A DNA stretch of 64,000 bases from Streptococcus macedonicus ACA-DC 198 (lineage in GTDB: Bacteria; Bacillota; Bacilli; Lactobacillales; Streptococcaceae), in assembly GCA_000283635.1 (NCBI GenBank), contig HE613569.1, positions 1,823,501-1,887,500 of the forward strand. Reading direction: 5' to 3'. A model generated the notes under the pieces. The model was not told the origin of the DNA and ran no database searches. It saw only the letters and a list, made by a program, of their open reading frames with translations. Positions 1-64,000 of the stretch are shown here, in pieces (positions within the stretch are counted from its first letter, which is position 1; every line of letters begins with the position of its first letter). The position numbers were made by a program, and so were the translations under genes.

Positions 1-1
1 A

Positions 2-1474
2 GGGCTCGTTATTACCCACGGTCATGAGGACCACATTGGTGGAATCCCATTTCTCTTAAAACAAGCTAATATCCCAATCTACGCTGGACCATTAGCCCTT
101 GCACTTATCAAAGGAAAATTGGAAGAACACGGACTTCTCCGTGATGCTAAACTCTATGAAATTAATGCTAACACAGAATTAACATTTAAAAACCTTAGCG
201 TTACTTTCTTCCGCACAACCCACTCAATTCCAGAACCTCTTGGAATCGTTATCCATACACCACAAGGTAAAATTGTCTGCACAGGGGACTTCAAATTTGA
301 CTGGACACCAGTTGGTGAGCCAGCAGATATCCACCGCATGGCTGCCCTTGGTGAAGATGGTGTTCTCTGTTTATTATCAGACTCAACCAACGCTGAAATT
401 CCAACCTTTACAAATTCAGAAAAAGTCGTTGGACAATCTATCATGAAGATTATTGAGGGCATTCATGGACGTATTATTTTCGCGTCATTTGCTTCAAATA
501 TCTTCCGTCTCCAACAAGCTGCCGAAGCTGCCGTTAAAACAGGACGTAAAATCGTTGTTTTCGGACGTTCTATGGAAAAAGCCATTGTCAACGGTATCGA
601 ACTTGGTTATATCAAAGTTCCAAAAGGAACATTTATCGAACCAAGCGAACTCAAAGACTATCATGCTAGTGAAATCTTAATCATGTGTACAGGTAGTCAA
701 GGGGAACCAATGGCTGCGCTAGCACGCATTGCCAATGGTACACACCGCCAAGTTACACTACAACCTGGTGATACAGTTATCTTCTCATCTAGCCCAATTC
801 CTGGTAACACAACAAGTGTTAATAAACTGATTAATACTATCCAAGAAGCTGGTGTTGAAGTTATCCACGGTAAAGTCAACAATATCCACACATCTGGTCA
901 TGGTGGTCAACAAGAGCAAAAACTCATGCTCCGCTTGATGAAACCAAAATACTTCATGCCAGTTCATGGTGAATACCGTATGTTGAAGATTCATGCTGGT
1001 TTAGCAATGGACACAGGTGTTCCAAAAGATAATATCTTTATCATGGAAAACGGTGATGTCCTAGCTCTTACAGCTAATTCAGCTCGTCGTGCTGGACACT
1101 TCAATGCTCAAGACATTTATGTTGATGGTAATGGTATTGGAGACATTGGTGCTGCTGTGCTGCGCGACCGTCACGATTTATCAGAAGACGGTGTCGTTCT
1201 TGCTGTCGCAACTGTCGATTTTGACACACAAATGATTTTAGCAGGTCCTGACATTCTCAGCCGTGGATTTATCTACATGCGCGAATCAGGCGACCTCATC
1301 CGTGAAAGTCAACGTATTCTTTTCAACGCGATTCGCATTGCCTTGAAAAACAAGGACGCAAGCATTCAATCTGTTAACGGTGCTATCGTTAACGCACTTC
1401 GTCCATTCTTGTACGAAAAAACAGAACGTGAACCAATCATTATCCCAATGATTCTCACACCAGATGAAAAATAG
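2..1474 (+). CDS. rnjA: Ribonuclease J1, 5'-truncated by the window edge
   Basis: Metallo-beta-lactamase fold ribonuclease with 5'-3' exonuclease and endonuclease activity in mRNA turnover. The frame is open from base 2, and the first residues contain the zinc-binding motif [10 protein letters not shown], so the N-terminus lies outside the window. Downstream are the beta-CASP region ([23 protein letters not shown]) and the RNA-binding stretch [15 protein letters not shown] followed by PVHGEYR. The complete HxHxDH motif favours RNase J1 over J2, whose streptococcal copies usually have a degenerate motif. The gene ends in a rho-independent terminator. An internal ATG at 119 is not the true start because conserved catalytic sequence precedes it. 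Confidence 0.93.
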
Positions 1475-1481
1475 AATTAAC

Positions 1482-1514
1482 GAAGCTGAGACAAAAGTGC
1501 TCAGCTTCTTTGTT
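1482..1514 (+). terminator. Rho-independent terminator after rnjA
   Basis: GAAGCTGAG pairs with CTCAGCTTC around a nine-base loop, followed by TTTGTTT. Nearly the same hairpin, loop included, lies behind the tRNA-Ser gene at 23094-23125, so this looks like a dispersed terminator-like intergenic sequence. Confidence 0.85.
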
Positions 1515-1665
1515 TACGAATGATAAATGACAAAACGCAGAAATCGGGAACAAATCAGTTTAGGTCAGTAGCTGAAAACTAAGACTAGCTAAAAAATCAA
1601 ATCTCTTTGAAGTTACCGATTTGCTTTTGAATTTTTAAGTCCATGAATAAAGTCACATTTTCCTC

Positions 1666-1685
1666 TTTTCCACAACTTATCCACA
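1666..1685 (+). promoter_or_regulatory. Two DnaA-box-like 9-mers
   Basis: TTTTCCACA (1666-1674) and the perfect box TTATCCACA (1677-1685) lie 11 bp apart, start to start, in the gap between rnjA and the LysM-CHAP pseudogene. No dnaA, dnaN or AT-rich unwinding element is nearby, so this is not the origin. It could titrate DnaA or be chance. The rest of 1515-1738 holds no gene that I can support. Confidence 0.35.
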
Positions 1686-1690
1686 AAAAT

Positions 1691-1720
1691 AAAGCAGCTT
1701 GATTTTTCAAACTGCTTTTT
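1691..1720 (-). terminator. Terminator of the LysM-CHAP pseudogene
   Basis: AAAGCAGCTTGA and TCAAACTGCTTT form a 12-bp stem with one mismatch around a TTTT loop. The minus strand reads into this hairpin just after the stop of the broken hydrolase gene. Confidence 0.6.
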
Positions 1721-1738
1721 CTATGCTTTAAATTGATA

Positions 1739-2371
1739 TCAATAAGTCGTTGGATAAATGTAGCTAACTGTGCCTGCTGTTTGGCTATTTGTTGGGTCAA
1801 ACCAGCCACGGTAATTATCAATCCATTGTTTATCACCGTAGTTTGATTCTAGCACTTGAATTTCACCGCTGACACTAACAGCTGTTACATACGCTACGTG
1901 TCCGTAACTGTCAGGGTCAGTCCAACAAATAATCGCTCCAACCTCTGCTTGCGTTCCGACAGTATATCCTTGCAAGGCAGCATTAGCAGCCCAATCACCA
2001 GCATTCCCCCCCAGTTAGTTACTTGCCCATGTCGCTAACTCTTTAACTCCCCATGTGTATTGACCAACTGGATAAGTATTATCACTATTTGTACTAGTCT
2101 CTGTTGCTACTTCTTCAGTTGACGTTGTTTCTACCGAAAATTGGTCTGGTACTTGAAGTGTCTGACCAGGGACAATCGTATCATAAATTGACACGCCATC
2201 CAAAGCAGCCAAATCATAAACATCCATACCGTACAATTGCGATACACTATAAAAAGAATCTCCACTTTGTAGTGTATAAGTGTCAGCATCTGCATTTACT
2301 TGTAAAAATAGCAAAGCTCCTGAAACTGTTGCTGTTGCTAAAGCTAATTGTGTTTTTCGATTCATAAACAT
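1739..2371 (-). pseudogene. Broken LysM-CHAP secreted peptidoglycan hydrolase
   Basis: The reading frame has an N-terminal signal peptide (MNRKTQLALA onward), one LysM domain (YTLQSGDSFYSVSQLYG to PGQTLQVPD), a Ser/Thr-rich linker and a CHAP amidase domain. Two lesions are visible. The CHAP nucleophile motif, normally GQCTWGVK in streptococci, reads GQYTWGVK, so the catalytic Cys is Tyr (TAC). About ten codons on, an in-frame TAA follows WASN in a G-rich stretch where the family usually reads NYWGN; the frame then continues as GNAGDWAANAALQGY to the natural end. The catalytic His region (GHVAYV) survives. It should be inactive even if the stop were a sequencing error. The start is ATG 2371 or 2365; both follow a GGGAG Shine-Dalgarno. 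Confidence 0.8.
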
Positions 2372-2523
2372 CCGTCTCCCAATTTTGATTACCATTAGTA
2401 TATCAAGGAATTGTTACAAATTGTATAAAACCATGTAAGCGCTATATTTCAATTTATCACATCTTAAATATGACCATAAAGGCGCCATTGTCCATAAACC
2501 TAAAGACTATCTTGAATCCAAGC

Positions 2524-2550
2524 AAAAAACTCGCCATAAAAGCGAGCTTT
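2524..2550 (-). terminator. Terminator after gltD
   Basis: On the minus strand CTCGC and GCGAG pair around a seven-base loop and are followed by six T residues, just beyond the gltD stop codon. Confidence 0.75.
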
Positions 2551-2557
2551 CTTAGTT

Positions 2558-3997
2558 TTATTGTGCAACCATGATACGAAGACCTTGGTCGATTTTTTCT
2601 GCAGCTTTGCGTCCTTCGCGGATTCCCCAAATTACAAGACTTGGACCACGACGTGCATCACCAGCAACAAAGACACGGTCATTATTTGTTGAATAGTCAT
2701 CATAGACACTTTGAACTCCAAACTGTTCAAATAATGATTTTTCAGCACCTGTGAATCCCATTGCTAGTAAAACAAGGTCTGCTTTGATGATTTCTTCAGT
2801 TCCTTCAATTGGTTTGAAACCAGGACCAACTTTGATAGTCTTAGCAGCAATGACTTGACCACGGTCAGCACCGATAAATTCAGTTGTTGATGTGGCATAA
2901 GTTGTCAATTCTGTATCTTGTACGAAATTGGCTTCTTCTTGCCCATAACCGACGCGTTTAATCATTGGGTACTGTGGCCATGGATTTGTTGGTAAGCGTT
3001 TTTCTGGCGGTTCTGGAGTGATTTCAAGCTGTTTAACACTTGCTGCACCCAAACGAACAGCCGTACCGATACAGTCATTACCTGTATCCCCGCCACCAAT
3101 GACAAGAACATGTTTGCCTTCAAGCGTTGGACCAAGTTTTTTATTATCAGAAGCAAGGACATTTTTAGTCGTTTCAGTTAAGAAATCAACCGCAAAACGC
3201 ACACCAGATAGATGACGACCTGGGACATCCAAATCACGCGGAACACTTGCACCAGTTGCAAGAACAACACGGTCATATTGTTTCAACAAGTCATCCGCTG
3301 TTACATCACGTCCCACTTCCGTATTGGCAACAAAATTAATACCAAGTTTTTCCATCAAATTAATACGACGTTGAACAATTTCCTTATCCAATTTCATATT
3401 TGGAATACCGTACATCAATAGTCCACCAAAGCGGTCACTACGTTCATAGACAGTTACTGTATGACCTAGTTTATTAAGGCGCCAAGCAGTTGAAAGCCCT
3501 GCAGGTCCAGAACCAATAACAGCAACTTTAAATCCTGTTCGGTAGGCTGGACGACCTGACTCCTCTACCCAACCATTTTCAAAAGCTGTATCGATGATAA
3601 AGCGTTCATTATCATGGATAGTGACACCAGAGCCATTGAGAGCTTCTGTACAACCTTTTTCACACGGCGCTGGACAAACACGTCCAGTCATTTCGGGTAA
3701 AGGATTTGTACGTGAAAGGCGCTCAAAAGCACGTTTGTAATCGCCTTTATAAAGCAAATCATTCCATTCAGGAATCAAGTTGTCATTTGGACAACCTGAA
3801 ACCGCACGTCCACCACCATAGAATTGTCCAGAATGACAGAAAGGAATCCCACAAGCCATACAACGTGCGGCTTGTTTTTGACGGTCCTCTTCTGACAACG
3901 GAACTTGTAATTCCTCAAAGTCCAAGATGCGTTCAGCAACAGGACGAAACGGATTATCTTTACGTTCATATTTCAAAAATCCAAATGGATCAGCCAT
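2558..3997 (-). CDS. gltD: Glutamate synthase small (beta) subunit
   Basis: Supplies electrons from NAD(P)H through FAD and iron-sulfur clusters to the large subunit, which converts 2-oxoglutarate and glutamine into two glutamates. The N-terminus has the cysteine set for [4Fe-4S] binding (ARCMACGIPFC, GCPNDN, GRVCPAPCEKGC). Two Rossmann dinucleotide motifs follow: VIGSGPAGLS for FAD near residue 160 and VIGGGDTGNDC for NAD(P)H near 300. A C-terminal FAD motif reads VFVAGDARRGPSLV. The length of 479 aa is normal. The start lies 1 nt from the gltB stop, and its Shine-Dalgarno GGAGG lies inside the gltB end, so the two subunits should be translationally coupled. Confidence 0.96.
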   Translation of the reverse strand: MADPFGFLKYERKDNPFRPVAERILDFEELQVPLSEEDRQKQAARCMACGIPFCHSGQFYGGGRAVSGCPNDNLIPEWNDLLYKGDYKRAFERLSRTNPLPEMTGRVCPAPCEKGCTEALNGSGVTIHDNERFIIDTAFENGWVEESGRPAYRTGFKVAVIGSGPAGLSTAWRLNKLGHTVTVYERSDRFGGLLMYGIPNMKLDKEIVQRRINLMEKLGINFVANTEVGRDVTADDLLKQYDRVVLATGASVPRDLDVPGRHLSGVRFAVDFLTETTKNVLASDNKKLGPTLEGKHVLVIGGGDTGNDCIGTAVRLGAASVKQLEITPEPPEKRLPTNPWPQYPMIKRVGYGQEEANFVQDTELTTYATSTTEFIGADRGQVIAAKTIKVGPGFKPIEGTEEIIKADLVLLAMGFTGAEKSLFEQFGVQSVYDDYSTNNDRVFVAGDARRGPSLVIWGIREGRKAAEKIDQGLRIMVAQ

Positions 3998-3998
3998 T

Positions 3999-6900
3999 TT
4001 ACTTACCTCCTGTTACTTGTGCGAGAAGTTCTTCTTTCTCGGCAGCAGTTTCTGCACCACCTGTGGCAATTTCGAAGGTACGCAATTCAAGTTCATCACC
4101 TTCTAAGCCAGTATTGGCAAGTGCGTATTCAATATTGTTAATTTCATGGAATTCAGTTGGATAAACTTTAATGAATTTATCAACTTCTTGTGCCCAGTTG
4201 TCAAGCAAGCGTTTTGCTTTAGCGCTACCTGTGTATTCATAGTGTTTTTGAATCATATCAACCAAGACATCATCCCCACGAGTTTCACCGACTTTGTAAA
4301 GATCAACCATTTCTTGGTTAACTTTTTCGGCAAAATCACCGTCCACATCATAAACATAGGCAATACCACCACTCATACCAGCAGCGAAGTTACGTCCTGT
4401 TGTTCCAAGGATAACAGCAACACCACCTGTCATATATTCACAACCGTGTGCTCCAACACCTTCAACAACAACTTTAGCACCAGAATTACGAACACAGAAA
4501 CGTTCACCTGCGCGACCAGCGAAATAAGCTTCACCCTTAACCGCACCAAAGAGAGCAACGTTACCAACGATTGGTGAATTTTCAACATCATAAGCGGCAT
4601 CATGTGGCGGCTTAACAATCAAACGTCCACCTGACATTGATTTGGCAATGTAGTCATTTGCTTCACCAACTAGTGTTAATTCCATACCTTGTGTGATAAA
4701 GCTTGCAAATGATTGACCAGCAATACCAGTATATTCATATTTAATCAAACCTGGTTCAACGGTATCATTTCCATAACGTTCAGCCATCCAGCCTGCCATT
4801 CGAGCACCGACTGCACGTTGAACATTGTTAATTGATTCTTTAACCGTCACGCTTGCGCCATTATCAACAGCAGCTTTGGCAAATCCGTCCAATTCTTTCC
4901 ATTGACGTGCTTCAGCAAATGGATCTTCTGTCTTGCGGTCAATTGGATAAGCTGTACCAAGCATACGTGAAAAATCAAGCGATTTTGCTTTACCTTTTGG
5001 AATGAATTTCGCTTTCAAGATTTCTGAATGACCAACCATTTCGTCAACAGAACGGAAACCAAGTTCAGCCATATATTCACGCAATTCTTCTGCCATAAAC
5101 ATCATCATGTTAATCACATGTTCAGGTTTACCTGCAAAATGTTTACGAAGTTCTGGATTTTGAGTTGCTACACCAACAGGACAAGTATTCAATGAGCAAA
5201 CACGCATCATCACACAACCAATAGAAATCAATGCTAGACTTGCAAATGAATATTCTTCCGCTCCAAGAAGAGTGGCAATGGCAACATCGCGACCAGTCAT
5301 TAATTTACCATCAGTTTCAAGGGTCATACGTTGACGGAGACGGTTAAGTGACAATGTTTGGTGTGCTTCAGCCAAGCCCATTTCCCATGGAAGCCCAGCA
5401 TCACGGACAGAGTTACGTGGAGAAGCTCCTGTACCACCGTCGTAACCTGAAATAACAACCTTATCAGCACCAGCTTTTACACAACCTGTAGCGATTGTAC
5501 CAACACCAGTACTTGAAACCAATTTAACATTGATTTTAGCATAAGGATTAATGGCTTTAAGGTCATAAATCAATTGCGCCAAATCTTCAATTGAGTAGAT
5601 GTCATGGTGAGGTGGTGGTGAAATCAAGCGTACACCAGGCGTTGCACCACGAATTTCTGCAACCCAAGGGAAGACTTTTTGACCAGGCAATTGACCACCT
5701 TCACCAGGTTTCGCACCTTGTGCTAATTTAATTTGAAGTTCTTCAGCAGACATGAGGTATTCTGCATTGACACCAAAACGTCCAGAAGCAACTTGTTTGA
5801 TTTTAGAGTTTAAATTACGTCCGTCTGGTTGTACTTTGAAACGATTACGATTTTCGCCACCTTCACCAGAGTTTGATTTCGCTCCGATTGAGTTCATGGC
5901 TTCAGCAATTGTTTCATGTGCTTCTTTAGAAAGTGAACCAAAACTCATGGCACCAACTTTGAAACGTTTAACAATAGTTTCTGCTGGTTCTACCTCAGAG
6001 AGGTCAACTTTTGGACGATCAGATTTAAATTCCCAAATAGAACGAAGTGTTGTCGGCGTTGACAATGCTTCTTTGTTTAATTCAGCTGTATATTCTTTAA
6101 AGAGTTTGTAGTCCCCTTTACGAACAGCTTGTTGGAAATTATAAATGGTATGTGGATTAAAAAGATGATACTCGCCATCTGCTTTAAATTGATAAATACC
6201 ACCACTTTGGAGATAATCTCCACGACGAGGACCAAAAGCATCTTCCATACGTTGAAGGTATTCTTTTTCAATTTGGTCAAGTGACAAACCGCCGATACGA
6301 GTTACTGTACCTGTAAAGTATTTGTTAACAACAGAGTCAGATAAACCAACGGCTTCAAATAATTGAGCCCCTTTGTAACCAAGGATTGTTGAAATCCCCA
6401 TACGACTCATAACTTTAACAATACCTTTTTCAGCAGCTTTACGATATTTTTCAAAAGCAAGCTCATCTTTGCCATATTCCTTCAATGTCGCATAAGCGCC
6501 ATAAGGGTGAACCGCAGCCGCACCATAACCAACCAAGGTTGCAAAATGATGAACTTCAATAGCTTCCGCTGTATCGACAACAATTGAGAATTGGCTTGCT
6601 TTTCCTTTGACAACCATATAGTTATTTAAACCAGAAACAGCTAACAGCATTGGGATAGTTGTTTGATTTTCTTTAACATTACGGTCTGAAAGAATAATAA
6701 TCTTACTACCATTATCAACGGCTTTTTCAGCAGCTTTGAAAAGATTTTCTAGCGCACGTTGCAAACGATTATGTGACGGCTCAACCACGTCATAAACCGT
6801 AGATAGGGTTGTTGCACAATAACGGTCATCTTTCAAGTTAGCAATTTTCGCAAAATCTTGACTTGAAAGAACTGGGCTGTCAATTTTTACTTTGACACAG

Positions 6901-8516
6901 TTATCAGCACCATCAGCTTTGAAATTACCATCACCACCGAGGTAAACACTAGTTGACACAACGATTTGTTCACGAATGGCATCAATTGGCGGATTAGTAA
7001 CCTGCGCAAATTGTTGCTTGAAGAAAGTGAAAAGCGATTGGCTCTTATTAGAGAGAACTGCTAGTGGGCTATCAAATCCCATTGAAATAACAGGTTCTTC
7101 ACCTTTTTCAGACATTGGTAGAATGATCGTACGAATAACTTCTTCATTATAGCCGTAAGCCTTCCACATTGTTTCAATGTCATTTGTTTCTTGAATCAAT
7201 TCAGCAGCCTCAAAGTCGTTAAGATGAGCAATGTTTTCGTCAACCCACTCTTTGTATGGATATTGTGCAGCATAGTATGCTTTCACTTCTTCATTGCGCA
7301 TTAATTTTCCTGAAGTCGTGTCAATCAACATCATATTACCAGGTCCAAGCACACCTTTTTCAATAACACGACTTGGTTCAAGATCGACAACACCAGATTC
7401 ACTTGAGCAAATAAGGAAATTATCTTTTGTCAATGAATAACGGCTAGGACGCAATCCATTACGGTCCAAACGCGCACCAACCATATCACCGTCAGTGAAA
7501 ACAAGCGCTGCTGGACCATCCCATGGAGCTACGAAACTTGACGCATATTCATAAAACGCCTTCAAATCATCTGAAAGCCCTGATTCATCACCCCAAGCTT
7601 CAGGTACCATCATTAAAAGACTTTGTGGAATATCACGACCATTACGGTAAAGGTATTCTAGACAGTTCTCCAACTTAGCAGAGTCCGAATTTTCTTCGTT
7701 ATAAACTTCAATCTGGTGACTGTGCATCCAATTTTCAGCACCACGGAGAGTATTAATTTCACCATTGTGTGCCAAAAAGCGGAATGGCTGTGCACGATCC
7801 CAAGATGGGAAAGTATTTGTAGAAAAGCGTGAGTGTGTCAACGCAATATGAGATTTGAAATGTTCATCTTGCAAGTCAGGGTAAAAAAGCCCAACTTGGA
7901 AAGCATGAAGCATTCCTTTATACACAATTGTCTTACTTGAAAGTGAGCAAATGAAAAATTCATCAGCTGAAAAGCTCTTTTCAAGTTGACGACGCAAACG
8001 GAATAACTTATCCTCAAAATCACGACCAGCTTTTGTGTCATCAGGTTTCTTAACAAAAACTTGTACAAAACTTGGCATAATCTCTTGAGCTGCTGGACCA
8101 CAATTATCATAATTAAATGGTACATCACGTGTCATCAAAACATGAAAACCTGCTAATTTAATTTCAGCTTTAACAGCTTCCAAAAGACTTACCTTAGCTT
8201 CAGTATCCTGAGGTAAAAATAATTGTGCGACGGCGTAATCGCCTTTTTTAGGCAAAACATAGCCTGCTTCTTTAGCTTTTAATTGGAAAAATTCATCAGG
8301 CAAAGCAAGCAGCATTCCTGCACCGTCTCCTGTATCAGGTTCTGCACCTGTACCTCCACGGTGATTCATACGAGTTAACATGGTTAAGGCATAATCAATC
8401 AAAGTATGACTAGCTTTACCATCAAGCTGTGCAACAAAGCCCATACCACAAGCATCCGATTCAAAAGATGGATCCCAAAGCGTTGTCTGTTGCGCTCTCA
8501 AAGCACTTTCATTCAT
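3999..8516 (-). CDS. gltB: Glutamate synthase large (alpha) subunit
   Basis: Glutamine amidotransferase and FMN/3Fe-4S synthase subunit of GOGAT. The conserved SDACGMGF holds the catalytic cysteine of the N-terminal class II glutaminase domain, which in this family becomes N-terminal after propeptide removal. The central domain, FMN-binding domain (GYDGGTGASP, cluster cysteines in CVMMRVCSLNTCPVG) and C-terminal glycine-rich beta-helix (GGVAVILG) are all present, and the length of about 1505 aa is typical. I place the start at ATG 8516, 8 nt after AGGAG; an upstream in-frame GTG at 8534 overlaps that Shine-Dalgarno and is unlikely. It forms an operon with gltD. I see no GlnR box in the 8535-8640 leader. 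Confidence 0.95.
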   Translation of the reverse strand: MNESALRAQQTTLWDPSFESDACGMGFVAQLDGKASHTLIDYALTMLTRMNHRGGTGAEPDTGDGAGMLLALPDEFFQLKAKEAGYVLPKKGDYAVAQLFLPQDTEAKVSLLEAVKAEIKLAGFHVLMTRDVPFNYDNCGPAAQEIMPSFVQVFVKKPDDTKAGRDFEDKLFRLRRQLEKSFSADEFFICSLSSKTIVYKGMLHAFQVGLFYPDLQDEHFKSHIALTHSRFSTNTFPSWDRAQPFRFLAHNGEINTLRGAENWMHSHQIEVYNEENSDSAKLENCLEYLYRNGRDIPQSLLMMVPEAWGDESGLSDDLKAFYEYASSFVAPWDGPAALVFTDGDMVGARLDRNGLRPSRYSLTKDNFLICSSESGVVDLEPSRVIEKGVLGPGNMMLIDTTSGKLMRNEEVKAYYAAQYPYKEWVDENIAHLNDFEAAELIQETNDIETMWKAYGYNEEVIRTIILPMSEKGEEPVISMGFDSPLAVLSNKSQSLFTFFKQQFAQVTNPPIDAIREQIVVSTSVYLGGDGNFKADGADNCVKVKIDSPVLSSQDFAKIANLKDDRYCATTLSTVYDVVEPSHNRLQRALENLFKAAEKAVDNGSKIIILSDRNVKENQTTIPMLLAVSGLNNYMVVKGKASQFSIVVDTAEAIEVHHFATLVGYGAAAVHPYGAYATLKEYGKDELAFEKYRKAAEKGIVKVMSRMGISTILGYKGAQLFEAVGLSDSVVNKYFTGTVTRIGGLSLDQIEKEYLQRMEDAFGPRRGDYLQSGGIYQFKADGEYHLFNPHTIYNFQQAVRKGDYKLFKEYTAELNKEALSTPTTLRSIWEFKSDRPKVDLSEVEPAETIVKRFKVGAMSFGSLSKEAHETIAEAMNSIGAKSNSGEGGENRNRFKVQPDGRNLNSKIKQVASGRFGVNAEYLMSAEELQIKLAQGAKPGEGGQLPGQKVFPWVAEIRGATPGVRLISPPPHHDIYSIEDLAQLIYDLKAINPYAKINVKLVSSTGVGTIATGCVKAGADKVVISGYDGGTGASPRNSVRDAGLPWEMGLAEAHQTLSLNRLRQRMTLETDGKLMTGRDVAIATLLGAEEYSFASLALISIGCVMMRVCSLNTCPVGVATQNPELRKHFAGKPEHVINMMMFMAEELREYMAELGFRSVDEMVGHSEILKAKFIPKGKAKSLDFSRMLGTAYPIDRKTEDPFAEARQWKELDGFAKAAVDNGASVTVKESINNVQRAVGARMAGWMAERYGNDTVEPGLIKYEYTGIAGQSFASFITQGMELTLVGEANDYIAKSMSGGRLIVKPPHDAAYDVENSPIVGNVALFGAVKGEAYFAGRAGERFCVRNSGAKVVVEGVGAHGCEYMTGGVAVILGTTGRNFAAGMSGGIAYVYDVDGDFAEKVNQEMVDLYKVGETRGDDVLVDMIQKHYEYTGSAKAKRLLDNWAQEVDKFIKVYPTEFHEINNIEYALANTGLEGDELELRTFEIATGGAETAAEKEELLAQVTGGK

Positions 8517-8654
8517 AGCTTCTACTCCTATCACTAGTATAAATAGTCCAAAATAGTCTAATTATTCAGAATATTTATTTTAAATTATACCACATTATAC
8601 TAGATTAGAATAGTTCTTATTTGAACTTTTCTAACTGATAATGTGGTGAATTGA

Positions 8655-8685
8655 TAAAAAAAAGACAGCCAGAAGCTGTCTTTTT
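8655..8685 (-). terminator. Terminator after glnA
   Basis: GACAGC and GCTGTC pair around a five-base loop, with a T run on the minus strand and a matching A run on the other side, so it could act in both directions. It closes the glnRA operon. Confidence 0.85.
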
Positions 8686-8693
8686 ACTACTTC

Positions 8694-10040
8694 TTAGTAT
8701 AAATCTAGATAGTGATCAATTTCCCATTGTGAAACAAAGGCCGCATAGCTTGACCATTCAATTTTCTTAGCTTCCACAAAGTTTACAAAGATATGTTCAC
8801 CAAGTGCTGCTTTGACAACTTCATCTTCTTGTAAAGCTTTAACAGCATTGTGCAAAGTAGAAGGAAGGTCACGGATACCTGCTTCTTTACGTTCTTCTTC
8901 AGTCATGACATAGATATTTGATTCAACTGCAGCTGGAGCTTCAATTTTGTTTTCAATACCATCAAGACCTGCTTCAAGAAGGACAGCGAGTGCAAGATAT
9001 GGGTTAGCAGTTGGGTCAACAGAACGAAGTTCCAAACGAGTACCCATACCACGTGATGCAGGAATGCGGATAAGTGGTGAACGGTTACGTCCAGCCCATG
9101 CAATGTAAACTGGTGCTTCATAACCAGGAACCAAACGTTTGTATGAGTTTACAGTTGGGTTCATGATTGCAGTGTAGTTATAAGCGTGTTTCATCAAACC
9201 ACCAAGGAAGTAATATGCTGTTTCTGACAATTGCATACCTTTTGGATCTTCAGTATCGTAGAAGGCATTGTTTCCATCGTAATCGAACAATGACATGTTA
9301 CAGTGCATACCTGAACCGTTGATACCAAATTTAGGTTTAGCCATAAATGTAGCATAAAGACCATGTTTACGAGCAATTGTTTTAACAACAAGTTTGAAAA
9401 TTTGAATGTTATCACAAGCTTTCAAAACATCAGCGTATTTAAAGTCAATTTCATGTTGACCAACAGCCACTTCGTGGTGACTTGCTTCAACTTCAAATCC
9501 CATTTCAGTCAAAACATTAACGATTTCACGACGAGTATTATCTGCAAGGTCAGTTGGTGCAAGGTCGAAGTAACCACCACGGTCGTTTACTTCAAGAGTT
9601 GGTTCACCTTTTTCATCCAATTTGAACAAGAAGAATTCTGGTTCTGGACCAAGGTTAAATGATTTGAAACCAACTTTTTCCATATGACGAAGAGCACGTT
9701 TCAAGTTTCCACGTGGGTCACCTGCAAATGGTTCACCTTCAGCAGTATAGATGTCACAGATCAAACCTGCAACAGCACCATTTTCACCACCCCAAGGGAA
9801 TACTGTCCAAGTATCAAGGTCTGGATGTAAGAACATATCAGATTCATTGATACGAACAAAACCTTCGATTGAAGAACCGTCAAACATTGCTTTGTTTGCC
9901 AATACTTTGTCAAGTTGTTCATCAGTTGCTGGAATTTCCACGTTTTTCAATGTCCCAGCGATATCTGAGAACATTAAACGCAAGAAAGTTACATTTTTTT
10001 CTTTGACTTCGCGACGAATGTCAGCTGCTGTAATAGTCAT
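8694..10040 (-). CDS. glnA: Glutamine synthetase type I-alpha
   Basis: Makes glutamine from glutamate, ammonia and ATP as a cytoplasmic dodecamer. Recognisable motifs are [10 protein letters not shown] near residue 54, the metal-binding GPEPEFFLF near 130, [26 protein letters not shown] and the ATP/glutamate site NRSPLIRIP. At 448 aa it is the short GSI-alpha form of Gram-positives and lacks the Tyr-containing adenylylation insertion. It follows glnR by 49 nt. In this family, feedback-inhibited GlnA controls GlnR DNA binding, so enzyme and repressor form one nitrogen-sensing unit. Confidence 0.97.
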
Positions 10041-10089
10041 GAATTAAGGTCTCCTTTTTAAAACCGAAATAACCGAGCGACGCGTATTT

Positions 10090-10461
10090 TTAGATGCGCC
10101 AGTTGCTAATGTACTGTGATGGGGCCGAAAAACGACCTTGGTTACGGAGTTCATCTTGTAAGATACGACGAACATCAGCATCAGTTAAAGATTTTTGTTT
10201 CTGATGTGCTTTATCTTGTCGCTCCGCATATTCACGCTTAATAGCCGCAATATTAAGCCCCTCATCAAGAAAATCTTTAATTTCGAGCAATCGATCCATA
10301 TCGTTTAACGAATACATACGACGATTTCCCGACGTCCTCTCTGGGGTAATTAAACCCTGATCTTCATAATAACGAATTTGGCGTGCTGTTAAATCCGTCA
10401 ATTTCATTACTGTTCCAATAGGAAATACCGCCATTGAACGTCTGAGTTCTTTTTCTTTCAT
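10090..10461 (-). CDS. glnR: MerR-family nitrogen repressor GlnR
   Basis: Winged-helix MerR-type regulator of 123 aa. The helix-turn-helix reads TVMKLTDLTARQIRYYEDQGLI, with wing residues PERTSGNRRMYS, followed by a helical dimerisation segment and a C-terminal tail that senses feedback-inhibited glutamine synthetase. The start follows a strong AAGGAGG. An upstream GlnR operator indicates autoregulation of glnR-glnA. Confidence 0.95.
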   Translation of the reverse strand: MKEKELRRSMAVFPIGTVMKLTDLTARQIRYYEDQGLITPERTSGNRRMYSLNDMDRLLEIKDFLDEGLNIAAIKREYAERQDKAHQKQKSLTDADVRRILQDELRNQGRFSAPSQYISNWRI

Positions 10462-10482
10462 GATGACCTCCTTCCGACACTT

Positions 10483-10511
10483 ATTATAGTCTGAAAATTC
10501 TAAACTGTCAA
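10483..10511 (-). promoter_or_regulatory. glnRA promoter
   Basis: On the minus strand, TTGACA (10506-10511) and TATAAT (10483-10488) are separated by exactly 17 bp, a perfect sigma-A promoter, 21 nt upstream of the glnR start codon. Confidence 0.9.
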
Positions 10512-10518
10512 CCCCTTA

Positions 10519-10535
10519 TGTAAGAAAATATGACA
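10519..10535 (-). promoter_or_regulatory. GlnR operator
   Basis: TGTAAGAAAATATGACA matches the GlnR consensus TGTNA-N7-TNACA at every fixed position. It sits directly upstream of the -35 element of glnRA, the usual autorepression position. Confidence 0.85.
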
Positions 10536-10549
10536 TGAACGAAAAATTT

Positions 10550-11086
10550 TTAGATTTTTTTGCGTAAAAGCCCCCTAATCTTATCAACATCAGAATTAAC
10601 AAGAATAGCTACAAAGACTCCGCAAAATGTTTCAAATACCCTAGCAAACACATATAAAATAGTATCTCCAGCAGGAATTGATAAGGTAATAATCAAAAGC
10701 GCCGATGTTCCACCAATGATTCCTGCTTTGTTATTAATTGAAACATTAATCATAATTCCTAACATGGTAAAAATTGGGACAAAAATCAACGTTACCCAAA
10801 ACTGATTATGGAAAAATTTATTGATAAAAAAGAAGAGCAAAGATAGCAAACCACCAACACTATTTCCAACCACACGTGAGAAACCAAAATGAACACTTTT
10901 GTCAAAACTTTCACGTAAACTGAAAACAGCTGTCAGCGTTCCTATCTGCAGCCCTTCCCATCCAAATAAATGGAAAATTAATAACACCAAAAAAACAGCT
11001 AAACCAGTCTTAAGGGTGCGCATACCCAATTTAAATTTACTCGGGTCAAACTTATAATTCGATAAAAGATTTTTTAAATAATTCAT
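10550..11086 (-). CDS. FUSC/aromatic acid exporter-like membrane protein
   Basis: A 178-aa membrane protein with several hydrophobic segments (about residues 29-50, 70-90, 95-115 and 120-160) and the pattern GLQIGTLTAVFSLRESFDKSVHFGFSRVVGNSVGG, typical of the N-terminal half of FUSC/DUF939-type transporters. I infer a small exporter; the substrate is unknown. It sits between pgk and glnR, a gene order I recall from pneumococcus, and ends 88 bp upstream of the glnR start. Confidence 0.6.
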   Translation of the reverse strand: MNYLKNLLSNYKFDPSKFKLGMRTLKTGLAVFLVLLIFHLFGWEGLQIGTLTAVFSLRESFDKSVHFGFSRVVGNSVGGLLSLLFFFINKFFHNQFWVTLIFVPIFTMLGIMINVSINNKAGIIGGTSALLIITLSIPAGDTILYVFARVFETFCGVFVAILVNSDVDKIRGLLRKKI

Positions 11087-11266
11087 AACTCACAACCAAT
11101 TTGCATTTTCTTTATTTTAACATATTTTCAAATTGATTTGTGAGCGTTCCACCAATATGAATGCGTTTACCACAAAATATCTCTCACTTGATTTTCACAA
11201 AACAAAATAATAGTACCACTTTTAAGCAATAAAATGTTTTCTTTTCATTTATGGATTTTACACACA

Positions 11267-11292
11267 AAAAAGGACGGCTTTGCCGTCCTTTT
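11267..11292 (-). terminator. Terminator after pgk
   Basis: AAAGGACGGC and GCCGTCCTTT pair around a TTT-type loop with A/T runs on both sides. The span 11087-11266 otherwise holds no gene I can support. Confidence 0.85.
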
Positions 11293-11315
11293 GAATCTTC
11301 TTAACGAAGAAATTA

Positions 11316-12512
11316 TTATTTATCAGTAAGTGCTGCAAGACCTGGAAGTACTTTACCTTCAAGAAGTTCCATAGAAGCTCCACCACCAGTAGAAATCCAT
11401 GAGAATTTGTCAGCACGACCAAGGTTGATAGCTGCGGCAGCTGAGTCACCACCACCGATAATTGATTTAACGCCTGGTTGTTTAATGATAGCGTCCATTA
11501 CACCGATTGTACCAGCTTGGAAATCAGGGTTTTCGAACACACCCATAGGTCCGTTCCAAACAACTGTTTTAGCACCAGTCAATTCTTCGTCAAATTTAGC
11601 GATAGTTTTTGGACCGATATCAAGACCAAGGAATCCATCATCTATTGCTGGACCTTCAGTAACTTTAACTTCAGTGTAATCAGCAAAAGCGTTAGCTTCT
11701 TTTGAGTCAACTGGTAAGATTAATTTACCGTCAGCTTTAGCCAAAAGTTCTTTAGCAACATCAAGTTTGTCTTCTTCAACAAGTGAGTTACCGATTTCAA
11801 TACCTTGTGCTTTAAAGAATGTGTAAGTCATACCACCACCGATAAGGACTTTATCAGCTTTCTTCAACAAGTTTTCGATAACACCGATTTTATCAGAAAC
11901 TTTTGAACCACCTAGGATTGCGATAAATGGACGAACTGGTTTTTCAACAGCTTCTTGGATATATGCAATTTCGTTTTCAAGAAGGAAACCTGCAACAGCT
12001 TTTTCAACGTTTGCAGAGATACCTACGTTAGATGCGTGTGCACGGTGTGCAGTACCAAATGCATCGTTAACGAAGATTCCGTCACCAAGTGAAGCCCAGT
12101 ATTTACCAAGTTCTGGATCGTTTTTAGATTCTTTTTTACCATCAACATCTTCAAAACGAGTGTTTTCAACAAGAAGAACTTCACCATCTTTAAGGTTGTT
12201 GATAGCTTCTTCAAGTTCAGCACCACGTGTAACACCTGGGAAGACAACTTCTTGACCAAGTTTAGCTGCCAAATTAGCTGCTACTGGAGCAAGAGATTTA
12301 CCTTCTTTATCAGCTTCTTCTTTAACACGTCCAAGGTGAGAGAAAAGAATTGCACGACCACCTTGTTCGATGATGTACTTGATTGTTGGAAGAGCCGCAG
12401 AAATACGGTTGTCGTTAGTGATAACGCCATCTTTCAAAGGCACGTTAAAGTCAACACGGACAAGAACTTTTTTGCCTTTCAAATCAACGTCTTTAACAGT
12501 CAATTTAGCCAT
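11316..12512 (-). CDS. pgk: Phosphoglycerate kinase
   Basis: Glycolytic enzyme that transfers phosphate from 1,3-bisphosphoglycerate to ADP. The signature [14 protein letters not shown] is at the N-terminus. Substrate-binding residues lie in SHLGRVK, the nucleotide motif is [11 protein letters not shown], and the hinge/C-terminal motif is [11 protein letters not shown]. The length of 398 aa is normal. It lies about 190 bp downstream of gap but has its own terminator and a probable own promoter. Codon use looks strongly biased, as expected of a highly expressed gene. Confidence 0.97.
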
Positions 12513-12547
12513 TTGATAGGACTCCTTATTATTTTTTATACATGCTA

Positions 12548-12556
12548 ATTATATCA
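12548..12556 (-). promoter_or_regulatory. pgk extended -10 promoter
   Basis: The minus strand reads TGATATAAT, an extended -10 (TGnTATAAT), about 35 nt upstream of the pgk start. There is no good -35 hexamer, which is usual for extended -10 promoters. Confidence 0.6.
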
Positions 12557-12654
12557 CAAAACCTGTAAAAGAGGTAGCAAAATCAGTACATTTTGTACGT
12601 CAGCCACTACTAAACGAGGAAACCTGTGAATTTCTGTATCATTTTACAATAGAC

Positions 12655-12683
12655 AAAAAAGAGAGGAACGAATCCTCTCTTCT
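12655..12683 (-). terminator. Terminator after gap
   Basis: GAGAGGA and TCCTCTC pair around a short loop and lead into a T run on the minus strand, just past the gap stop codon. Confidence 0.8.
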
Positions 12684-12699
12684 TCAGCTAACTCATTGA

Positions 12700-13713
12700 T
12701 TATTTAGCAATTTTTGCGAAGTATTCAAGAGTACGAACAAGTTGTGAAGTGTAAGACATTTCGTTGTCGTACCATGAAACAGTTTTAACCAATTGAGTAC
12801 CATCTGTTGCTTCAGTTACTTCTGTTTGAGTTGCATCAAACAATGAACCAAATGACATACCAACGATATCAGAAGAAACGATTGGGTCAGTATTGTAACC
12901 GTAGCTTTCAGTTGCAGCAGCCTTCATAGCAGCGTTAACTTCGTCAGCAGTCACTTTTTTGTCAAGAACTGAAACCAATTCAGTCAATGAACCCGTTGGA
13001 ACTGGAACACGTTGAGCATGACCTTGCAATTTACCGTTCAATTCTGGCAATACAAGACCGATAGCTTTAGCAGCACCAGTTGAGTTAGGAACAATGTTTG
13101 CTGCAGCAGCACGTGCACGACGGAAGTCACCCTTACGGTGTGGAGCGTCAAGGATCATTTGGTCACCAGTGTAACCGTGGATAGTTGTCATTGTACCAGC
13201 TTTAAGACCGAAGTTCTTGTTCAAAGCGTCAGCCATTGGAGCCAAACAGTTTGTAGTACATGAACCAGCTGAGATAACTGTTTCTGTACCATCAAGAACG
13301 TCATGGTTAGTGTTGAAAACAATAGTCTTAACATCTGATCCACCAGGAGCAGTGATAACAACCTTCTTAGCACCACCAGCATGCAAGTGCTTTTCAGCTG
13401 CTTCTTTAGTAGCAAAGAAACCAGTTGCTTCAAGAACGATTTCTACGCCATCGTTTGCCCAGTCAATTTGTTCTGGGTCACGTTCTGCAGAAACTTTAAC
13501 GAATTGACCGTTAACTTCGAACCCACCGTCTTTGACTTCAACAGTACCGTTGAAACGACCTTGAGTTGTATCGTATTTCAACAAGTGTGCAAGCATAGCT
13601 GGGTCAGTAAGGTCGTTAATACGAGCTACTTCAACACCTTCAACGTTTTGGATACGACGGAATGCAAGACGACCGATACGACCGAAACCATTAATACCAA
13701 CTTTAACTACCAT
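12700..13713 (-). CDS. gap: Glyceraldehyde-3-phosphate dehydrogenase
   Basis: NAD-dependent glycolytic dehydrogenase; in streptococci often also displayed on the surface. It has the Rossmann start [14 protein letters not shown], the catalytic motif [12 protein letters not shown] (Cys nucleophile) and WYDNEMSY near the C-terminus. I use ATG 13713, which follows GGAGGAAATCACTA. An in-frame start nine codons upstream is out of place for the family and overlaps the Shine-Dalgarno. Confidence 0.97.
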
Positions 13714-13828
13714 TAGTGATTTCCTCCTTTTGAAAATCAAAAAAATTTTTTATTTTAAAAGGTTTCCCTTTTAGACAATTGTGAAAAGATTAACTTACGT
13801 AGGCACAAATCAACCTTTCAACGTTAGT

Positions 13829-13857
13829 ATTATATAACTATTTCGCCAAAATTGCAA
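13829..13857 (-). promoter_or_regulatory. gap promoter
   Basis: On the minus strand, TTGCAA (13852-13857) and TATAAT (13829-13834) are spaced 17 bp apart. This gives an untranslated leader of roughly 105 nt before gap. Confidence 0.75.
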
Positions 13858-13883
13858 ATATTATTACCGTTTTCATAATAAAA

Positions 13884-13908
13884 AAGGACGCTCTTTTGAG
13901 CATCCTCT
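13884..13908 (-). terminator. Terminator after fusA
   Basis: AGGACGCTC and GAGCATCCT form a hairpin with one mismatch around TTTT, flanked by an A run that reads as T on the minus strand. It ends the rpsL-rpsG-fusA operon. Confidence 0.7.
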
Positions 13909-13918
13909 CTATCAAAAA

Positions 13919-15997
13919 TTATTCACCAGAATTTTTCTTGATGATTTCTTCTTGTACTGATTTAGGAACGTCTTCATAGTGGTCAAATACCATCATGAAT
14001 GTACCACGTCCTTGAGTTGCAGAACGAAGAACTGTTGCATAACCAAACATTTCAGCAAGTGGAACGAAGGCACGAACGATTTGGGTGTTACCACGAGCTT
14101 CCATACCATCAACACGTCCACGACGAGCTGTAACGTGACCCATAACGTCACCAAGGTTTTCTTCTGGAGCTGTGATTGTAACAAGCATCATTGGTTCAAG
14201 AATAACCGGTTGTGCAGTTTTAGCAGCTTCTTTAAGTGCAAGTGATGCAGCAATCTTGAACGCTGTTTCAGATGAATCGACATCGTGGTATGAACCATCG
14301 TAAAGTTTAGCTTTAATGTCAACCAATGGGTAACCAGCAAGAACACCATTAGCCATAGATTCTTGAAGACCTTTTTCTACTGCAGGGATAAATTCACGAG
14401 GAACGACACCACCAACAATAGCATTTTCAAATTCGAAACCTTTACCTTCTTCATTTGGAGTAAATTCAATCCAAACATCACCGAATTGACCTTTACCACC
14501 AGATTGGCGTTTGAAGAATCCACGTGCTTGAGTAGCTTTACGGAATGTTTCACGGTATGATACTTGTGGAGCACCTACGTTTGCTTCAACTTTGAATTCA
14601 CGTTTCATACGGTCAACAAGGACGTCAAGGTGAAGTTCACCCATACCAGAGATAACTGTTTCACCAGTTTCAACGTTAGTTTCAACACGGAATGTTGGGT
14701 CTTCTTCAGCAAGTTTTTGAAGAGCAATACCCATTTTATCTTGGTCAGCTTTAGATTTAGGTTCAACCATCAATTGGATAACTGGTTCTGGAACTTCGAT
14801 TGATTCAAGGATGATTTTAGCTTTTTCATCTGTCAATGAGTCACCAGTTGTAGTGTCTTTCAAACCAACGGCAGCAGCGATATCACCAGCGTAAACTGTT
14901 TCAATTTCGTTACGGTGGTTAGCGTGCATTTGAAGGATACGTCCGATACGTTCACGTTTACCTTTAGATGTGTTAAGAACGTAAGAACCGCTGTTCAATA
15001 CACCTGAGTAAACACGGAAGAATGTCAAACGACCTACGAATGGGTCAGTCATGATTTTGAATGCAAGGGCTGCAAATGGTTCTTCATCTGACGCTGGACG
15101 TTCTTCTTGTTCGCCTGTATCTGGGTTAACACCTTTGATTGCAGGGATGTCAAGTGGGCTTGGAAGGTAATCGATAACCGCATCAAGCATCATTTGAACA
15201 CCTTTGTTTTTGAAGGCAGAACCACAAAGAACTGGGAAGAATTCAACGTTGATAGTTGCTTTACGGATAGCAGCTTTCAATTCAGCTTCAGTGATTTCTT
15301 CACCTTCAAGGTATTTCATCATCAATTCTTCATCAGTTTCAGCAACTGCTTCGATCAATTTTTCACGATATTCGTTAGCTTGATCTACGTATTCAGCTGG
15401 GATATCTTCTTCAAGAATATCTGTACCAAGGTCGTTAGTGTAAATTTCAGCTTTCATTTTAACCAAGTCAATGATACCGTTGAAGTTATCTTCAGAACCG
15501 ATTGGCAATTGAATTGGGTGAGCGTTAGCTTGAAGACGATCGTGAAGTGTGCTTACTGAGTACAAGAAGTCAGCACCGATTTTGTCCATTTTGTTTGAGA
15601 ATACGATACGAGGAACACCGTATTCAGTAGCTTGACGCCAAACTGTTTCAGTTTGAGGTTCTACACCTGATTGTGAGTCAAGAACTGTTACCGCACCATC
15701 AAGAACACGAAGAGAACGTTGTACTTCGATTGTGAAGTCCACGTGCCCTGGTGTGTCGATAATGTTTACACGGTAATCTTTCCATTGTGCAGTTGTAGCG
15801 GCAGATGTGATTGTGATACCACGTTCTTGCTCTTGTTCCATCCAGTCCATTTGTGAAGCACCTTCGTGTGTTTCACCGATTTTATGGATTTTACCAGTAT
15901 AGTAAAGAATACGCTCAGTTGTTGTTGTTTTACCAGCATCAACGTGAGCCATGATACCAATGTTACGAGTTTTTTCAAGTGAAAATTCGCGAGCCAT
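13919..15997 (-). CDS. fusA: Elongation factor G
   Basis: Translocation GTPase of 692 aa. It has G1 ([15 protein letters not shown]), the switch I Thr region ([11 protein letters not shown]), G3 (DTPGHVDF) and G4 (NKMDK), followed by the EF-G domain II-V sequence ending with [15 protein letters not shown]. It is the last gene of the str operon. tuf does not follow, as is usual in streptococci. No lesions are visible. The gap to rpsG is unusually long (198 nt) and carries a hairpin and a -10-like element. Confidence 0.98.
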
Positions 15998-16044
15998 TTT
16001 TTCTCCTATTATAAATTTAATTTACTACTCCATTATAGCATACT

Positions 16045-16079
16045 TTTAGAACGGATAGGCAGGACCTACCCGTTCTAAA
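16045..16079 (-). promoter_or_regulatory. Hairpin and -10-like box upstream of fusA
   Basis: TTTAGAACGG and CCGTTCTAAA pair perfectly over 10 bp, with an inner TAGG/CCTA stem. On the minus strand no T run follows; instead GCTATAATGG, a good -10 box, lies between the hairpin and the fusA start. It could be a structured leader or weak processing site within the str operon, with an extra fusA promoter. The function is inferred only. Confidence 0.5.
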
Positions 16080-16195
16080 CACGCTTTATTAAATTTGATA
16101 CATGTTAGCAAGTAAAACACTCACTAAACACAGCCTGAATACCAGTAGTAAAAAGGTTTAATTGTATTCGAAGCTTTGTTTCTGTATATCGCAGA

Positions 16196-16666
16196 TTACC
16201 AGCGGAAGTGTGCGAATGCACGGTTTGCTTCTGCCATACGGTGTGTATCTTCACGTTTTTTAACTGAAGCACCAGTGTTGTTAGCAGCATCCAAGATTTC
16301 TTTTGCAAGACGATCATTCATAGTGTGTTCACCACGAGCACGTGATGCAGTTACCAACCAACGAAGTCCAAGAGTTATACGACGTTCTGGACGAACTTCA
16401 ACTGGGACTTGGTAGTTAGAACCACCAACACGACGAGCACGTACTTCAAGAACAGGCATGATGTTTTCCATAGCTGTTTCGAATACTTCAAGTGCATCGT
16501 TTCCAGTAGCTTCTTTGATTTGTTCAAATGCATCATAAACGATTGATGCAGCTGTACCACGTTTACCATCAAGCATAACACGGTTGATAAGACGTGTTAC
16601 AAGTTGTGAATTGTATAATGGATCTGGCAATACTTCGCGTTTAGGCGCTCTATTTTTACGACTCAT
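16196..16666 (-). CDS. rpsG: 30S ribosomal protein S7
   Basis: Primary 16S rRNA-binding protein that nucleates assembly of the 30S head. The 156-aa sequence, from [19 protein letters not shown] to [15 protein letters not shown], is full length and matches the family. It lies 20 nt after rpsL in the str operon. Confidence 0.98.
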
Positions 16667-16686
16667 TTTTTCTTATCCCCCTTCTA

Positions 16687-17100
16687 TTACCCTTTAGGAC
16701 GTTTAGCACCGTATTTAGAACGGCTTTGTTTACGATCAGCAACACCTGCAGTATCAAGTGCACCACGAACGATGTGGTAACGTACCCCTGGAAGGTCTTT
16801 TACACGTCCACCACGGATAAGAACAACACTGTGTTCTTGAAGGTTGTGTCCGATACCTGGGATGTATGCAGTAACTTCGATAAGGTTGCTCAAACGTACA
16901 CGAGCGAATTTACGAAGGGCTGAGTTAGGTTTTTTAGGTGTCATTGTTCCAACACGAGTTGCAACACCACGTTTTTGTGGTGAAGATACGTTAGTTTGAA
17001 CTTTTTTGTGGCTGTTGTAACCAACGTTAAGTGCTGGTGATTTAGATTTTTCAACTTTAGATTTACGTGGTTTACGTACCAACTGGTTGATTGTAGGCAT
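16687..17100 (-). CDS. rpsL: 30S ribosomal protein S12
   Basis: Decoding-centre ribosomal protein of 137 aa. The streptomycin-relevant lysines are wild type: [11 protein letters not shown] and [13 protein letters not shown] both keep the usual Lys, so no target-site streptomycin resistance is predicted. First gene of the str operon, with its own promoter about 140 nt upstream. Confidence 0.98.
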
Positions 17101-17241
17101 CTACTTTTCTCCTGTAAGATTTTTTATTTTGGTTGATAAAGTACTTGGTGACAGTCCTTATCTAAAATGTGTACTTTGCAACATTTGTCAGCACGTCTCT
17201 GTACACTCTGGAGAGACCAAAAGTAAAAAGTACCGTTCATT

Positions 17242-17270
17242 ATGATAACATAACTCGCACCATCTGTCAA
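17242..17270 (-). promoter_or_regulatory. str operon promoter
   Basis: On the minus strand, TTGACA (17265-17270) and TATCAT (17242-17247) lie 17 bp apart. The transcript would carry a leader of about 135 nt before rpsL. I see no clear S7-binding mimic in it. Confidence 0.8.
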
Positions 17271-17386
17271 ATGCTTTCGCTGTGTTTTATAGCTTTTATA
17301 AAACTTTTTGGCAGCTATTAAAATTTGTTATAGTCAAGATTAAACGCTCTTGGGTAATATAACTTTCAAAAAAGGAACTCCCTCTT

Positions 17387-18199
17387 TTAATCGAAAATAT
17401 TACCAATTTCTACTTTGACATGGTTGTTTTGAACATCAATTTCTGAAACTTTTAGAAGAGATTTGTAAGTCATTCGGTCACGTTTTTCTTGGGCATTTTC
17501 AGCAAAGATTGCGACACCCACAAGAGTACTATCGAATTCTTTCAAAAGACTGACCATACCAGAAATCGTTCCCCCACCTTTGAGGAAGTCGTCAACAATT
17601 AAGACACGGCTATTCGGTTTCAAGCTACGTTTAGACAAGAACATCTTTTCAATACGGTCACTTGAACCACTTGCATAATTGACAGAAACGGTTGAACCTT
17701 CCGTAATTTTAAGGTCACGTCGAACGATAACAAATGGAACATTCAAGATATTTGCAACGGCATTTGCCAAAGGCACTCCTTTGGTTGCTACTGTCATAAC
17801 CGCATCAATTTTATTTCCCTTGAAAGCATTAGCAATGATACGTCCAACACTTTGTAAAATTTTAGGGGTACTTAATAAATCTGATAAGTAAATATAACCT
17901 CCAGGAAGAATACGATTGCTTTCTGAAAGGCGGTCACGTAATTCTTCGATGACTGCTTTAGCTTCTTCATCAGAGATTCCTGGTGTAAAAATGACACCTC
18001 CGCTCGCCCCTGTAACTGTTTCAATTTCGCCGATTCCTGATTCTTCAAAAGCTTTTTTGATAATGGCGATATCTTCAGAGATTGAAGATTTTGCTGCTTC
18101 ATATTTTTCAGCAAAAGTGTTTAAACTTGTCAATTTATGTGGGTTGTTAATCAAATAGTTGGAGATGACAACCATGCGTTCACTACGTCGTAATTTCAT
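17387..18199 (-). CDS. purR: Purine operon regulator PurR
   Basis: Phosphoribosyltransferase-fold regulator that responds to PRPP; in streptococci and lactococci it activates or represses purine genes. The winged-helix N-terminus begins MKLRRSERMVVISNYL. The PRPP-binding signature LIVDDFLKGGGTISG lies near residue 200. I use ATG 18199, which follows GGAGAAATT; a longer in-frame start at 18250 lies in the preceding hairpin and is unlikely. The length from this start is 270 aa. Confidence 0.95.
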   Translation of the reverse strand: MKLRRSERMVVISNYLINNPHKLTSLNTFAEKYEAAKSSISEDIAIIKKAFEESGIGEIETVTGASGGVIFTPGISDEEAKAVIEELRDRLSESNRILPGGYIYLSDLLSTPKILQSVGRIIANAFKGNKIDAVMTVATKGVPLANAVANILNVPFVIVRRDLKITEGSTVSVNYASGSSDRIEKMFLSKRSLKPNSRVLIVDDFLKGGGTISGMVSLLKEFDSTLVGVAIFAENAQEKRDRMTYKSLLKVSEIDVQNNHVKVEIGNIFD

Positions 18200-18250
18200 A
18201 ATTTCTCCATTTTCATATCTGTTTTTTGTCATTATATCATAAGAAGACAA

Positions 18251-18287
18251 AAAAAACGAACATTTTAATAAAAAATGTTCGTTTTTT
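18251..18287 (-). terminator. Hairpin between yhaM and purR; terminator with PurBox-like arms
   Basis: ACGAACATTTT and AAAATGTTCGT form an 11-bp perfect stem, followed on the minus strand by eight T, a good terminator for yhaM. The arms also contain CGAACATT, which resembles the core of the lactic-acid-bacterial PurBox (CCGAACWWT). A TATAAT lies just downstream, before purR, so the same DNA may also be a PurR site. Confidence 0.65.
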
Positions 18288-18355
18288 GTGTTTTTCCCTA
18301 ATGCAAAGGGGATTTTAAGTGAGTAATGTTAAAATGTTCTGCTTTTTATTGCCTT

Positions 18356-19294
18356 TTATAATTTTGGTTTGTAGAATGAGCGGTTGTCCATTGCAAAAAT
18401 ACGATTTGTCATTTCACCCTCGTCAATACGACCTAATGCTGTTGTCATCATCATCATTTCGGCGTCGATATTATCGATAATATGAATAATCTCTGCTTCC
18501 ATAACACGTGGACGAACGGGGCTGCCGTATTCAAGCAAACCGTGATGACTTAAGATAACATGGCGTAAAATGATAACATCTTCTTTGGTGTCATCAATGT
18601 TTAATTCTGTGAGAACTTTTGTGATTTCTTCATCAATCAAGGCAATGTGACCGATTAGATTGCCACGTACAGTGTATTCGGTATTATCTGGACCAGTTAA
18701 CTCAATGACTTTCGCCAAGTCATGAAGCATGATACCAGCGTAAAGCAAACTTTTGTTGAGTTGTGGATAGATATCACCAATTGCATCCGCTAAACGCACC
18801 ATGGTTGCTGTATGGTAGGCTAATCCAGATTCAAAAGCATGGTGATTTGTCTTAGCTGCAGGATAAGTGAAAAATTCCTTGTCGTATTTGCGATAAAGCG
18901 CACGAACAACACGTTGCCAAACAGCATTTTCAATTTTGAACATCATTTGCTCAAGATAATCTTTGACATCAACAACGTCAACTGGTGATTTTTCTCGGAA
19001 GTCACTTGGGTCGCTTGGCTCACCCTCACATGGATTACGAAGGGTAATTTGATTGACTTGGGGCGTTCCATTATAGACCTCACGGCGACCTTTCATGTAC
19101 ACTACTTTACCAGCAACAAATTCTTCAACATTATAGGGCTGAGCGTCCCAAAGATTACCAGAAATTTCACCAGTATCATCTTGGAAAGTAAAGGCAATAT
19201 AATCCTTGCCAGCTCTCGTCTTACGAAGCTCTGCGGATTTTATTAAGTAGAACCCTTCAAAAAGTTCATCTTTTTTCATTTGATTAATTTTCAT
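18356..19294 (-). CDS. yhaM: 3'-5' exoribonuclease YhaM
   Basis: Exoribonuclease of 312 aa with an N-terminal OB-fold (about residues 15-110, including GKDYIAFTFQDDTGEISGNLWDA) and a C-terminal HD domain. HD-domain histidines and aspartates are visible in TNHHAFESGLAYHT, GIMLHDLAK and LRHVILSHHG. The start overlaps the rmuC end by 11 nt, so the two are likely co-transcribed. Confidence 0.93.
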   Translation of the reverse strand: MKINQMKKDELFEGFYLIKSAELRKTRAGKDYIAFTFQDDTGEISGNLWDAQPYNVEEFVAGKVVYMKGRREVYNGTPQVNQITLRNPCEGEPSDPSDFREKSPVDVVDVKDYLEQMMFKIENAVWQRVVRALYRKYDKEFFTYPAAKTNHHAFESGLAYHTATMVRLADAIGDIYPQLNKSLLYAGIMLHDLAKVIELTGPDNTEYTVRGNLIGHIALIDEEITKVLTELNIDDTKEDVIILRHVILSHHGLLEYGSPVRPRVMEAEIIHIIDNIDAEMMMMTTALGRIDEGEMTNRIFAMDNRSFYKPKL

Positions 19295-20558
19295 GATTTT
19301 CCTCGTCTTCTAATGGTGGGAGGTTAAGTAAACTTGCAGTTGCTTGGTCTTGATAAGATTCGACAGTATTTAAAGCTCGAATAATCGCATTTGTCCTTGT
19401 GGAAATAAGGCTATCCAAAGTGTTATTGGCAGTATTGATTTGTTTTTGAGCTTTGATCAACATATTACCAAATTTTTCAAATTCTACCTTAACATTTCCT
19501 AAAATTTTGCTAATATCGTTTGCGTTTTTTTGAATATTGAGAGTTTTGAATCCGACAGCAAGCGAATTTAATAGAGCTGATAAGGTTGACGGTCCTGCTA
19601 TGACAATATTTTCATCACGTCGCAAGCTATCAAAGAAATTAGCATTACGAACCACTTCTGAATACAAACCTTCTGTTGGTAAAAACATAATTCCAAAATT
19701 AGTTGTCTCAGGTGGATTGAGGTATTTTTTATTAATATCTTTAGCAAAGCGTTTAATGCTGTTAAGAAGCGACTTGCGGTAAAGCTCAACTTGTTCTTTG
19801 TCACCACTTTCGTAAGCACCTTCCAAGCGATAGTAATCCTCCAATGGGAATTTCGAATCAATTGGCAAATAAACATAGCCGTCATCATCTGTTCCTGGAA
19901 GTTTTATGGCGTATTCAACACGCTCACTAGAGCCTGAAACGGTCGGAAATTCTCGTTCATATTGGTTAGGCGTCATAATATCTTCGATAATTTGCCCCAG
20001 TTGTAACTCACCAAGAATACCACGTGTCTTAGTATTGGAAAGTACTTTGTTTAAAGTGCCAACATCTTGTGCGACATTTTTCATCTCGCCCAAGCCTTGA
20101 TTGACAGACTCCAGTTGCTTAGAAACGGTCTCAAATGAGGCTTTCAAGCGATTTTGCAAGGTTTGTTCGAGTTTTTCTTCAACCGTTTGACGCATTTCTT
20201 CCAAACGTTTTTCGTTTGATTCTTGCATTTCTTTGACAGAATTTGTCAAATTGCGGTTGATGATTTCTAAACGCTGGTCAGAACGGTCACGATTTTCATT
20301 CAAACTTTGATGAAGGACATCGCGAATATCATTTAATTGTGTGTATAAATCATTTTGCAAACGATTTATCTGATTATTCAACGCTAAAACTTGGTCTTTT
20401 TGCGCTAAATCAAGCTGATATGAGATTTGGTCAGATAAATTATCAGCGTTCTCGTCCAGTTTTTGTGAAACATTTTCTACCAGCTTTGTCATTTTCAGCA
20501 AAAGATAAATCAGCAAAACGACACTAAGAAGTCCTAATAATAATGTAATAATTAACAT
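19284..20558 (-). CDS. rmuC: RmuC family DNA recombination protein
   Basis: 424 aa. The first 24 residues form a transmembrane anchor (ITLLLGLLSVVLLIYLLL). A long coiled coil follows at about 30-170, then the conserved RmuC nuclease-like core (NTKTRGILGELQLGQIIEDI, YLPIDSKFPLEDYYR, NFGIMFLPTEGLYSEV). RmuC is known as a limiter of DNA inversions; its exact activity is not settled. It is one base from thiN and overlaps yhaM. Confidence 0.9.
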   Translation of the reverse strand: MLIITLLLGLLSVVLLIYLLLKMTKLVENVSQKLDENADNLSDQISYQLDLAQKDQVLALNNQINRLQNDLYTQLNDIRDVLHQSLNENRDRSDQRLEIINRNLTNSVKEMQESNEKRLEEMRQTVEEKLEQTLQNRLKASFETVSKQLESVNQGLGEMKNVAQDVGTLNKVLSNTKTRGILGELQLGQIIEDIMTPNQYEREFPTVSGSSERVEYAIKLPGTDDDGYVYLPIDSKFPLEDYYRLEGAYESGDKEQVELYRKSLLNSIKRFAKDINKKYLNPPETTNFGIMFLPTEGLYSEVVRNANFFDSLRRDENIVIAGPSTLSALLNSLAVGFKTLNIQKNANDISKILGNVKVEFEKFGNMLIKAQKQINTANNTLDSLISTRTNAIIRALNTVESYQDQATASLLNLPPLEDEENHEN

Positions 20559-20559
20559 T

Positions 20560-21189
20560 TTACCTATCCTTACTTTGAATAACGATAAGATAGCCTGATT
20601 TTAAGGTAACTGTAATTGGTTGGTCAAGAAATTCATTACTTGAATAGATTTTTTTCTTGAAAAAATTACTGGCGTCAAACTCGTATTTAGCACCTTTAAT
20701 GGTCAAATCAGCGTCACCATCAGCCATAAAAGAAACGTAAATCATTTCTTTTTCTGGCAAAACTTGATTAGAACCTGCAGGATAAAACTGCACGGTATTT
20801 TGCTCATCGCGTAGGGTTATCTGACGCATGAAGGGTGCTAATTCTGGGTCGCTTGGTAGAAAAAGATTGGACATCATGTGGTCAATTCGACCGCCAAAAG
20901 CGCCGAAAATCGTCACTTGTGCTTGTGGGCATTTTGAGAAAATCGCCTTTAGGGCTAACTCTGTATCCGTGTCGTCTTTTTCTGGTGCAGCCTTGATGAA
21001 ATCGCCAGCTTTTTCTTGAATCATTTGTAATTCTTCTTTGCTGACAGAATCAAAATCTCCCACTGCCAAATCTAAAGGTAATTGATTTTTTAATAGGAAA
21101 AGACTACCATGGTCAACACCGACAAAAAGCTCAAAATCAGTCGAAAAATCTGACAAGCGACCGCCAGTAAAAACAGCTATCTTAGTCAT
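20560..21189 (-). CDS. thiN: Thiamine pyrophosphokinase
   Basis: Converts thiamine to thiamine diphosphate with ATP. The 209-aa protein has the family motifs VGVDHGSLFLL, AVGDFDSVS, PEKDDTDTELAL and FGAFGGRIDHMMSNLFL. It overlaps the rpe stop by 4 nt, placing it in an rsgA-rpe-thiN-rmuC-yhaM transcription unit. Confidence 0.93.
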   Translation of the reverse strand: MTKIAVFTGGRLSDFSTDFELFVGVDHGSLFLLKNQLPLDLAVGDFDSVSKEELQMIQEKAGDFIKAAPEKDDTDTELALKAIFSKCPQAQVTIFGAFGGRIDHMMSNLFLPSDPELAPFMRQITLRDEQNTVQFYPAGSNQVLPEKEMIYVSFMADGDADLTIKGAKYEFDASNFFKKKIYSSNEFLDQPITVTLKSGYLIVIQSKDR

Positions 21190-21845
21190 CTAACCGCCAC
21201 ACGCAATGCTTCTACTTGTGCAGCTAAATCACTTGCTTTGAAGAGATACGAACCAGCAACAAAGACATTAGCTCCAGCATCATAGCAAGCTTTGATAGTC
21301 TTATTATCAACGCCACCGTCAACTTCGATGTCAAAATCATAGCCTTTTTCATCGCGGAGTTGAGCAACTTTTGCCACTTTTTCAAGCATTTCAGGAATGA
21401 AGGCTTGTCCACCAAATCCTGGGTTGACTGTCATGATAAGCACTTGGTCAACCAAACTCAAGACAGATTCAATAGCTGAAACTGGTGTTCCTGGGTTGAT
21501 AACAACACCTGCTTTCATACCTGCAGCTTTAATTTTTTGCAAAGCACCATGAATATGAAGAGTTGACTCCGCATGAATTGTCATAATATCCGCACCAGCT
21601 TGCGCAAATGCGTCAACATAACGTTCTGGATTAACCACCATAAGGTGACAATCAAAAACGAGTTTGCTGTGTTTACGCATGCTAGCCACGACATCTGCAC
21701 CAAAACTGATATTTGACACAAATTGTCCATCCATAATGTCGATATGAACATATTCTGCACTTGTTTCTTCGATACGTTTTAATTCTGAAGCGAAATTTGC
21801 ATAATCAGCTGCTAAAATTGATGGTGCGATTTTATTGTTTGACAT
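21186..21845 (-). CDS. rpe: Ribulose-phosphate 3-epimerase
   Basis: Pentose phosphate TIM-barrel enzyme of 219 aa. Catalytic and metal residues are in APSILAADYANF, HIDIMDGQFV, DCHLMV and TVNPGFGGQ. Phosphate binding is at EVDGGVDN and GANVFVAGSYLF. It is 6 nt from rsgA. Confidence 0.96.
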   Translation of the reverse strand: MSNNKIAPSILAADYANFASELKRIEETSAEYVHIDIMDGQFVSNISFGADVVASMRKHSKLVFDCHLMVVNPERYVDAFAQAGADIMTIHAESTLHIHGALQKIKAAGMKAGVVINPGTPVSAIESVLSLVDQVLIMTVNPGFGGQAFIPEMLEKVAKVAQLRDEKGYDFDIEVDGGVDNKTIKACYDAGANVFVAGSYLFKASDLAAQVEALRVAVR

Positions 21846-21851
21846 AAGTAC

Positions 21852-22724
21852 CTACTTTCTTTTTATAACTTTCTTATACGTTTCACGACGGTTTTCAATT
21901 TCACTAAGAAATTGGAGATAATTATCATACCGTGACTGCCAAAGGTCGCCTGATTCCAAGGCTTCCTTAACCGCACATGATGGCTCATGCGTATGCGTAC
22001 AGGAACGGAATTTACAGTAATGACTAAGGTGCCTTAGCTCTGGAAAAGCTTCGTTGAGATCTTCGGCATTTGTAATTTCATAATCAAGCGATGAAAATCC
22101 TGGCGTATCTGCTATTTTCCCACCATTAACATTGTAAAAACTAACTGCACGAGTGGTATGGCGACCACGTCCAAGACTATCCGAAATTTCACCTGTTTCT
22201 AACTTGAGTTCTGGAGCAATTTTATTTAATAATGTTGATTTACCAACACCTGTTTGCCCAATGAAAACAGTCACTTTGTCGGTCAATAGCGGAAGCAATT
22301 CTTCCAAAGACGTGCAAAATTGATAACCAATTTCTTGATATTGTCTTTGAATTGTCCTTATCTCATCAGGAGTTGTCACTAAATCCATTTTTGAAATATA
22401 AACAATCGGTTCTATCGCCTTATGCTCTAATAAGACCAAAAAACGATCCAACAAATTGGCATTAAAGTCTGGTTCTTTGGCTGACATGATGACAACCGCT
22501 TGGTCAATGTTGACAATCGGTGGTCGAACCAAACTATTCTTTCGGTCATGAATCGCTAAAATGTAGCCTTCTGAATGGTCATCTGCTGAAAATTCAACAA
22601 AATCGCCAACATAAGGTGTTTGACCTTTTTTTCTAAAATTGCCACGCGCACGTGTCTGATAAATGACTCCGTCAGATTCAACATAGTAAAAACCTGCTAG
22701 AGACTTGATAATTCTACCTTGCAA
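21852..22724 (-). CDS. rsgA: Ribosome small subunit-dependent GTPase RsgA
   Basis: Circularly permuted GTPase for late 30S maturation, 290 aa. An N-terminal OB-fold (about 1-65) precedes G4 (YISKMDL), then G1 ([12 protein letters not shown]) and G3 (DTPGFSS), in the permuted order typical of the family. The C-terminal zinc knuckle is C-x5-C-x-H-x5-C ([14 protein letters not shown]). The start is TTG at 22724, chosen because the family begins MQGRIIK and an AAAGGAAA Shine-Dalgarno precedes it. Confidence 0.95.
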
Positions 22725-22809
22725 ATGTATTTCCTTTTTATAATTGATAGTCTCATTATAGCAAAAAATGCCCTTTTATTCAGTACCTAGCTCAAAAGAT
22801 TTCTCATGT

Positions 22810-22838
22810 TTGTCTTTTTTGATTAAAAGTCGTATAAT
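22810..22838 (+). promoter_or_regulatory. tRNA promoter
   Basis: TTGTCT (22810-22815) and TATAAT (22833-22838) are spaced 17 bp, ending 13 bp before the first tRNA. Confidence 0.75.
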
Positions 22839-22851
22839 AATTTTGTCTTTT

Positions 22852-22935
22852 GCGGAAGTGGTGGAACGGCAGACACGCATGCTTCAGGCGCATGTGCCCA
22901 GTATGGGCGTAAGGGTTCAAATCCCTTTTTCCGCA
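22852..22935 (+). tRNA. tRNA-Leu (CAG)
   Basis: The 84-nt cloverleaf has acceptor GCGGAAG paired with TTTCCGC and discriminator A. The anticodon arm is CATGC-TTCAGGC-GCATG with anticodon CAG. A long variable arm (GCCCAGTATGGGC) marks a class II tRNA, and the T arm contains GGGTTCAAATCCC. The CCA end is not encoded. Confidence 0.96.
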
Positions 22936-22991
22936 TGGTATTTTGAGCAACATTATCATTTGAAATCAAACAACGCTTAAATACGACATTT

Positions 22992-23080
22992 GGAAAGGTG
23001 GCCCAGCTTGGTACGGCACCAGACTCGAAATCTGGCAAGTGGATGTTATTCACACGCGGGTTCAAATCCCGTCCTTTCCT
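22992..23080 (+). tRNA. tRNA-Ser (CGA)
   Basis: The 89-nt cloverleaf has acceptor GGAAAGG paired with CCTTTCC and discriminator T. The anticodon arm is CCAGA-CTCGAAA-TCTGG with anticodon CGA. It has a long class II variable arm and T arm CGGGTTCAAATCCCG. It follows tRNA-Leu by 56 bp, probably on the same transcript. Confidence 0.96.
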
Positions 23081-23093
23081 TATAACAAATAAA

Positions 23094-23125
23094 GAAGCTG
23101 GGACAAAAGGTGCTCAGCTTCTTTG
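23094..23125 (+). terminator. Terminator after the tRNA pair
   Basis: GAAGCTGGG pairs imperfectly with the CTCAGCTTC side and is followed by TTTGTTTAC. Stem and loop nearly duplicate the terminator behind rnjA (1482-1514). Confidence 0.8.
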
Positions 23126-23165
23126 TTTACATAGTTATTATTTATTAGTTGCCTCTCTATCTATA

Positions 23166-23423
23166 TTATTCGCAAAAGGTTTTAAAAAAATGCCCTATTG
23201 AGCATTGAATAACACAAGTTTTTTTAAAAATATTCACAATAAGATCAGCAGCTACTGATGATAGGATAATACTTATAAGAGCTCCACTCCACAAACTATC
23301 CAAAAGAAATGGTGACGTATTTTTGTTACAATGTTTTTTTGTGTTGTCAAACAATTTGTAAGCTGTAAATAATTGATAACCAGCTAACAATAAACAAGCA
23401 ATACCAGCTAAAACTTCTAACAT
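23166..23423 (-). CDS. Small two-segment membrane protein, paralogue of the 29420 gene
   Basis: 85 aa; I do not recognise a named family. It has an N-terminal hydrophobic helix (residues 3-20) and a second one (about 47-66), around a conserved middle: YQLFTAYKLFDNTK, NTSPFLL and SLWS. The gene at 29420-29656 shares the pattern xCLLxA-x2-QxF-x2-YKL-x2-DTK-x-N-x-NTS-x-FLL-x-SLWS. The Shine-Dalgarno AAAAGAGG precedes the ATG. Lying in a bacteriocin island it could be an immunity protein, but that is a guess from context. Confidence 0.6.
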   Translation of the reverse strand: MLEVLAGIACLLLAGYQLFTAYKLFDNTKKHCNKNTSPFLLDSLWSGALISIILSSVAADLIVNIFKKTCVIQCSIGHFFKTFCE

Positions 23424-23552
23424 AAAATACCTCTTTTCATTCGGAATTTGTTAATCGTGTATTTAAATAAAATATATATCTTTAAAGATGGTGCAGTTTT
23501 TTTAAATTATCAGAAAAAAACTTAGTGTTTCTAATGCATCAATTTTCAAAAT

Positions 23553-24094
23553 TTATCTAAAGAGGTGATTTGAGCTGCTTGTTTCAATGGGTAGCTTGCC
23601 ATATTCTTGATGAAATTCAATAACTGTTGCTAAGCCAATACCACGATTATTACCTTTGCTTGAATAGCCTTTTTGATTAACGTTATCAATCGGAATACTA
23701 TCTTCTTTGGTTGAATTTTCAATCATAAAAACAAAGTTATCATCTTGATAAAAATTCGCTACGGATATTTTAGGAACATCTGATAATACTGTAGCTTCAA
23801 TCCTATTATCAAACAGAATAGCAAGGCTATGAATGTAGGTAATACGTGGAATTTCGAAACAATCCATGACTGTCCAATAGCATTGATTCTTGTAGAAAAT
23901 AGCGCTACTAATGAATAAGACACCGTCCTAAGCAAAATATCCCCTACTGCAACTGGAAAAAAAACATAAAAATATGATACCTTGGTAGCAAGAAACTATC
24001 ATGACGGTAAGATAAAGTGATAAAGCACAACAACACCAGCTTCCATTCCTATTATCAAGCTATTTAATATTGGATTTTTAACTATTTTTTTCAT
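23553..24094 (-). pseudogene. Degenerate BlpH/AgrC-type histidine kinase remnant
   Basis: The 3' part (about 105 codons) is an HPK10-type ATPase domain resembling the BlpH C-terminus. The N-box is altered to LFDNRIEA (intact copy LCDNAIEA), followed by MIENSTKED, QKGYSSKG and NRGIGLATV. Upstream, after a good Shine-Dalgarno, ATG 24094 opens 31 hydrophobic residues ending in TGA. Further membrane-segment coding lies in shifted frames. The dimerisation domain with the phospho-accepting His is absent, so an internal deletion plus frameshifts have killed it. A degenerate operator lies in front, suggesting a once-functional second receptor. Confidence 0.7.
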
Positions 24095-24209
24095 CCTTTC
24101 TCCCTGAAAGTCTAAATCATCAAGAACACTTGGCAAACTGTCCAAGAAAAATTTTTCACATCTCTACACGATTCCCTCACATCAGAAAGTTATTTAATAA
24201 CCACTAATT

Positions 24210-24272
24210 ACTATAATCCTTTTTGAGTGATAATTTCATTTAATGTTATGAAATAACCAAAAATAGTCGTGA
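24210..24272 (-). promoter_or_regulatory. Degenerate quorum-sensing operator in front of the dead kinase
   Basis: GTTATGA (24245) and GTCGTGA (24266) lie 21 bp apart in the orientation used for minus-strand genes of the regulon, with TATAGT as a -10 about 28 bp on. The first half-site deviates from the other copies, so this is either a weak or a decaying site. The rest of 24095-24440 shows nothing codable. Confidence 0.35.
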
Positions 24273-24440
24273 AAGGTCAAAATTGTCAGTTAAGGCGTTT
24301 TATGACTTACCTGCCTTTTTGGCATAGCAGTAATAATTTTGAAAATAAATGCTTATAATCATCGTTTGATAATTGCTGTATTAACAAGTTTTCCCAAGTG
24401 TCGTGATGATGTTTTCTATTATTTTTTTATACTAAAGTTA

Positions 24441-24752
24441 TCAATGACCACCGCCCACGACACCCATAGCTATGAGACCACGTCCGAGATTTTTTTCAAA
24501 TTCTCCATATGTCGCGATTTTTTGATAAAAAGTATTCACCGATGCGCTCATTTTTGTTTTCTTGGCAATATTTGCAACACCGATTCGGCGTAAATCAGAT
24601 GCTAAAGACATCACAGCTCTATCAAAATCCTGACCTGCTTCTACCGCATTTTTGAAAGTTAGTAGTGCTTGACGTTCTTCATCTTTGATGTCAACAGACA
24701 AGACAAGGTCATAAACCTCATTTAACAACTCTTCTTTTACTAATTTTGTCAT
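24441..24752 (-). CDS. Bacteriocin immunity protein, enterocin A immunity-like
   Basis: 103 aa, soluble and helical, consistent with the four-helix bundle of the EntA-immunity family found beside streptococcal class II bacteriocins (MTKLVKEELLNEVYDLVL onward, with LASDLRRIGVANIAKKTKMS in the middle). These proteins protect the producer at the membrane receptor. The start follows GGAGGAGAC at the end of the 49-aa gene upstream. It is the last gene of an operon with a quorum-sensing operator at 25268-25335. Confidence 0.75.
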   Translation of the reverse strand: MTKLVKEELLNEVYDLVLSVDIKDEERQALLTFKNAVEAGQDFDRAVMSLASDLRRIGVANIAKKTKMSASVNTFYQKIATYGEFEKNLGRGLIAMGVVGGGH

Positions 24753-24763
24753 AATGTCTCCTC

Positions 24764-24913
24764 CTAAGGTAATAAAGCATTGACAAGACTACGACCAAAG
24801 TCGCGTCCAGACATGTAAATTATTTTAAAAATCTGCGGATAAACGGTTAGTAACAAAATGATGTCAATAACCAAAACCGCTGTTTTATACTGTGAAAATA
24901 ATGTTTTTATCAT
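24764..24913 (-). CDS. Small membrane protein in the immunity operon
   Basis: 49 aa, beginning MIKTLFSQYKTAVLVIDIIL, with one strong transmembrane helix (about residues 11-30) and a basic C-terminal part (YMSGRDFGRSLVNALLP). I do not recognise the family by name. Its TAG is followed at once by the Shine-Dalgarno of the EntA-type immunity gene, so the two are coupled and probably act together in self-protection. Confidence 0.6.
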   Translation of the reverse strand: MIKTLFSQYKTAVLVIDIILLLTVYPQIFKIIYMSGRDFGRSLVNALLP

Positions 24914-24922
24914 AAATACTCC

Positions 24923-25223
24923 CTATAATCCCAATATTTCAGAAAATGGCAGGTAATCCGTCGTAAATTCTAACTTTTGAGCTTCGTCAGTAGAGCCTTG
25001 AGCTTGTTGAATGAAGGCTTTTTGAAAGTCAGCCAAAGTCAACTCAGAATGACAAAGCCAATGATTTCCAGTTGTTGTGTACCATTTCCCCAAATGTTTC
25101 AACGTCGTCGAAAACTACAACTTTTTTTGTCAGATTTGTCTGATCGATAACATAGATTTTTTCATGCGTATAGGTTGGAAAAGCAATCTTTTTAATCAAT
25201 TGTTTTACTGATGCCACTAACAT
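24923..25223 (-). pseudogene. Frameshifted small Blp-locus protein (BlpT-like?)
   Basis: The frame starts at ATG 25223 (MLVASVKQLIKKIAF) after AGGTGA and runs to LALSF before a TGA. A +1 shift within TTGTCATTC restores a frame reading HSELTLADFQKAF and on to LEFTTDYLPFSEILGL. Together they make a soluble protein of about 100 aa. From memory this resembles BlpT-type proteins of streptococcal blp loci; I am not certain. It is the first gene behind the operator at 25268-25335. Confidence 0.55.
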
Positions 25224-25267
25224 GACAATCACCTGCTTTCACTTATATTTCCTAATAACATGCCTCC

Positions 25268-25335
25268 ATTATACCCCTTTTCAACTCATAACGAACACCC
25301 AAGTCGCAAAACGTTGTTTTTTAGTCGCGAATGGT
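25268..25335 (-). promoter_or_regulatory. Quorum-sensing promoter of the immunity operon
   Basis: Half-sites GTCGCAA (25303) and GTCGCGA (25324) lie exactly 21 bp apart. A -10 TATAAT (25268-25273, minus strand) begins 27 bp from the proximal repeat, with no -35. This is the layout of LytTR-type activators such as BlpR or ComE. It is divergent from the gsp promoter. Confidence 0.75.
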
Positions 25336-25351
25336 AATTTTTTTAATAATT

Positions 25352-25419
25352 GCCGTTTACGACCGAAAAATGACGTTTTATGACTTAGAGGAAACCTGTA
25401 AGAAGTTTTCTGCTACAAT
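25352..25419 (+). promoter_or_regulatory. Quorum-sensing promoter of gsp
   Basis: ACGAC (25359) and ATGAC (25380) are the cores of two half-sites 21 bp apart, and TACAAT (25414-25419) is the -10, 27 bp beyond the repeat. It is the mirror image of the adjacent immunity-operon site and implies positive autoregulation of the pheromone. Confidence 0.75.
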
Positions 25420-25443
25420 TAATCACTAAGGAGGTTTATAAAA

Positions 25444-25584
25444 ATGATGACAGAAAAAATGTTTAAAGAATTAAATCAATCCGAATTAGAGAAAACGATT
25501 GGTGGAAAGAATAAGGATTTCTTAATTGTTGGACCTTTCGATTGGTTTAAAAAACATCAAGGGAAATCACAAAAACACATGTAA
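25444..25584 (+). CDS. gsp: Double-glycine pheromone precursor, gallocin-stimulating peptide type
   Basis: 46 codons. The leader MMTEKMFKELNQSELEKTIGG ends in the Gly-Gly site cut by C39-peptidase exporters. The predicted mature peptide is KNKDFLIVGPFDWFKKHQGKSQKHM, given here as KNKDFLIVGPFDWFKKHQGK followed by SQKHM. From memory its core DFLIVGPFDW is shared with the S. gallolyticus pheromone GSP, while the tail differs. AAGGAGG lies 7-9 nt before the ATG; a second ATG follows immediately. The gene converges on blpH and they share a terminator. Confidence 0.85.
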   Translation: MMTEKMFKELNQSELEKTIGGKNKDFLIVGPFDWFKKHQGKSQKHM

Positions 25585-25619
25585 AAAATCATTCGACTAT
25601 TTCAGTCGAATGATTTTTT
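25583..25619. terminator. Bidirectional terminator between gsp and blpH
   Basis: A 16-bp perfect stem (AAAAAATCATTCGACT with its complement) encloses a five-base loop. It starts in the gsp stop codon and overlaps the last codons of blpH, so the kinase C-terminus is encoded inside the terminator. Confidence 0.85.
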
Positions 25620-26909
25620 GATTCGTATTGTTTGTCTAAAATGATAATTTTTGCTTGATGTTTGTACCGACATATTTGGATACTTTTTCAACATCTGGTT
25701 AACCGTTTTAAGACCAACACCTCGTCCAAAGCCCTTACTTGAATAATTCTTCTGATAAATCAATTCCACAGGAACTCGTTCTTCTTTTGTGGTGTTATCA
25801 ATAACTAGTAAATAGTCATCCCCTTGATAGAAACAAGCAATAATCATGGCAGGATTTTCAGCTTCCATAGCTGCTTCAATCGCATTATCACACAAAATCG
25901 ACAAAAGTCGCACATAGTCTAGTAATGGTATCTCAGGAAGTCCGATCTTATCCTTAACCTCTAATTGAACGGCAATGTGATAAGACTCAGCCTCTAAAAA
26001 CTTTGCTGATAATACACTTTTTATTGCATCATTGTCAATATTAATCAATCGTCCAATATCAAATTTTTTATTCTGAACAAGGTGCCCTGACTCTTCTAAT
26101 ACAGAATTGTAAATATTTCTGACCATATCCATATCATCTTGGTCAATTCCCTCTTTTAAACTCGCTAAGATATTAGCATAATCATGACGAAAAGCTCTTA
26201 GTTCTTCATATAAGCTTTCGATTTGTTTACTATACACTGACAAAGAATGCAGTTCTTGTTCTCGCGCTAACGACACTTCTTTCTCAAGCCAATTTTGATA
26301 AGAGCGATTCATATAAAACAGCATTAAAATGAAGAAAGTGAAATAGAGAACTACCAACCATTGGCGATAAACCAAGTTTGGAACACCACCATAAACTTCC
26401 ATACCTGTTAGAAATTCAATCATGACATAGTAAAACATCATTGTTACATCTGTAAATATTAGTTTCTTTCGTAGATTCTTTATCTCACTTAGTTCAATAA
26501 AAGTTTGAAAGTTAATTTTGAACAACTTCACCATCATAAAATACATCAGAACTATTGAAAATTCTACAATGACAAATAATAAATTATTTTTATCTAAATC
26601 GGTATAACTAAAATTAAAAAATGGAATAATAAAGAAGCTAATAATTCTTTTAAAAGCACTCTCTATAACCCATGGAATACTCCCATAAAATACGTATAGA
26701 GAAAAAGGCAAGGTTTTATCTCTCAAATAAGATAGAAGCATCAAAATTAAAATACGACCGATAATAGTGTAAAACCATGTAAAATCAATGACAAAGAAAG
26801 TAACAGCTATCGTTATTATTTCCCACAATTTCAGCTTTGCTCCTCTAACATTAGAGTAAATCAACATAATCACAGGATAGTAAGCTAGTTCACTTAGATA
26901 ATTACTCAT
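25602..26909 (-). CDS. blpH: Pheromone receptor histidine kinase, BlpH type
   Basis: 435-aa HPK10-family sensor kinase. Residues 1-205 are hydrophobic with about six or seven membrane helices. A coiled linker leads to the phospho-accepting His242 in LRAFRHDYANILASL. The ATPase domain has N-box LCDNAIEAA and G-box GFGRGVGLKTV, followed by the typical C-terminus YHFRQTIRIKK. It should detect the peptide encoded just downstream and phosphorylate BlpR. It starts 7 nt after the blpR stop. It appears intact. Confidence 0.9.
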   Translation of the reverse strand: MSNYLSELAYYPVIMLIYSNVRGAKLKLWEIITIAVTFFVIDFTWFYTIIGRILILMLLSYLRDKTLPFSLYVFYGSIPWVIESAFKRIISFFIIPFFNFSYTDLDKNNLLFVIVEFSIVLMYFMMVKLFKINFQTFIELSEIKNLRKKLIFTDVTMMFYYVMIEFLTGMEVYGGVPNLVYRQWLVVLYFTFFILMLFYMNRSYQNWLEKEVSLAREQELHSLSVYSKQIESLYEELRAFRHDYANILASLKEGIDQDDMDMVRNIYNSVLEESGHLVQNKKFDIGRLINIDNDAIKSVLSAKFLEAESYHIAVQLEVKDKIGLPEIPLLDYVRLLSILCDNAIEAAMEAENPAMIIACFYQGDDYLLVIDNTTKEERVPVELIYQKNYSSKGFGRGVGLKTVNQMLKKYPNMSVQTSSKNYHFRQTIRIKKSFD

Positions 26910-26916
26910 TAGCTTT

Positions 26917-27648
26917 TCACCTCATCTCATTTAATAGAGGTTTTATTTTATCTCTAGAAACTAGGCAAGTGTCCCCAGTTTCGAAATAAACACTTCGTGT
27001 CGCTCTATCAAATCTAACCACATTATCCACATTAATGATAAAAGAACGGTGACACTTGAAAAGACGTTTGTCTGATTTAGCAATCTCTGCAATCGTCGCA
27101 TAAAATTCCACTCTTTCATTTTTCGTATGCAAAATCACGCGGTGCACGGCAGGAGATGTTTCGAAATAAAGAATGTCACTATATAGAACGCGCACACGTG
27201 CTTTAGGAGTTTCAAATAAAAAAGAATTTTCGCCGAAATTATCATTTTGATGTTTCATTGCTTCCTTTAGGCACAACTCTATGCGTTCACTAAATGCTTG
27301 GTCATTCAGGTTCTTATCAATAAAATCAATTGCCCCTACTAACGCTTGGTAGGTCAGCAGCATAAATTCTGAATGAGTTGTTACAAAAACAATGATAGCT
27401 GTTGCATCTTTTTCACGAATAGCTTTAGCGACATCAATTCCTTGTTTTTCGTCGTCTCTGATTTCTAAATCAAGAAAGAAAATTTGATGCTCTCCTTTTT
27501 CAGTTGCCTTAGCTATAATCTCATTTGCAGAACTAAACACCTCTATTCTCTGATAGTCCCAATTATTTTTTGCCATAATGGTCGCAATCTCGCGTTCCAT
27601 ACGAAATTGCTGTATGATATTATCCTCTAGTACATAAATATCTAACAT
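26917..27648 (-). CDS. blpR: Response regulator, BlpR type
   Basis: 243 aa with an N-terminal receiver domain (acidic residues in LEDN, phospho-acceptor Asp60 in FFLDLEI, then VFVTTHSEF) and a C-terminal LytTR DNA-binding domain (about 140-243; FKCHRSFIINVDNV). LytTR proteins bind direct repeats 21-22 bp apart, as found at six promoters in this window. It is the middle gene of blpS-blpR-blpH. Confidence 0.92.
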   Translation of the reverse strand: MLDIYVLEDNIIQQFRMEREIATIMAKNNWDYQRIEVFSSANEIIAKATEKGEHQIFFLDLEIRDDEKQGIDVAKAIREKDATAIIVFVTTHSEFMLLTYQALVGAIDFIDKNLNDQAFSERIELCLKEAMKHQNDNFGENSFLFETPKARVRVLYSDILYFETSPAVHRVILHTKNERVEFYATIAEIAKSDKRLFKCHRSFIINVDNVVRFDRATRSVYFETGDTCLVSRDKIKPLLNEMR

Positions 27649-27664
27649 AAATCTCCTCTAAAAA

Positions 27665-27991
27665 TCAGTCATTTGAGATGATTTCTTTTAGTTGACTTCC
27701 TTTACTTCGTGCATAATGTACAGGTCGCTTTTCATCTCCAACATATAAAAGTCGCTGCTCTCTATCCATTATCCGTATTTTATCCCTATTTACCAAAGTA
27801 TCACGGTGGCACCTAAAGAACTGATGATATTCTCTTTCAATATCTTTCAATTGATGATAAATGTGATATTCCTCATCAGCGGTTACGACCTTGACCATAT
27901 GAATTTTTTCCTTAGAGACTTGAATAAAAAGGATATCGTCAATAGCCAATTTATAATCTCTCCTGTTAATTGTAAATTTAAAATATTTCAT
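27665..27991 (-). CDS. blpS: LytTR-domain-only regulator, BlpS type
   Basis: 108 aa consisting of a single LytTR DNA-binding domain (FFRCHRDTLVNRDKIRI) with no receiver. BlpS proteins of streptococcal Blp systems have this form, and in S. gallolyticus BlpS is reported to repress the circuit. Here it lies first in the blpSRH operon behind a quorum-sensing promoter, which would give negative feedback. The Shine-Dalgarno GGAGGG is 11 nt from the ATG. Confidence 0.85.
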   Translation of the reverse strand: MKYFKFTINRRDYKLAIDDILFIQVSKEKIHMVKVVTADEEYHIYHQLKDIEREYHQFFRCHRDTLVNRDKIRIMDREQRLLYVGDEKRPVHYARSKGSQLKEIISND

Positions 27992-28014
27992 AAATCATTA
28001 TTCCCTCCAATAGC

Positions 28015-28083
28015 ATTATAAAGGAAATATTGATAAAAAAAATCTTTAAGTCATAAACAGACAAAATAAGGTCACGAACGGTC
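28015..28083 (-). promoter_or_regulatory. Quorum-sensing promoter of blpS-blpR-blpH
   Basis: GTCATAA (28050) and GTCACGA (28071) lie 21 bp apart. The minus-strand -10 TATAAT (28015-28020) lies 27 bp from the proximal repeat. The geometry is identical to the other members, so the regulatory operon is itself predicted to be pheromone-controlled. Confidence 0.7.
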
Positions 28084-28150
28084 ACTTTTTATTGTATGAC
28101 GTTAAGTCAAGTTTTTAGAGTAACAAACGTAGAATTTTAATCTATTTATT

Positions 28151-29005
28151 TTAAGCACTTACCTTTTCAAATTGATTAGGTGTAAGATACCCTAAACTTT
28201 GATGGATTCGTTTTGAATTATAAAAGGCTTCGATGTACCAGAAAATACTCTGATAGGCTTCTTCAAAGTTCTTATATTTAAATTGATACACCCACTCTCT
28301 TTTTAAATGTCCATGCCAAGATTCAAGACTGGCATTATGATAAGGGTATCCCCTTCGACTGAAAGAGTGAGTCATCCCATAATACTTAAGCAACTCTTCA
28401 TACTCTAGACTCGTATACTGGGTTCCTTGGTCAGAATGAAGAATAACAGCTTCTGGATAGTCTTGTGATTTAATGGCCTTATTTAAAGTTCTTTGCACTA
28501 ATTCTACAGTCATTCGCTTGCCCAAATCCCAAGCAATGACTTTTTTAGTATAACGATCCATAATGGTTGAGAGATAAGCCCATCCTTGTTGAGTAGGAAT
28601 ATAAGTAATGTCGGTTGACCAAACCTTATTTTTCTTTGTAGGTTCAGTCTGTATGAGATTTTTTCGATTGATGTGATCACTTAGTGAGTATCCAGGCTTA
28701 AGTTTCTTAATGACTACAGACTTGAGTTGAAGTTGCTTCATTAGCTTCTGTACCAGTTTTAACCCGACTTTTTCCCCTTGTTTAAATAGAAGATGATGAA
28801 TTTTAGGAGCACCATAGATTCCTCGGTTAGCATTGAAGAGTTGAGAAATTTTGAGTGACAGGTATTGTCTCTTTAATTGAGTTTTAGATGGATGTCGGTT
28901 AATCCGTTCATAATAACTTGATTCAGGAACATCAAGGAGTTGACAGCTTAGTCTGACATTGAGTGCTAAAGTTTGTATGGTTTGAGCCATATCCGCAGCA
29001 CTCAC
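28151..29005 (-). CDS. IS3-family transposase OrfB (DDE integrase)
   Basis: 284 aa with an HTH_21-like N-terminus and an rve integrase core. DDE residues lie in WSTDITYIP, ILHSDQGTQYTS and NASLESWHGHLKRE. The start overlaps the orfA stop by 4 nt (ATGA), so it is made by coupling or by programmed -1 frameshifting. Confidence 0.93.
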   Translation of the reverse strand: MSAADMAQTIQTLALNVRLSCQLLDVPESSYYERINRHPSKTQLKRQYLSLKISQLFNANRGIYGAPKIHHLLFKQGEKVGLKLVQKLMKQLQLKSVVIKKLKPGYSLSDHINRKNLIQTEPTKKNKVWSTDITYIPTQQGWAYLSTIMDRYTKKVIAWDLGKRMTVELVQRTLNKAIKSQDYPEAVILHSDQGTQYTSLEYEELLKYYGMTHSFSRRGYPYHNASLESWHGHLKREWVYQFKYKNFEEAYQSIFWYIEAFYNSKRIHQSLGYLTPNQFEKVSA

Positions 29006-29262
29006 TTCTTTTTCTCGGCGAATATGGTCAATACTTTTTTTAAGATGTCTCGTTCTTCCTTAACTTTAGCCAGTTGTCTTTTTAATTCTAGAAAATCAGC
29101 TTTAGAGACGGAGCTTTCATTAGATTTAGAGTAGAGGTCTATCCATTTATAAATTGTTGCAGGGGCCACGTCGTATTCTTTAGACAGCTGGGTGACGGAT
29201 TGACCAGAATGATAGAAGGCGATAAGGGTTTCTTTAAATTCTTTTGAGTAGCGTTTTTTCAT
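29002..29262 (-). CDS. IS3-family transposase OrfA
   Basis: 86 aa. The helix-turn-helix (KRYSKEFKETLIAFYHSGQ to YDVAPATIYKWI) is followed by a leucine-zipper-like coiled coil (FLELKRQLAKVKEERDILKK), as in IS3-family first ORFs. Confidence 0.93.
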   Translation of the reverse strand: MKKRYSKEFKETLIAFYHSGQSVTQLSKEYDVAPATIYKWIDLYSKSNESSVSKADFLELKRQLAKVKEERDILKKVLTIFAEKKK

Positions 29263-29419
29263 GTTTTTGTCCTTTGTCTAAATTATACAATAGTGACTCT
29301 AAGATTTAAGGATAACATCAGTAACATAGTAAAATGATATTCCGATATACTAAAAAAACAAAAATTAAGTACACTAACAACTAGTGGATAATTTTTGTTT
29401 TTCCATATTAGAGAAGTGA

Positions 29420-29656
29420 TTAAAAGACATTGAGTAACAAACCTAATCCAAGAACAAAAAGAATAATCCCAGATAGGCCATCGCTCCATAAACTAGCCAA
29501 CAGAAACTGCGATGTGTTTTCATTGCCATTTGCTTTAGTGTCAGTTAACAACTTATAAGTGTTATAAAATTGAAATACTGCTATTAATAAGCACACGACA
29601 CCAACGATTTTAGTTACATAATAGCCTCTTTTATGCTTCAATATTATTTTGAACAA
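29420..29656 (-). CDS. Small membrane protein, paralogue of the 23166 gene; start uncertain
   Basis: Up to 78 aa with two hydrophobic helices (about 17-31 and 58-77) around the shared core YKLLTDTK, ENTSQFLL and SLWS. The gene at 23166-23423 has the same core. Its 5' end looks damaged: the Shine-Dalgarno AAAAGAGG and ATG found in the paralogue are present here, but the ATG is followed at once by TAA and the conserved frame runs one base off. Only TTG codons further upstream (29656, 29641) give an in-frame start. Confidence 0.45.
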   Translation of the reverse strand: MFKIILKHKRGYYVTKIVGVVCLLIAVFQFYNTYKLLTDTKANGNENTSQFLLASLWSDGLSGIILFVLGLGLLLNVF

Positions 29657-29658
29657 GT

Positions 29659-29766
29659 TTAGCTAATTGCTTTAGCTTGTTCACACATAAAGTATATATC
29701 TTTTTTGAGTTTTTTCGCCAAAGTCGACTTTCCAGAACCACTATAGCCAATGATTGCAATTTTCAA
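29659..29766 (-). pseudogene. P-loop fragment of a FlaR-like nucleoside kinase
   Basis: A TTG at 29766, after AAGGAGACATGAG, opens 35 codons starting LKIAIIGYSGSGKSTLAKKL, a textbook Walker A of the 'DNA topology modulation' FlaR/adenylate-kinase-like family (normally about 170 aa). The frame ends 15 codons later, so only the P-loop segment survives. It marks a deletion or recombination boundary at the left edge of the microcin region. Confidence 0.6.
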
Positions 29767-29857
29767 CTCATGTCTCCTTTTTCAATTCTGTTTCTTGACT
29801 ATTATCATAACATAAAGCAGATATCTTACGAGGCAATAATTCATGTTTAAACAAGCA

Positions 29858-29884
29858 AAAAAAGCCTTGTAAATCAAGGCTTTT
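29858..29884. terminator. Bidirectional hairpin terminator
   Basis: AAAGCCTTG and CAAGGCTTT pair around a five-base loop, with an A run on one side and a T run on the other. It separates the kinase fragment from the microcin operon. Confidence 0.75.
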
Positions 29885-29977
29885 CCTGTTGTATTTAGAT
29901 GCCCCCTACAGGTAGTTTATAGAGATTTATACATATAGAGAAAAGGATTTTTATTGATTTTATGCGATTTTAGTATC

Positions 29978-30039
29978 TTTATATTTTAAAAGAATTTATA
30001 TTTTAAAAGAATTTTTGTTTCGCAACAAATTCGCAACAA
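29978..30039. repeat. Two adjacent short tandem repeats downstream of the mcc operon
   Basis: TTTATATTTTAAAAGAA occurs twice in tandem (29978-29994, 29995-30011). It is followed by TTTCGCAACAA/ATTCGCAACAA in tandem (30018-30028, 30029-30039). Their position between an unrelated gene fragment and the AT-rich microcin operon suggests an integration or recombination junction. No integrase is nearby. Confidence 0.5.
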
Positions 30040-30072
30040 GTTTTGTTTCATATTTTATTTTATACTACATAG

Positions 30073-31242
30073 TTAAATATAATTTTTAATAAAGTAATTT
30101 AATAACAATAATATAGATAAAAGGGAGAGAATGAATGCTGAGCTTATCACAAGACTAACGCTCATATAATTCAGTAAAAAACTTAAAGCATATAAAATTA
30201 ATAATCCACTTATCCTAGAGATTGTTGACTTGAGAGATATTAACGAAGATATTGTTTTCGTTGATACCTGTTTATTAAAATATATATTTAGGACAAATTG
30301 AATTATATAAAATATAAAGACATATAAAATATAGGCTATAAGATAAACTACGGGCAAGTTTGATAAGAAAAATAAAGGCAAGGCAATAACTAATAAGAGA
30401 AATAATCGATAGTTAACTAACTTTTGTAGTTTGTCTGTATGTATAGAATAGGATAGGATACTGATTATTTGAAAAAGAAAATAGAAAGCTGTGAAATATC
30501 GTTTATCAATACCTTTTTCCAATAAAAAGGATTGCCACAATTGAAAATGTGCTTGAAAAAATAACTGTGTTAATAAGTCAAAAACAATAATAACTCTAAG
30601 AATACTATTTTCTTTTAGCTCTTTAAAACTTATAGAAATTTGTTTCTTAAAAGTATCTATATTTATTTTTTCTTTATAGTAATCTCTATCTTCTTGGAAG
30701 AAAAAGCCAATATCAAAAATAGATAAACAAACTAATATTATAGCAATAATATATATTTTTATACCTATCATAAAATATAGAATACCACCTATACCACTAC
30801 CGATAATCATAGATGCAAATTGAATTTTATTATCTTTAGAAATAAAAGATTCAATAAGTTTATCATTAGATGAACGTTTCAATTTATTTATTAAATAGGA
30901 ATCCAAAGTACCGCTTTCAAATGCTGCTGCAATCCCATATATAAACCAAGCTAAATATAAAAAATAGAAGTTGGAAGATATAAGGACAATAAGAAACATA
31001 ATTATTAATAAAACTCTTGATGATAAGTATAAATACTTTCTTGACCAATTGTCTGATAGCATTCCACTTGGAAATTCAAACAATATAATTGCTAGACTGT
31101 ATGCAGACTGTATTATTAATATTTGAGAAATTGATAGTCCTTTTTCTAGTAATAAGACTGTAAGTATTGAATGAGGTAGTGTATAGGCAACTGTAACTAA
31201 GAAAGTTGCAAATAGATAATGAAAAATTTGTTTTTTAATCAT
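30073..31242 (-). CDS. mccC: MFS exporter of the microcin C-like operon
   Basis: 389-aa major facilitator protein with about 12 membrane helices and motif A between helices 2 and 3 (FEFPSGMLSDNWSRKY). In microcin C systems the MFS protein MccC exports the peptide-nucleotide and gives partial self-immunity. The assignment rests on position: the start overlaps the end of the MccB-type gene by 8 nt. No other classical immunity gene (MccE, MccF) lies in the operon, so this exporter may be the only one. Strongly AT-rich, unlike the core genes. Confidence 0.75.
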   Translation of the reverse strand: MIKKQIFHYLFATFLVTVAYTLPHSILTVLLLEKGLSISQILIIQSAYSLAIILFEFPSGMLSDNWSRKYLYLSSRVLLIIMFLIVLISSNFYFLYLAWFIYGIAAAFESGTLDSYLINKLKRSSNDKLIESFISKDNKIQFASMIIGSGIGGILYFMIGIKIYIIAIILVCLSIFDIGFFFQEDRDYYKEKINIDTFKKQISISFKELKENSILRVIIVFDLLTQLFFQAHFQLWQSFLLEKGIDKRYFTAFYFLFQIISILSYSIHTDKLQKLVNYRLFLLLVIALPLFFLSNLPVVYLIAYILYVFIFYIIQFVLNIYFNKQVSTKTISSLISLKSTISRISGLLILYALSFLLNYMSVSLVISSAFILSLLSILLLLNYFIKNYI

Positions 31243-32290
31243 CTAGTGTGCCACCACATATACTACAGTTAGGGTCCTTGGTATTAGGTAGGACATACTT
31301 TTCAAAGGAGTTACTATTAATACCCACTCGAGCATTAAGGGATTTTATACTATCATTATTACCTGCAAAATATTGAATAATATCCGATAGCGCTAAATCA
31401 CATGCTAGTGAATTATTAATAATACTTGATGGTGAGGCATATTGATTATGCAACTGTGCCATTGTTTCATCATTAGAATTAATCTCGCCGTTGATTGAAA
31501 ATATTCCATAACAGAAAGGACAAGAAGTTTTGTGAGGAATAACAAAAGGACCGATTACAGCAATATCATTTAAATAACCAATATTTACAAATGGAACATT
31601 ATTGGTGAGAAAGTATTTTGATGATATTGAAACAGCAGTATCGTCATCTCCAGATAATATCCCAAACATTGAATTAGTATCTTTGCCCTCAAGAATATTA
31701 TTGATATTATTAGTACTTATAAACTCTGTATATACTTCAATATCAAGATTAGGATTACGTAATTTTAGTGCATCAGCAATTACTTCTGACTTGTATTTTC
31801 CGATATCGTTTATCGTAAATAGAAATTGTCTATTTAAGTTACTTCTTTCAATTTTATCACCGTCGATAAGAACTAATTTTTTAGGAGAGTAGACCGATAA
31901 AGCATAACTCATAAAGTTTCCAATGCCACCACAACCAATAATGACAAAGGTTGTTTCTTTAAATTTAGTTAGAACATCTTGAACGTTATTTATTATTAGG
32001 TCCAGATAAAGTCCGTTTTTAAATTCCATAGTATCTTCTTTTTGGAAAACAGCTTTACTAGTAGTGATTAATTTATTAGCTACTAATTTTTTAAAAACCG
32101 ACTTATCAATATTATTACTATCTAACCAGTTTAAGATTTCATCTTCATCTTTTTCTGTAAGTAGAAATTTTAGAATCTTTAGTGATAAATTGAATTCATC
32201 ATCATTAACTGTATATTGTTTACTGCCAATACCAATTAAGTTTTCATTAGATTTTAGTGTAGTAGCGGTTAAGCTTGTTTTGTATTTCAT
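31235..32290 (-). CDS. mccB: MccB-type peptide adenylyltransferase (E1-like, ThiF fold)
   Basis: 351 aa, the same size as E. coli MccB (350). MccB adenylates the C-terminal Asn of a heptapeptide via a succinimide, giving a stable N-P bond. Residues 1-100 form the peptide-clamp region. The E1-like domain has GCGGIGN (119-125), LIDGDKIERSNLNRQ (141-155, ATP and Mg residues) and GYLNDIAVIGP (238-248), which closely matches the MccB sequence GYVNDIAVFGP as I recall it. Zinc cysteines are CPFC (257-260) and CSIC (342-345). The family similarity reaches the last residues, favouring MccB over ThiF or MoeB. It follows the mccA hairpin and overlaps mccC. Confidence 0.88.
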   Translation of the reverse strand: MKYKTSLTATTLKSNENLIGIGSKQYTVNDDEFNLSLKILKFLLTEKDEDEILNWLDSNNIDKSVFKKLVANKLITTSKAVFQKEDTMEFKNGLYLDLIINNVQDVLTKFKETTFVIIGCGGIGNFMSYALSVYSPKKLVLIDGDKIERSNLNRQFLFTINDIGKYKSEVIADALKLRNPNLDIEVYTEFISTNNINNILEGKDTNSMFGILSGDDDTAVSISSKYFLTNNVPFVNIGYLNDIAVIGPFVIPHKTSCPFCYGIFSINGEINSNDETMAQLHNQYASPSSIINNSLACDLALSDIIQYFAGNNDSIKSLNARVGINSNSFEKYVLPNTKDPNCSICGGTLDD

Positions 32291-32313
32291 AAATTAATCC
32301 TTCCCATTTATAA

Positions 32314-32359
32314 TAAAAAAATCTATTTAACTATATCAAGAGATATAGTTAAATAGATT
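32314..32359 (-). terminator. 18-bp attenuator hairpin between mccA and mccB
   Basis: AATCTATTTAACTATATC and its exact complement enclose the loop AAGA (plus strand). On the minus strand the stem is followed by seven T. It would end most transcripts after mccA and let a minority continue into mccBC, the arrangement known in E. coli mcc, where peptide is needed in excess of enzyme. Confidence 0.88.
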
Positions 32360-32365
32360 AAACCG

Positions 32366-32385
32366 ATTAACCAAGTGTGGTTAAT
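32366..32385 (-). other. Small hairpin overlapping the mccA stop codon
   Basis: ATTAACCA and TGGTTAAT pair over 8 bp around a four-base loop, and the stem includes the mccA stop. It lies 6 bp before the large terminator hairpin and may stabilise the short mccA RNA. Confidence 0.6.
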
Positions 32386-32404
32386 TCAAGATTGTACCTT
32401 TCAT
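32381..32404 (-). CDS. mccA: Microcin C-like precursor heptapeptide MKGTILN
   Basis: Seven codons plus TAA, far below automatic gene-calling limits. The ATG at 32404 is preceded by GGAGGT with 7-nt spacing. The peptide MKGTILN has the length and the obligatory C-terminal Asn of E. coli MccA (MRTGNAN), and residue 2 is also basic. It is the first ORF after a consensus promoter and is followed by an mccB homologue. I infer that MccB adenylates Asn7 and that the product, after import and trimming, would inhibit aspartyl-tRNA synthetase. An alternative is a leader peptide, but the MccB neighbour makes the precursor reading far more likely. Confidence 0.82.
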   Translation of the reverse strand: MKGTILN

Positions 32405-32433
32405 ATTGGGTACCTCCTTCATATTTTTAGACA

Positions 32434-32462
32434 ATTATACACCGCATGAAAAATAATGTCAA
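32434..32462 (-). promoter_or_regulatory. mcc operon promoter
   Basis: On the minus strand TTGACA (32457-32462) and TATAAT (32434-32439) are exactly 17 bp apart, a full consensus promoter giving a leader of about 25 nt. There is no quorum-sensing repeat, so the operon looks constitutive or controlled by another factor. Confidence 0.88.
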
Positions 32463-32554
32463 TTCAAAAAATTCTGAACTTTACTTTTTTTAATTTTTGT
32501 TATTTGTTTTTATTTTCATATTGGTTGAATTATATTGTATCTAAAGTATTAAAT

Positions 32555-33871
32555 TGGTAGTGTAAAATAAGTTGTGTAAACACAAAAAAGGAATAAATCC
32601 GTTATAGTAGAGTTGCAAAACATTACTAGAAAGAGATTTATTCCTATGACTCAGTTTACCACAGACTTGCTTAACTTCCTAGCCCAAAAATGAGATATTG
32701 ATGAATCTTTCCGTATTTCTCTTGAAACAGCTATGAATGATCTGCTTCAGACAGAGTTATCAGCCTTTTTAGGGTATGAACTTTACGATAAAGTAGGCTA
32801 TAATTCTTGGAATAGTCGTAATGGAACGTATTCACGAAAATTTGAAACCAAATATGGGACTGTTCAGTTGAGTATTCCTAGAGATCGTAATGGGAACTTT
32901 AGTCCAGCTTTGCTTCCCGCTTATGGACGTCGAGATGACCACTTGGAAGAGATGGTTATCAAACTCTATCAAACCGGTGTAACGACTCGAGAAATTAGTG
33001 ATATCATCGAGCGAATGTATGGTCATCACTATAGTCCTGCCACAATTTCTAATATCTCAAAAGCAACTCAGGAGAATGTCGCTACTTTTCATGAGCGAAG
33101 CTTAGAAGCCAATTACTCTGTTTTATTTCTTGACGGAACCTATCTTCCATTAAGACGTGGAACCGTTAGTAAAGAATGTATTCATATCGCACTTGGCATT
33201 ACACCAGAAGGACAGAAGGCTGTTCTTGGATATGAAATCGCCCCAAATGAAAACAATGCTTCTTGGTCCACCCTGTTAGACAAGCTTCAAAACCAAGGAA
33301 TCCAACAGGTTTCTCTTGTAGTGACCGATGGCTTCAAGGGGCTTGAAGAGATTATCAATCAGGCTTACCCATTAGCTAAACAACAACGTTGCTTAATTCA
33401 TATTAGTCGAAATCTAGCTAGTAAAGTGAAACGAGCAGATAGAGCGGTTATTCTGGAGCAATTTAAAACGATTTATCGTGCTGAAAATTTAGAAATGGCA
33501 GTGCAAGCTTTAGAGAACTTTATCTCCGAATGGAAACCAAAGTATAGGAAAGTCATGGAAAGTTTGGAGAATACGGATAATCTTTTAACTTTTTATCAGT
33601 TTCCCTACCAGATTTGGCATAGCATTTATTCGACAAACCTCATTGAGTCTCTTAACAAAGAAATCAAACGTCAAACGAAAAAGAAGATTCATTTTTCCTA
33701 ACGAGGAGGCTCTGGGACGTTATTTAGTTACCCTGTTTGAAGATTATAATTTCAAGCAAAATCAACGCATCCATAAAGGGTTTGGCCAATGTGCTGACAC
33801 ACTTGAAAGCTTATTTGATTAACATTCTTCAACTCTACTTGAGTGTTTACACATAATTATTGACAGTATCA
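32555..33871 (+). mobile_element. IS256-family element, IS1191-like, inactivated
   Basis: About 1.3 kb between imperfect inverted repeats of 29 bp (about 21 matches; the last ten, GTGTAAACAC, are identical). The transposase it carries resembles, from memory, IS1191 of S. thermophilus. I see no exact 8-bp target duplication. It separates the microcin operon promoter from the two-peptide bacteriocin genes. Confidence 0.8.
32646..33822 (+). pseudogene. IS256-family transposase with a stop and a frameshift
   Basis: The frame begins MTQFTTDLLNFLAQK and hits TGA at codon 16, where the family has Gln. It reopens at ATG 32733 and reads the mutator-type core (VLFLDGTYLPLRRG, VVTDGFKGLEEII, QQRCLIHISRNL, YSTNLIESLNKEIK). 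An extra T in a T run near 33698 shifts it out of frame; the last 40 residues (NEEALGRYLVTLFEDYNFKQ onward) lie in another frame. It should be inactive unless supplied in trans. Confidence 0.85.
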
Positions 33872-33932
33872 ATAAAAATTATAGCTAAGATAATGCAGAA
33901 TAAAATAACAAAAATAGAATAGTACATAGAAA

Positions 33933-34034
33933 TTAATTTGCTTTATAACCTAAGTAAGCACCAGCTGCAGTAGTAACACCTAAATATACTAAATTAGCAA
34001 CAATAATACTATGTTTTTCAAGAATAGATTATAT
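33933..34034 (-). pseudogene. Hydrophobic peptide remnant next to the bacteriocin operon
   Basis: An open stretch without a start codon reads HSIIVANLVYLGVTTAAGAY and then LGYKAN before TAA. It resembles the tail of a small membrane or bacteriocin-like peptide but has no Shine-Dalgarno or ATG. It lies between the IS1191-like element and the putative immunity gene. Confidence 0.3.
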
Positions 34035-34052
34035 AATAGCTAAACTATATAT

Positions 34053-34202
34053 TTATGACGAAAAATATACAATTATTGTAAATAGTAGTGTTATTATAAA
34101 TAATCTAGGGTACATCTCTCTATGTTTTTTGTCAAACAAATAGAATAGAACATATATAATGACTTGAGCTACTACAAGCCTAATTAATTCACTCCCCATC
34201 AT
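34053..34202 (-). CDS. Putative bacteriocin immunity membrane protein
   Basis: 49 aa (MMGSELIRLVVAQVIIYVLF onward) with two hydrophobic helices separated by the basic turn DKKHREMYPR. It begins 4 nt after the stop of the second bacteriocin peptide, so translation is coupled. Two-peptide bacteriocins such as gallocin A carry a small membrane immunity protein at this position. The function is inferred from location only. Confidence 0.6.
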   Translation of the reverse strand: MMGSELIRLVVAQVIIYVLFYLFDKKHREMYPRLFIITLLFTIIVYFSS

Positions 34203-34206
34203 TATA

Positions 34207-34395
34207 TCAATTAAAATATGCTGCAGCTGCTCCTGCAGTACCACATACAACAGCATATCCTGTCGCGGTAACTGGACCGCCTGCCCATGCTAAAAGCATA
34301 CCTCCGAGACAGCCACCAACTGCTGCTCCAACTTTTCCTCCACCAGAAACTAACTCTAAATCTGAGTTTGTCATTTCATGAAATTTATCATTCAT
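34207..34395 (-). CDS. Two-peptide (class IIb) bacteriocin, second peptide
   Basis: 62 aa. The leader MNDKFHEMTNSDLELVSGG is a double-glycine leader. The mature part GKVGAAVGGCLGGMLLAWAG and onward is hydrophobic with several GxxxG/AxxxG motifs and two Cys. These motifs drive helix-helix pairing of class IIb partners in the target membrane. I take ATG 34395, after AAGAGGT. It follows the first peptide by 19 nt. Confidence 0.8.
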   Translation of the reverse strand: MNDKFHEMTNSDLELVSGGGKVGAAVGGCLGGMLLAWAGGPVTATGYAVVCGTAGAAAAYFN

Positions 34396-34414
34396 CCTCA
34401 AATACCTCTTTATA

Positions 34415-34648
34415 TCAAAGACTAGCACCTACACAATATAAGCCACCAGCTATTGCTCCAAAATGGGCTCCAACAAATGCTCCTGGAATTGAAGTAACAC
34501 CAAGCGTTGCCATACCACCTACAAATCCTGATCCTGCACCTGTTAATGAGCCACCAAAAATTGCATTAACACATTTGTTTCCACCTTCAACTTTAGCAAG
34601 TTCTGCGTCTGTCATTACATCAAATTGTTCAAAAGTTTTTGTATTCAT
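34415..34648 (-). CDS. Two-peptide (class IIb) bacteriocin, first peptide
   Basis: 77 aa. Leader MNTKTFEQFDVMTDAELAKVEGG ends in the Gly-Gly site (given as MNTKTFEQFDVMTDAELAKV then EGG). The core (NKCVNAIFGGSLTGAGSGFV onward) is rich in GxxxG and has two Cys that may form a disulfide. I use ATG 34648 after GGGAGGT. The leader and promoter DNA are nearly identical to those of the peptide at 36088-36318. It is the first gene of a pair with 34207-34395, driven by the operator at 34695-34761. Confidence 0.82.
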   Translation of the reverse strand: MNTKTFEQFDVMTDAELAKVEGGNKCVNAIFGGSLTGAGSGFVGGMATLGVTSIPGAFVGAHFGAIAGGLYCVGASL

Positions 34649-34694
34649 TTGAATACCTCCCAATAATTTTTTGTCATCGCGATTGACAAAATTT

Positions 34695-34761
34695 ATTTTA
34701 TCAGAATATTTCATCTTTTTTTGCCCAAGTCGTAATTTGTTGTTTTTAGGTCGTAAATGGT
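34695..34761 (-). promoter_or_regulatory. Quorum-sensing promoter of the two-peptide bacteriocin
   Basis: GTCGTAA occurs at 34729 and 34750, exactly 21 bp apart. The minus-strand -10 TAAAAT (34695-34700) lies 27 bp from the proximal repeat. No -35 is present. Confidence 0.78.
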
Positions 34762-34787
34762 AAAATTTTTTGTATTTTCATGATTTT

Positions 34788-34804
34788 TTGACCGTTTGCG
34801 ACTT
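34788..34804 (+). promoter_or_regulatory. Vestigial half of a divergent operator
   Basis: TGACCGTTTGCGACTT matches the first half-site of the plus-strand blpA promoter at 36460-36474, but the second half-site 21 bp on has decayed (ATATT in place of ACGAC). With the leader similarity, this shows the region is a diverged duplicate of the 36.0-36.5 kb region. Confidence 0.6.
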
Positions 34805-34872
34805 ATTTTAAAGTTTTTATATTCATACTATGTCTATTTTTATTGACCAAAGAAAACAAAAGTAATAAGGTG

Positions 34873-35519
34873 CTAGCTCAGAAAAATATTCCATGCCATA
34901 TGAACAAGAATTGATGGGTAAATTGACCGTGTTTTTCTGAAAAGAAGGGCTGGCTAAAATCAAGCCAACAACAACATATTTCTCAAATAAATCCAGTCTA
35001 AAACCATAGGAAAGCAAATGTGCAAATGAAAATAAAATAGCAGATAACAAACAATCGAGGAAATACTTTGATTTTTCAAAAAAGCTAGTCATTAAAACGC
35101 CACGGTAAAGTAATTCTTCTAAGATTGGACCCAACAACCAAGGGTTGTAAAGCCACCAAAAACGCCTGCGGTGAGTGACGGAAAAACACCAAATCAAAAT
35201 CAGGATTGGCCTCAACAAATAAAAGTTTGCCATAGTAGGCGTATATCAACCCAAAAGCAAGCAGAGTTAGTAAATAATCCAAAGGTTTTAGCGACGTTAT
35301 TTGAAACATTTCTGGTCTTATTCGTTTTAGGTAAATGACTAATACTACAACAAAAAGAATGGTTAAACTATTAAGAACAGGATAAAAATAATCTGTTGTT
35401 GGTAAATCAAATTGCCAAAAAATCATACTCATTATTTCAACAACACCAAATAATTCGAAAACGATAAAAAATAAAGCTAACAATTTTGGCACAAGCTTGG
35501 TTTTTAGCTTTTCTATCAT
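34873..35519 (-). pseudogene. CPBP (Abi) intramembrane protease, twice frameshifted
   Basis: The N-terminal 120 codons from MIEKLKTKLVPKLLALFF encode four or five membrane helices. A shift in a T run near 35165 moves the frame to one reading WWLYNPWLLGPILEELLYRG, with motif 1 EExxxR and then motif 2 FSFAHL. A second shift near 34950 moves it to a frame with motif 3 VHMAWN before TAG. All three CPBP motifs survive across frames, so the decay is recent or the indels are sequencing errors. CPBP proteins commonly give bacteriocin immunity in streptococcal loci. Confidence 0.75.
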
Positions 35520-35688
35520 AGATACTCCTTTTCAAAAAAGAAAGAAGCCAAGTAAGGTAGCTTAACTTCTTCCAGAATAAATTATTATTTTTTACCGCGA
35601 TTTTCTCTGCAAATATAAGGGAATGGGGTAATATGAATGGTATCTCTATTATGCTGCTTTAAACTGTAGTTTTAGATATAAATGAGAA

Positions 35689-36000
35689 TTATAGAGGATC
35701 CTCCTCAATAATTTGATAATGTTTATGAAATTGTTTCTTTGAAACAACACGATGGTTAGTAATATCTAAAAAATCTCCGATATACCCCACAGGATAAGAG
35801 GCGTAACCAGGATAACTCAATAAGCTAATTTTCAAATTAAATTTCATAGACGGATTTATTCCGCTCATAGAAATTATTAATTTATTATCGTTCCATTTCA
35901 GATAATTTTGTTTAAAAGCTTGCTGAACCCATACTGGTTGAACATTCGTCTTACTTATTTCCCATACATCAGACAGACGACCTTTATATAATGCTTTCAT
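35689..36000 (-). CDS. Unrecognised 103-aa protein between bacteriocin genes
   Basis: Starts MKALYKGRLSDVWEISKTNV. It has no signal peptide, membrane segment or Gly-Gly leader. It is moderately basic and beta-rich, with a PGYASYPVGYIGDFLDI segment in the middle. I do not recognise a family. It lies 87 bp downstream of the third peptide gene on the same strand, so it may be a cytosolic immunity or modification protein for that peptide. The gap 35520-35688 shows only a codon-like stretch without a start. Confidence 0.45.
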   Translation of the reverse strand: MKALYKGRLSDVWEISKTNVQPVWVQQAFKQNYLKWNDNKLIISMSGINPSMKFNLKISLLSYPGYASYPVGYIGDFLDITNHRVVSKKQFHKHYQIIEEDPL

Positions 36001-36087
36001 AATTTACATACCGTATTTCTTTTTTGCTAAAAAATTTCTAAATTATCTTTAAAATAACATTATTTAGAAATTTCTACAGACAAATTA

Positions 36088-36318
36088 TCAACAAGCATTA
36101 GGTGTTCCTCCAGTTCCTCCAGGATGGCAAGAACGAACAGGACCACGACGTGGATACTTTCCATTTAATTGGTCTACCACTTGACGAGGGTTAACAGGAT
36201 GCGCAGCATTACCTATAGCACCCAATACATCTCCAATCCATTCCATGCCTCCACCTTCAACTTTAGCAAGTTCTGCGTCTGTCATTACATCAAATTGTTC
36301 AAAAGTTTTTGTATTCAT
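36088..36318 (-). CDS. Third double-glycine peptide, unusual Pro/Gly-rich core
   Basis: 76 aa. The leader is the same as in the 34415-34648 gene (MNTKTFEQFDVMTDAELAKV then EGG). The mature part begins GMEWIGDVLGAIGNAAHPVN and ends in a Pro/Gly/Cys-rich tail (RSCHPGGTGGTPNAC). It lacks the hydrophobic GxxxG helices of class IIb peptides and has a basic, polar middle (RQVVDQLNGKYPRRGPVR). It could be an unusual class II bacteriocin or a non-bacteriocin secreted peptide. Controlled by the operator at 36365-36431. Confidence 0.7.
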   Translation of the reverse strand: MNTKTFEQFDVMTDAELAKVEGGGMEWIGDVLGAIGNAAHPVNPRQVVDQLNGKYPRRGPVRSCHPGGTGGTPNAC

Positions 36319-36364
36319 TTGAACACCTCCCAATAATATTTTGTCGTTGCAACTGACAAATTTT

Positions 36365-36431
36365 ATTCTAACAGATTGTGAGGTTAATGCACGCCCAAGT
36401 CGTAATTTGTCGTTTTTTAGTCGTAAATGGT
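36365..36431 (-). promoter_or_regulatory. Quorum-sensing promoter of the third peptide
   Basis: GTCGTAA occurs at 36399 and 36420, exactly 21 bp apart, and the minus-strand -10 TAGAAT (36365-36370) lies 27 bp from the proximal repeat. It is almost identical to the 34695-34761 promoter. Confidence 0.78.
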
Positions 36432-36456
36432 AAATTTTTTCATATTTTCATAATTT

Positions 36457-36527
36457 TTTGACCGTTTGCAACCTATTTTTGACTTTTTACGACTTGGGCG
36501 TTTTTTAATCTTGTTTTATGGCACAAT
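36457..36527 (+). promoter_or_regulatory. Quorum-sensing promoter of blpA-blpB
   Basis: GCAAC (36468) and ACGAC (36489) are the two half-site cores 21 bp apart, and CACAAT (36522-36527) is the -10, 27 bp beyond. It is divergent from the third-peptide promoter. Confidence 0.72.
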
Positions 36528-36559
36528 AGTTCTAGTTTCATTTTTAAAAGGGAAAGGTT

Positions 36560-38703
36560 ATGAGAAGATATAAATATGTTAGTCAGATTGATTTGCGAGA
36601 CTGTGGTGTGGCAGCTTTGGCATCAGTTGCCAAACATTATGGATCAGATTTCTCGTTGGCTCATTTGAGAGAATTAGCCAAAACAACTAAGGAAGGGACA
36701 ACAGCATTAGGGATAGTTGAGGCAGCTAAAGCAATCGGCTTTGAAACACGCGCCATTCAGGCTAATATGGAACTGTTTGATATGGCTGATATTCCCTATC
36801 CTTTTATTGTTCATGTTAATAAAGAAGGCAAACTCCCGCATTACTATGTTATCTACAAAGCCAAAAAAGATTATCTTATTATCGGTGACCCTGATTCGAG
36901 CGTTGGGGTCACTAAAATGTCCAAAGCGCATTTTGCCAAAGAATGGACTGGGGTTGCTATCTTTTTAGCGCCTGCTCCGCATTATCAACCGCATAAAGAT
37001 AAGAAAAATGGCTTAACAAGCTTTTTACCAATTATTTTCAAACAAAAGGTACTGCTAACTTATATCATTCTGGCAAGTTTGCTCGTGACCTTGATTAATA
37101 TTGTTGGTTCTTACTATTTGCAAGGAATCTTAGATGATTATATTCCTAATCATTTGCAATCCACTCTTGGCATTGTCTCGGTTGGGTTGATTGTAACTTA
37201 TATAATGCAACAAATCATGAGCTTTTCACAAAATTATTTACTTGTTGTGCTGAGCCAACGATTAACGATTGACGTGATTTTGTCTTATATTCGTCACATT
37301 TTTGAATTGCCCATGTCCTTTTTTGCCACAAGGCGGACAGGTGAAGTTATTTCACGTTTCACCGATGCTAACTCGATTATTGATGTACTGGCATCAACGA
37401 TTCTCTCTTTATTTTTAGATGTGAGTATTTTGTTTATTGTCGGAAGTGTCTTAATTCTGCAAAATGCCAATCTTTTTTTCATCACCTTAATAGCATTTCC
37501 TATCTATGTATTATTTTGGCTTTTATGAAACCTTTTGAGCGAATGAATCACGATGTCATGCAAGCCAATTCTATGGTTAGCTCTGCGATTATCGAAGATA
37601 TCAATGGTATTGAAACGATTAAATCTTTGACTAGTGAGGAAGTCCGTTATCAAAATATTGACCGTGAATTTGTGGATTATTTGGATAAAAGTTTTACGCT
37701 TAGTAAGTATGAAGCTGTGCAAACGTCGTTAAAACAGGGAGCACAGCTGATTTTAAACGTTGTCATTCTCTGGTATGGTTCACATTTAGTCATGACTGGG
37801 AACATTTCAGTAGGACAATTGATTACTTACAGTACGCTTCTGTCGTACTTTACAACGCCAATGGAAAATATTATTAATCTGCAAACCAAACTACAATCTG
37901 CCAAAGTAGCTAACAATCGTCTCAACGAAGTTTACTTAGTGTCGTCTGAATTTGATGGCAAACAACTCTTAAATGACAGCCATTTTCTACAAGGAGATAT
38001 TGTTTTTGATGATGTTTCTTATAAATATGGTTTTGGTCGTGACACGCTGAGTCATGTGAATTTACGCATTAAGAAAGGTGAAAAAATTAGCCTAGTTGGT
38101 ATCAGCGGTTCTGGTAAGACAACCTTAGCTAAAATGATTGTCAATTTTTACACACCTAACCATGGACAGATTACCCTTGGTGGCTACGATTTAAAAACCA
38201 TTGATAAAAAAGCCATTCGCCAATACATTAATTACCTACCACAACAGTCTTACGTCTTTTCAGGGACGATTTTAGAAAATTTAACCTTGGGAGCACCTGA
38301 CAATATTACGCAAGAAGAAATTCTGAATGCTTGTGAAATCGCTGAAATCCGTGCTGATATTGAATCGATGCCACTAGCATACCATACCGAACTTTCAGAT
38401 GGTGCTGGGTTATCTGGTGGGCAAAAGCAACGTTTAGCTTTAGCACGCGCTTTACTGACACAAGCTCCCGTCTTGATTTTAGATGAAGCCACAAGTGGTC
38501 TTGATGTTCTAACGGAAAAACGTGTGATTAAAAATTTACTATCTCTCACAGACAAGACTATTATTTTTGTTGCCCACCGTTTGAGCATTGCTGAACAATC
38601 TGACCGTGTCATTGTTCTAGATAAAGGACAAGTCATCGAAGAAGGGCATCATAAACAACTCATCCAAAATCAAGGTTTCTATGCACAGTTATTTCATGAA
38701 TAA
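36560..38703 (+). pseudogene. blpA: C39-peptidase ABC exporter split by a frameshift (BlpA/ComA type)
   Basis: Exporter that cleaves Gly-Gly leaders during secretion of pheromone and bacteriocins. The first frame (36560-37528) has the peptidase domain with Cys15 (LRDCGVAAL), a catalytic His in LPHYYVIYK and Asp in IIGDPD, then four or five membrane helices. It ends at TGA after VLFWLL. The second frame (from about 37516) continues AFMKPFERMNHDVM through Walker A GISGSGKTT, signature LSGGQKQR and Walker B VLILDEATSGLD. Loss of one G in TTTTGGG would explain it. If real, neither pheromone nor bacteriocins leave through this transporter. Confidence 0.85.
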
Positions 38704-38714
38704 AAGGAGACCAT

Positions 38715-40109
38715 ATGAATCCTAAATTATTTCAATCTGCTGAATTTTATCATAGGCGTTATCATAATTTTGCGACTGTCTTAGTGATTCCAATGACACT
38801 CTTGGCCTTTTTTCTCCTTGCCTTTTCTCTCATTGGTAAAAAAGAAATTACCGTTACGGCACTTGGTAGTATTAGACCAACAAAAGTCATCGCTGTTGTT
38901 CAATCAAGTAGCAATAACACCGTTTTAACCAATAATCTTGGTGAAAATAAGGCAGTCAAAAAGGGGGATCTACTCATCCAATACTCCGACAAATTGGAAG
39001 ATAGTCAACTTAATGCCATTCAAACACAAATCGAAAGATATGAACGTCAACAAGAAGCACTCAATCAATTGAAAGAAAGTCTAAAGCAAGGACAAAATCT
39101 TTTTACAGGTGATGATGAATTTGGTTATTCAGCAACCGTTGATTTTTTTTTAAATCAATCTCAAACAATTACTGCTCAAGTTTCTCAATCAAACCAATCA
39201 GTTGCTAAACAAAAAGCCGGTGTCAACCAAGCAAATGCAGCTATCGCCAATCAGATTGCCAACCTACAAACCCAAGCTAGTCAATATCAAGAGGTTAAAG
39301 ATGCTATTCAAACTGATAAAACAAACGTATCTGGCAATAATCCATATGCAACTACTCTTAATAGCTATCTTAGCCAAATTCAAACAATTGATACACAAAA
39401 CAGTTCAACTGACAACAATTCTGCTAGCAAAGAAAGCATTAAAAATCACTTTTTAACAGACCTACAAGGGCAGATTGATAGCATTAATGCCTCTATCTCT
39501 AGTTTGCAAACACAAGCTGCTTCCAATTATTCAACGGGAAGTTATGACATTAGTGCCACTAATCAAATTGAAAGCTTGCGTCAGCAGGAATTGACACAAG
39601 CTGAAACACAACTTACGCAAATTACTCAAGAAAAAGAAAATTTGCAAGCGCAGCTTGACCAGACAAATCTCTCCAAAGCTGACACTGTTTTAAAAGCTAG
39701 TCAAAGTGGCATTTTACATGTTTCTGATGAATTTGAAGGGCAAACGCTCTTGCCGCAAGGCAGTCAGATTGCAGAGATTTACCCGGATATTGCCAAAACA
39801 CAGCAAGTCGCTATCCGCTATTACGTTGACTCCACTCATGTTAGTCAATTGAAAAAAGGACAGACTGTTCGCCTAACCCTTGAAAAAATTAGCAATCACG
39901 CCATTGTTATCACTGGCAAAATCAGTAAAATTGCAAGTTCTGCCACACAAACCAAAGAAGGAAATGTCTTTGAGGTGACAGCACTAGCCACCGTTGATAA
40001 ACAAGATAGCTCCAAATTAAAATATGGTTTACAAGGCAAAACAATCAGCACTATCGGCAAAAAAACTTTCTTTAATTATTACAAAGACAAGCTATTAAAA
40101 GATTTTTGA
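38715..40109 (+). CDS. blpB: Bacteriocin secretion accessory protein (HlyD-like, BlpB type)
   Basis: 464 aa with one N-terminal membrane anchor (about residues 22-45; TLLAFFLLAFSLIGKKEITV), a long periplasm-side coiled coil (about 95-330, Gln/Asn/Ser-rich) and a C-terminal lipoyl/beta-barrel part (ILHVSDEFEGQTLLPQGSQI, RYYVDSTHVSQLKKGQTVRL). It works with the ABC exporter to move Gly-Gly peptides. It lies 11 nt after blpA. Intact, unlike its partner. Confidence 0.88.
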   Translation: MNPKLFQSAEFYHRRYHNFATVLVIPMTLLAFFLLAFSLIGKKEITVTALGSIRPTKVIAVVQSSSNNTVLTNNLGENKAVKKGDLLIQYSDKLEDSQLNAIQTQIERYERQQEALNQLKESLKQGQNLFTGDDEFGYSATVDFFLNQSQTITAQVSQSNQSVAKQKAGVNQANAAIANQIANLQTQASQYQEVKDAIQTDKTNVSGNNPYATTLNSYLSQIQTIDTQNSSTDNNSASKESIKNHFLTDLQGQIDSINASISSLQTQAASNYSTGSYDISATNQIESLRQQELTQAETQLTQITQEKENLQAQLDQTNLSKADTVLKASQSGILHVSDEFEGQTLLPQGSQIAEIYPDIAKTQQVAIRYYVDSTHVSQLKKGQTVRLTLEKISNHAIVITGKISKIASSATQTKEGNVFEVTALATVDKQDSSKLKYGLQGKTISTIGKKTFFNYYKDKLLKDF

Positions 40110-40209
40110 TATTTTGATAAGAATAGCTCATAATTACTATAAATAAATTCTCTTAAAATTCATAGTAATAAAAAATGGATTTTTATTTCAAATAAATAGT
40201 AGATTATTT

Positions 40210-40237
40210 AACCCCAGCCATAATAATGACTGGGGTT
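40210..40237. terminator. Bidirectional terminator between blpB and rsmA
   Basis: AACCCCAG and CTGGGGTT pair around a 12-base loop, between two convergent genes. The stretch 40110-40209 shows no gene. Confidence 0.75.
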
Positions 40238-40242
40238 CATTT

Positions 40243-41115
40243 TTATAATTCGACTTCTTTTAGGGCGTCTGCTAGTTTGGCAAATTCGGCAATTGATAGG
40301 GCTTCTCCACGAATGGATGGTTTGATTTCTGCGATTTCAAGCGCTTGTTCAAGTTTGGCTTTGGTTTCGTCTGATTTTCCAAAATGGCTTGTTAGGTTGT
40401 TCCAAAGGGTTTTGCGGCGGTGAACAAAGCTAATTTTTGAAACACGGAAGAAGAAATCTTCGTCTTTGACTTGAACGAGTGGTTGTTCACGGCGAGTCAT
40501 TGTTAAAATCGCTGAATCCACATTTGGTGCTGGTACAAAGACTGTACGTGGTACAACAAAAGCAACTTTAGCAGTCATGTAATATTGCACCGCAATTGAT
40601 AACGAGCCGTAAGCTTTGGTGTTTGGCTCTGCCGAAATACGATCTGCCACTTCTTTTTGCATCATCACGACAAATTCCGCAAATGGGATTTTTGATTCAA
40701 TCAAGTGCATCAAGATTGGTGTTGTGATGTAGTAAGGAAGATTTGCCACGACTTTAATTGGAAGGTCTGGGTTAGCAAATTCTTTGATACGACTTTGTAG
40801 GTCTGATTTCAAAATATCCTCGTTGATAACTTTTACATTATCAAAATCACGGAGCGTATCATCTAAAATCGGAATTAAACGGTCGTCAATTTCAAATGCC
40901 ATGACTTCGGCAGCATTTTCAGCCAAAAATTCAGTCAAAGCACCGATACCAGGACCAATTTCAATAACATTGACGTTCTTGTCAATTTCAGCAGTATCCA
41001 CAATCTTTTGAAGAATGTTTGTATCTGTCAAAAAGTTCTGTCCAAATGATTTTTTAAACGTAAATCCATGACGCTCAAGGACGGCACGCGTCACGCTGTA
41101 ATCTGCAATTCTCAT
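40243..41115 (-). CDS. rsmA: 16S rRNA dimethyladenosine transferase
   Basis: KsgA family, dimethylates A1518 and A1519 of 16S rRNA with SAM. 290 aa. It has the start [18 protein letters not shown], motif [16 protein letters not shown], and the catalytic motif [11 protein letters not shown]. Loss of this enzyme confers kasugamycin resistance; this copy is intact. Confidence 0.96.
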
Positions 41116-41184
41116 AATTAATAATCCCTCATTAGTTAGGAAATGTCTTTCCTTTCATTTCTATCAATGCAAGTTACTATTGTA

Positions 41185-41716
41185 TCACATCTGGCTCAAT
41201 CGCAAAATACTGCGACGTTTTCGCATGGTTGCTGTGATATGTAACTGTTTTTCAAGGTAATTGGTATTCAGTCGCTTTTTCTTTGCTTCTCTTGGTAAAT
41301 AGATGTACAGGCACTCACTACCAGCTTTCAAAATTTCAGCACCAAAATCCATCTCTAGTAGTTTATTTAATATCTCTTGGTCAAGCTGGTCATTGGTGAA
41401 TACCAAGTGAACACGTGAGGCATCGTAGCTTTCATCAAAAAGACTTTCAGCAAGAGCCGTTGTAAACTGGGCTTGCGTTTTGAGGATAACCGATAAATCA
41501 GCACCGATTTTTGCCTGAATCGTGTCATGAATCAATGTACAAACGTCATCGTCAGATAAGGTTGTCTCAAAAACGATATTGCCACTTTGAATATATGTCT
41601 TAACATTTTCAAGACCTGCTTCTGTTAAAATCTCTGCCAGATAAGCCATTTTAGGAATACGATTCTGCCCAACTGGTGTAACTCCCCGTAAAAGCGCAAC
41701 TTTTTTTATCCCTCAT
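41185..41716 (-). pseudogene. DUF1697 protein with a frameshift in an A7 run
   Basis: The conserved start is at ATG 41716 (MRDKK), inside the end of rnmV. Seven A residues then push the frame out. In the next frame the family sequence KVALLRGVTPVGQNRIPK leads into MAYLAEILTEAGLENVKTYI and on to the natural stop. With six A the gene would be intact. The internal ATG at 41649 has no Shine-Dalgarno. The function of DUF1697 is unknown. The run could be a slippery contingency tract or an assembly error. Confidence 0.7.
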
Positions 41717-42275
41717 ATCTCTCCATAGCTTCTTCTACTTCGGCTAAAGTGATGCCAAAGAGCTCTAGGCGTTTGAGAAGTTGTTTGCCGTTGCTGTAAC
41801 CAATACGGAGCTTTTCGCCCAAATATTCACGGCGCCTGCGGCTATCATTTCCCATTAAAAGCCCCATACGCATCAGGTCAGCTCCTGTGATGTTGAATTG
41901 ATTATCATCATCAAAATTTCCTAATACGCCAGAAAGAGCTTTTTGCAAATCTTCGAAACTTGCGTGCTCAACGCCGAGTGAACGACCTTTACTTTTTGAT
42001 TTTGGTGCAGCTTCATCACGATTTAAAAAAGCGTGTTTAACATTTGGGATAGCATTCATGATGATTTTGCGAATGCGTTCTCCGTTATAATCTGGGTCCG
42101 TAAAGACAATAACCCCACGAAGGTCATTTAATTTTTCGATACGTTCAAGGTCGTCATCATTGATAGCTGACCCGCGAGTTTCATAGGTATCTACATCATA
42201 AAAACGACGCAAATTTGCGGTATCGTCTTTCCCCTCAACAACAAGCACTTCTTGAATTTTGATTTTTTCAGTCAC
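41706..42275 (-). CDS. rnmV: Ribonuclease M5
   Basis: TOPRIM nuclease that matures 5S rRNA. Motifs are VVEGKDDTANL near residue 10 and IVFTDPDYNGERIR near 58. I take the GTG at 42275 as start (VTEKIKIQEVLVV): AGAGG precedes it, and the family begins at this point; upstream in-frame codons lie inside tatD. It overlaps the tatD stop by 8 nt, giving a tatD-rnmV-rsmA cluster as in other Firmicutes. 189 aa. Confidence 0.93.
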   Translation of the reverse strand: MTEKIKIQEVLVVEGKDDTANLRRFYDVDTYETRGSAINDDDLERIEKLNDLRGVIVFTDPDYNGERIRKIIMNAIPNVKHAFLNRDEAAPKSKSKGRSLGVEHASFEDLQKALSGVLGNFDDDNQFNITGADLMRMGLLMGNDSRRRREYLGEKLRIGYSNGKQLLKRLELFGITLAEVEEAMERYEG

Positions 42276-43038
42276 AGTTAAACAACCTCTTTGCATTATC
42301 TGATGTCGCTTTTGCCACTTCTTCACTGGTCAAACCGCGAAGCTCTGCAATTTTATCTACAACATAGCGAGTATAAGCGGTGCGGTTTTCACGACCACGT
42401 TTTGGAACAGGTGCAAGGTAAGGCGCATCCGTTTCAACCAAAATCTTATCAAGCGGCAATTTCTGCGCAGCTTCTTGAATGTCAAGTGCTTTTTTAAATG
42501 TAACAACCCCTGAAAATGAAATCATCATGCCAAGCTCGATAAAACGCTCTGCCATTTCCAAAGAGCCTGAAAATGAATGAATAATCCCGCCGCGAGGTCC
42601 AACGCCTGCTTCTTTGATGACAGCGTAAGTATCTTCAAGCGCATCACGAGTGTGGACGATGAAAGGAAGGTTATGGTCTTTTGAAAGCTGAATCTGACGT
42701 TTAAAAACCTCAATTTGAACGTCTTTTGGGTCTTCCATCCAATAATAATCTAGCCCAATCTCACCAAGACCAACCACTTTGGGGTGTGATAGATTGGCAA
42801 CAATCATATCCTCAATTTCTTGATTATATGAACCTGCTTCCGTTGGGTGCCACCCAATCGTGGCGTAGATTTCAGGGTATTTTTCAGCTAACTCAATAGC
42901 ACGTTTAATAGTTGGTGCGTCAAATCCAACAACATTGTGTCGAGTGACCCCCATTTCTTTAGCAAGTGCCAATTCTTCTGCTTCACGCCCGGCAAAATCA
43001 TCGGCGTTTAAATGCGTATGTGTGTCAAATATTTCCAT
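42268..43038 (-). CDS. tatD: TatD-family metal-dependent DNase
   Basis: 256-aa TIM-barrel hydrolase. Metal ligands are in FDTHTHLNADDF, GEIGLDYYW, PFIVHTRDA, GIIHSFSG and ETDAPYLAP. It is the first gene of the tatD-rnmV unit. Confidence 0.95.
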   Translation of the reverse strand: MEIFDTHTHLNADDFAGREAEELALAKEMGVTRHNVVGFDAPTIKRAIELAEKYPEIYATIGWHPTEAGSYNQEIEDMIVANLSHPKVVGLGEIGLDYYWMEDPKDVQIEVFKRQIQLSKDHNLPFIVHTRDALEDTYAVIKEAGVGPRGGIIHSFSGSLEMAERFIELGMMISFSGVVTFKKALDIQEAAQKLPLDKILVETDAPYLAPVPKRGRENRTAYTRYVVDKIAELRGLTSEEVAKATSDNAKRLFNCD

Positions 43039-43115
43039 GATTTTATTATAACACAGACCACAAGAGAGACCAAAGTCAAGTACAAGTAAAACGGTAAAAT
43101 ATCAAAGATAAACAC

Positions 43116-43145
43116 AAAAAGAGAACCAAATTGGCTCTCTTTTCT
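43116..43145 (-). terminator. Terminator of the broken surface adhesin gene
   Basis: AAAAGAGA and TCTCTTTT with inner CCAA/TTGG pairs form a long stem, with T residues on the minus strand after it. It lies 30 bp past the adhesin stop. Confidence 0.75.
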
Positions 43146-43174
43146 AAAAGGTTGGTTTCAATTATTAACTAATT

Positions 43175-44691
43175 TTATGCTTTAGCTCTTTTTGCTTTAT
43201 AAACAAAACCAAAGATAACTGATAATACAAGTGCTAGACCAAATATCATCAATCCTAGACCGCTGCTATCTCCTGTTGACGGAAGGAGTGATTTCTTTTC
43301 TTGTTTCTTCTCTGATTGTTTATCAGAATTACTTGACGGAGTTGTTGGATCATCAACTGTTGGGGTATTTGACTGTGGTTCTTCTGGAACTACTGGTGTT
43401 TTAGCATCTTCCATTTTTATTGTGGCATCGGCTTGGTTTGTCCAGGAACCATCTGTTCCTTTTACCTCAACTTGACCGTCTGCTGTGACACGGAAAGTGA
43501 TTGACTCTGCTAATTCATAACCTGCTGGGGCTTGACTTTCCACCATAGTGTAGGTATCTTCTGACAAGCTGAACACTTTGGCTGTATCACCTGAAGGTCA
43601 CATCTGTTGTTTTAGGTTCTTCTGGAATTACTGGCACATGCGTATTCGTAATGGTTACATTTCCGTTCTCTACTTTTCCTTCAATAGTTGTATAGCCATC
43701 AACTTCAGTCACTTCTTTGACAGAGTAAACAATATCTTTTTTTATTTGCTTTTTCAGCAAGATTTGTCCATGTATATGTCCAGTTATCCGCTGCTGTTAA
43801 GGTCACAACGTCACCAGATTTTTTGCCATTAGCATATAATTGGACATCAATAGAATTAGGACGAAGCCCATCTTGGTCATCACTATCATCCCAAAATTTT
43901 GTGACTGTCAAACTTGTTTTACCTAGAGTGTAGCTATTTGTAATGTCATATCCATTAATTGTTGTCGTGTAATTGTCAACACTATCTTCAGTTACTGTGT
44001 AAGTAATAGCACTACCATTTGCTAACAATTGAACAGTAACTTCACTTGAACGTTGTCCACCTTGATTGTTTGCATCATCCCAAACTTTATTGATAGATAC
44101 ACTTGTGTATTCAGTTTGATTTTCTGGCAACATTTCTGCTGCCAGAAAATTTTGTACATAAGGATAAATTAACTGTGAAACATTCCTTAATTCATTATAA
44201 ACATTTTCTAAATTGTCAGAGCTAAACGAATACCCTGTATAGCTATCTGTGAATTTCCAAATAACTAGCTGAGTAATTCCTCTAAACTGATCATCAGTTA
44301 ACTGATACTTTTGTTGAATGCTACTCCCATTATTTGGATAACCGTTATATAAAACTTTCATAACCGAATCGTATAACACCGCATCTTCCAATGTACTGCT
44401 ACTGTTCTCTTTCATTCGCTTCGCATTTACATTAGTACATTTAGTATACCGATCTCCATACATACTAGAATACTGCTTTTTGATATTAAAACAGTACCCT
44501 ACAATAGTCTGACTATTGTCATCTATATAAATATTATTAATACCTAATCGGCTTTCGCTACTCTTACCACCATTATTTACATAACCTCGAAAAGTCTCTA
44601 AACTATTAGATTCAGCTAATACTACCTTTTCCCCACCTAAAAAACATAGCACTGATAATAAAACAACTAATATAGAAAATAACTTCTTCAT
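43175..44691 (-). pseudogene. Thioester-domain LPXTG surface adhesin, twice frameshifted
   Basis: Signal peptide from MKKLFSILVVLLSVLCFLGG, then a thioester domain: VGYCFNIK supplies the Cys and ITQLVIWKF the Gln of the internal thioester, which can bond covalently to host proteins. CnaB-type repeats follow (SVSINKVWDDANNQ, SLTVTKFWDDSDDQ). An A7 run near 43736 shifts the frame; the next frame reads DIVYSVKEVTEVDGYTT and on to KTTDVTFR, then a second shift near 43600 restores the C-terminus with E-box-like MVESQAPAGYEL, sortase motif LPSTG, a membrane helix and KAKRAKA. If real, no anchored protein is made. I take ATG 44691. Confidence 0.82.
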
Positions 44692-44775
44692 AATTATTAT
44701 CGGTAGTGTATCATCTAATCTAACATAGATTTTTATGTCTAATTTAATTGACAGATTGAATCTCAAGCAATTATA

Positions 44776-46572
44776 TCACACATTTTTACGTGCTCGTAAT
44801 GCTGAGAGAATTGAAACAGTATCAACAACTTCTTGGAGTATAGCTCCTAATAAAGTCGGGATGACACCTGTTGCTGCAATGACCATTAGCACTAAACAAA
44901 CAAATAAGCCAATTAAAACAGATTGTTTAGCGATTTTCATGGTGTGTTTTGCAATAGCAATAACTTGTACAACCTTACTCAAATCATCTTTCATGATGAC
45001 AACATCTGCGTTCTCACTTGCTGCTGTTGATCCATGAGCACCCATAGCAATTCCGACATCTGCGGTTACAAGGGCTGGGGCATCATTTACACCATCTCCC
45101 ACCATTAAAACTGGTCCATTTTGGACTCCAATATCTTTTAAGTGCTTAATTTTATCCTGCGGTAAGCAATCTGCGAAGACTTTATTAATACCAACCTGCT
45201 CTGCTATTTCCTTAGCGACTGAATATTTATCTCCAGTGAGCATAACTAGGTTTTTAACATCCATTTGTTGGAGTTTTTGCATTGTTTCCTTGGCTTCAGG
45301 TCGAACGGAGTCCTTAAAAGTAATATATCCGAGTAGATGATCGTTTTTACCAACATAAATGCTAGTTTCTTTTGATAGATTTTCAGAACTAAAATTTTTG
45401 ATAAGGCTCGGTTTGCCTGCTGAAACTTCATTACCTGAAATCTTTCCTATGATACCTTGAGCCGTTACTTCAGTTGCTGATGTGACAGGTAAAAATGTAA
45501 TACCTTTACTTTTAGCGTATTGTACTAGTGAACGTGCTAAGATATGTGATGAATTTTGTTCAAGACTTGCTGCAAGCTGAATGAGTTCTTCTTCCGTGGT
45601 CCCTTCAACTGCGATGATTTGATTGACAGCTAGGTTTCCTTGTGTAATAGTACCCGTCTTATCAAAAGCTACAGATTTTGCACCAGACAACTTTTCTAGG
45701 GTTGTCCCTGTTCTAATAATAATCCCGTTCTTTGATGCTTGACTCATGCCAGCAACCAGTGCTACAGGGGCTGCTAATATTAGGGGACATGGCGAAGCTA
45801 CAACAAGGACTTGAGCAAAACGCACTGGATCTTTTGAGACAAACCAAGCAAATCCACCGATTACATAAGCAATGACTGTAAAAGGAATTGAATAGCGATC
45901 AGCAAGTCTAACAAATGGTGCAGGATTTGAAGTTGACTCTTTTACCAATCTCACCAATTGTTGGTATTGACTATCTTCAGCCAGTGAAGTAACTTCAAAT
46001 TGGATAGAATTTGAACCATTCATAGAACCAGATAAAATATTATCTCCAACCTTCTTTTCAATTGGTTTAGATTCACCAGTCAGTGAGGCTTCATTAAAAT
46101 CAGATTCTCCACGTAAAATACGTCCATCTACTGGCACCATCTCATCAGGTCTAACGACGACTACATCACCAATTTTTAAAGCTTCAACAGGAACATCTTC
46201 CAACTCGTGTCCAATCAAGCGATGTGCAATTTTGGGACTATTATCAAGAAGACTTCGTAATTCACGACTGGCCTGTTTACTGGCATAATCTTCAAGACTT
46301 TCCCCACCTGTAAGCATGATGAGAATCATAAGACTAGCCCAATAATCACCAACAAGTAAGGTAGCAATAATAGCTGAAATAGCTAGAATATCAACACCGT
46401 ACTGACCAGATTTTAAAGTCTTAATCATATCAATAAGCATTGATAAAGACATAATACCGCCGGCAATAGCCACTAGAATGTAGGCCAAATCTGGTTTATG
46501 AAGAATAAAATTAATAACCAATGCACATAGTGCAATAGTTAGAGTTGTAAGTAATTTTTTGAAGTTTGACAT
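44776..46572 (-). CDS. pmtA: P1B-type metal-exporting ATPase, PmtA-like
   Basis: 598 aa without an N-terminal heavy-metal domain. It has about six membrane helices, the A-domain LTGESKP, membrane metal motif SPC in VVASPCPLILAAP, phosphorylation site DKTGT, and MVGDGVNDAPAL. SPC instead of CPC marks the P1B-4 subgroup (Fe/Co/Zn). Streptococcal PmtA is a PerR-regulated ferrous iron exporter of this type, and a PerR-like box lies about 60 bp upstream, so I favour that identity over CadA/ZntA. It begins 84 bp from the adhesin. Confidence 0.8.
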   Translation of the reverse strand: MSNFKKLLTTLTIALCALVINFILHKPDLAYILVAIAGGIMSLSMLIDMIKTLKSGQYGVDILAISAIIATLLVGDYWASLMILIMLTGGESLEDYASKQASRELRSLLDNSPKIAHRLIGHELEDVPVEALKIGDVVVVRPDEMVPVDGRILRGESDFNEASLTGESKPIEKKVGDNILSGSMNGSNSIQFEVTSLAEDSQYQQLVRLVKESTSNPAPFVRLADRYSIPFTVIAYVIGGFAWFVSKDPVRFAQVLVVASPCPLILAAPVALVAGMSQASKNGIIIRTGTTLEKLSGAKSVAFDKTGTITQGNLAVNQIIAVEGTTEEELIQLAASLEQNSSHILARSLVQYAKSKGITFLPVTSATEVTAQGIIGKISGNEVSAGKPSLIKNFSSENLSKETSIYVGKNDHLLGYITFKDSVRPEAKETMQKLQQMDVKNLVMLTGDKYSVAKEIAEQVGINKVFADCLPQDKIKHLKDIGVQNGPVLMVGDGVNDAPALVTADVGIAMGAHGSTAASENADVVIMKDDLSKVVQVIAIAKHTMKIAKQSVLIGLFVCLVLMVIAATGVIPTLLGAILQEVVDTVSILSALRARKNV

Positions 46573-46629
46573 TCTATTTACCTCTTTCTTACTTTTATTA
46601 TATTATAATAGTTCCAAAAAAACGACTAT

Positions 46630-46644
46630 TTATAATGATTCTAA
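46630..46644 (-). promoter_or_regulatory. PerR-box-like operator of the metal ATPase
   Basis: TTATAATGATTCTAA matches the PerR consensus TTATAATnATTATAA with one mismatch. It lies just upstream of TATAAT-rich promoter DNA ahead of pmtA, so it fits peroxide/iron-dependent control. Confidence 0.7.
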
Positions 46645-46756
46645 ATAAAAATCAAATTATTAAGTGCAACAAATATTTTACTGAGCTAAGCCAATATATC
46701 TTATTATCATAGTGTGACTTTTATCTAACTTCATAGAATGCAGTAAGTGACTATTT

Positions 46757-47141
46757 ATGGGCATGAAAAAATCTCTTGAATACCGTGTTCTAAAATATTA
46801 CTGGAAACTCATTCAAAAGGATAGTCGAAAATTATCGCCCAATGCTTTTTATTCAAGGACTTTCAGAGAAACTTTAATATCTAAAGAGTATTTAAAAAGA
46901 TTTTTCAAACACGTACCACAACTTAAAAATTACTACAACCTTTATCCGTTATCAGAAATACATCACTAATGCTATTGAACTCCCTTATTCTAACGTCAAA
47001 CCTGAAGCTACTAACAAACTCATCAAAGATATTAAACGAAACGCTTTTGGTTACAGGAACTTTGACAACTTTAAAAAACGCATTTACCTCGCTTTAAACA
47101 GCAAAAAAACGAGAACATCATTTGTTCTCGCTAGAGTTTAA
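46757..47141 (+). pseudogene. ISL3-family transposase remnant
   Basis: The first frame (46757-46969) and a second frame from about 46945 together read as the C-terminal part of an ISL3-type transposase. The end NAIELPYSNVKPEATNKLIK, then RNAFGYRNFDNFKKRI, is characteristic. The N-terminal two thirds and the catalytic DDE motif are gone. The preceding 46645-46756 holds nothing else that I can support. Confidence 0.7.
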
Positions 47142-47195
47142 CTTTGACACCTATTACAGTTGACAAAGAGCGGTTATATAGCTTTCCTAATTCAT

Positions 47196-48134
47196 TTAAC
47201 TATCTTCAAACAATTTTTTTAGTTGCTCAATAATACCTTTATAAACATTTCTTTCAACTTGTGGACGATAATTAATTTCTTTTTGAGCTAAGTAATTCGC
47301 AACGCAGTTGGCGTGTTTTTTACGGTAGTGCTTACTTGTTATGATAAAGATATACATTAGTAAAATGACACAAACAGGAGTCGCAAGAAATGGTGCAATA
47401 TAAATCGGCTTAATCTGCACAGCATCTGATATGACATTTGCATCACCATCAGAATTGGCAATACGATGCCCACGAACCAAGAGGCGGTGAGTATTGATTC
47501 CGTATGGGGTACAGGTAACTAAAGTCACGTAATCTTGGTCAGGATCAATGCTTAAATTAGATAAATCTGTTGGTTCTACCACACGAATCTGATCCACTTC
47601 ATACGTTAAAGTTTCGTTGAGAACATGAATAGTAAAGGTATCCCCTTCACGTAACTGATCCAAATCTGAGAACAACTTAGCCGATGGCAAACCACGATGC
47701 CCTGATAGAACGCTATGTGTTCCTTTTCCACCGACAGGCAAGGAAGTTCCCTCCAAATGCCCAATAGACGTTTGCAAAACAGATTCATCTGTGCCGTGGA
47801 AAATGGTCAGCTTAACGTTAATTTTGGGAATATCAATGTAGCCCATAGAACCATCATTATTAAAATTAAGTTCTTTTTCATAGGCTGCCTTATCCTCATC
47901 TGAAAAATTCCAATCCATACCATGCGTTGCATTATACTGCTTGGCACTTGCCAAAATGCGTTTATAGTCTTCTGTTGACATCTTGGACACACTTTTAGTG
48001 TATGACATAATAGCTTCAGACTGATGAAAAGAATTCCAGTAGTCACTGATAGTCGGATAGGTCAGTAACCCTAAGCCCATGATAAAAATGAATGGCAAAG
48101 CGAATTTAGAAAGTTTTTGCTTTAGCCAGATCAT
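47196..48134 (-). CDS. srtC: Class C (pilus-polymerising) sortase
   Basis: 312 aa with an N-terminal helix (LPFIFIMGLGLLTYPTIS), the catalytic His in VLSGHRGLPSA, Cys in YVTLVTCTPYG, Arg in HRLLVRGHR, and a C-terminal membrane helix (APFLATPVCVILLMYIFIIT), as in class C enzymes. It links LPXTG-type pilins through lysine isopeptide bonds. Last gene of the pilus operon, separated from the major pilin by a hairpin. No frameshift. Confidence 0.93.
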   Translation of the reverse strand: MIWLKQKLSKFALPFIFIMGLGLLTYPTISDYWNSFHQSEAIMSYTKSVSKMSTEDYKRILASAKQYNATHGMDWNFSDEDKAAYEKELNFNNDGSMGYIDIPKINVKLTIFHGTDESVLQTSIGHLEGTSLPVGGKGTHSVLSGHRGLPSAKLFSDLDQLREGDTFTIHVLNETLTYEVDQIRVVEPTDLSNLSIDPDQDYVTLVTCTPYGINTHRLLVRGHRIANSDGDANVISDAVQIKPIYIAPFLATPVCVILLMYIFIITSKHYRKKHANCVANYLAQKEINYRPQVERNVYKGIIEQLKKLFEDS

Positions 48135-48221
48135 CAGCTGACCACCTCCCTTCTCTGTGCTCTGTATGTTCCTCTCTTTAAACTTAGTCCCAATAAGTAT
48201 GAGAACTAGATTTAAAGAGAA

Positions 48222-48262
48222 AATCTTCGGAAAAAGCGATTAAGCCAAACCTTCCGAAGATA
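48222..48262 (-). terminator. Hairpin between the major pilin and sortase genes
   Basis: ATCTTCGGAA and TTCCGAAGAT form a 10-bp perfect stem around a 19-base loop, followed by TTTCTC on the minus strand. The weak T run suggests partial termination, which would keep sortase mRNA below pilin mRNA. Confidence 0.55.
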
Positions 48263-48278
48263 ACTCTATTTGATAAAA

Positions 48279-49715
48279 TTACATATTATTCATGCGACGT
48301 TTTGAAATCATGAAAATTAAGGCACCAATGAGTAATATTGAACCAACAAGATAGAATACCTTAGTACCAAATGACCCTGTTGAAGGCAATGCTGCACCAG
48401 CTTTATTGACAACATTTGAAGTATTTGTTTCTGTTGATGAGATTGTTACTTCTTTACGTTCTGTCAGAATGTTGTAACCGTTAGGCGCTTTAGTTTCTTC
48501 AAGATAATATTTCGTATCATCCCCTTTAAGACCTTTGATAATAGCTGAACCAGCTTCAATTTCAGTACCTTCTTCACTTGCTTCTGCAACACGATAAACT
48601 CCATCAGATACTTTCACAACTTTAATTTCGTTACCATCTGTTGCAGCGTCATAAAGTTTGAATGTTGCACCAGTCAATTGATTACTTGACGTATCAACTT
48701 TGTTTAAAGTAAACTGGTAAGTTTTAACCTCAGTCGTATCGGTTGGTTTGTCAGGATCGACTGGTGTAGGATTTTCATTAGGGTTATCAGCTGTATTATA
48801 GCCAATAGTTGCTGAGTTGGTTGCAGCAGCGTCAGCAGCACCTTTTGTAACAGTAGCGTCATAAGTAATGACAACATCAGCTGGTGAGTCATAAATGGTT
48901 TTACCACTTTCATCTGCCCATGTTAAGACGATAGTCATTTTACCAGCATCATCAAAAGTTGTTGAAACATTAGCAGCTTTAGCTTCTGTTCCTTTAACAA
49001 GGACTTTCACACTGGATTTATCAATGCTTAAATTTGTTGATGTATCGGTAATCGTGTATGATACAATTTGTTTTGAATCTGTTTCAGTTGTAACATAGTT
49101 AGTTGCTTCAAATTTGATTTGATAATTTACTGTGTCACCAACTTTGGCAGTTGTACTATCAACAGTTTCACCATTCACAAGGATGTGTTTACCACCGCCA
49201 TTATTGTCATCTGGGATATTTGGTGCAGTGGTATTTTTATCTTTGATTGTCGCATCTGGATTTGTGCTATCAACTGTGATCGTCGCACCGAGTGATGATT
49301 GCACATAGTAGTAACCATAGGCAAGGTTGGTAAATGTGACAGTGTTGTCTTCAGCTGTTGCTGTAGCTGCTTGGGTACCAAAGCTAGCTGCCCATGTTTT
49401 GAAAGCATCAGATGACACATCTGCATTTTTCTTAGCAGTGACATTGCCCTTGGCATCTACTTCAAACCAAGTTGAACCGTCTCCAAGGGAAGTTTTACCA
49501 CTTGGTAATTTGTAAGAGATGGCACCATTGCCATCAACAGTTGCATCAAAGAGTTTATAAACCGTGTAGGTTTGCCCTTGAGAAGCATTATTGATAGTGA
49601 TTGTTGCTGATCCACCAGCACCTGAGTCAACTGTTTGTGCACTTACTGCACCACACACAAAGACCAACGCGAGGACGGTCAAAAGGGGAGTTAAAATCTT
49701 TTTAAGGTTATTCAT
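48279..49715 (-). CDS. pilB: Major (backbone) pilin with LPSTG anchor
   Basis: About 478 aa. Signal peptide MNNLKKILTPLLTVLALVFV ending near VSA; a D2-type fimbrial isopeptide domain (TVNYQIKFEATNYVTTETDS, YTITDTSTNLSI); and a C-terminal CnaB domain (FTLNKVDTSSNQLTGATFKL) with the E-box YYLEETKAPNGYN. The cell-wall sorting signal is LPSTG, a helix, and KRRMNNM. It is polymerised by the adjacent class C sortase. ATG 49715 is used; an in-frame start seven codons earlier lies in the Shine-Dalgarno region. Confidence 0.9.
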   Translation of the reverse strand: MNNLKKILTPLLTVLALVFVCGAVSAQTVDSGAGGSATITINNASQGQTYTVYKLFDATVDGNGAISYKLPSGKTSLGDGSTWFEVDAKGNVTAKKNADVSSDAFKTWAASFGTQAATATAEDNTVTFTNLAYGYYYVQSSLGATITVDSTNPDATIKDKNTTAPNIPDDNNGGGKHILVNGETVDSTTAKVGDTVNYQIKFEATNYVTTETDSKQIVSYTITDTSTNLSIDKSSVKVLVKGTEAKAANVSTTFDDAGKMTIVLTWADESGKTIYDSPADVVITYDATVTKGAADAAATNSATIGYNTADNPNENPTPVDPDKPTDTTEVKTYQFTLNKVDTSSNQLTGATFKLYDAATDGNEIKVVKVSDGVYRVAEASEEGTEIEAGSAIIKGLKGDDTKYYLEETKAPNGYNILTERKEVTISSTETNTSNVVNKAGAALPSTGSFGTKVFYLVGSILLIGALIFMISKRRMNNM

Positions 49716-49805
49716 GAGAATCCTCTTTCTTTTCATAATGATAATTTTAGAAAAAAACTGTAAAAGTTAGGCTAGAATCAAGCCCTTAATGTATTTTAGG
49801 AGTTT

Positions 49806-52800
49806 TTAAGGCAAATCACTCCTTTCACGATGTTTCTGATATTGACGATAAGCCAGAGTAACCAACATCAGAGCTAGTCCGACTAACACGTAAAACATAC
49901 GACCACTACCACCAGTATGAGGTAGTGCCTTTCCAGTCTCATTAGCAATTTGAATACGTGTACTATAACTACTATTTCCCTCCAAGACTTTCACATTCTC
50001 TAAGCTAGAAATAGTATTCCCATTTTCATCTGTTAGGGAAATGGCAAAGCTAGACTGACCATTCTCTGCTTGGCTTTCTGTTACAGCAAAATAAACTGAG
50101 TTATCAAGGATAACATAGCCATCGGGCGCCGCTGTCTCTGTGATACGGTAACGACCAGTATTTAGACCAACGGGAATAGTCACACCATCAGTTGAAGTGA
50201 TAGTCAAATCCGATACGCCATCAATAGATGTCCAAGTATTACCGTTCCACTTGCTAATCTCAAACTTACCACCTGTCAAGGCTGTCCAATCCGTCTTGGT
50301 CTTTTGAATATTGACCGTTGGTGTCACAGTCAAGCGACCATAGACTGTGGCAATGTCATAGTTAGACAGTTTGGTAGCAGTATTCATAGCTGTATAAGTG
50401 AAAGTATTGTCAGACGAGCCAGTAGCTGTTTGACTACCTGTTACATCATAGAGCAGACCCTCACCCGTCACAAAACCTTTGTCAGCTGTTGGCTCACTAG
50501 CAGTTACTGTTCGGGCTGTTAAAGCCATGCCGTCATAACCTTTTTCAGCAGTCGCCGAGGTCAAGATAACAGGACGTGGCTTAATCAGCAGGCGACCGTC
50601 ACTTACTTGGAAAGTTACCTCAAAGTTAGCATTGCTATTGGTAAATTTACCTTGTAGAGTCAGATTATAGGTGCCAGCATCCGTTGCCGACAAGGTCTTG
50701 TCACCTGTAAATCTGATGTCGCTTTCTTTGTAAAGACCACTACTATCGTTAATGACCAAGTCGTCATAACTGATACTTTCTGCTACACCGTCGTAGGTCT
50801 TTTCCTTATCTTGACCATTGACGATAACGGTGACAGGTTGTTTATTAACCGTTAAAGTACCCGCGACATAGATGATATTATAGTAATAATTCCGCGCCTT
50901 GCCAGTTGAACTGCTAACCAAGGCAATGCTTGGTGTCACCGCACTAGATCCCGCGTCTATCTGACTACCTGTGAAGGAAATCCCTGTCAAACTATCACCT
51001 GTTTCCAGTAAGTCTTTGTAGCTATCTTTGAGGTCAGTCAAGCCACTATTTTCCAAAGCGATGTCGTCATAATTTTTTTCCTTGCTGACAGCTTCGATGT
51101 AAAGATCTTTTTGATAATAGAGATTAATGGTGATGTTATCGCCCTTGTCAATCTTGTAATTAACTTTGTTCTTATCACCATTGCTATCTTTAGACTGAGC
51201 ATAAGTGTAGCCACTAATAGTCTTGTGAGTGACAGTATATTGACTTGGTTTCTTGCGTGTCGTGTTCAAAGGTTCTTGCCCCACAATCGGATTGCCATCC
51301 ATATCTAGATAATTAACCGTGATATGAGCCGTGTCGTAAGGTACGTAGTAGAAAGTGATAACGTTGTTATCTGAACTTGAGGTCAAGGTTAGGCTTTCAA
51401 CATCTGTCAGAGCATAGTAATCATCCAGTTGTTCAGGCGTCGTGTCGAGTTGCTTAGCCAGATAATCTTTATCAACTGTGACCGCACTTTCTTTAATTGA
51501 AATCGTGCTACCGTCCACTGTCACCGACTTGCTCTCAGCGACTTTCACTGTCGGATTGTCCTTCAAAACATAGTCGACACGATAAGACACTTGAGCAGAC
51601 TTCTTGGTGTAGTAGAAAGTGATGATATTGTGGTCGGCATCATAATCAAGCACAACGCTCTTGCTATTAGCATCTGGGCGGTAACCCGTAATAGCTAAAG
51701 CACTCTCACTAATCACTTGTTGGTAATTTAGTGCAGAACTGGTAACTGTTTTATCCGCTGCTAGTTGATTGTTATTATTGTCCGCGTCAAGATAACGCAC
51801 TGTGTAGGTCAATGGTTTCAAGGACCAATGAGCGTAAAGTGTGGTATCTGAGGTTACTGGCTGTGACCAATCGTAGCGTTCACCACCTTCTTTTGCTGTG
51901 TACCAGCCATCAAAATTATAATATTGACGACTTGGATCTGCTACCGAAGTTGCTGTTTTGTATTTTTCAACCTCTTGTGTCGTAGGCGCTACTCCATCGC
52001 CACCATTCAAATTAAAAGTCACATTAAAAGTTGGCGCAACCCACTTGGCATAAAGGACTAGGTTATGGGAAGGCATAGTATCAAAGGTATAAGGCACCGT
52101 CAAACCAGCATCCGTATACCAACCTCCCCAAGTGTAATCAGCATCAATACCTGACGGACGTTCAGGCGTATAGTTATAGGTTGAAGAGTTAATATTTTGC
52201 TCAAATGGAATGCTAGAAATGGTATTTATATTACTACCATTATAGTAATAATCAATACTGTAAGTATTTCTATCATAATAGAAACGGTAGTAGTAATTAT
52301 TTGTGTTATCGCCATTATCATTCCGATAACCAGAACTATAATAACCCGCTGGTGTTGTCGTTCTCAATGTAAAACCGTCAATGTCCTTACCGCTTAAACT
52401 ATCATTAGATCGATATAATGACTGACTGTACGAAGAATTAGTATAAACACTAGTATTATCAGCATCTTGTAAATAATAATTCACATAGTACAAACTCAAC
52501 CCACGTTGCCAATAAGCGACGAAAGTTTTTTCATTGTTAGTGTTCATTCCTTTTTCAATCATATCTTTTGTTACTTCATAGCGTTTGGTAACATAAAATA
52601 TTCTATCAGAGGAATTATACCAACCTTTAAATTGATATGTTTTTCTCCTGCTGGTTACACTATTGACAGATGTGGGCCATTGTGATGAAATATCCTGACC
52701 TAAAACAACATTTGAAATTCTATATTGACTACTTGTATATAACGTTCCATTGACAGTCATACTTCCAGAAGTTGAGCCAACTGGATAACTATTGACATTA

Positions 52801-54818
52801 AAAAGTGTACCATTCAAATTAAATACAAAGGTATATCTTATCAAACTATAATACACTTTCAGCACCGATGTACCGTCAGCTGCAATCGTAACATTAGAGT
52901 TAGCATTCATACCATAGGCGCTTTCACGTTCGTATCCTGTTGGAACTGTTGTCAAGGCAGGAGCTTCATCAGCTTGAACGGTAGCACCAACCTTTCCACT
53001 AGCTGATACAGCACTATCATAAACATAACTCGTTGTTCCCGTAGCATTATTATAAACTTCTTTATAGTAGTTTATGGTGTAATTAACAGTATTAGCTTTC
53101 CATTCTGCATAGAGTGTCTTATCACTATCCAGCGTAATCGTTCCACTGGTTTTAGCAGTGTCTGATAAATCTTCCTTTTCATGCCAACCAACAAAGGTGT
53201 AGCCCGTTTTTGTCGGCACATTATCGGTCAGACTAACTTTACTTTCGTATAGACCTGTCTGATAAGGGATATAAGAGCCACCGTTGGTATTATAGGAAAG
53301 CGTGTAGCTGTTGCGTGTGTAATAAACATAGAGATCTTGTCCCTGTGATTGTGTCAATTTTGTCGCTTCTGTTTTTTCAAAAATAGCATAATCATAAGAC
53401 AAGACTTGAGGGCTTACTGTAGAACCTAGAACACCGTGATTGGTAACACTCTGAATCTCAGTATAGTCATCACCTGTTAAATTTTTCAACATATAATGTA
53501 CTGTATACTCGGCGGTATAAGGCACGTACTGTAAATTGATGGTCACCTTATCATCAATATTTCCATCTAACTCATCCTTAATTGCCAAATCACCTGACTT
53601 GAGTTCAATAACTGCTTCTTGTGGGTAATAAATTGCATCAGCAGTTAAAGTACTATCTTCTTCTCTTTTAACTTCAGTTGAGGTAGGTGGAGTAATTTGA
53701 TAGGGAGTATCCCGTTCTTCCAATTGGAAGATTTCCTTATCAAAGGTGACGTCCTGATTGGCACTATTATTGTGATAATAGTAATTTACGGTAACCGTAT
53801 AAATTGAAATCTCCGTAAAAACTGCCTTAACCGTCAAATCACTCGTCACAATCGTATCTGCTGTGACAGTTTCATGCGTCTCTGCATTTTCCCAATGATC
53901 AAAACGATACCCTGATTTGAAAGGAGTTTCTGGCAGAATTGTTAATGCTGTCCCAGCCTCAATTTGCGTTGAAGTGATTTCGCTATCGTCATTGTAGAAG
54001 GTCACGGTGTAACTCTGTGACGTCGTCTCTGTTTCTGTTGTGCTCTCCACGGAAGCGTCAACATCCCTTCCTGTTGATGAACTATTTAATATTGAATCAT
54101 CAGATGTACTAGTATCAACTAAAGCAAAATCAGAAAAACTATCACTATTAAATGTAACTGTTGTTACCTGATTACCATCACCTGCCACTTCAGCATCCAA
54201 TACTTCTGTTGAACCATCCGTTTTGATATGAACAACTTTTAGATTATCTTTATTAGCCTCAAAATTATCCTTTTGAGTAATGGTCACCTTCACAGAAGCA
54301 GACGGTTCCACTTCAGCATCACCTTGCATGAAAGCAATATCATAAAGCCTAATATTTGCCACCGTATTTAAAGGCAAAGTGTCTTGTATTTTTTGTAGTT
54401 TACTCTGGTAAGTATCATCCTCTGGCTTAACTTGGTTAACTTCAAGTGCCACACTTTCTGGTAATTTAGCCTCAGCTGTTATATCAGCTGTTACTTGATA
54501 ATTTTTATCATCTGCAATCAAAGTCGTATCTGTAGTAACTAGCTGTTCATCTTGGCTAGACACATTCGTTTCAGAAACAGCCTGCGAGTCTGAATTTTCT
54601 GTGCTCAAGGAAGTGCTTGTTGTATTGTCATCTACACTGCCAGACTGTTCCGTATTAATACCAGGCGTTTGATTGGCAGCATTACTATCTAAAGTCAATG
54701 CTGGCAATATCAAAGCATAGGTCGTCACAAAGACGACAATTACAGCAATAGCACCAATTACTTTCTTATACTTAGCCTTGAACTGAGCTAAATATTCTCT
54801 CCTAAAAAATTTCTTCAT
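49806..54818 (-). CDS. pilA: Giant pilus-tip/surface adhesin with LPHTG anchor
   Basis: 1670 aa. A KxYKK-type signal region (FKAKYKKVIGAIAVIVVFVT) is followed by a Ser/Thr-rich stretch and a long array of InlB-type (Listeria-Bacteroides) repeats, recognisable by W-x-GWY and LYAHWS/LYAKWV pairs (for example FDGWYTAKEGGERYDWSQPV). MucBP-like repeats follow (ITVNYLDMDGNPI, YTVRYLDADNNN), then two or three MBG-type domains (VIVNGQDKEKTYDG), one CnaB domain (GGKFEISKWNGN) and LPHTG with a helix and basic tail. Such modules extend adhesins from the wall and may bind mucin or matrix. It precedes the major pilin by 90 bp. It has no stop or frameshift across 5 kb. Confidence 0.85.
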   Translation of the reverse strand: MKKFFRREYLAQFKAKYKKVIGAIAVIVVFVTTYALILPALTLDSNAANQTPGINTEQSGSVDDNTTSTSLSTENSDSQAVSETNVSSQDEQLVTTDTTLIADDKNYQVTADITAEAKLPESVALEVNQVKPEDDTYQSKLQKIQDTLPLNTVANIRLYDIAFMQGDAEVEPSASVKVTITQKDNFEANKDNLKVVHIKTDGSTEVLDAEVAGDGNQVTTVTFNSDSFSDFALVDTSTSDDSILNSSSTGRDVDASVESTTETETTSQSYTVTFYNDDSEITSTQIEAGTALTILPETPFKSGYRFDHWENAETHETVTADTIVTSDLTVKAVFTEISIYTVTVNYYYHNNSANQDVTFDKEIFQLEERDTPYQITPPTSTEVKREEDSTLTADAIYYPQEAVIELKSGDLAIKDELDGNIDDKVTINLQYVPYTAEYTVHYMLKNLTGDDYTEIQSVTNHGVLGSTVSPQVLSYDYAIFEKTEATKLTQSQGQDLYVYYTRNSYTLSYNTNGGSYIPYQTGLYESKVSLTDNVPTKTGYTFVGWHEKEDLSDTAKTSGTITLDSDKTLYAEWKANTVNYTINYYKEVYNNATGTTSYVYDSAVSASGKVGATVQADEAPALTTVPTGYERESAYGMNANSNVTIAADGTSVLKVYYSLIRYTFVFNLNGTLFNVNSYPVGSTSGSMTVNGTLYTSSQYRISNVVLGQDISSQWPTSVNSVTSRRKTYQFKGWYNSSDRIFYVTKRYEVTKDMIEKGMNTNNEKTFVAYWQRGLSLYYVNYYLQDADNTSVYTNSSYSQSLYRSNDSLSGKDIDGFTLRTTTPAGYYSSGYRNDNGDNTNNYYYRFYYDRNTYSIDYYYNGSNINTISSIPFEQNINSSTYNYTPERPSGIDADYTWGGWYTDAGLTVPYTFDTMPSHNLVLYAKWVAPTFNVTFNLNGGDGVAPTTQEVEKYKTATSVADPSRQYYNFDGWYTAKEGGERYDWSQPVTSDTTLYAHWSLKPLTYTVRYLDADNNNNQLAADKTVTSSALNYQQVISESALAITGYRPDANSKSVVLDYDADHNIITFYYTKKSAQVSYRVDYVLKDNPTVKVAESKSVTVDGSTISIKESAVTVDKDYLAKQLDTTPEQLDDYYALTDVESLTLTSSSDNNVITFYYVPYDTAHITVNYLDMDGNPIVGQEPLNTTRKKPSQYTVTHKTISGYTYAQSKDSNGDKNKVNYKIDKGDNITINLYYQKDLYIEAVSKEKNYDDIALENSGLTDLKDSYKDLLETGDSLTGISFTGSQIDAGSSAVTPSIALVSSSTGKARNYYYNIIYVAGTLTVNKQPVTVIVNGQDKEKTYDGVAESISYDDLVINDSSGLYKESDIRFTGDKTLSATDAGTYNLTLQGKFTNSNANFEVTFQVSDGRLLIKPRPVILTSATAEKGYDGMALTARTVTASEPTADKGFVTGEGLLYDVTGSQTATGSSDNTFTYTAMNTATKLSNYDIATVYGRLTVTPTVNIQKTKTDWTALTGGKFEISKWNGNTWTSIDGVSDLTITSTDGVTIPVGLNTGRYRITETAAPDGYVILDNSVYFAVTESQAENGQSSFAISLTDENGNTISSLENVKVLEGNSSYSTRIQIANETGKALPHTGGSGRMFYVLVGLALMLVTLAYRQYQKHRERSDLP

Positions 54819-54858
54819 AAATTCTCATCCTCCTTTCTCATATTAACTAATAAAGCCA

Positions 54859-55452
54859 CTATTCAATGATTTCCATTTCTGAAAGAGGCCAAACTTTAAA
54901 AACTAAACGTCCAACAATTTGCTCATCTGAAACCGCTCCGATAGAAGTATTTCGTGAATCAATCGACACTTCACGGTTATCCCCCATAACAAAAATACGA
55001 TCTTCTGGTACTTGATAAGGAAAGGTAATATTGGTTTTACCATAGGCTTTCTTACTCAAGTAGGGCTCATTCAGTTTTTTTCCATTAACATAAACATTTC
55101 CTTTTTCATCCATATCAACCCAATCACCAGACTCTGCAATTACGCGCTTCACCAAAATATTATTATTATAATAAAAGGCAACAACATCACCAGTCTCAAA
55201 ATTACTACTCTTGACAGAGACAACTATATCTCCGCTATTCAAGGTTCCCTTCATAGACTTGCCGTAAATACGTAAAATTGGTAAAAATAGTATTGCAACC
55301 AGTACAGCAAAGGCAGCAACCACAATTAACATAAAAGTAGTGCTTCTAAACATTTCCAAAAAGTTTTTACGGTATTGTGCTGATTTATAAACTTGTTCAA
55401 TAACAGTCGTCTCAGGGAGAGGATGTGGTTTAGTGGATTTATTTTTCTTCAT
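54859..55452 (-). CDS. sip: Type I signal peptidase of the pilus operon
   Basis: About 198 aa. One N-terminal membrane helix (FMLIVVAAFAVLVAILFLPI), then the catalytic Ser in IYGKSMKGTL, Lys in ILVKRVIAESGDWVD and box E MGDNREVSIDSR. SipA-like peptidases in pilus loci help pilus assembly as well as cleaving signal peptides. Three ATGs follow GGAG closely (55458, 55455, 55452); 55452 has the best spacing. It overlaps the preceding coiled-coil gene and lies 40 nt before pilA. Confidence 0.88.
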   Translation of the reverse strand: MKKNKSTKPHPLPETTVIEQVYKSAQYRKNFLEMFRSTTFMLIVVAAFAVLVAILFLPILRIYGKSMKGTLNSGDIVVSVKSSNFETGDVVAFYYNNNILVKRVIAESGDWVDMDEKGNVYVNGKKLNEPYLSKKAYGKTNITFPYQVPEDRIFVMGDNREVSIDSRNTSIGAVSDEQIVGRLVFKVWPLSEMEIIE

Positions 55453-55696
55453 CATCATTCTCCGTAATATTTTTAAGATAAATATCAGCAGCTTTCTGCG
55501 CCTCCTCAAAAATTTTAGTTAATTTGAGAGCGGCATCTGCCAATGATCCTGCTTCTTGGATGATAATCTTCTTATTTTCTAACTTTTGTTGAGTTTCTAT
55601 TAACTCTTGTTTTAATCTGTCAATTTCTTTACTTTGTGCCAACAAAATCTCATAGAGTTCTATCTTTTTTAATTGTTTCAGTGTACGTTCATTCAT
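55439..55696 (-). CDS. Small coiled-coil protein at the head of the pilus operon
   Basis: 85 aa (MNERTLKQLKKIELYEILLA onward), almost wholly alpha-helical with heptad Leu/Ile from 5 to 50 and an acidic end (ENDDEEK). I do not recognise a function. ATG 55696 follows AAAGGT; an in-frame ATG at 55726 lies inside the leader ORF. It is the first full gene behind the phase-variable attenuator and overlaps the signal peptidase gene. Confidence 0.65.
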   Translation of the reverse strand: MNERTLKQLKKIELYEILLAQSKEIDRLKQELIETQQKLENKKIIIQEAGSLADAALKLTKIFEEAQKAADIYLKNITENDDEEK

Positions 55697-55712
55697 AGAG
55701 TTTTTTACCTTT

Positions 55713-55910
55713 TTATATAAAATCATTGCTATTTAAGAGACACAAAAAGTCACTTTTTCGTATAACTATTATATAGATACACGAAAAAGTGACTTTTAAA
55801 ATAAATAACTGTACACCAAAAAAAGCGTTTTTAGACTCTGCTCTGCTCTGCTCTGCTCTGCTCTGCTCTGCTCTGCTCTGCTCTGCTCTGCTCTGCTCTG
55901 CTCTGCTCAT
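55713..55910 (-). CDS. Phase-variable leader peptide of the pilus operon
   Basis: ATG 55910, preceded by GAGGAAAGGGG, opens an ORF whose first part is repeated SRAEQ units encoded by GCAGA repeats. It then reads SKNAFFGVQLFILKVT and runs to a stop at 55713, beyond the attenuator hairpin. With 14 repeats the ribosome traverses the hairpin. One repeat fewer gives TAA directly after the repeats; one more gives TAA at the foot of the hairpin. This matches the attenuation-like mechanism reported for S. gallolyticus Pil1, in which a long leader is the ON phase. Confidence 0.82.
   Translation of the reverse strand: MSRAEQSRAEQSRAEQSRAEQSRAESKNAFFGVQLFILKVTFSCIYIIVIRKSDFLCLLNSNDFI
55740..55800 (-). 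terminator. Pilus operon attenuator
   Basis: AAAAGTCACTTTTTCGT and its 17-bp perfect complement enclose a 20-base AT-rich loop, and the minus strand ends in a T run. It lies inside the leader ORF and before the first structural gene, so it ends transcription unless leader translation disrupts it. Confidence 0.85.
55836..55908 (-). repeat. Pentanucleotide microsatellite (GCAGA)14
   Basis: Fourteen tandem CTCTG units (55836-55905) plus CTC on the plus strand read as GCAGA/GAGCA repeats on the coding strand. All copies are identical. A five-base unit changes the frame with every gain or loss, making it a slipped-strand phase-variation switch. Confidence 0.97.
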
Positions 55911-56011
55911 GGTAGCAAGCCCCCTTTCCTCTGTCAATAGTTTTTTACTTTTTATCAGATATTTTTCTAACTTTATAACTTATTTACAATTTTTAAGATT
56001 AATACTTATTT

Positions 56012-56040
56012 ATTCTAAACTAATTAAAATTAATTGTCAA
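56012..56040 (-). promoter_or_regulatory. Pilus operon promoter
   Basis: On the minus strand TTGACA (56035-56040) and TAGAAT (56012-56017) are 17 bp apart, about 100 nt upstream of the leader ATG. The stretch 56041-56300 shows no gene I can support. Confidence 0.75.
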
Positions 56041-56306
56041 TAATTATGACTTATGTTTTTTTATTTAAATAATATTACAAACATGTTTTATCTATATAAA
56101 ACTTAACACAGATTTATTATAAAGAGCTACTTTTTGCATCATTTTATTGCAACACAAAAAATTGAGTCAAACAACGATAACGGCAAAGCAACCATCAGTG
56201 TTTGACTCACTCTTTTTAGAATATAATACCTATTTTTTACTTAGAAATAATTTCCAAATATTATTCATTTCTATTTTACTAAAATTATCTATCTGTAACG
56301 TAAAAC

Positions 56307-56330
56307 AACCAAGGAAATTTTCCTTGGTTA
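56307..56330. terminator. Terminator before the methyltransferase fragment end
   Basis: AACCAAGGAAA and TTTCCTTGGTT form an 11-bp stem with almost no loop, 8 bp beyond the stop of the methyltransferase fragment read on the minus strand. Confidence 0.6.
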
Positions 56331-56337
56331 TCCTCAC

Positions 56338-56658
56338 TTAATTGATACATTCAAAATAAACCATTGATCCTTCTGTATGGAGATTTATTTTTGAATATAA
56401 ATTTTCTAACAAATCTTTTAGCTGTTTTTCTGTTTGAAATGGTGGGGTAAACCAACCTTCCTTGGAAAGAATATTTTTTACTAGCCAATCTGTAATTTTT
56501 GATTTCCCTTTGATATAGAAACAAGCAATAAATTTACCACCAGGCTTCACCACGCGCCATATCTCTTGAAAAGCTTGGTTTTTATCTGGAAAGGCATGAA
56601 AGCCATTCATACTCAAAACAATATCACAAGAGTTATCTTCTAAGGGAAGTTCCCCCAC
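56338..56658 (-). pseudogene. C-terminal fragment of a class I SAM methyltransferase
   Basis: 106 residues matching the second half of a UbiE/Methyltransf_11 protein: GELPLEDNSCDIVLSMNGFH (motif II region), WRVVKPGGKFIACFY (motif III). The SAM-binding GxGxG motif that should precede it is absent. The frame begins directly at the junction with the truncated lipoprotein gene, with no Shine-Dalgarno. It is a deletion relic. Confidence 0.75.
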
Positions 56659-56659
56659 A

Positions 56660-57160
56660 TCACCTTACATACACAAAATATGTGAATAATTTTCTAAGCG
56701 TTTGCTTCTTCGCATTTATAATGATACCGTTTTCTAATTTTAACCATGCATGTGGATCTTCTTTTCCTAAGTCATTCTTTCCCTCAAGATATATGACATC
56801 AATACCATCGCTTACCGCAAAATAGTCTTTATTAGCCTCCTTATGAGCATTTTTAACTAATTTGGTGAACCATGCATTTTCACCAGTCTCTAAATTGATA
56901 CCGTTATAAAAAATAATATCTGAATTTGTTGTTTTTTTAACATCTTCAGGAAGTGGCTCATATTCATGTGAATCCTGACCGATAGGAACAATACTGTGTA
57001 GGTTTATTTTATCCTTACCAATGTTTTGAGTAATATCAGCTAATATAGAATTAGTCACAACAACATTTAACTTACTCTTTTCTGATGTCTTTGTAGTAGC
57101 ACATGCTCCCAAAATACATATTATTAGTAATAAACATATGAGTGATGTTATCTTTTTCAT
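56660..57160 (-). pseudogene. Truncated metal-binding ABC transporter lipoprotein (PsaA/MtsA type)
   Basis: Starts [20 protein letters not shown], with lipobox LGAC, then the cluster A-I substrate-binding sequence [15 protein letters not shown], two of the four metal ligands (His in [10 protein letters not shown] and in DPHAWL), and stops being homologous after KLENGII. About 166 aa remain of roughly 310; the C-terminal lobe with the Glu and Asp ligands is missing. A frame-altered tail ends next to the methyltransferase fragment. A metalloregulator-like palindrome is still present upstream. Confidence 0.8.
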
Positions 57161-57191
57161 TATAGAACTCTCCGTAAAATATTTATATTCG

Positions 57192-57211
57192 AAATTAAGC
57201 ATACTTAATTT
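57192..57211 (-). promoter_or_regulatory. Manganese-regulator-like palindrome
   Basis: AAATTAAGCATACTTAATTT is a perfect 8+4+8 palindrome 31 bp upstream of the truncated lipoprotein start. It resembles the SloR/ScaR/MtsR sites (DtxR family) found before streptococcal Mn/Fe uptake operons. Confidence 0.6.
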
Positions 57212-57286
57212 TATATTTGATATAACTTAATTTAATTACAGTGTCAAATATTATTTAAAAATAAGTTGATCAAAATTTAGAGCTTA

Positions 57287-57318
57287 AAAAAATGACTAGA
57301 AAGTTCTAGTCATTTTTC
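57287..57318 (-). terminator. Terminator of the malate operon
   Basis: AAAAATGACTAGAA and TTCTAGTCATTTTT form a 14-bp perfect stem around AG. It is symmetric, with T runs both ways, and lies about 100 bp after the permease stop codon. Confidence 0.85.
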
Positions 57319-57415
57319 AACTCACTACAGATAGCTTACATGGTTATTATAACATCTAAAAAATATTCAATCTTGCCAAAGAACAAGGATGAAAATTTTT
57401 CCAGAAGTTATTGAA

Positions 57416-58687
57416 TTAATGTAAAAATTGAATAAGGATTCCTCCTAGGATGAGGACAATTGCGCCGCCTAGGCGGTTTGCCATTTGGGCAAAGGCAATC
57501 ATTTCCATGCGGTCCGCTGCAGAAAGCACAGCGATATTTCCTGTACCTCCCATGGAATTGTTAATCATCCCAGCACCGATAGCTGTTTCGACTGGATACA
57601 TACCGAGAACTTGTCCCAAAATCCAGCTAGCAAGTCCCATTGACACAACAGATGTTAAACTGATAAGGACAAATTGCCATGTCATGGCTTGCGCTAATGA
57701 ACTCAAATCAATCATTGAAAGCCCGATACCTGCCAAAACAGCGTGTGTCAAGTTAGTCATAATCACACGATTAAACATGACTACTGCTTCTTCTAATGGT
57801 TTTGGTACAATATCAAGCGCTTTAAGAACAAAGACAATAATAATCATAAAGGCATAGCTGTGCACTTTTGGAATAAAGGCATTTAAGATAACACCGATAA
57901 GGAAAAGGGCAAAGGCAAGCATCATTCCGACACCGATTTTTGTAGGGTCAAGCGGAGCTTCAGATTTTTTCAAATCGTCTTTGTCAACAGGGATGAGCAC
58001 ACCGTTCCCATTGAATTTGGTGTTAGCAAATCCACGCGCCAACACAATGGCACCGATAATGGCAAAAATATTTCCTAGCGTGGTTGCTGGGGCTAATTGT
58101 GACAAGATTGATGAGGCATCTGTGTGCAATCCAGCCGCATAGATTTTGGATAATGGCACGATTCCTGCACCCATTCCTCCTGCCATTTGGGCAAATGAAA
58201 TGTACATGACAGAATGTCCAAAGCCTTGACCGAGCAAAGCCCCAACAGCACCAGTGGAAAAGAAACCGATAACCATTGATAAAAGAGCGACAGGAATGAA
58301 TTTCGCAGAGGCTTTCACCAAAAGTTTGCGGTTCATTCCTAGAATTGAGCCACAAATAAGCGCTGCAATATAAAAATCTAGAAAGCCCCAATCACTCATG
58401 AAACTAGAAGTGGCTGAGACAACTGATTTTGGAATCAATCCTGTTGAAGCTAAGATTGCGGCTAACAGCAAGGTAAAGACTGACCCACCACCAAGGTAAG
58501 TATTCCAAAATGGTAATCGTTCACCAAGGAAGTAGAAAAGATGTCCTAAAACGACCAACATGAAAGTAACTCCAACCATGTTGAGCGGTAGTTTTCCCAT
58601 TGCAATCACAACAGCTAAAATGATAACTAGAGCCGTATAAAGCGGAAGAGAAAGCCCCGCAATTTTGATATTAGATAACTTTTTCAT
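57416..58687 (-). CDS. mleP: 2-hydroxycarboxylate (malate) permease
   Basis: 423-aa 2HCT/CitS-family transporter with about 11 membrane helices. The two family GGxG signatures are present: QMAGGMGAGIVPLSKIY near residue 170 and NNSMGGTGNIAVLSAADRM near the C-terminus. It likely exchanges malate for lactate or co-transports H+ or Na+. It follows the malate enzyme gene by 21 nt and is co-transcribed. Confidence 0.88.
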   Translation of the reverse strand: MKKLSNIKIAGLSLPLYTALVIILAVVIAMGKLPLNMVGVTFMLVVLGHLFYFLGERLPFWNTYLGGGSVFTLLLAAILASTGLIPKSVVSATSSFMSDWGFLDFYIAALICGSILGMNRKLLVKASAKFIPVALLSMVIGFFSTGAVGALLGQGFGHSVMYISFAQMAGGMGAGIVPLSKIYAAGLHTDASSILSQLAPATTLGNIFAIIGAIVLARGFANTKFNGNGVLIPVDKDDLKKSEAPLDPTKIGVGMMLAFALFLIGVILNAFIPKVHSYAFMIIIVFVLKALDIVPKPLEEAVVMFNRVIMTNLTHAVLAGIGLSMIDLSSLAQAMTWQFVLISLTSVVSMGLASWILGQVLGMYPVETAIGAGMINNSMGGTGNIAVLSAADRMEMIAFAQMANRLGGAIVLILGGILIQFLH

Positions 58688-58708
58688 ACGAATGGTTATC
58701 CTCCTAAA

Positions 58709-60331
58709 CTAATATTTTGGATACCATTTAAGGTCGCGAACAGCTTTAGCCATGTCTTTTTCTTCAGCTTGAGCTAAGCCTTGTTCTTGAGCTTTTTTAG
58801 CAACAGCTTCCGCAACTTTGATTGACACTTCAGCAACGTATTGGAATGGAGGAAGAACAGGTGCTCCTGGTTGACCTGGATCTACAAGACCACTGAGTGA
58901 GTGAGCTGCAGCACCAATCATTTCATCTGTAAGAAGCGATGCTTCAGAAGCCAACATACCAAGACCAAGACCTGGATAGATTAGGGCATTGTTTGCTTGA
59001 CCGATTTGGTAATCAACGCCTTTGTAGCTTACTGTACCTGAAGGCACACCAGTCGCAACGAAGGCTTTACCGTCTGACCATTCGATAACTTGTTTGGCTG
59101 TTGCTTCTAATTTCTTAGTTGGGTTAGAAATTGGGAAGATAACTGGACGTTCAGTGTTTTCGCACATTGCTTCAACGACTTCTTTAGTGAAAGCACCAGC
59201 GTCTGTTGATGTTCCGACCAAGATTGTTGGTTTAACAGCTTTGATAACGTCAAGAAGTTTAGTCATGTCACCGCAATTTGCAAAATCTTCACGTTTTTTA
59301 GCAAATGGTTTTTGGGCAGGTGTCAAATCTTCCATATCGTCGAAAAGGAGACCTTGTTTGTCAATCATGAAGAAATGTTTGTAAGCTTCTTCTGATGAAA
59401 GCCCTTCTGAAACCATTTCAGCATGAACACGGTCAGCAATACCAGCACCAGCAGAACCACCACCGTAGCAAAGGTAAACTTGGTCAGTTAATTTTTCACC
59501 TGTGATATTCATGGCACCAAAGATACCACCAAGAACAACAATACCAGTTCCTTGAATGTCATCGTTAAATGTTGGAATTTCTTTTTTGTATTTGTTAAGA
59601 ATGTTGGCAGCATTTGAACGACCGAAATCTTCCCAGTGAAGGTACAATTTAGGGAACATATTTTCAGCAGTTTGAACGAATTTGTCGATAAATTCATAGT
59701 ATTTATCACCAGTAACACGTTCGTGGCGGTTGCCAAGATACATTGGATTTTCCAAAAGTTCTTTACGGTTTGTACCAGCATCGATAACAAGTGGCATAAC
59801 TGAAGTAGGGTCAATACCTGCAGCAGCTGTGTAAATCATCAATTTACCAACAGAAATATCCACACCTTGGACACCCCAGTCACCAATACCAAGAATTCCT
59901 TCGCCATCTGTCACAACGATTAAACGAATGTCACGGCCCCCAGCAGCATTTTTTAGTGTTTCTTCGATATTTTCTGGGTGATTAATATCAAGGTAAGCAG
60001 CGTATTGTGGGTCAACATACAATTCACTATATTCTTCAATCGTTTCAGCGATAACTGGGTCATACACGATTGGGTTAAATTCAACGATATGTTGGTTGAA
60101 TAGGTAGTAGAAAAGCGTACGGTTTGTGTTGAAAATTTCCATTAAGAAATGGCGTTTTTCAAGATCTGATGGTTTACGCAAGAAATGTTGATAAGCTTGT
60201 TCAGCTTGTTCTTCGATTGTTTGAACGTAAGGTGGTAGAATACCAAGCAATCCTAGTTCTTTACGTTCTTCCATGGTAAAAGCAGTACCCTTATTTAAGA
60301 ATGGGTTGTTTAAAATATCATGTCCACGCAT
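58709..60331 (-). CDS. mleS: Malolactic enzyme (malic-enzyme family)
   Basis: 540 aa, the length and N-terminus ([20 protein letters not shown]) of lactic-acid-bacterial malolactic enzymes, which turn malate into lactate and CO2 with bound NAD and Mn. Motifs are [31 protein letters not shown] (metal) and [15 protein letters not shown] (NAD). A true NAD-malic enzyme (pyruvate product) is closely related and cannot be excluded by sequence. ATG 60331 follows GGAGG; an in-frame start 18 codons upstream is not conserved. Confidence 0.85.
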
Positions 60332-60487
60332 GACATATCCTCCTAAAGATATATTAAATAAGAAGAAATTTCTTATGCGGGTCATTATAAACTGTTCCAG
60401 TTCTTATAGTCAAACGCCATAGTTTTAATAAATATTATTTATAATAAGTTTTAAAAGATTATGGTAAAATAAAGCAAGGAGGTCTGA

Positions 60488-61369
60488 ATGAATTTACGAG
60501 ATTTAGAATATTTTTACCAGTTAGCAAAGCTAAAATCTTATACCGCTGCTGCACAATATTTTCAAGTTAGTCAACCGACAATTACTTACGCTATTAAACG
60601 ACTTGAAAAAGAATTGGGCTGTGATTTGGTCATCAAAGACCCGTCACATCGCTCAGCAGCACTTACTTTGCAAGGTGATATTTTTCAAAGCCATGTTGAA
60701 GATGTTCTACTTCAAATAAAGACAGCTGTCAACGAGGTACATCAGTCACTCAATCCTATGATGGCTGTTGGGTTGCCACCGATTATCTGCAATTATTTGC
60801 TGACGGAACTCCTTCACAAAAATGAAAGTATCGCCCCATTTTCACAAGTTAAAGCTGTGCGTGGTGGCTCTAATAGTTTAATGATGAAATTGCTAGATGG
60901 AGAATTGGATTTCAGTCTGTTAGGTTCGCTAGCGCCGCTCAAAAACGACCAGTTGATTATTCATCCGCTGTTTAAAAAAGATTTTTATGTCGTTCTTTCT
61001 CCAAAACACCCTTTGGCAAACCAGAAAGAACTGTCTTTTCAGGATATTCTTTACGAAAAATTTATCTTGTTAGATGAGCATAATATCCACCTAACCGCTT
61101 TTAATCAGCTCAATCATCGTTACCATGACCAAGCTTCAATTTTGTTTAAAATCGATGATGTTTCAGTAATTAAGCAAATGGTTGCGGAAAACATGGGCAT
61201 TTCATTGCTGTCTGATATTGCGCTAACGTCTGGTTCTGACCAATTGGTTAAGGTGCCTCTGGCTGAGCAAGACCGTATCTCTTTCTACGTCAGCTATGCT
61301 CATTCACGACATGCTATCCTCTCAAAAGAAGCCGAAGATTTGGTCCGCTTAATCAAAAAAATTTCTTAG
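60488..61369 (+). CDS. mleR: LysR-type regulator of malate metabolism
   Basis: 293 aa. N-terminal winged helix (LRDLEYFYQLAKLKSYTAAA to FQVSQPTITYAIKRLEKELG), C-terminal inducer-binding fold (VGLPPIICNYLLTELL, LDFSLLGSL). It is divergent from mleS with a 156-bp shared intergenic region, the classic layout for LysR control; malate is the probable co-inducer. Shine-Dalgarno AAGGAGG. Confidence 0.9.
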   Translation: MNLRDLEYFYQLAKLKSYTAAAQYFQVSQPTITYAIKRLEKELGCDLVIKDPSHRSAALTLQGDIFQSHVEDVLLQIKTAVNEVHQSLNPMMAVGLPPIICNYLLTELLHKNESIAPFSQVKAVRGGSNSLMMKLLDGELDFSLLGSLAPLKNDQLIIHPLFKKDFYVVLSPKHPLANQKELSFQDILYEKFILLDEHNIHLTAFNQLNHRYHDQASILFKIDDVSVIKQMVAENMGISLLSDIALTSGSDQLVKVPLAEQDRISFYVSYAHSRHAILSKEAEDLVRLIKKIS

Positions 61370-61412
61370 TGGACTTTCCTTAGCAAAATGATAACAGCTT
61401 TATAAACACTAA

Positions 61413-61441
61413 CCCCTCCTTATAAATCCTATAAGGAGGGG
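61413..61441 (+). terminator. Terminator after mleR
   Basis: CCCCTCCTTATA and TATAAGGAGGGG form a 12-bp stem around a five-base loop, followed by GGTTTTT. Confidence 0.88.
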
Positions 61442-61450
61442 GTTTTTAGA

Positions 61451-61588
61451 TTAATTGGTTGCGTATTGGGCGTTTAGTCAGTCGAAAATATTGTTATAAG
61501 AAACGCCGTTGACTTGGGCTTGGGCGTCACCACCATTGGTTGGGTTTGTCGCAACCATGCCCGTTAAACCTGACCATGTAACGATATT
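61451..61588 (-). pseudogene. C-terminal remnant of an unidentified protein
   Basis: The minus-strand frame NIVTWSGLTGMVATNPTNGG then DAQAQVNGVSYNNIFD is followed by TGA where TGG would continue as LNAQYATN before TAA. The Gly/Asn-rich composition looks like the end of a secreted or surface protein, but I cannot name it. There is no start or Shine-Dalgarno. Nothing else is codable in 61589-61716. Confidence 0.35.
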
Positions 61589-61716
61589 TATTACCCAAGA
61601 AAAGTTACTAAAATGTAATGATTTTCGATCCATAAAGCGCTCACAAGGATATTGTACTCCCACAAGATACTATTTTCAGAAATTTTCAAATATGAAAATT
61701 CAACAACAGAAATATT

Positions 61717-61750
61717 AAAATTCCTTGCCGATTATGACAAGGAATTTTTT
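61717..61750 (-). terminator. Terminator of the dlt operon
   Basis: AAAATTCCTTG and CAAGGAATTTT pair around a nine-base loop with a T run; the dltD stop codon lies at its edge. Confidence 0.8.
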
Positions 61751-63024
61751 TAAGAATTTGCATTAAACTGCTGAACTGAGCCGTCGTAGCTTGCCCAAGC
61801 TTTCGTTAAAAATTGGTCATTTAAGCGATAACTTGGTGTGGCTTGTTTCTGACTTAGAAACGGATTAACAGCTTTGTCCATGGCTAACCAGCCAGTCCAC
61901 CCCATATGAATAGTATCTTGCATAAAGAAAGGTTTGTCACCATCTTTTGAAAAATCAGCAATATTGGTAAAGCCTTGACTTTGCAATTGATACTTTATCT
62001 TAGCAACTGTTTTTTGGTACATGGCTTGATTAAGACCAGTATAATTTGCCCATTTACTGTTGACTGGTGGGATAACAAAGAGAACATTGGTATTGTCCTG
62101 TGCAAATTGACTGAGCACTAATTGTAAATCATTGTATTCTGGAGAGTTTAAGTAATTAAATTTTGTTTGAGACTGTTTTAATCGTTTGAGTTGCGCTTTA
62201 AGACGTGTGTCAAAAAAAGTGTTGTCGATATCAAAGGTATTATTATTACTTCGTTTTTTTCCGTCAGCAATAGCTATGCCACCGAGTTTGCTGTAAGAAA
62301 AACAAGCTGGCAATTTCTTAGCTTGCGGTTTAATCTTGCTGTCGTAATTGTCAAACATAGGGATTTGGCTAAAAAGAGCATCTTCTTTCTGGAAAATCAT
62401 CTGTTGCGTGTTGAGATTTTCATTGTCAGAGGCAGTCAATGATTTTCCTGCCACAACATTTTCCATCATATCCTTAAAAGAAGAGTCAGGGTACATTTTC
62501 AAAAAGCGTTTAGCAGCGTAGCGGTCATAAACACTGCCTTTTTGATGTTTTAGGAAATCAATCGCTTGTCCGCTGCTAAAATATTCTTGAAAAGCGCTAG
62601 CGCTCGCTCCCTTAGATGTAAACCATTGTGGTGATATTACATAAACAGCTTGTTTATTTTTGAGTTCTTTGTTAATCTGCTGAATACCAAAATAATGCGT
62701 TAGCGAAGCCGAGCCACGTTGTCCGAGTAAATAAGGCGTATAGTTGCGATGATATTTTTCTGCCAAGACAGACGGATGCATTTTATCCAAGCGCAACCAT
62801 TCGCTAGAACCAAAAAAGGGAACAAAGCGGTGCTTAGCATCTGTTAAGGCACGTACCTTTTTATAGTTACTCTTAAAACTCATTTTGCTTAATGAGACCG
62901 CATCTTTTTTCTCAGCTTTTAAATCATGCTTTTGATTAGCTGTTGGAACACAGATAAAAACCAAAAGAACAATCAGTACAGCACAGACAACTGGTCCTAA
63001 AATCTGCCAGAGGCGCTTAAGCAT
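61750..63024 (-). CDS. dltD: D-alanyl-lipoteichoic acid biosynthesis protein DltD
   Basis: 424 aa. N-terminal membrane anchor ([19 protein letters not shown]), extracellular SGNH-hydrolase-like domain with the catalytic Ser in [11 protein letters not shown] and Asp/His in [11 protein letters not shown]. It acts in the last step of D-alanine transfer to lipoteichoic acid. It overlaps dltC by 8 nt. Confidence 0.94.
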
Positions 63025-63256
63025 GACAAAGGTCCTCTATTCCTGCAATGATTTTATTGGCTGTGTTCCAGTCATTACGCCCAAATTCTGAAATCGGAAT
63101 ATCAATGTCAAAATGACTTTCCAATTCCACAATGAGTTCCACCGTTCCCATGCTATCTAGCACGCCCGCATCAAATAAATCTTCATCCATCATGTCAGAA
63201 ACATCTTCCATGAAAAGGTCATCAATAATCGCTAATACATCTTTTTTAATATCCAT
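63017..63256 (-). CDS. dltC: D-alanyl carrier protein DltC
   Basis: 79-aa acyl-carrier-like protein. The phosphopantetheine attachment Ser35 is in [12 protein letters not shown]. It receives D-Ala from DltA and passes it to DltB. It overlaps dltD and lies 30 nt after dltB. Confidence 0.95.
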
Positions 63257-63286
63257 GTGATAAACTCCTTTTAAATCTGAAACGGT

Positions 63287-64000
63287 TTATTTCCCAGCTG
63301 TTTTTGGAAACCACAACTGGTCTAAGAAACCTGAAAATAGTAAAAATGACAACATCACAACGTTAAATGTAATAAAAATACCAAGTGCCTGCGTCCATTT
63401 GTTATCTGGCAAAGGTGGCAAATCTTGCACCTTACGCTCTCGATTAATCTTTTTCTTCTGTCGCACCCAAGCATCGTTAATCACAAGTCCAATACCATGA
63501 AAAAGACCGTAAGTGATATAATACCAAGTCAATCCATGCCAGAAGCCCATGATTAACATATTGACAATGTAGGCAATATTAGAGGTGACATTTCGATTTT
63601 TAAAAACTTTGTGTTTAACTAAAACCTTTACCAAACGCATAAAAACAAAATCACGGAACCAAAATGACAAACTCATGTGCCAACGATTCCAGAATTCCTT
63701 TAAATCACGTGATTTAAAAGGTTGATTGAAGTTGACAGGGCTCTTAATACCCATAAGATTAGAAATAGCAAGAGCAAACATGCTATAACCTGCAAAGTCA
63801 AAGAACAAATCAAACCCATAAGCATACATGACCCCAAGCGTTGCAATGTTAAACACACCACCCATTTGCAGGGCACACTCTTTTAGCTGTGGCAATAGCA
63901 AGCTACCAAAAACATAAGCCAAAATGAATTTGTAAAGAAAACCAAGCATCAAGTAATGCACGCTTTCTTCTAACATATTCAGAAGCTCAGCTTTTTCAGG
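63287..64000 (-). CDS. dltB: D-alanyl transfer protein DltB, 5'-truncated by the window edge
   Basis: MBOAT-family membrane protein. The frame is open to the last base (PEKAELLN precedes the internal Met at 63976), so the start lies outside the window. The MBOAT motifs FDFAGYSMFALAISNLMGI, FWNRWHMSLSFWFRDFVF and the putative catalytic His in MGFWHGLTWYYI are visible, with several membrane helices. It moves D-Ala from DltC across the membrane. Confidence 0.95.
   Translation of the reverse strand, partial: PEKAELLNMLEESVHYLMLGFLYKFILAYVFGSLLLPQLKECALQMGGVFNIATLGVMYAYGFDLFFDFAGYSMFALAISNLMGIKSPVNFNQPFKSRDLKEFWNRWHMSLSFWFRDFVFMRLVKVLVKHKVFKNRNVTSNIAYIVNMLIMGFWHGLTWYYITYGLFHGIGLVINDAWVRQKKKINRERKVQDLPPLPDNKWTQALGIFITFNVVMLSFLLFSGFLDQLWFPKTAGK

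Follow-up and report, generated by a model that had tools for sequence, protein, structure and literature searches.

Three-gene clusters are described as the minimal microcin C-type pathway (PMC12250964, section 8; PMC6495379), and the mccABC cluster of Helicobacter pylori plasmids encodes a precursor of seven residues that ends in Asn (PMC3120642). Section 6 of PMC6495379, from which we take the definition of the heptapeptide (mccABC) class, gives heptapeptide length as the rule in the major MccB clade and variation in the letters of the heptapeptide as the rule for the family. In the E. coli system, transcription stops at a hairpin with the ribosome's help, which leaves a surplus of mccA RNA (PMC6495379), and the N-terminal part of MccB clamps the peptide (PMC12250964).

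The window analyzed here, the whole stretch of 64 kb, carries a compact operon on the minus strand that spans 32462 to 30073 in the order mccA-mccB-mccC and that is, judged by its sequence, a genuine, intact and minimal microcin C-type operon (mccABC, heptapeptide type). We consider it very probable that this three-gene cassette turns its heptapeptide into a microcin C-type "Trojan horse" peptide-nucleotide antibiotic. The promoter, TTGACA-17-TATAAT at 32462-32434, agrees with the consensus at 12 of 12 bases and is the sole site to do so among the 15 promoter-like sites in 29800-32700; shuffles of the sequence give 21.4 such sites of any quality, so the mcc promoter stands out by quality only. 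It is followed by mccA (32404-32381), which reads ATG AAA GGT ACA ATC TTG AAT TAA (MKGTILN and a stop) with an AAGGAGG Shine-Dalgarno sequence just 5' of it, and then by a terminator-like hairpin in the mccA-mccB spacer (32359-32320). The mccB gene (32290-31235) encodes a predicted peptide nucleotidyltransferase of 351 residues with an E1/ThiF fold, an N-terminal peptide-clamp region and two cysteine pairs, and mccC (31242-30073), which overlaps mccB by 8 nt, encodes a putative MFS exporter of 389 residues. The sequence-only reading had named a consensus promoter, a Shine-Dalgarno sequence with an MKGTILN frame ending in Asn, a strong hairpin, a 351-residue E1-like frame and an overlapping MFS frame, and every one of these elements is present. 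A tRNA scan of 28000-36000 returned no tRNAs. The genome appears to be that of a Streptococcus, probably of the S. bovis/S. equinus group: among the 120 of 4860 matches of its KsgA that were listed are proteins, 98-99% identical to it, whose sources name S. infantarius, S. pasteurianus and S. gallolyticus.

The heptapeptide cannot be called significant by itself, and we rejected it in that role: the window holds three copies of the bare pattern ATG-x5-Asn-TAA, where shuffles lead one to expect 3.95. Since the pattern is not rare, the claim is carried by the place of mccA and by its conservation. Exactly one ATG-x5-Asn-stop frame lies no more than 250 nt upstream of mccB at all six loci tested (the window, L009, L010, L014, L015 and, as a positive control, E. 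coli L018), and between 25 and 65 of 2000 shuffled 250-nt upstream regions hold at least one. The gene occupies the same place in L008, L009, L010, L014 and L015. The peptides encoded 5' of the mccB orthologues are MKGTILN in the window and in genome G269, MKGTVRN in G164, MIGPIQN in G009, MHRIMKN in G291, MKLSYRN on the H. pylori plasmid pUM171 and, as the positive control, MRTGNAN in E. coli; each of these Asn-ended seven-codon genes has a Shine-Dalgarno-like stretch. A strong Shine-Dalgarno sequence, seven codons and a C-terminal Asn are thus found together directly 5' of mccB in the window, and the heptapeptide frame, which had been expected to recur upstream of orthologues, does so in length, position and final Asn, with letters that vary from locus to locus.

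The hairpin between mccA and mccB starts 21 nt after mccA and consists of a perfect 18-bp inverted repeat with a 4-nt loop, followed by a T run. The spacer folds at -25.2 kcal/mol (z -5.36), and 0 of 200 shuffles fold as well in the window, in G164 or in G291; the corresponding count is 3 of 200 in G009 and in E. coli, and the H. pylori spacer folds weakly (z -1.36, 22 of 200). By analogy with the E. coli operon, the same hairpin-made surplus of mccA RNA is likely in the streptococcal one.

The enzyme is an MccB. In a sequence search of the PDB, first place goes to MccB with a margin of about 21 orders of magnitude, and PaaA (5ff5) is a weaker match at E 5.6e-12. Among the nearest full-length proteins are a cluster at 97% that bears the name S. 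gallolyticus and the H. pylori MccB, which is 42-43% identical over 98% of the length. The protein cluster P0001 comprises 227 member sequences. The protein is the sole PF00899 match in its genome, and it reaches none of the ThiF/MoeB equivalog cut-offs, the best score being 79.1 bits against a cut-off of 159. Trees of 42 and 34 rows both place it with the E. coli, H. pylori and MHRIMKN-locus MccBs (100/99 in each), with E. coli MccB as a separate, poorly supported side group inside the clade. The outgroup is thin, comprising E. coli MoeB and ThiF and P0111; the larger tree also took in the long-branched P0109 and P0115, the 34-row tree adds two methyltransferase-fused MccBs, and both were built without PaaA and EnfB types. 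An arrangement that joins the window's side of the clade to MoeB, ThiF and P0111 and leaves out E. coli MccB is rejected (p-AU 0.007), in a comparison of 27 rows with 7 for which the question came from the earlier reading and the exact group was drawn up after the first trees.

The AlphaFold2 model of the protein has a pLDDT of 93.2 and a pTM of 0.92. VIA-align superposes it on seven MccB structures over residues 1 to 346-351, but on ThiF, MoeB and SUMO E1 only from residue 85-103 onward; some ubiquitin E1 rows also span its first residues, by range only. Because the match begins at residue 1, the E. coli-type N-terminal peptide clamp has a counterpart here in the model, and peptide binding is predicted. 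Its letters are poorly conserved: of 100 residues, 19 are shared with E. coli MccB and 42 with that of H. pylori. An alignment of 51 rows has 19 invariant columns. Among the cysteines, C257 and C260 are kept in 51 of 51 rows, C342 in 50 and C345 in 48. We take these active-site and cysteine residues to be catalytic residues or zinc ligands. The window protein accordingly belongs with the heptapeptide-clade MccBs and has their N-terminal clamp region, E1-type active-site residues and cysteine pairs; a ThiF, MoeB or housekeeping role is rejected by the equivalog scores, the trees, the AU test and the structure matches, and the expectation that phylogeny and structure prediction would group the protein with MccB held.

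The single ThiF domain of the 351-residue enzyme also bears on the product. It lacks the methyltransferase domain that is fused to the proteins of L034 and L011 and it falls in a different clade, so peptide-CMP is the less likely product by sequence. The L011 protein (G238:C11, about 1366-3198), from the same genus as the window, is a 600-residue ThiF protein with a C-terminal methyltransferase domain that groups with the fused MccB of L034 (97/94), which makes it a candidate enzyme for a microcin C of the cytidine type in this genus. A search upstream of it for an Asn-ended precursor with a clear Shine-Dalgarno sequence found none.

The product of mccC is matched by Pfam MFS_1 over residues 10-348, and the position of an MFS gene after mccB predicts export. 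Its identity is 40% with the H. pylori plasmid protein, 49% with its counterpart in G009, 38% with the one in G291 and only 22.7% with E. coli MccC (E 4e-10). Among curated families it scores best with the H. pylori efflux family HP1165, at 256.8 bits where the cut-off is 700. Given this weak likeness to MccC and the HP1165 match, the assignment of its cargo rests on synteny, the mccA-mccB-mccC order being kept in G269, G164, G009, G291 and H. pylori, and on the 40% identity to the H. pylori plasmid protein. The locus had been described as having no MccD, MccE or MccF, and indeed the operon's neighbours are transposases and bacteriocin genes, with no known immunity gene found beside it. Export may be the main immunity, as the sequence-only reading proposed. 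The genome has one S66 (MccF-family) peptidase, unlinked and about 0.18 Mb away at about 2,035,900 of G000:C1, which is nearest in sequence to 4h1h (Lmo1638) and 4e5s (MccF-like), with E. coli MccF more distant, and which stays, at 92.8 bits, below the 378 bits demanded of a muramoyltetrapeptide carboxypeptidase. As the S66 family occurs in 46 of 59 genomes examined (the window's own included) and is absent from the mcc-bearing G291, this peptidase may give background tolerance and is not a dedicated partner of the operon.

From what is described for the family, the cassette would work as follows. Transcripts would mostly stop at the hairpin, leaving short mccA mRNA in excess over enzyme mRNA; formyl-MKGTILN would be bound in the N-terminal clamp of MccB, which would activate the terminal Asn with ATP and, via a succinimide, form a peptide-AMP with an N-P bond. 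The MFS protein would export the conjugate, a target cell would take it up as a peptide and trim it with aminopeptidases, and the leftover aspartamide-adenylate would block aspartyl-tRNA synthetase. The operon would act as a mobile cassette for competition, sited in this genome within a bacteriocin island.

That island (25602-40109) includes a GHKL kinase, LytTR regulators, a C39 ABC transporter and an HlyD-like protein, with a class IIc-type bacteriocin peptide at 34415-34714 and a weaker one, below the PF10439 cut-off, at 36088-36333. Within it, the operon sits between two transposase genes: a Mutator/IS256-family frame on the plus strand (32733-33701) that adjoins the operon and, on the other side, an IS3-like pair on the minus strand (28151-29262) with HTH_Tnp_1 and an rve integrase core. 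The one Rfam match in 29000-36500 is a Spy392987 antisense RNA at 32585-32647 on the minus strand (72.8 bits), which lies just before the IS256-type gene and upstream of the mccA promoter; that it silences the transposase is a guess.

Among 284 genomes of the window's genus (its own included), 5 match MccB at E 1e-25, and 4 of these (the window, G269, G164 and G009) have the heptapeptide operon, the fifth, G238, being methyltransferase-fused. Overlapping samples of higher ranks give 3 of 395 genomes in the order (the window, G009 and G291), 3 of 398 in the class with an alignment query at 1e-50 (the window, G291 and the fused G1200) and 1 of 398 in the phylum, the window itself; the genus of G291 gives 1 of 75. 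Of 72,556 plasmid records, 75 match MccB, 28 of them from Helicobacter and 27 from Escherichia. Borrelia and Borreliella plasmids (17 records) carry a 34.7-37.6% identical MccB relative, in many cases in two or three pieces. Viral or phage carriage is not supported: tblastn at 1e-20 gave 0 matches in 50,697 phage records, a viral scan gave two loci (39% over 82 residues), and the mccA DNA pattern occurred 0 times in viral contigs.

The operon has signs of movement between genomes. The block 29714-33870 recurs at 98.6% in G269 (L035 6793-10930 and 11374-11576), where its neighbours are a gene for adenylosuccinate synthetase and a P-loop-type gene in two copies. Of the P-loop-type gene, no more than a short piece remains in the window, near 29714, and this leftover suggests a move of the block into the bacteriocin island out of a G269-like site. 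G164 and the window have only 30070-32526 in common; in G164 the operon has a piece of an IS630-type transposase on one side and a piece of a DDE transposase on the other, and an ftsY-like SRP-GTPase gene is adjacent. What the window, G269 and G164 all share is therefore the operon and about 64 nt upstream of its promoter.

An alternative reading is that insertion sequences carry the operon along as a silent or decaying passenger. In keeping with it, the flanking transposase frame is shortened (322 residues against 362 in the L035 copy) and the C39 transporter gene close by is broken into two overlapping frames (36560-37528 and 37516-38703). We regard this as improbable, as the mcc frames are open in the window, G269 and G164, the promoter, Shine-Dalgarno sequence and hairpin are kept, and a gap-free comparison with G164 shows 34 differences in 1048 nt of mccB and 20 in 1170 nt of mccC. 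Slightly less probable is a real MccB-modified heptapeptide that acts as a signal or other metabolite and not as an antibiotic. Genes of quorum-sensing type, namely the GHKL kinase (25602-26909) and the LytTR regulators (26917-27648 and 27665-27991), lie near the operon, and the L011 ThiF gene has a short hydrophobic upstream peptide of 23 residues that by eye resembles an SHP pheromone; against this, the locus retains both the exporter and the final Asn and is surrounded by a bacteriocin island, and the closest characterized relatives make peptide-nucleotides. A 13-residue precursor, MKEVPNMKGTILN, from an in-frame ATG upstream of mccA is hardly credible: that ATG is present in the window, G269 and G164, but the strong Shine-Dalgarno sequence separates it from the ATG of mccA, seven residues are encoded in G009 (MIGPIQN) and at the other loci, and members of the major MccB clade have heptapeptides as a rule (PMC6495379). 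Around the MHRIMKN operon, genes with Rgg_C and HTH domains occur at L038 7699-8499 and 15966-16775, the second at the Rgg_C cut-off, a hint from sequence that some mcc operons are under quorum control.

The comparison of the window with G164 concerns the precursor. Between MKGTILN (window, G269) and MKGTVRN (G164), MKGT and the final Asn are kept, and the enzyme, exporter, promoter and hairpin are near-identical. In mccA, 5 of 24 nt differ, of which two are silent and three alter the peptide, putting V in place of I and R in place of L; in the promoter, spacer, mccB and mccC, 59 of 2367 differ (Fisher p 3.4e-4). When mccA is compared only with mccB (34 of 1048), p is 1.3e-3. MKGTVRN is a single independent comparison, since L002 and L009 are the same 33489-base contig; we rejected counting them as two cases. 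One recombination event could explain the excess. A tentative reading of these sequences, which we lean against, is that selection favours diversity in the precursor gene of a movable cassette; if true, one MccB would serve several natural peptides, and close relatives would make different Trojan horses directed at different uptake systems.

With MKGTILN, MKGTVRN and MIGPIQN and the matching streptococcal enzymes, the microcin C family gains members in an easily tested three-gene form. MKGTILN and MKGTVRN form a natural pair whose enzymes are 96% identical, and comparing them would reveal the positions at which MccB accepts changes in its precursor, a property relevant to peptide-nucleotide antibiotics and to the use of MccB for labelling proteins (PMC13255007). 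The literature searched, that on microcin C and S. gallolyticus included, yielded no description of the streptococcal operon and no mention of MKGTILN; Supplementary Table S1 of PMC6495379 may list one of these streptococcal peptides.

Set against the known systems, the operon shares with E. coli microcin C (mccABCDE and mccF, MRTGNAN; copy on pRPEC180_47) the MccB fold, the active-site and cysteine residues, the hairpin after mccA and the MFS gene next in order, with 34.7% identity over 251 residues in MccB and 22.7% in MccC; the E. coli cluster has mccD, mccE and mccF, whereas the window operon has none beside it. The cytidine type (Bacillus amyloliquefaciens class; L034, by our own labelling) belongs to the same E1-like adenylyltransferase superfamily, but its 620-residue enzyme joins a ThiF domain to a C-terminal methyltransferase domain and falls in another clade. 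The three-gene mccABC of Lactobacillus (MHRIMKN; L014/L038 in G291, which we take to be L. johnsonii) has a hairpin matched by 0 of 200 shuffles and a 47% identical MccB; two Rgg-type regulator genes lie near it, and none was noticed next to the window operon. Within the streptococci, the clusters that Bantysh covered in 2014 are said to include one from Streptococcus thermophilus. The H. pylori plasmid mccABC (pHel4/pHPF30 type, MKLSYRN; compared copy pUM171) has the same three-gene order, with MccB 43% and the MFS protein 40% identical to those of the window; pUM171 is a mobilizable plasmid with a weak spacer fold and another heptapeptide, whereas the window operon is chromosomal and lies between IS elements. 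The operon's kind is already known, and its streptococcal precursor heptapeptide is its own.
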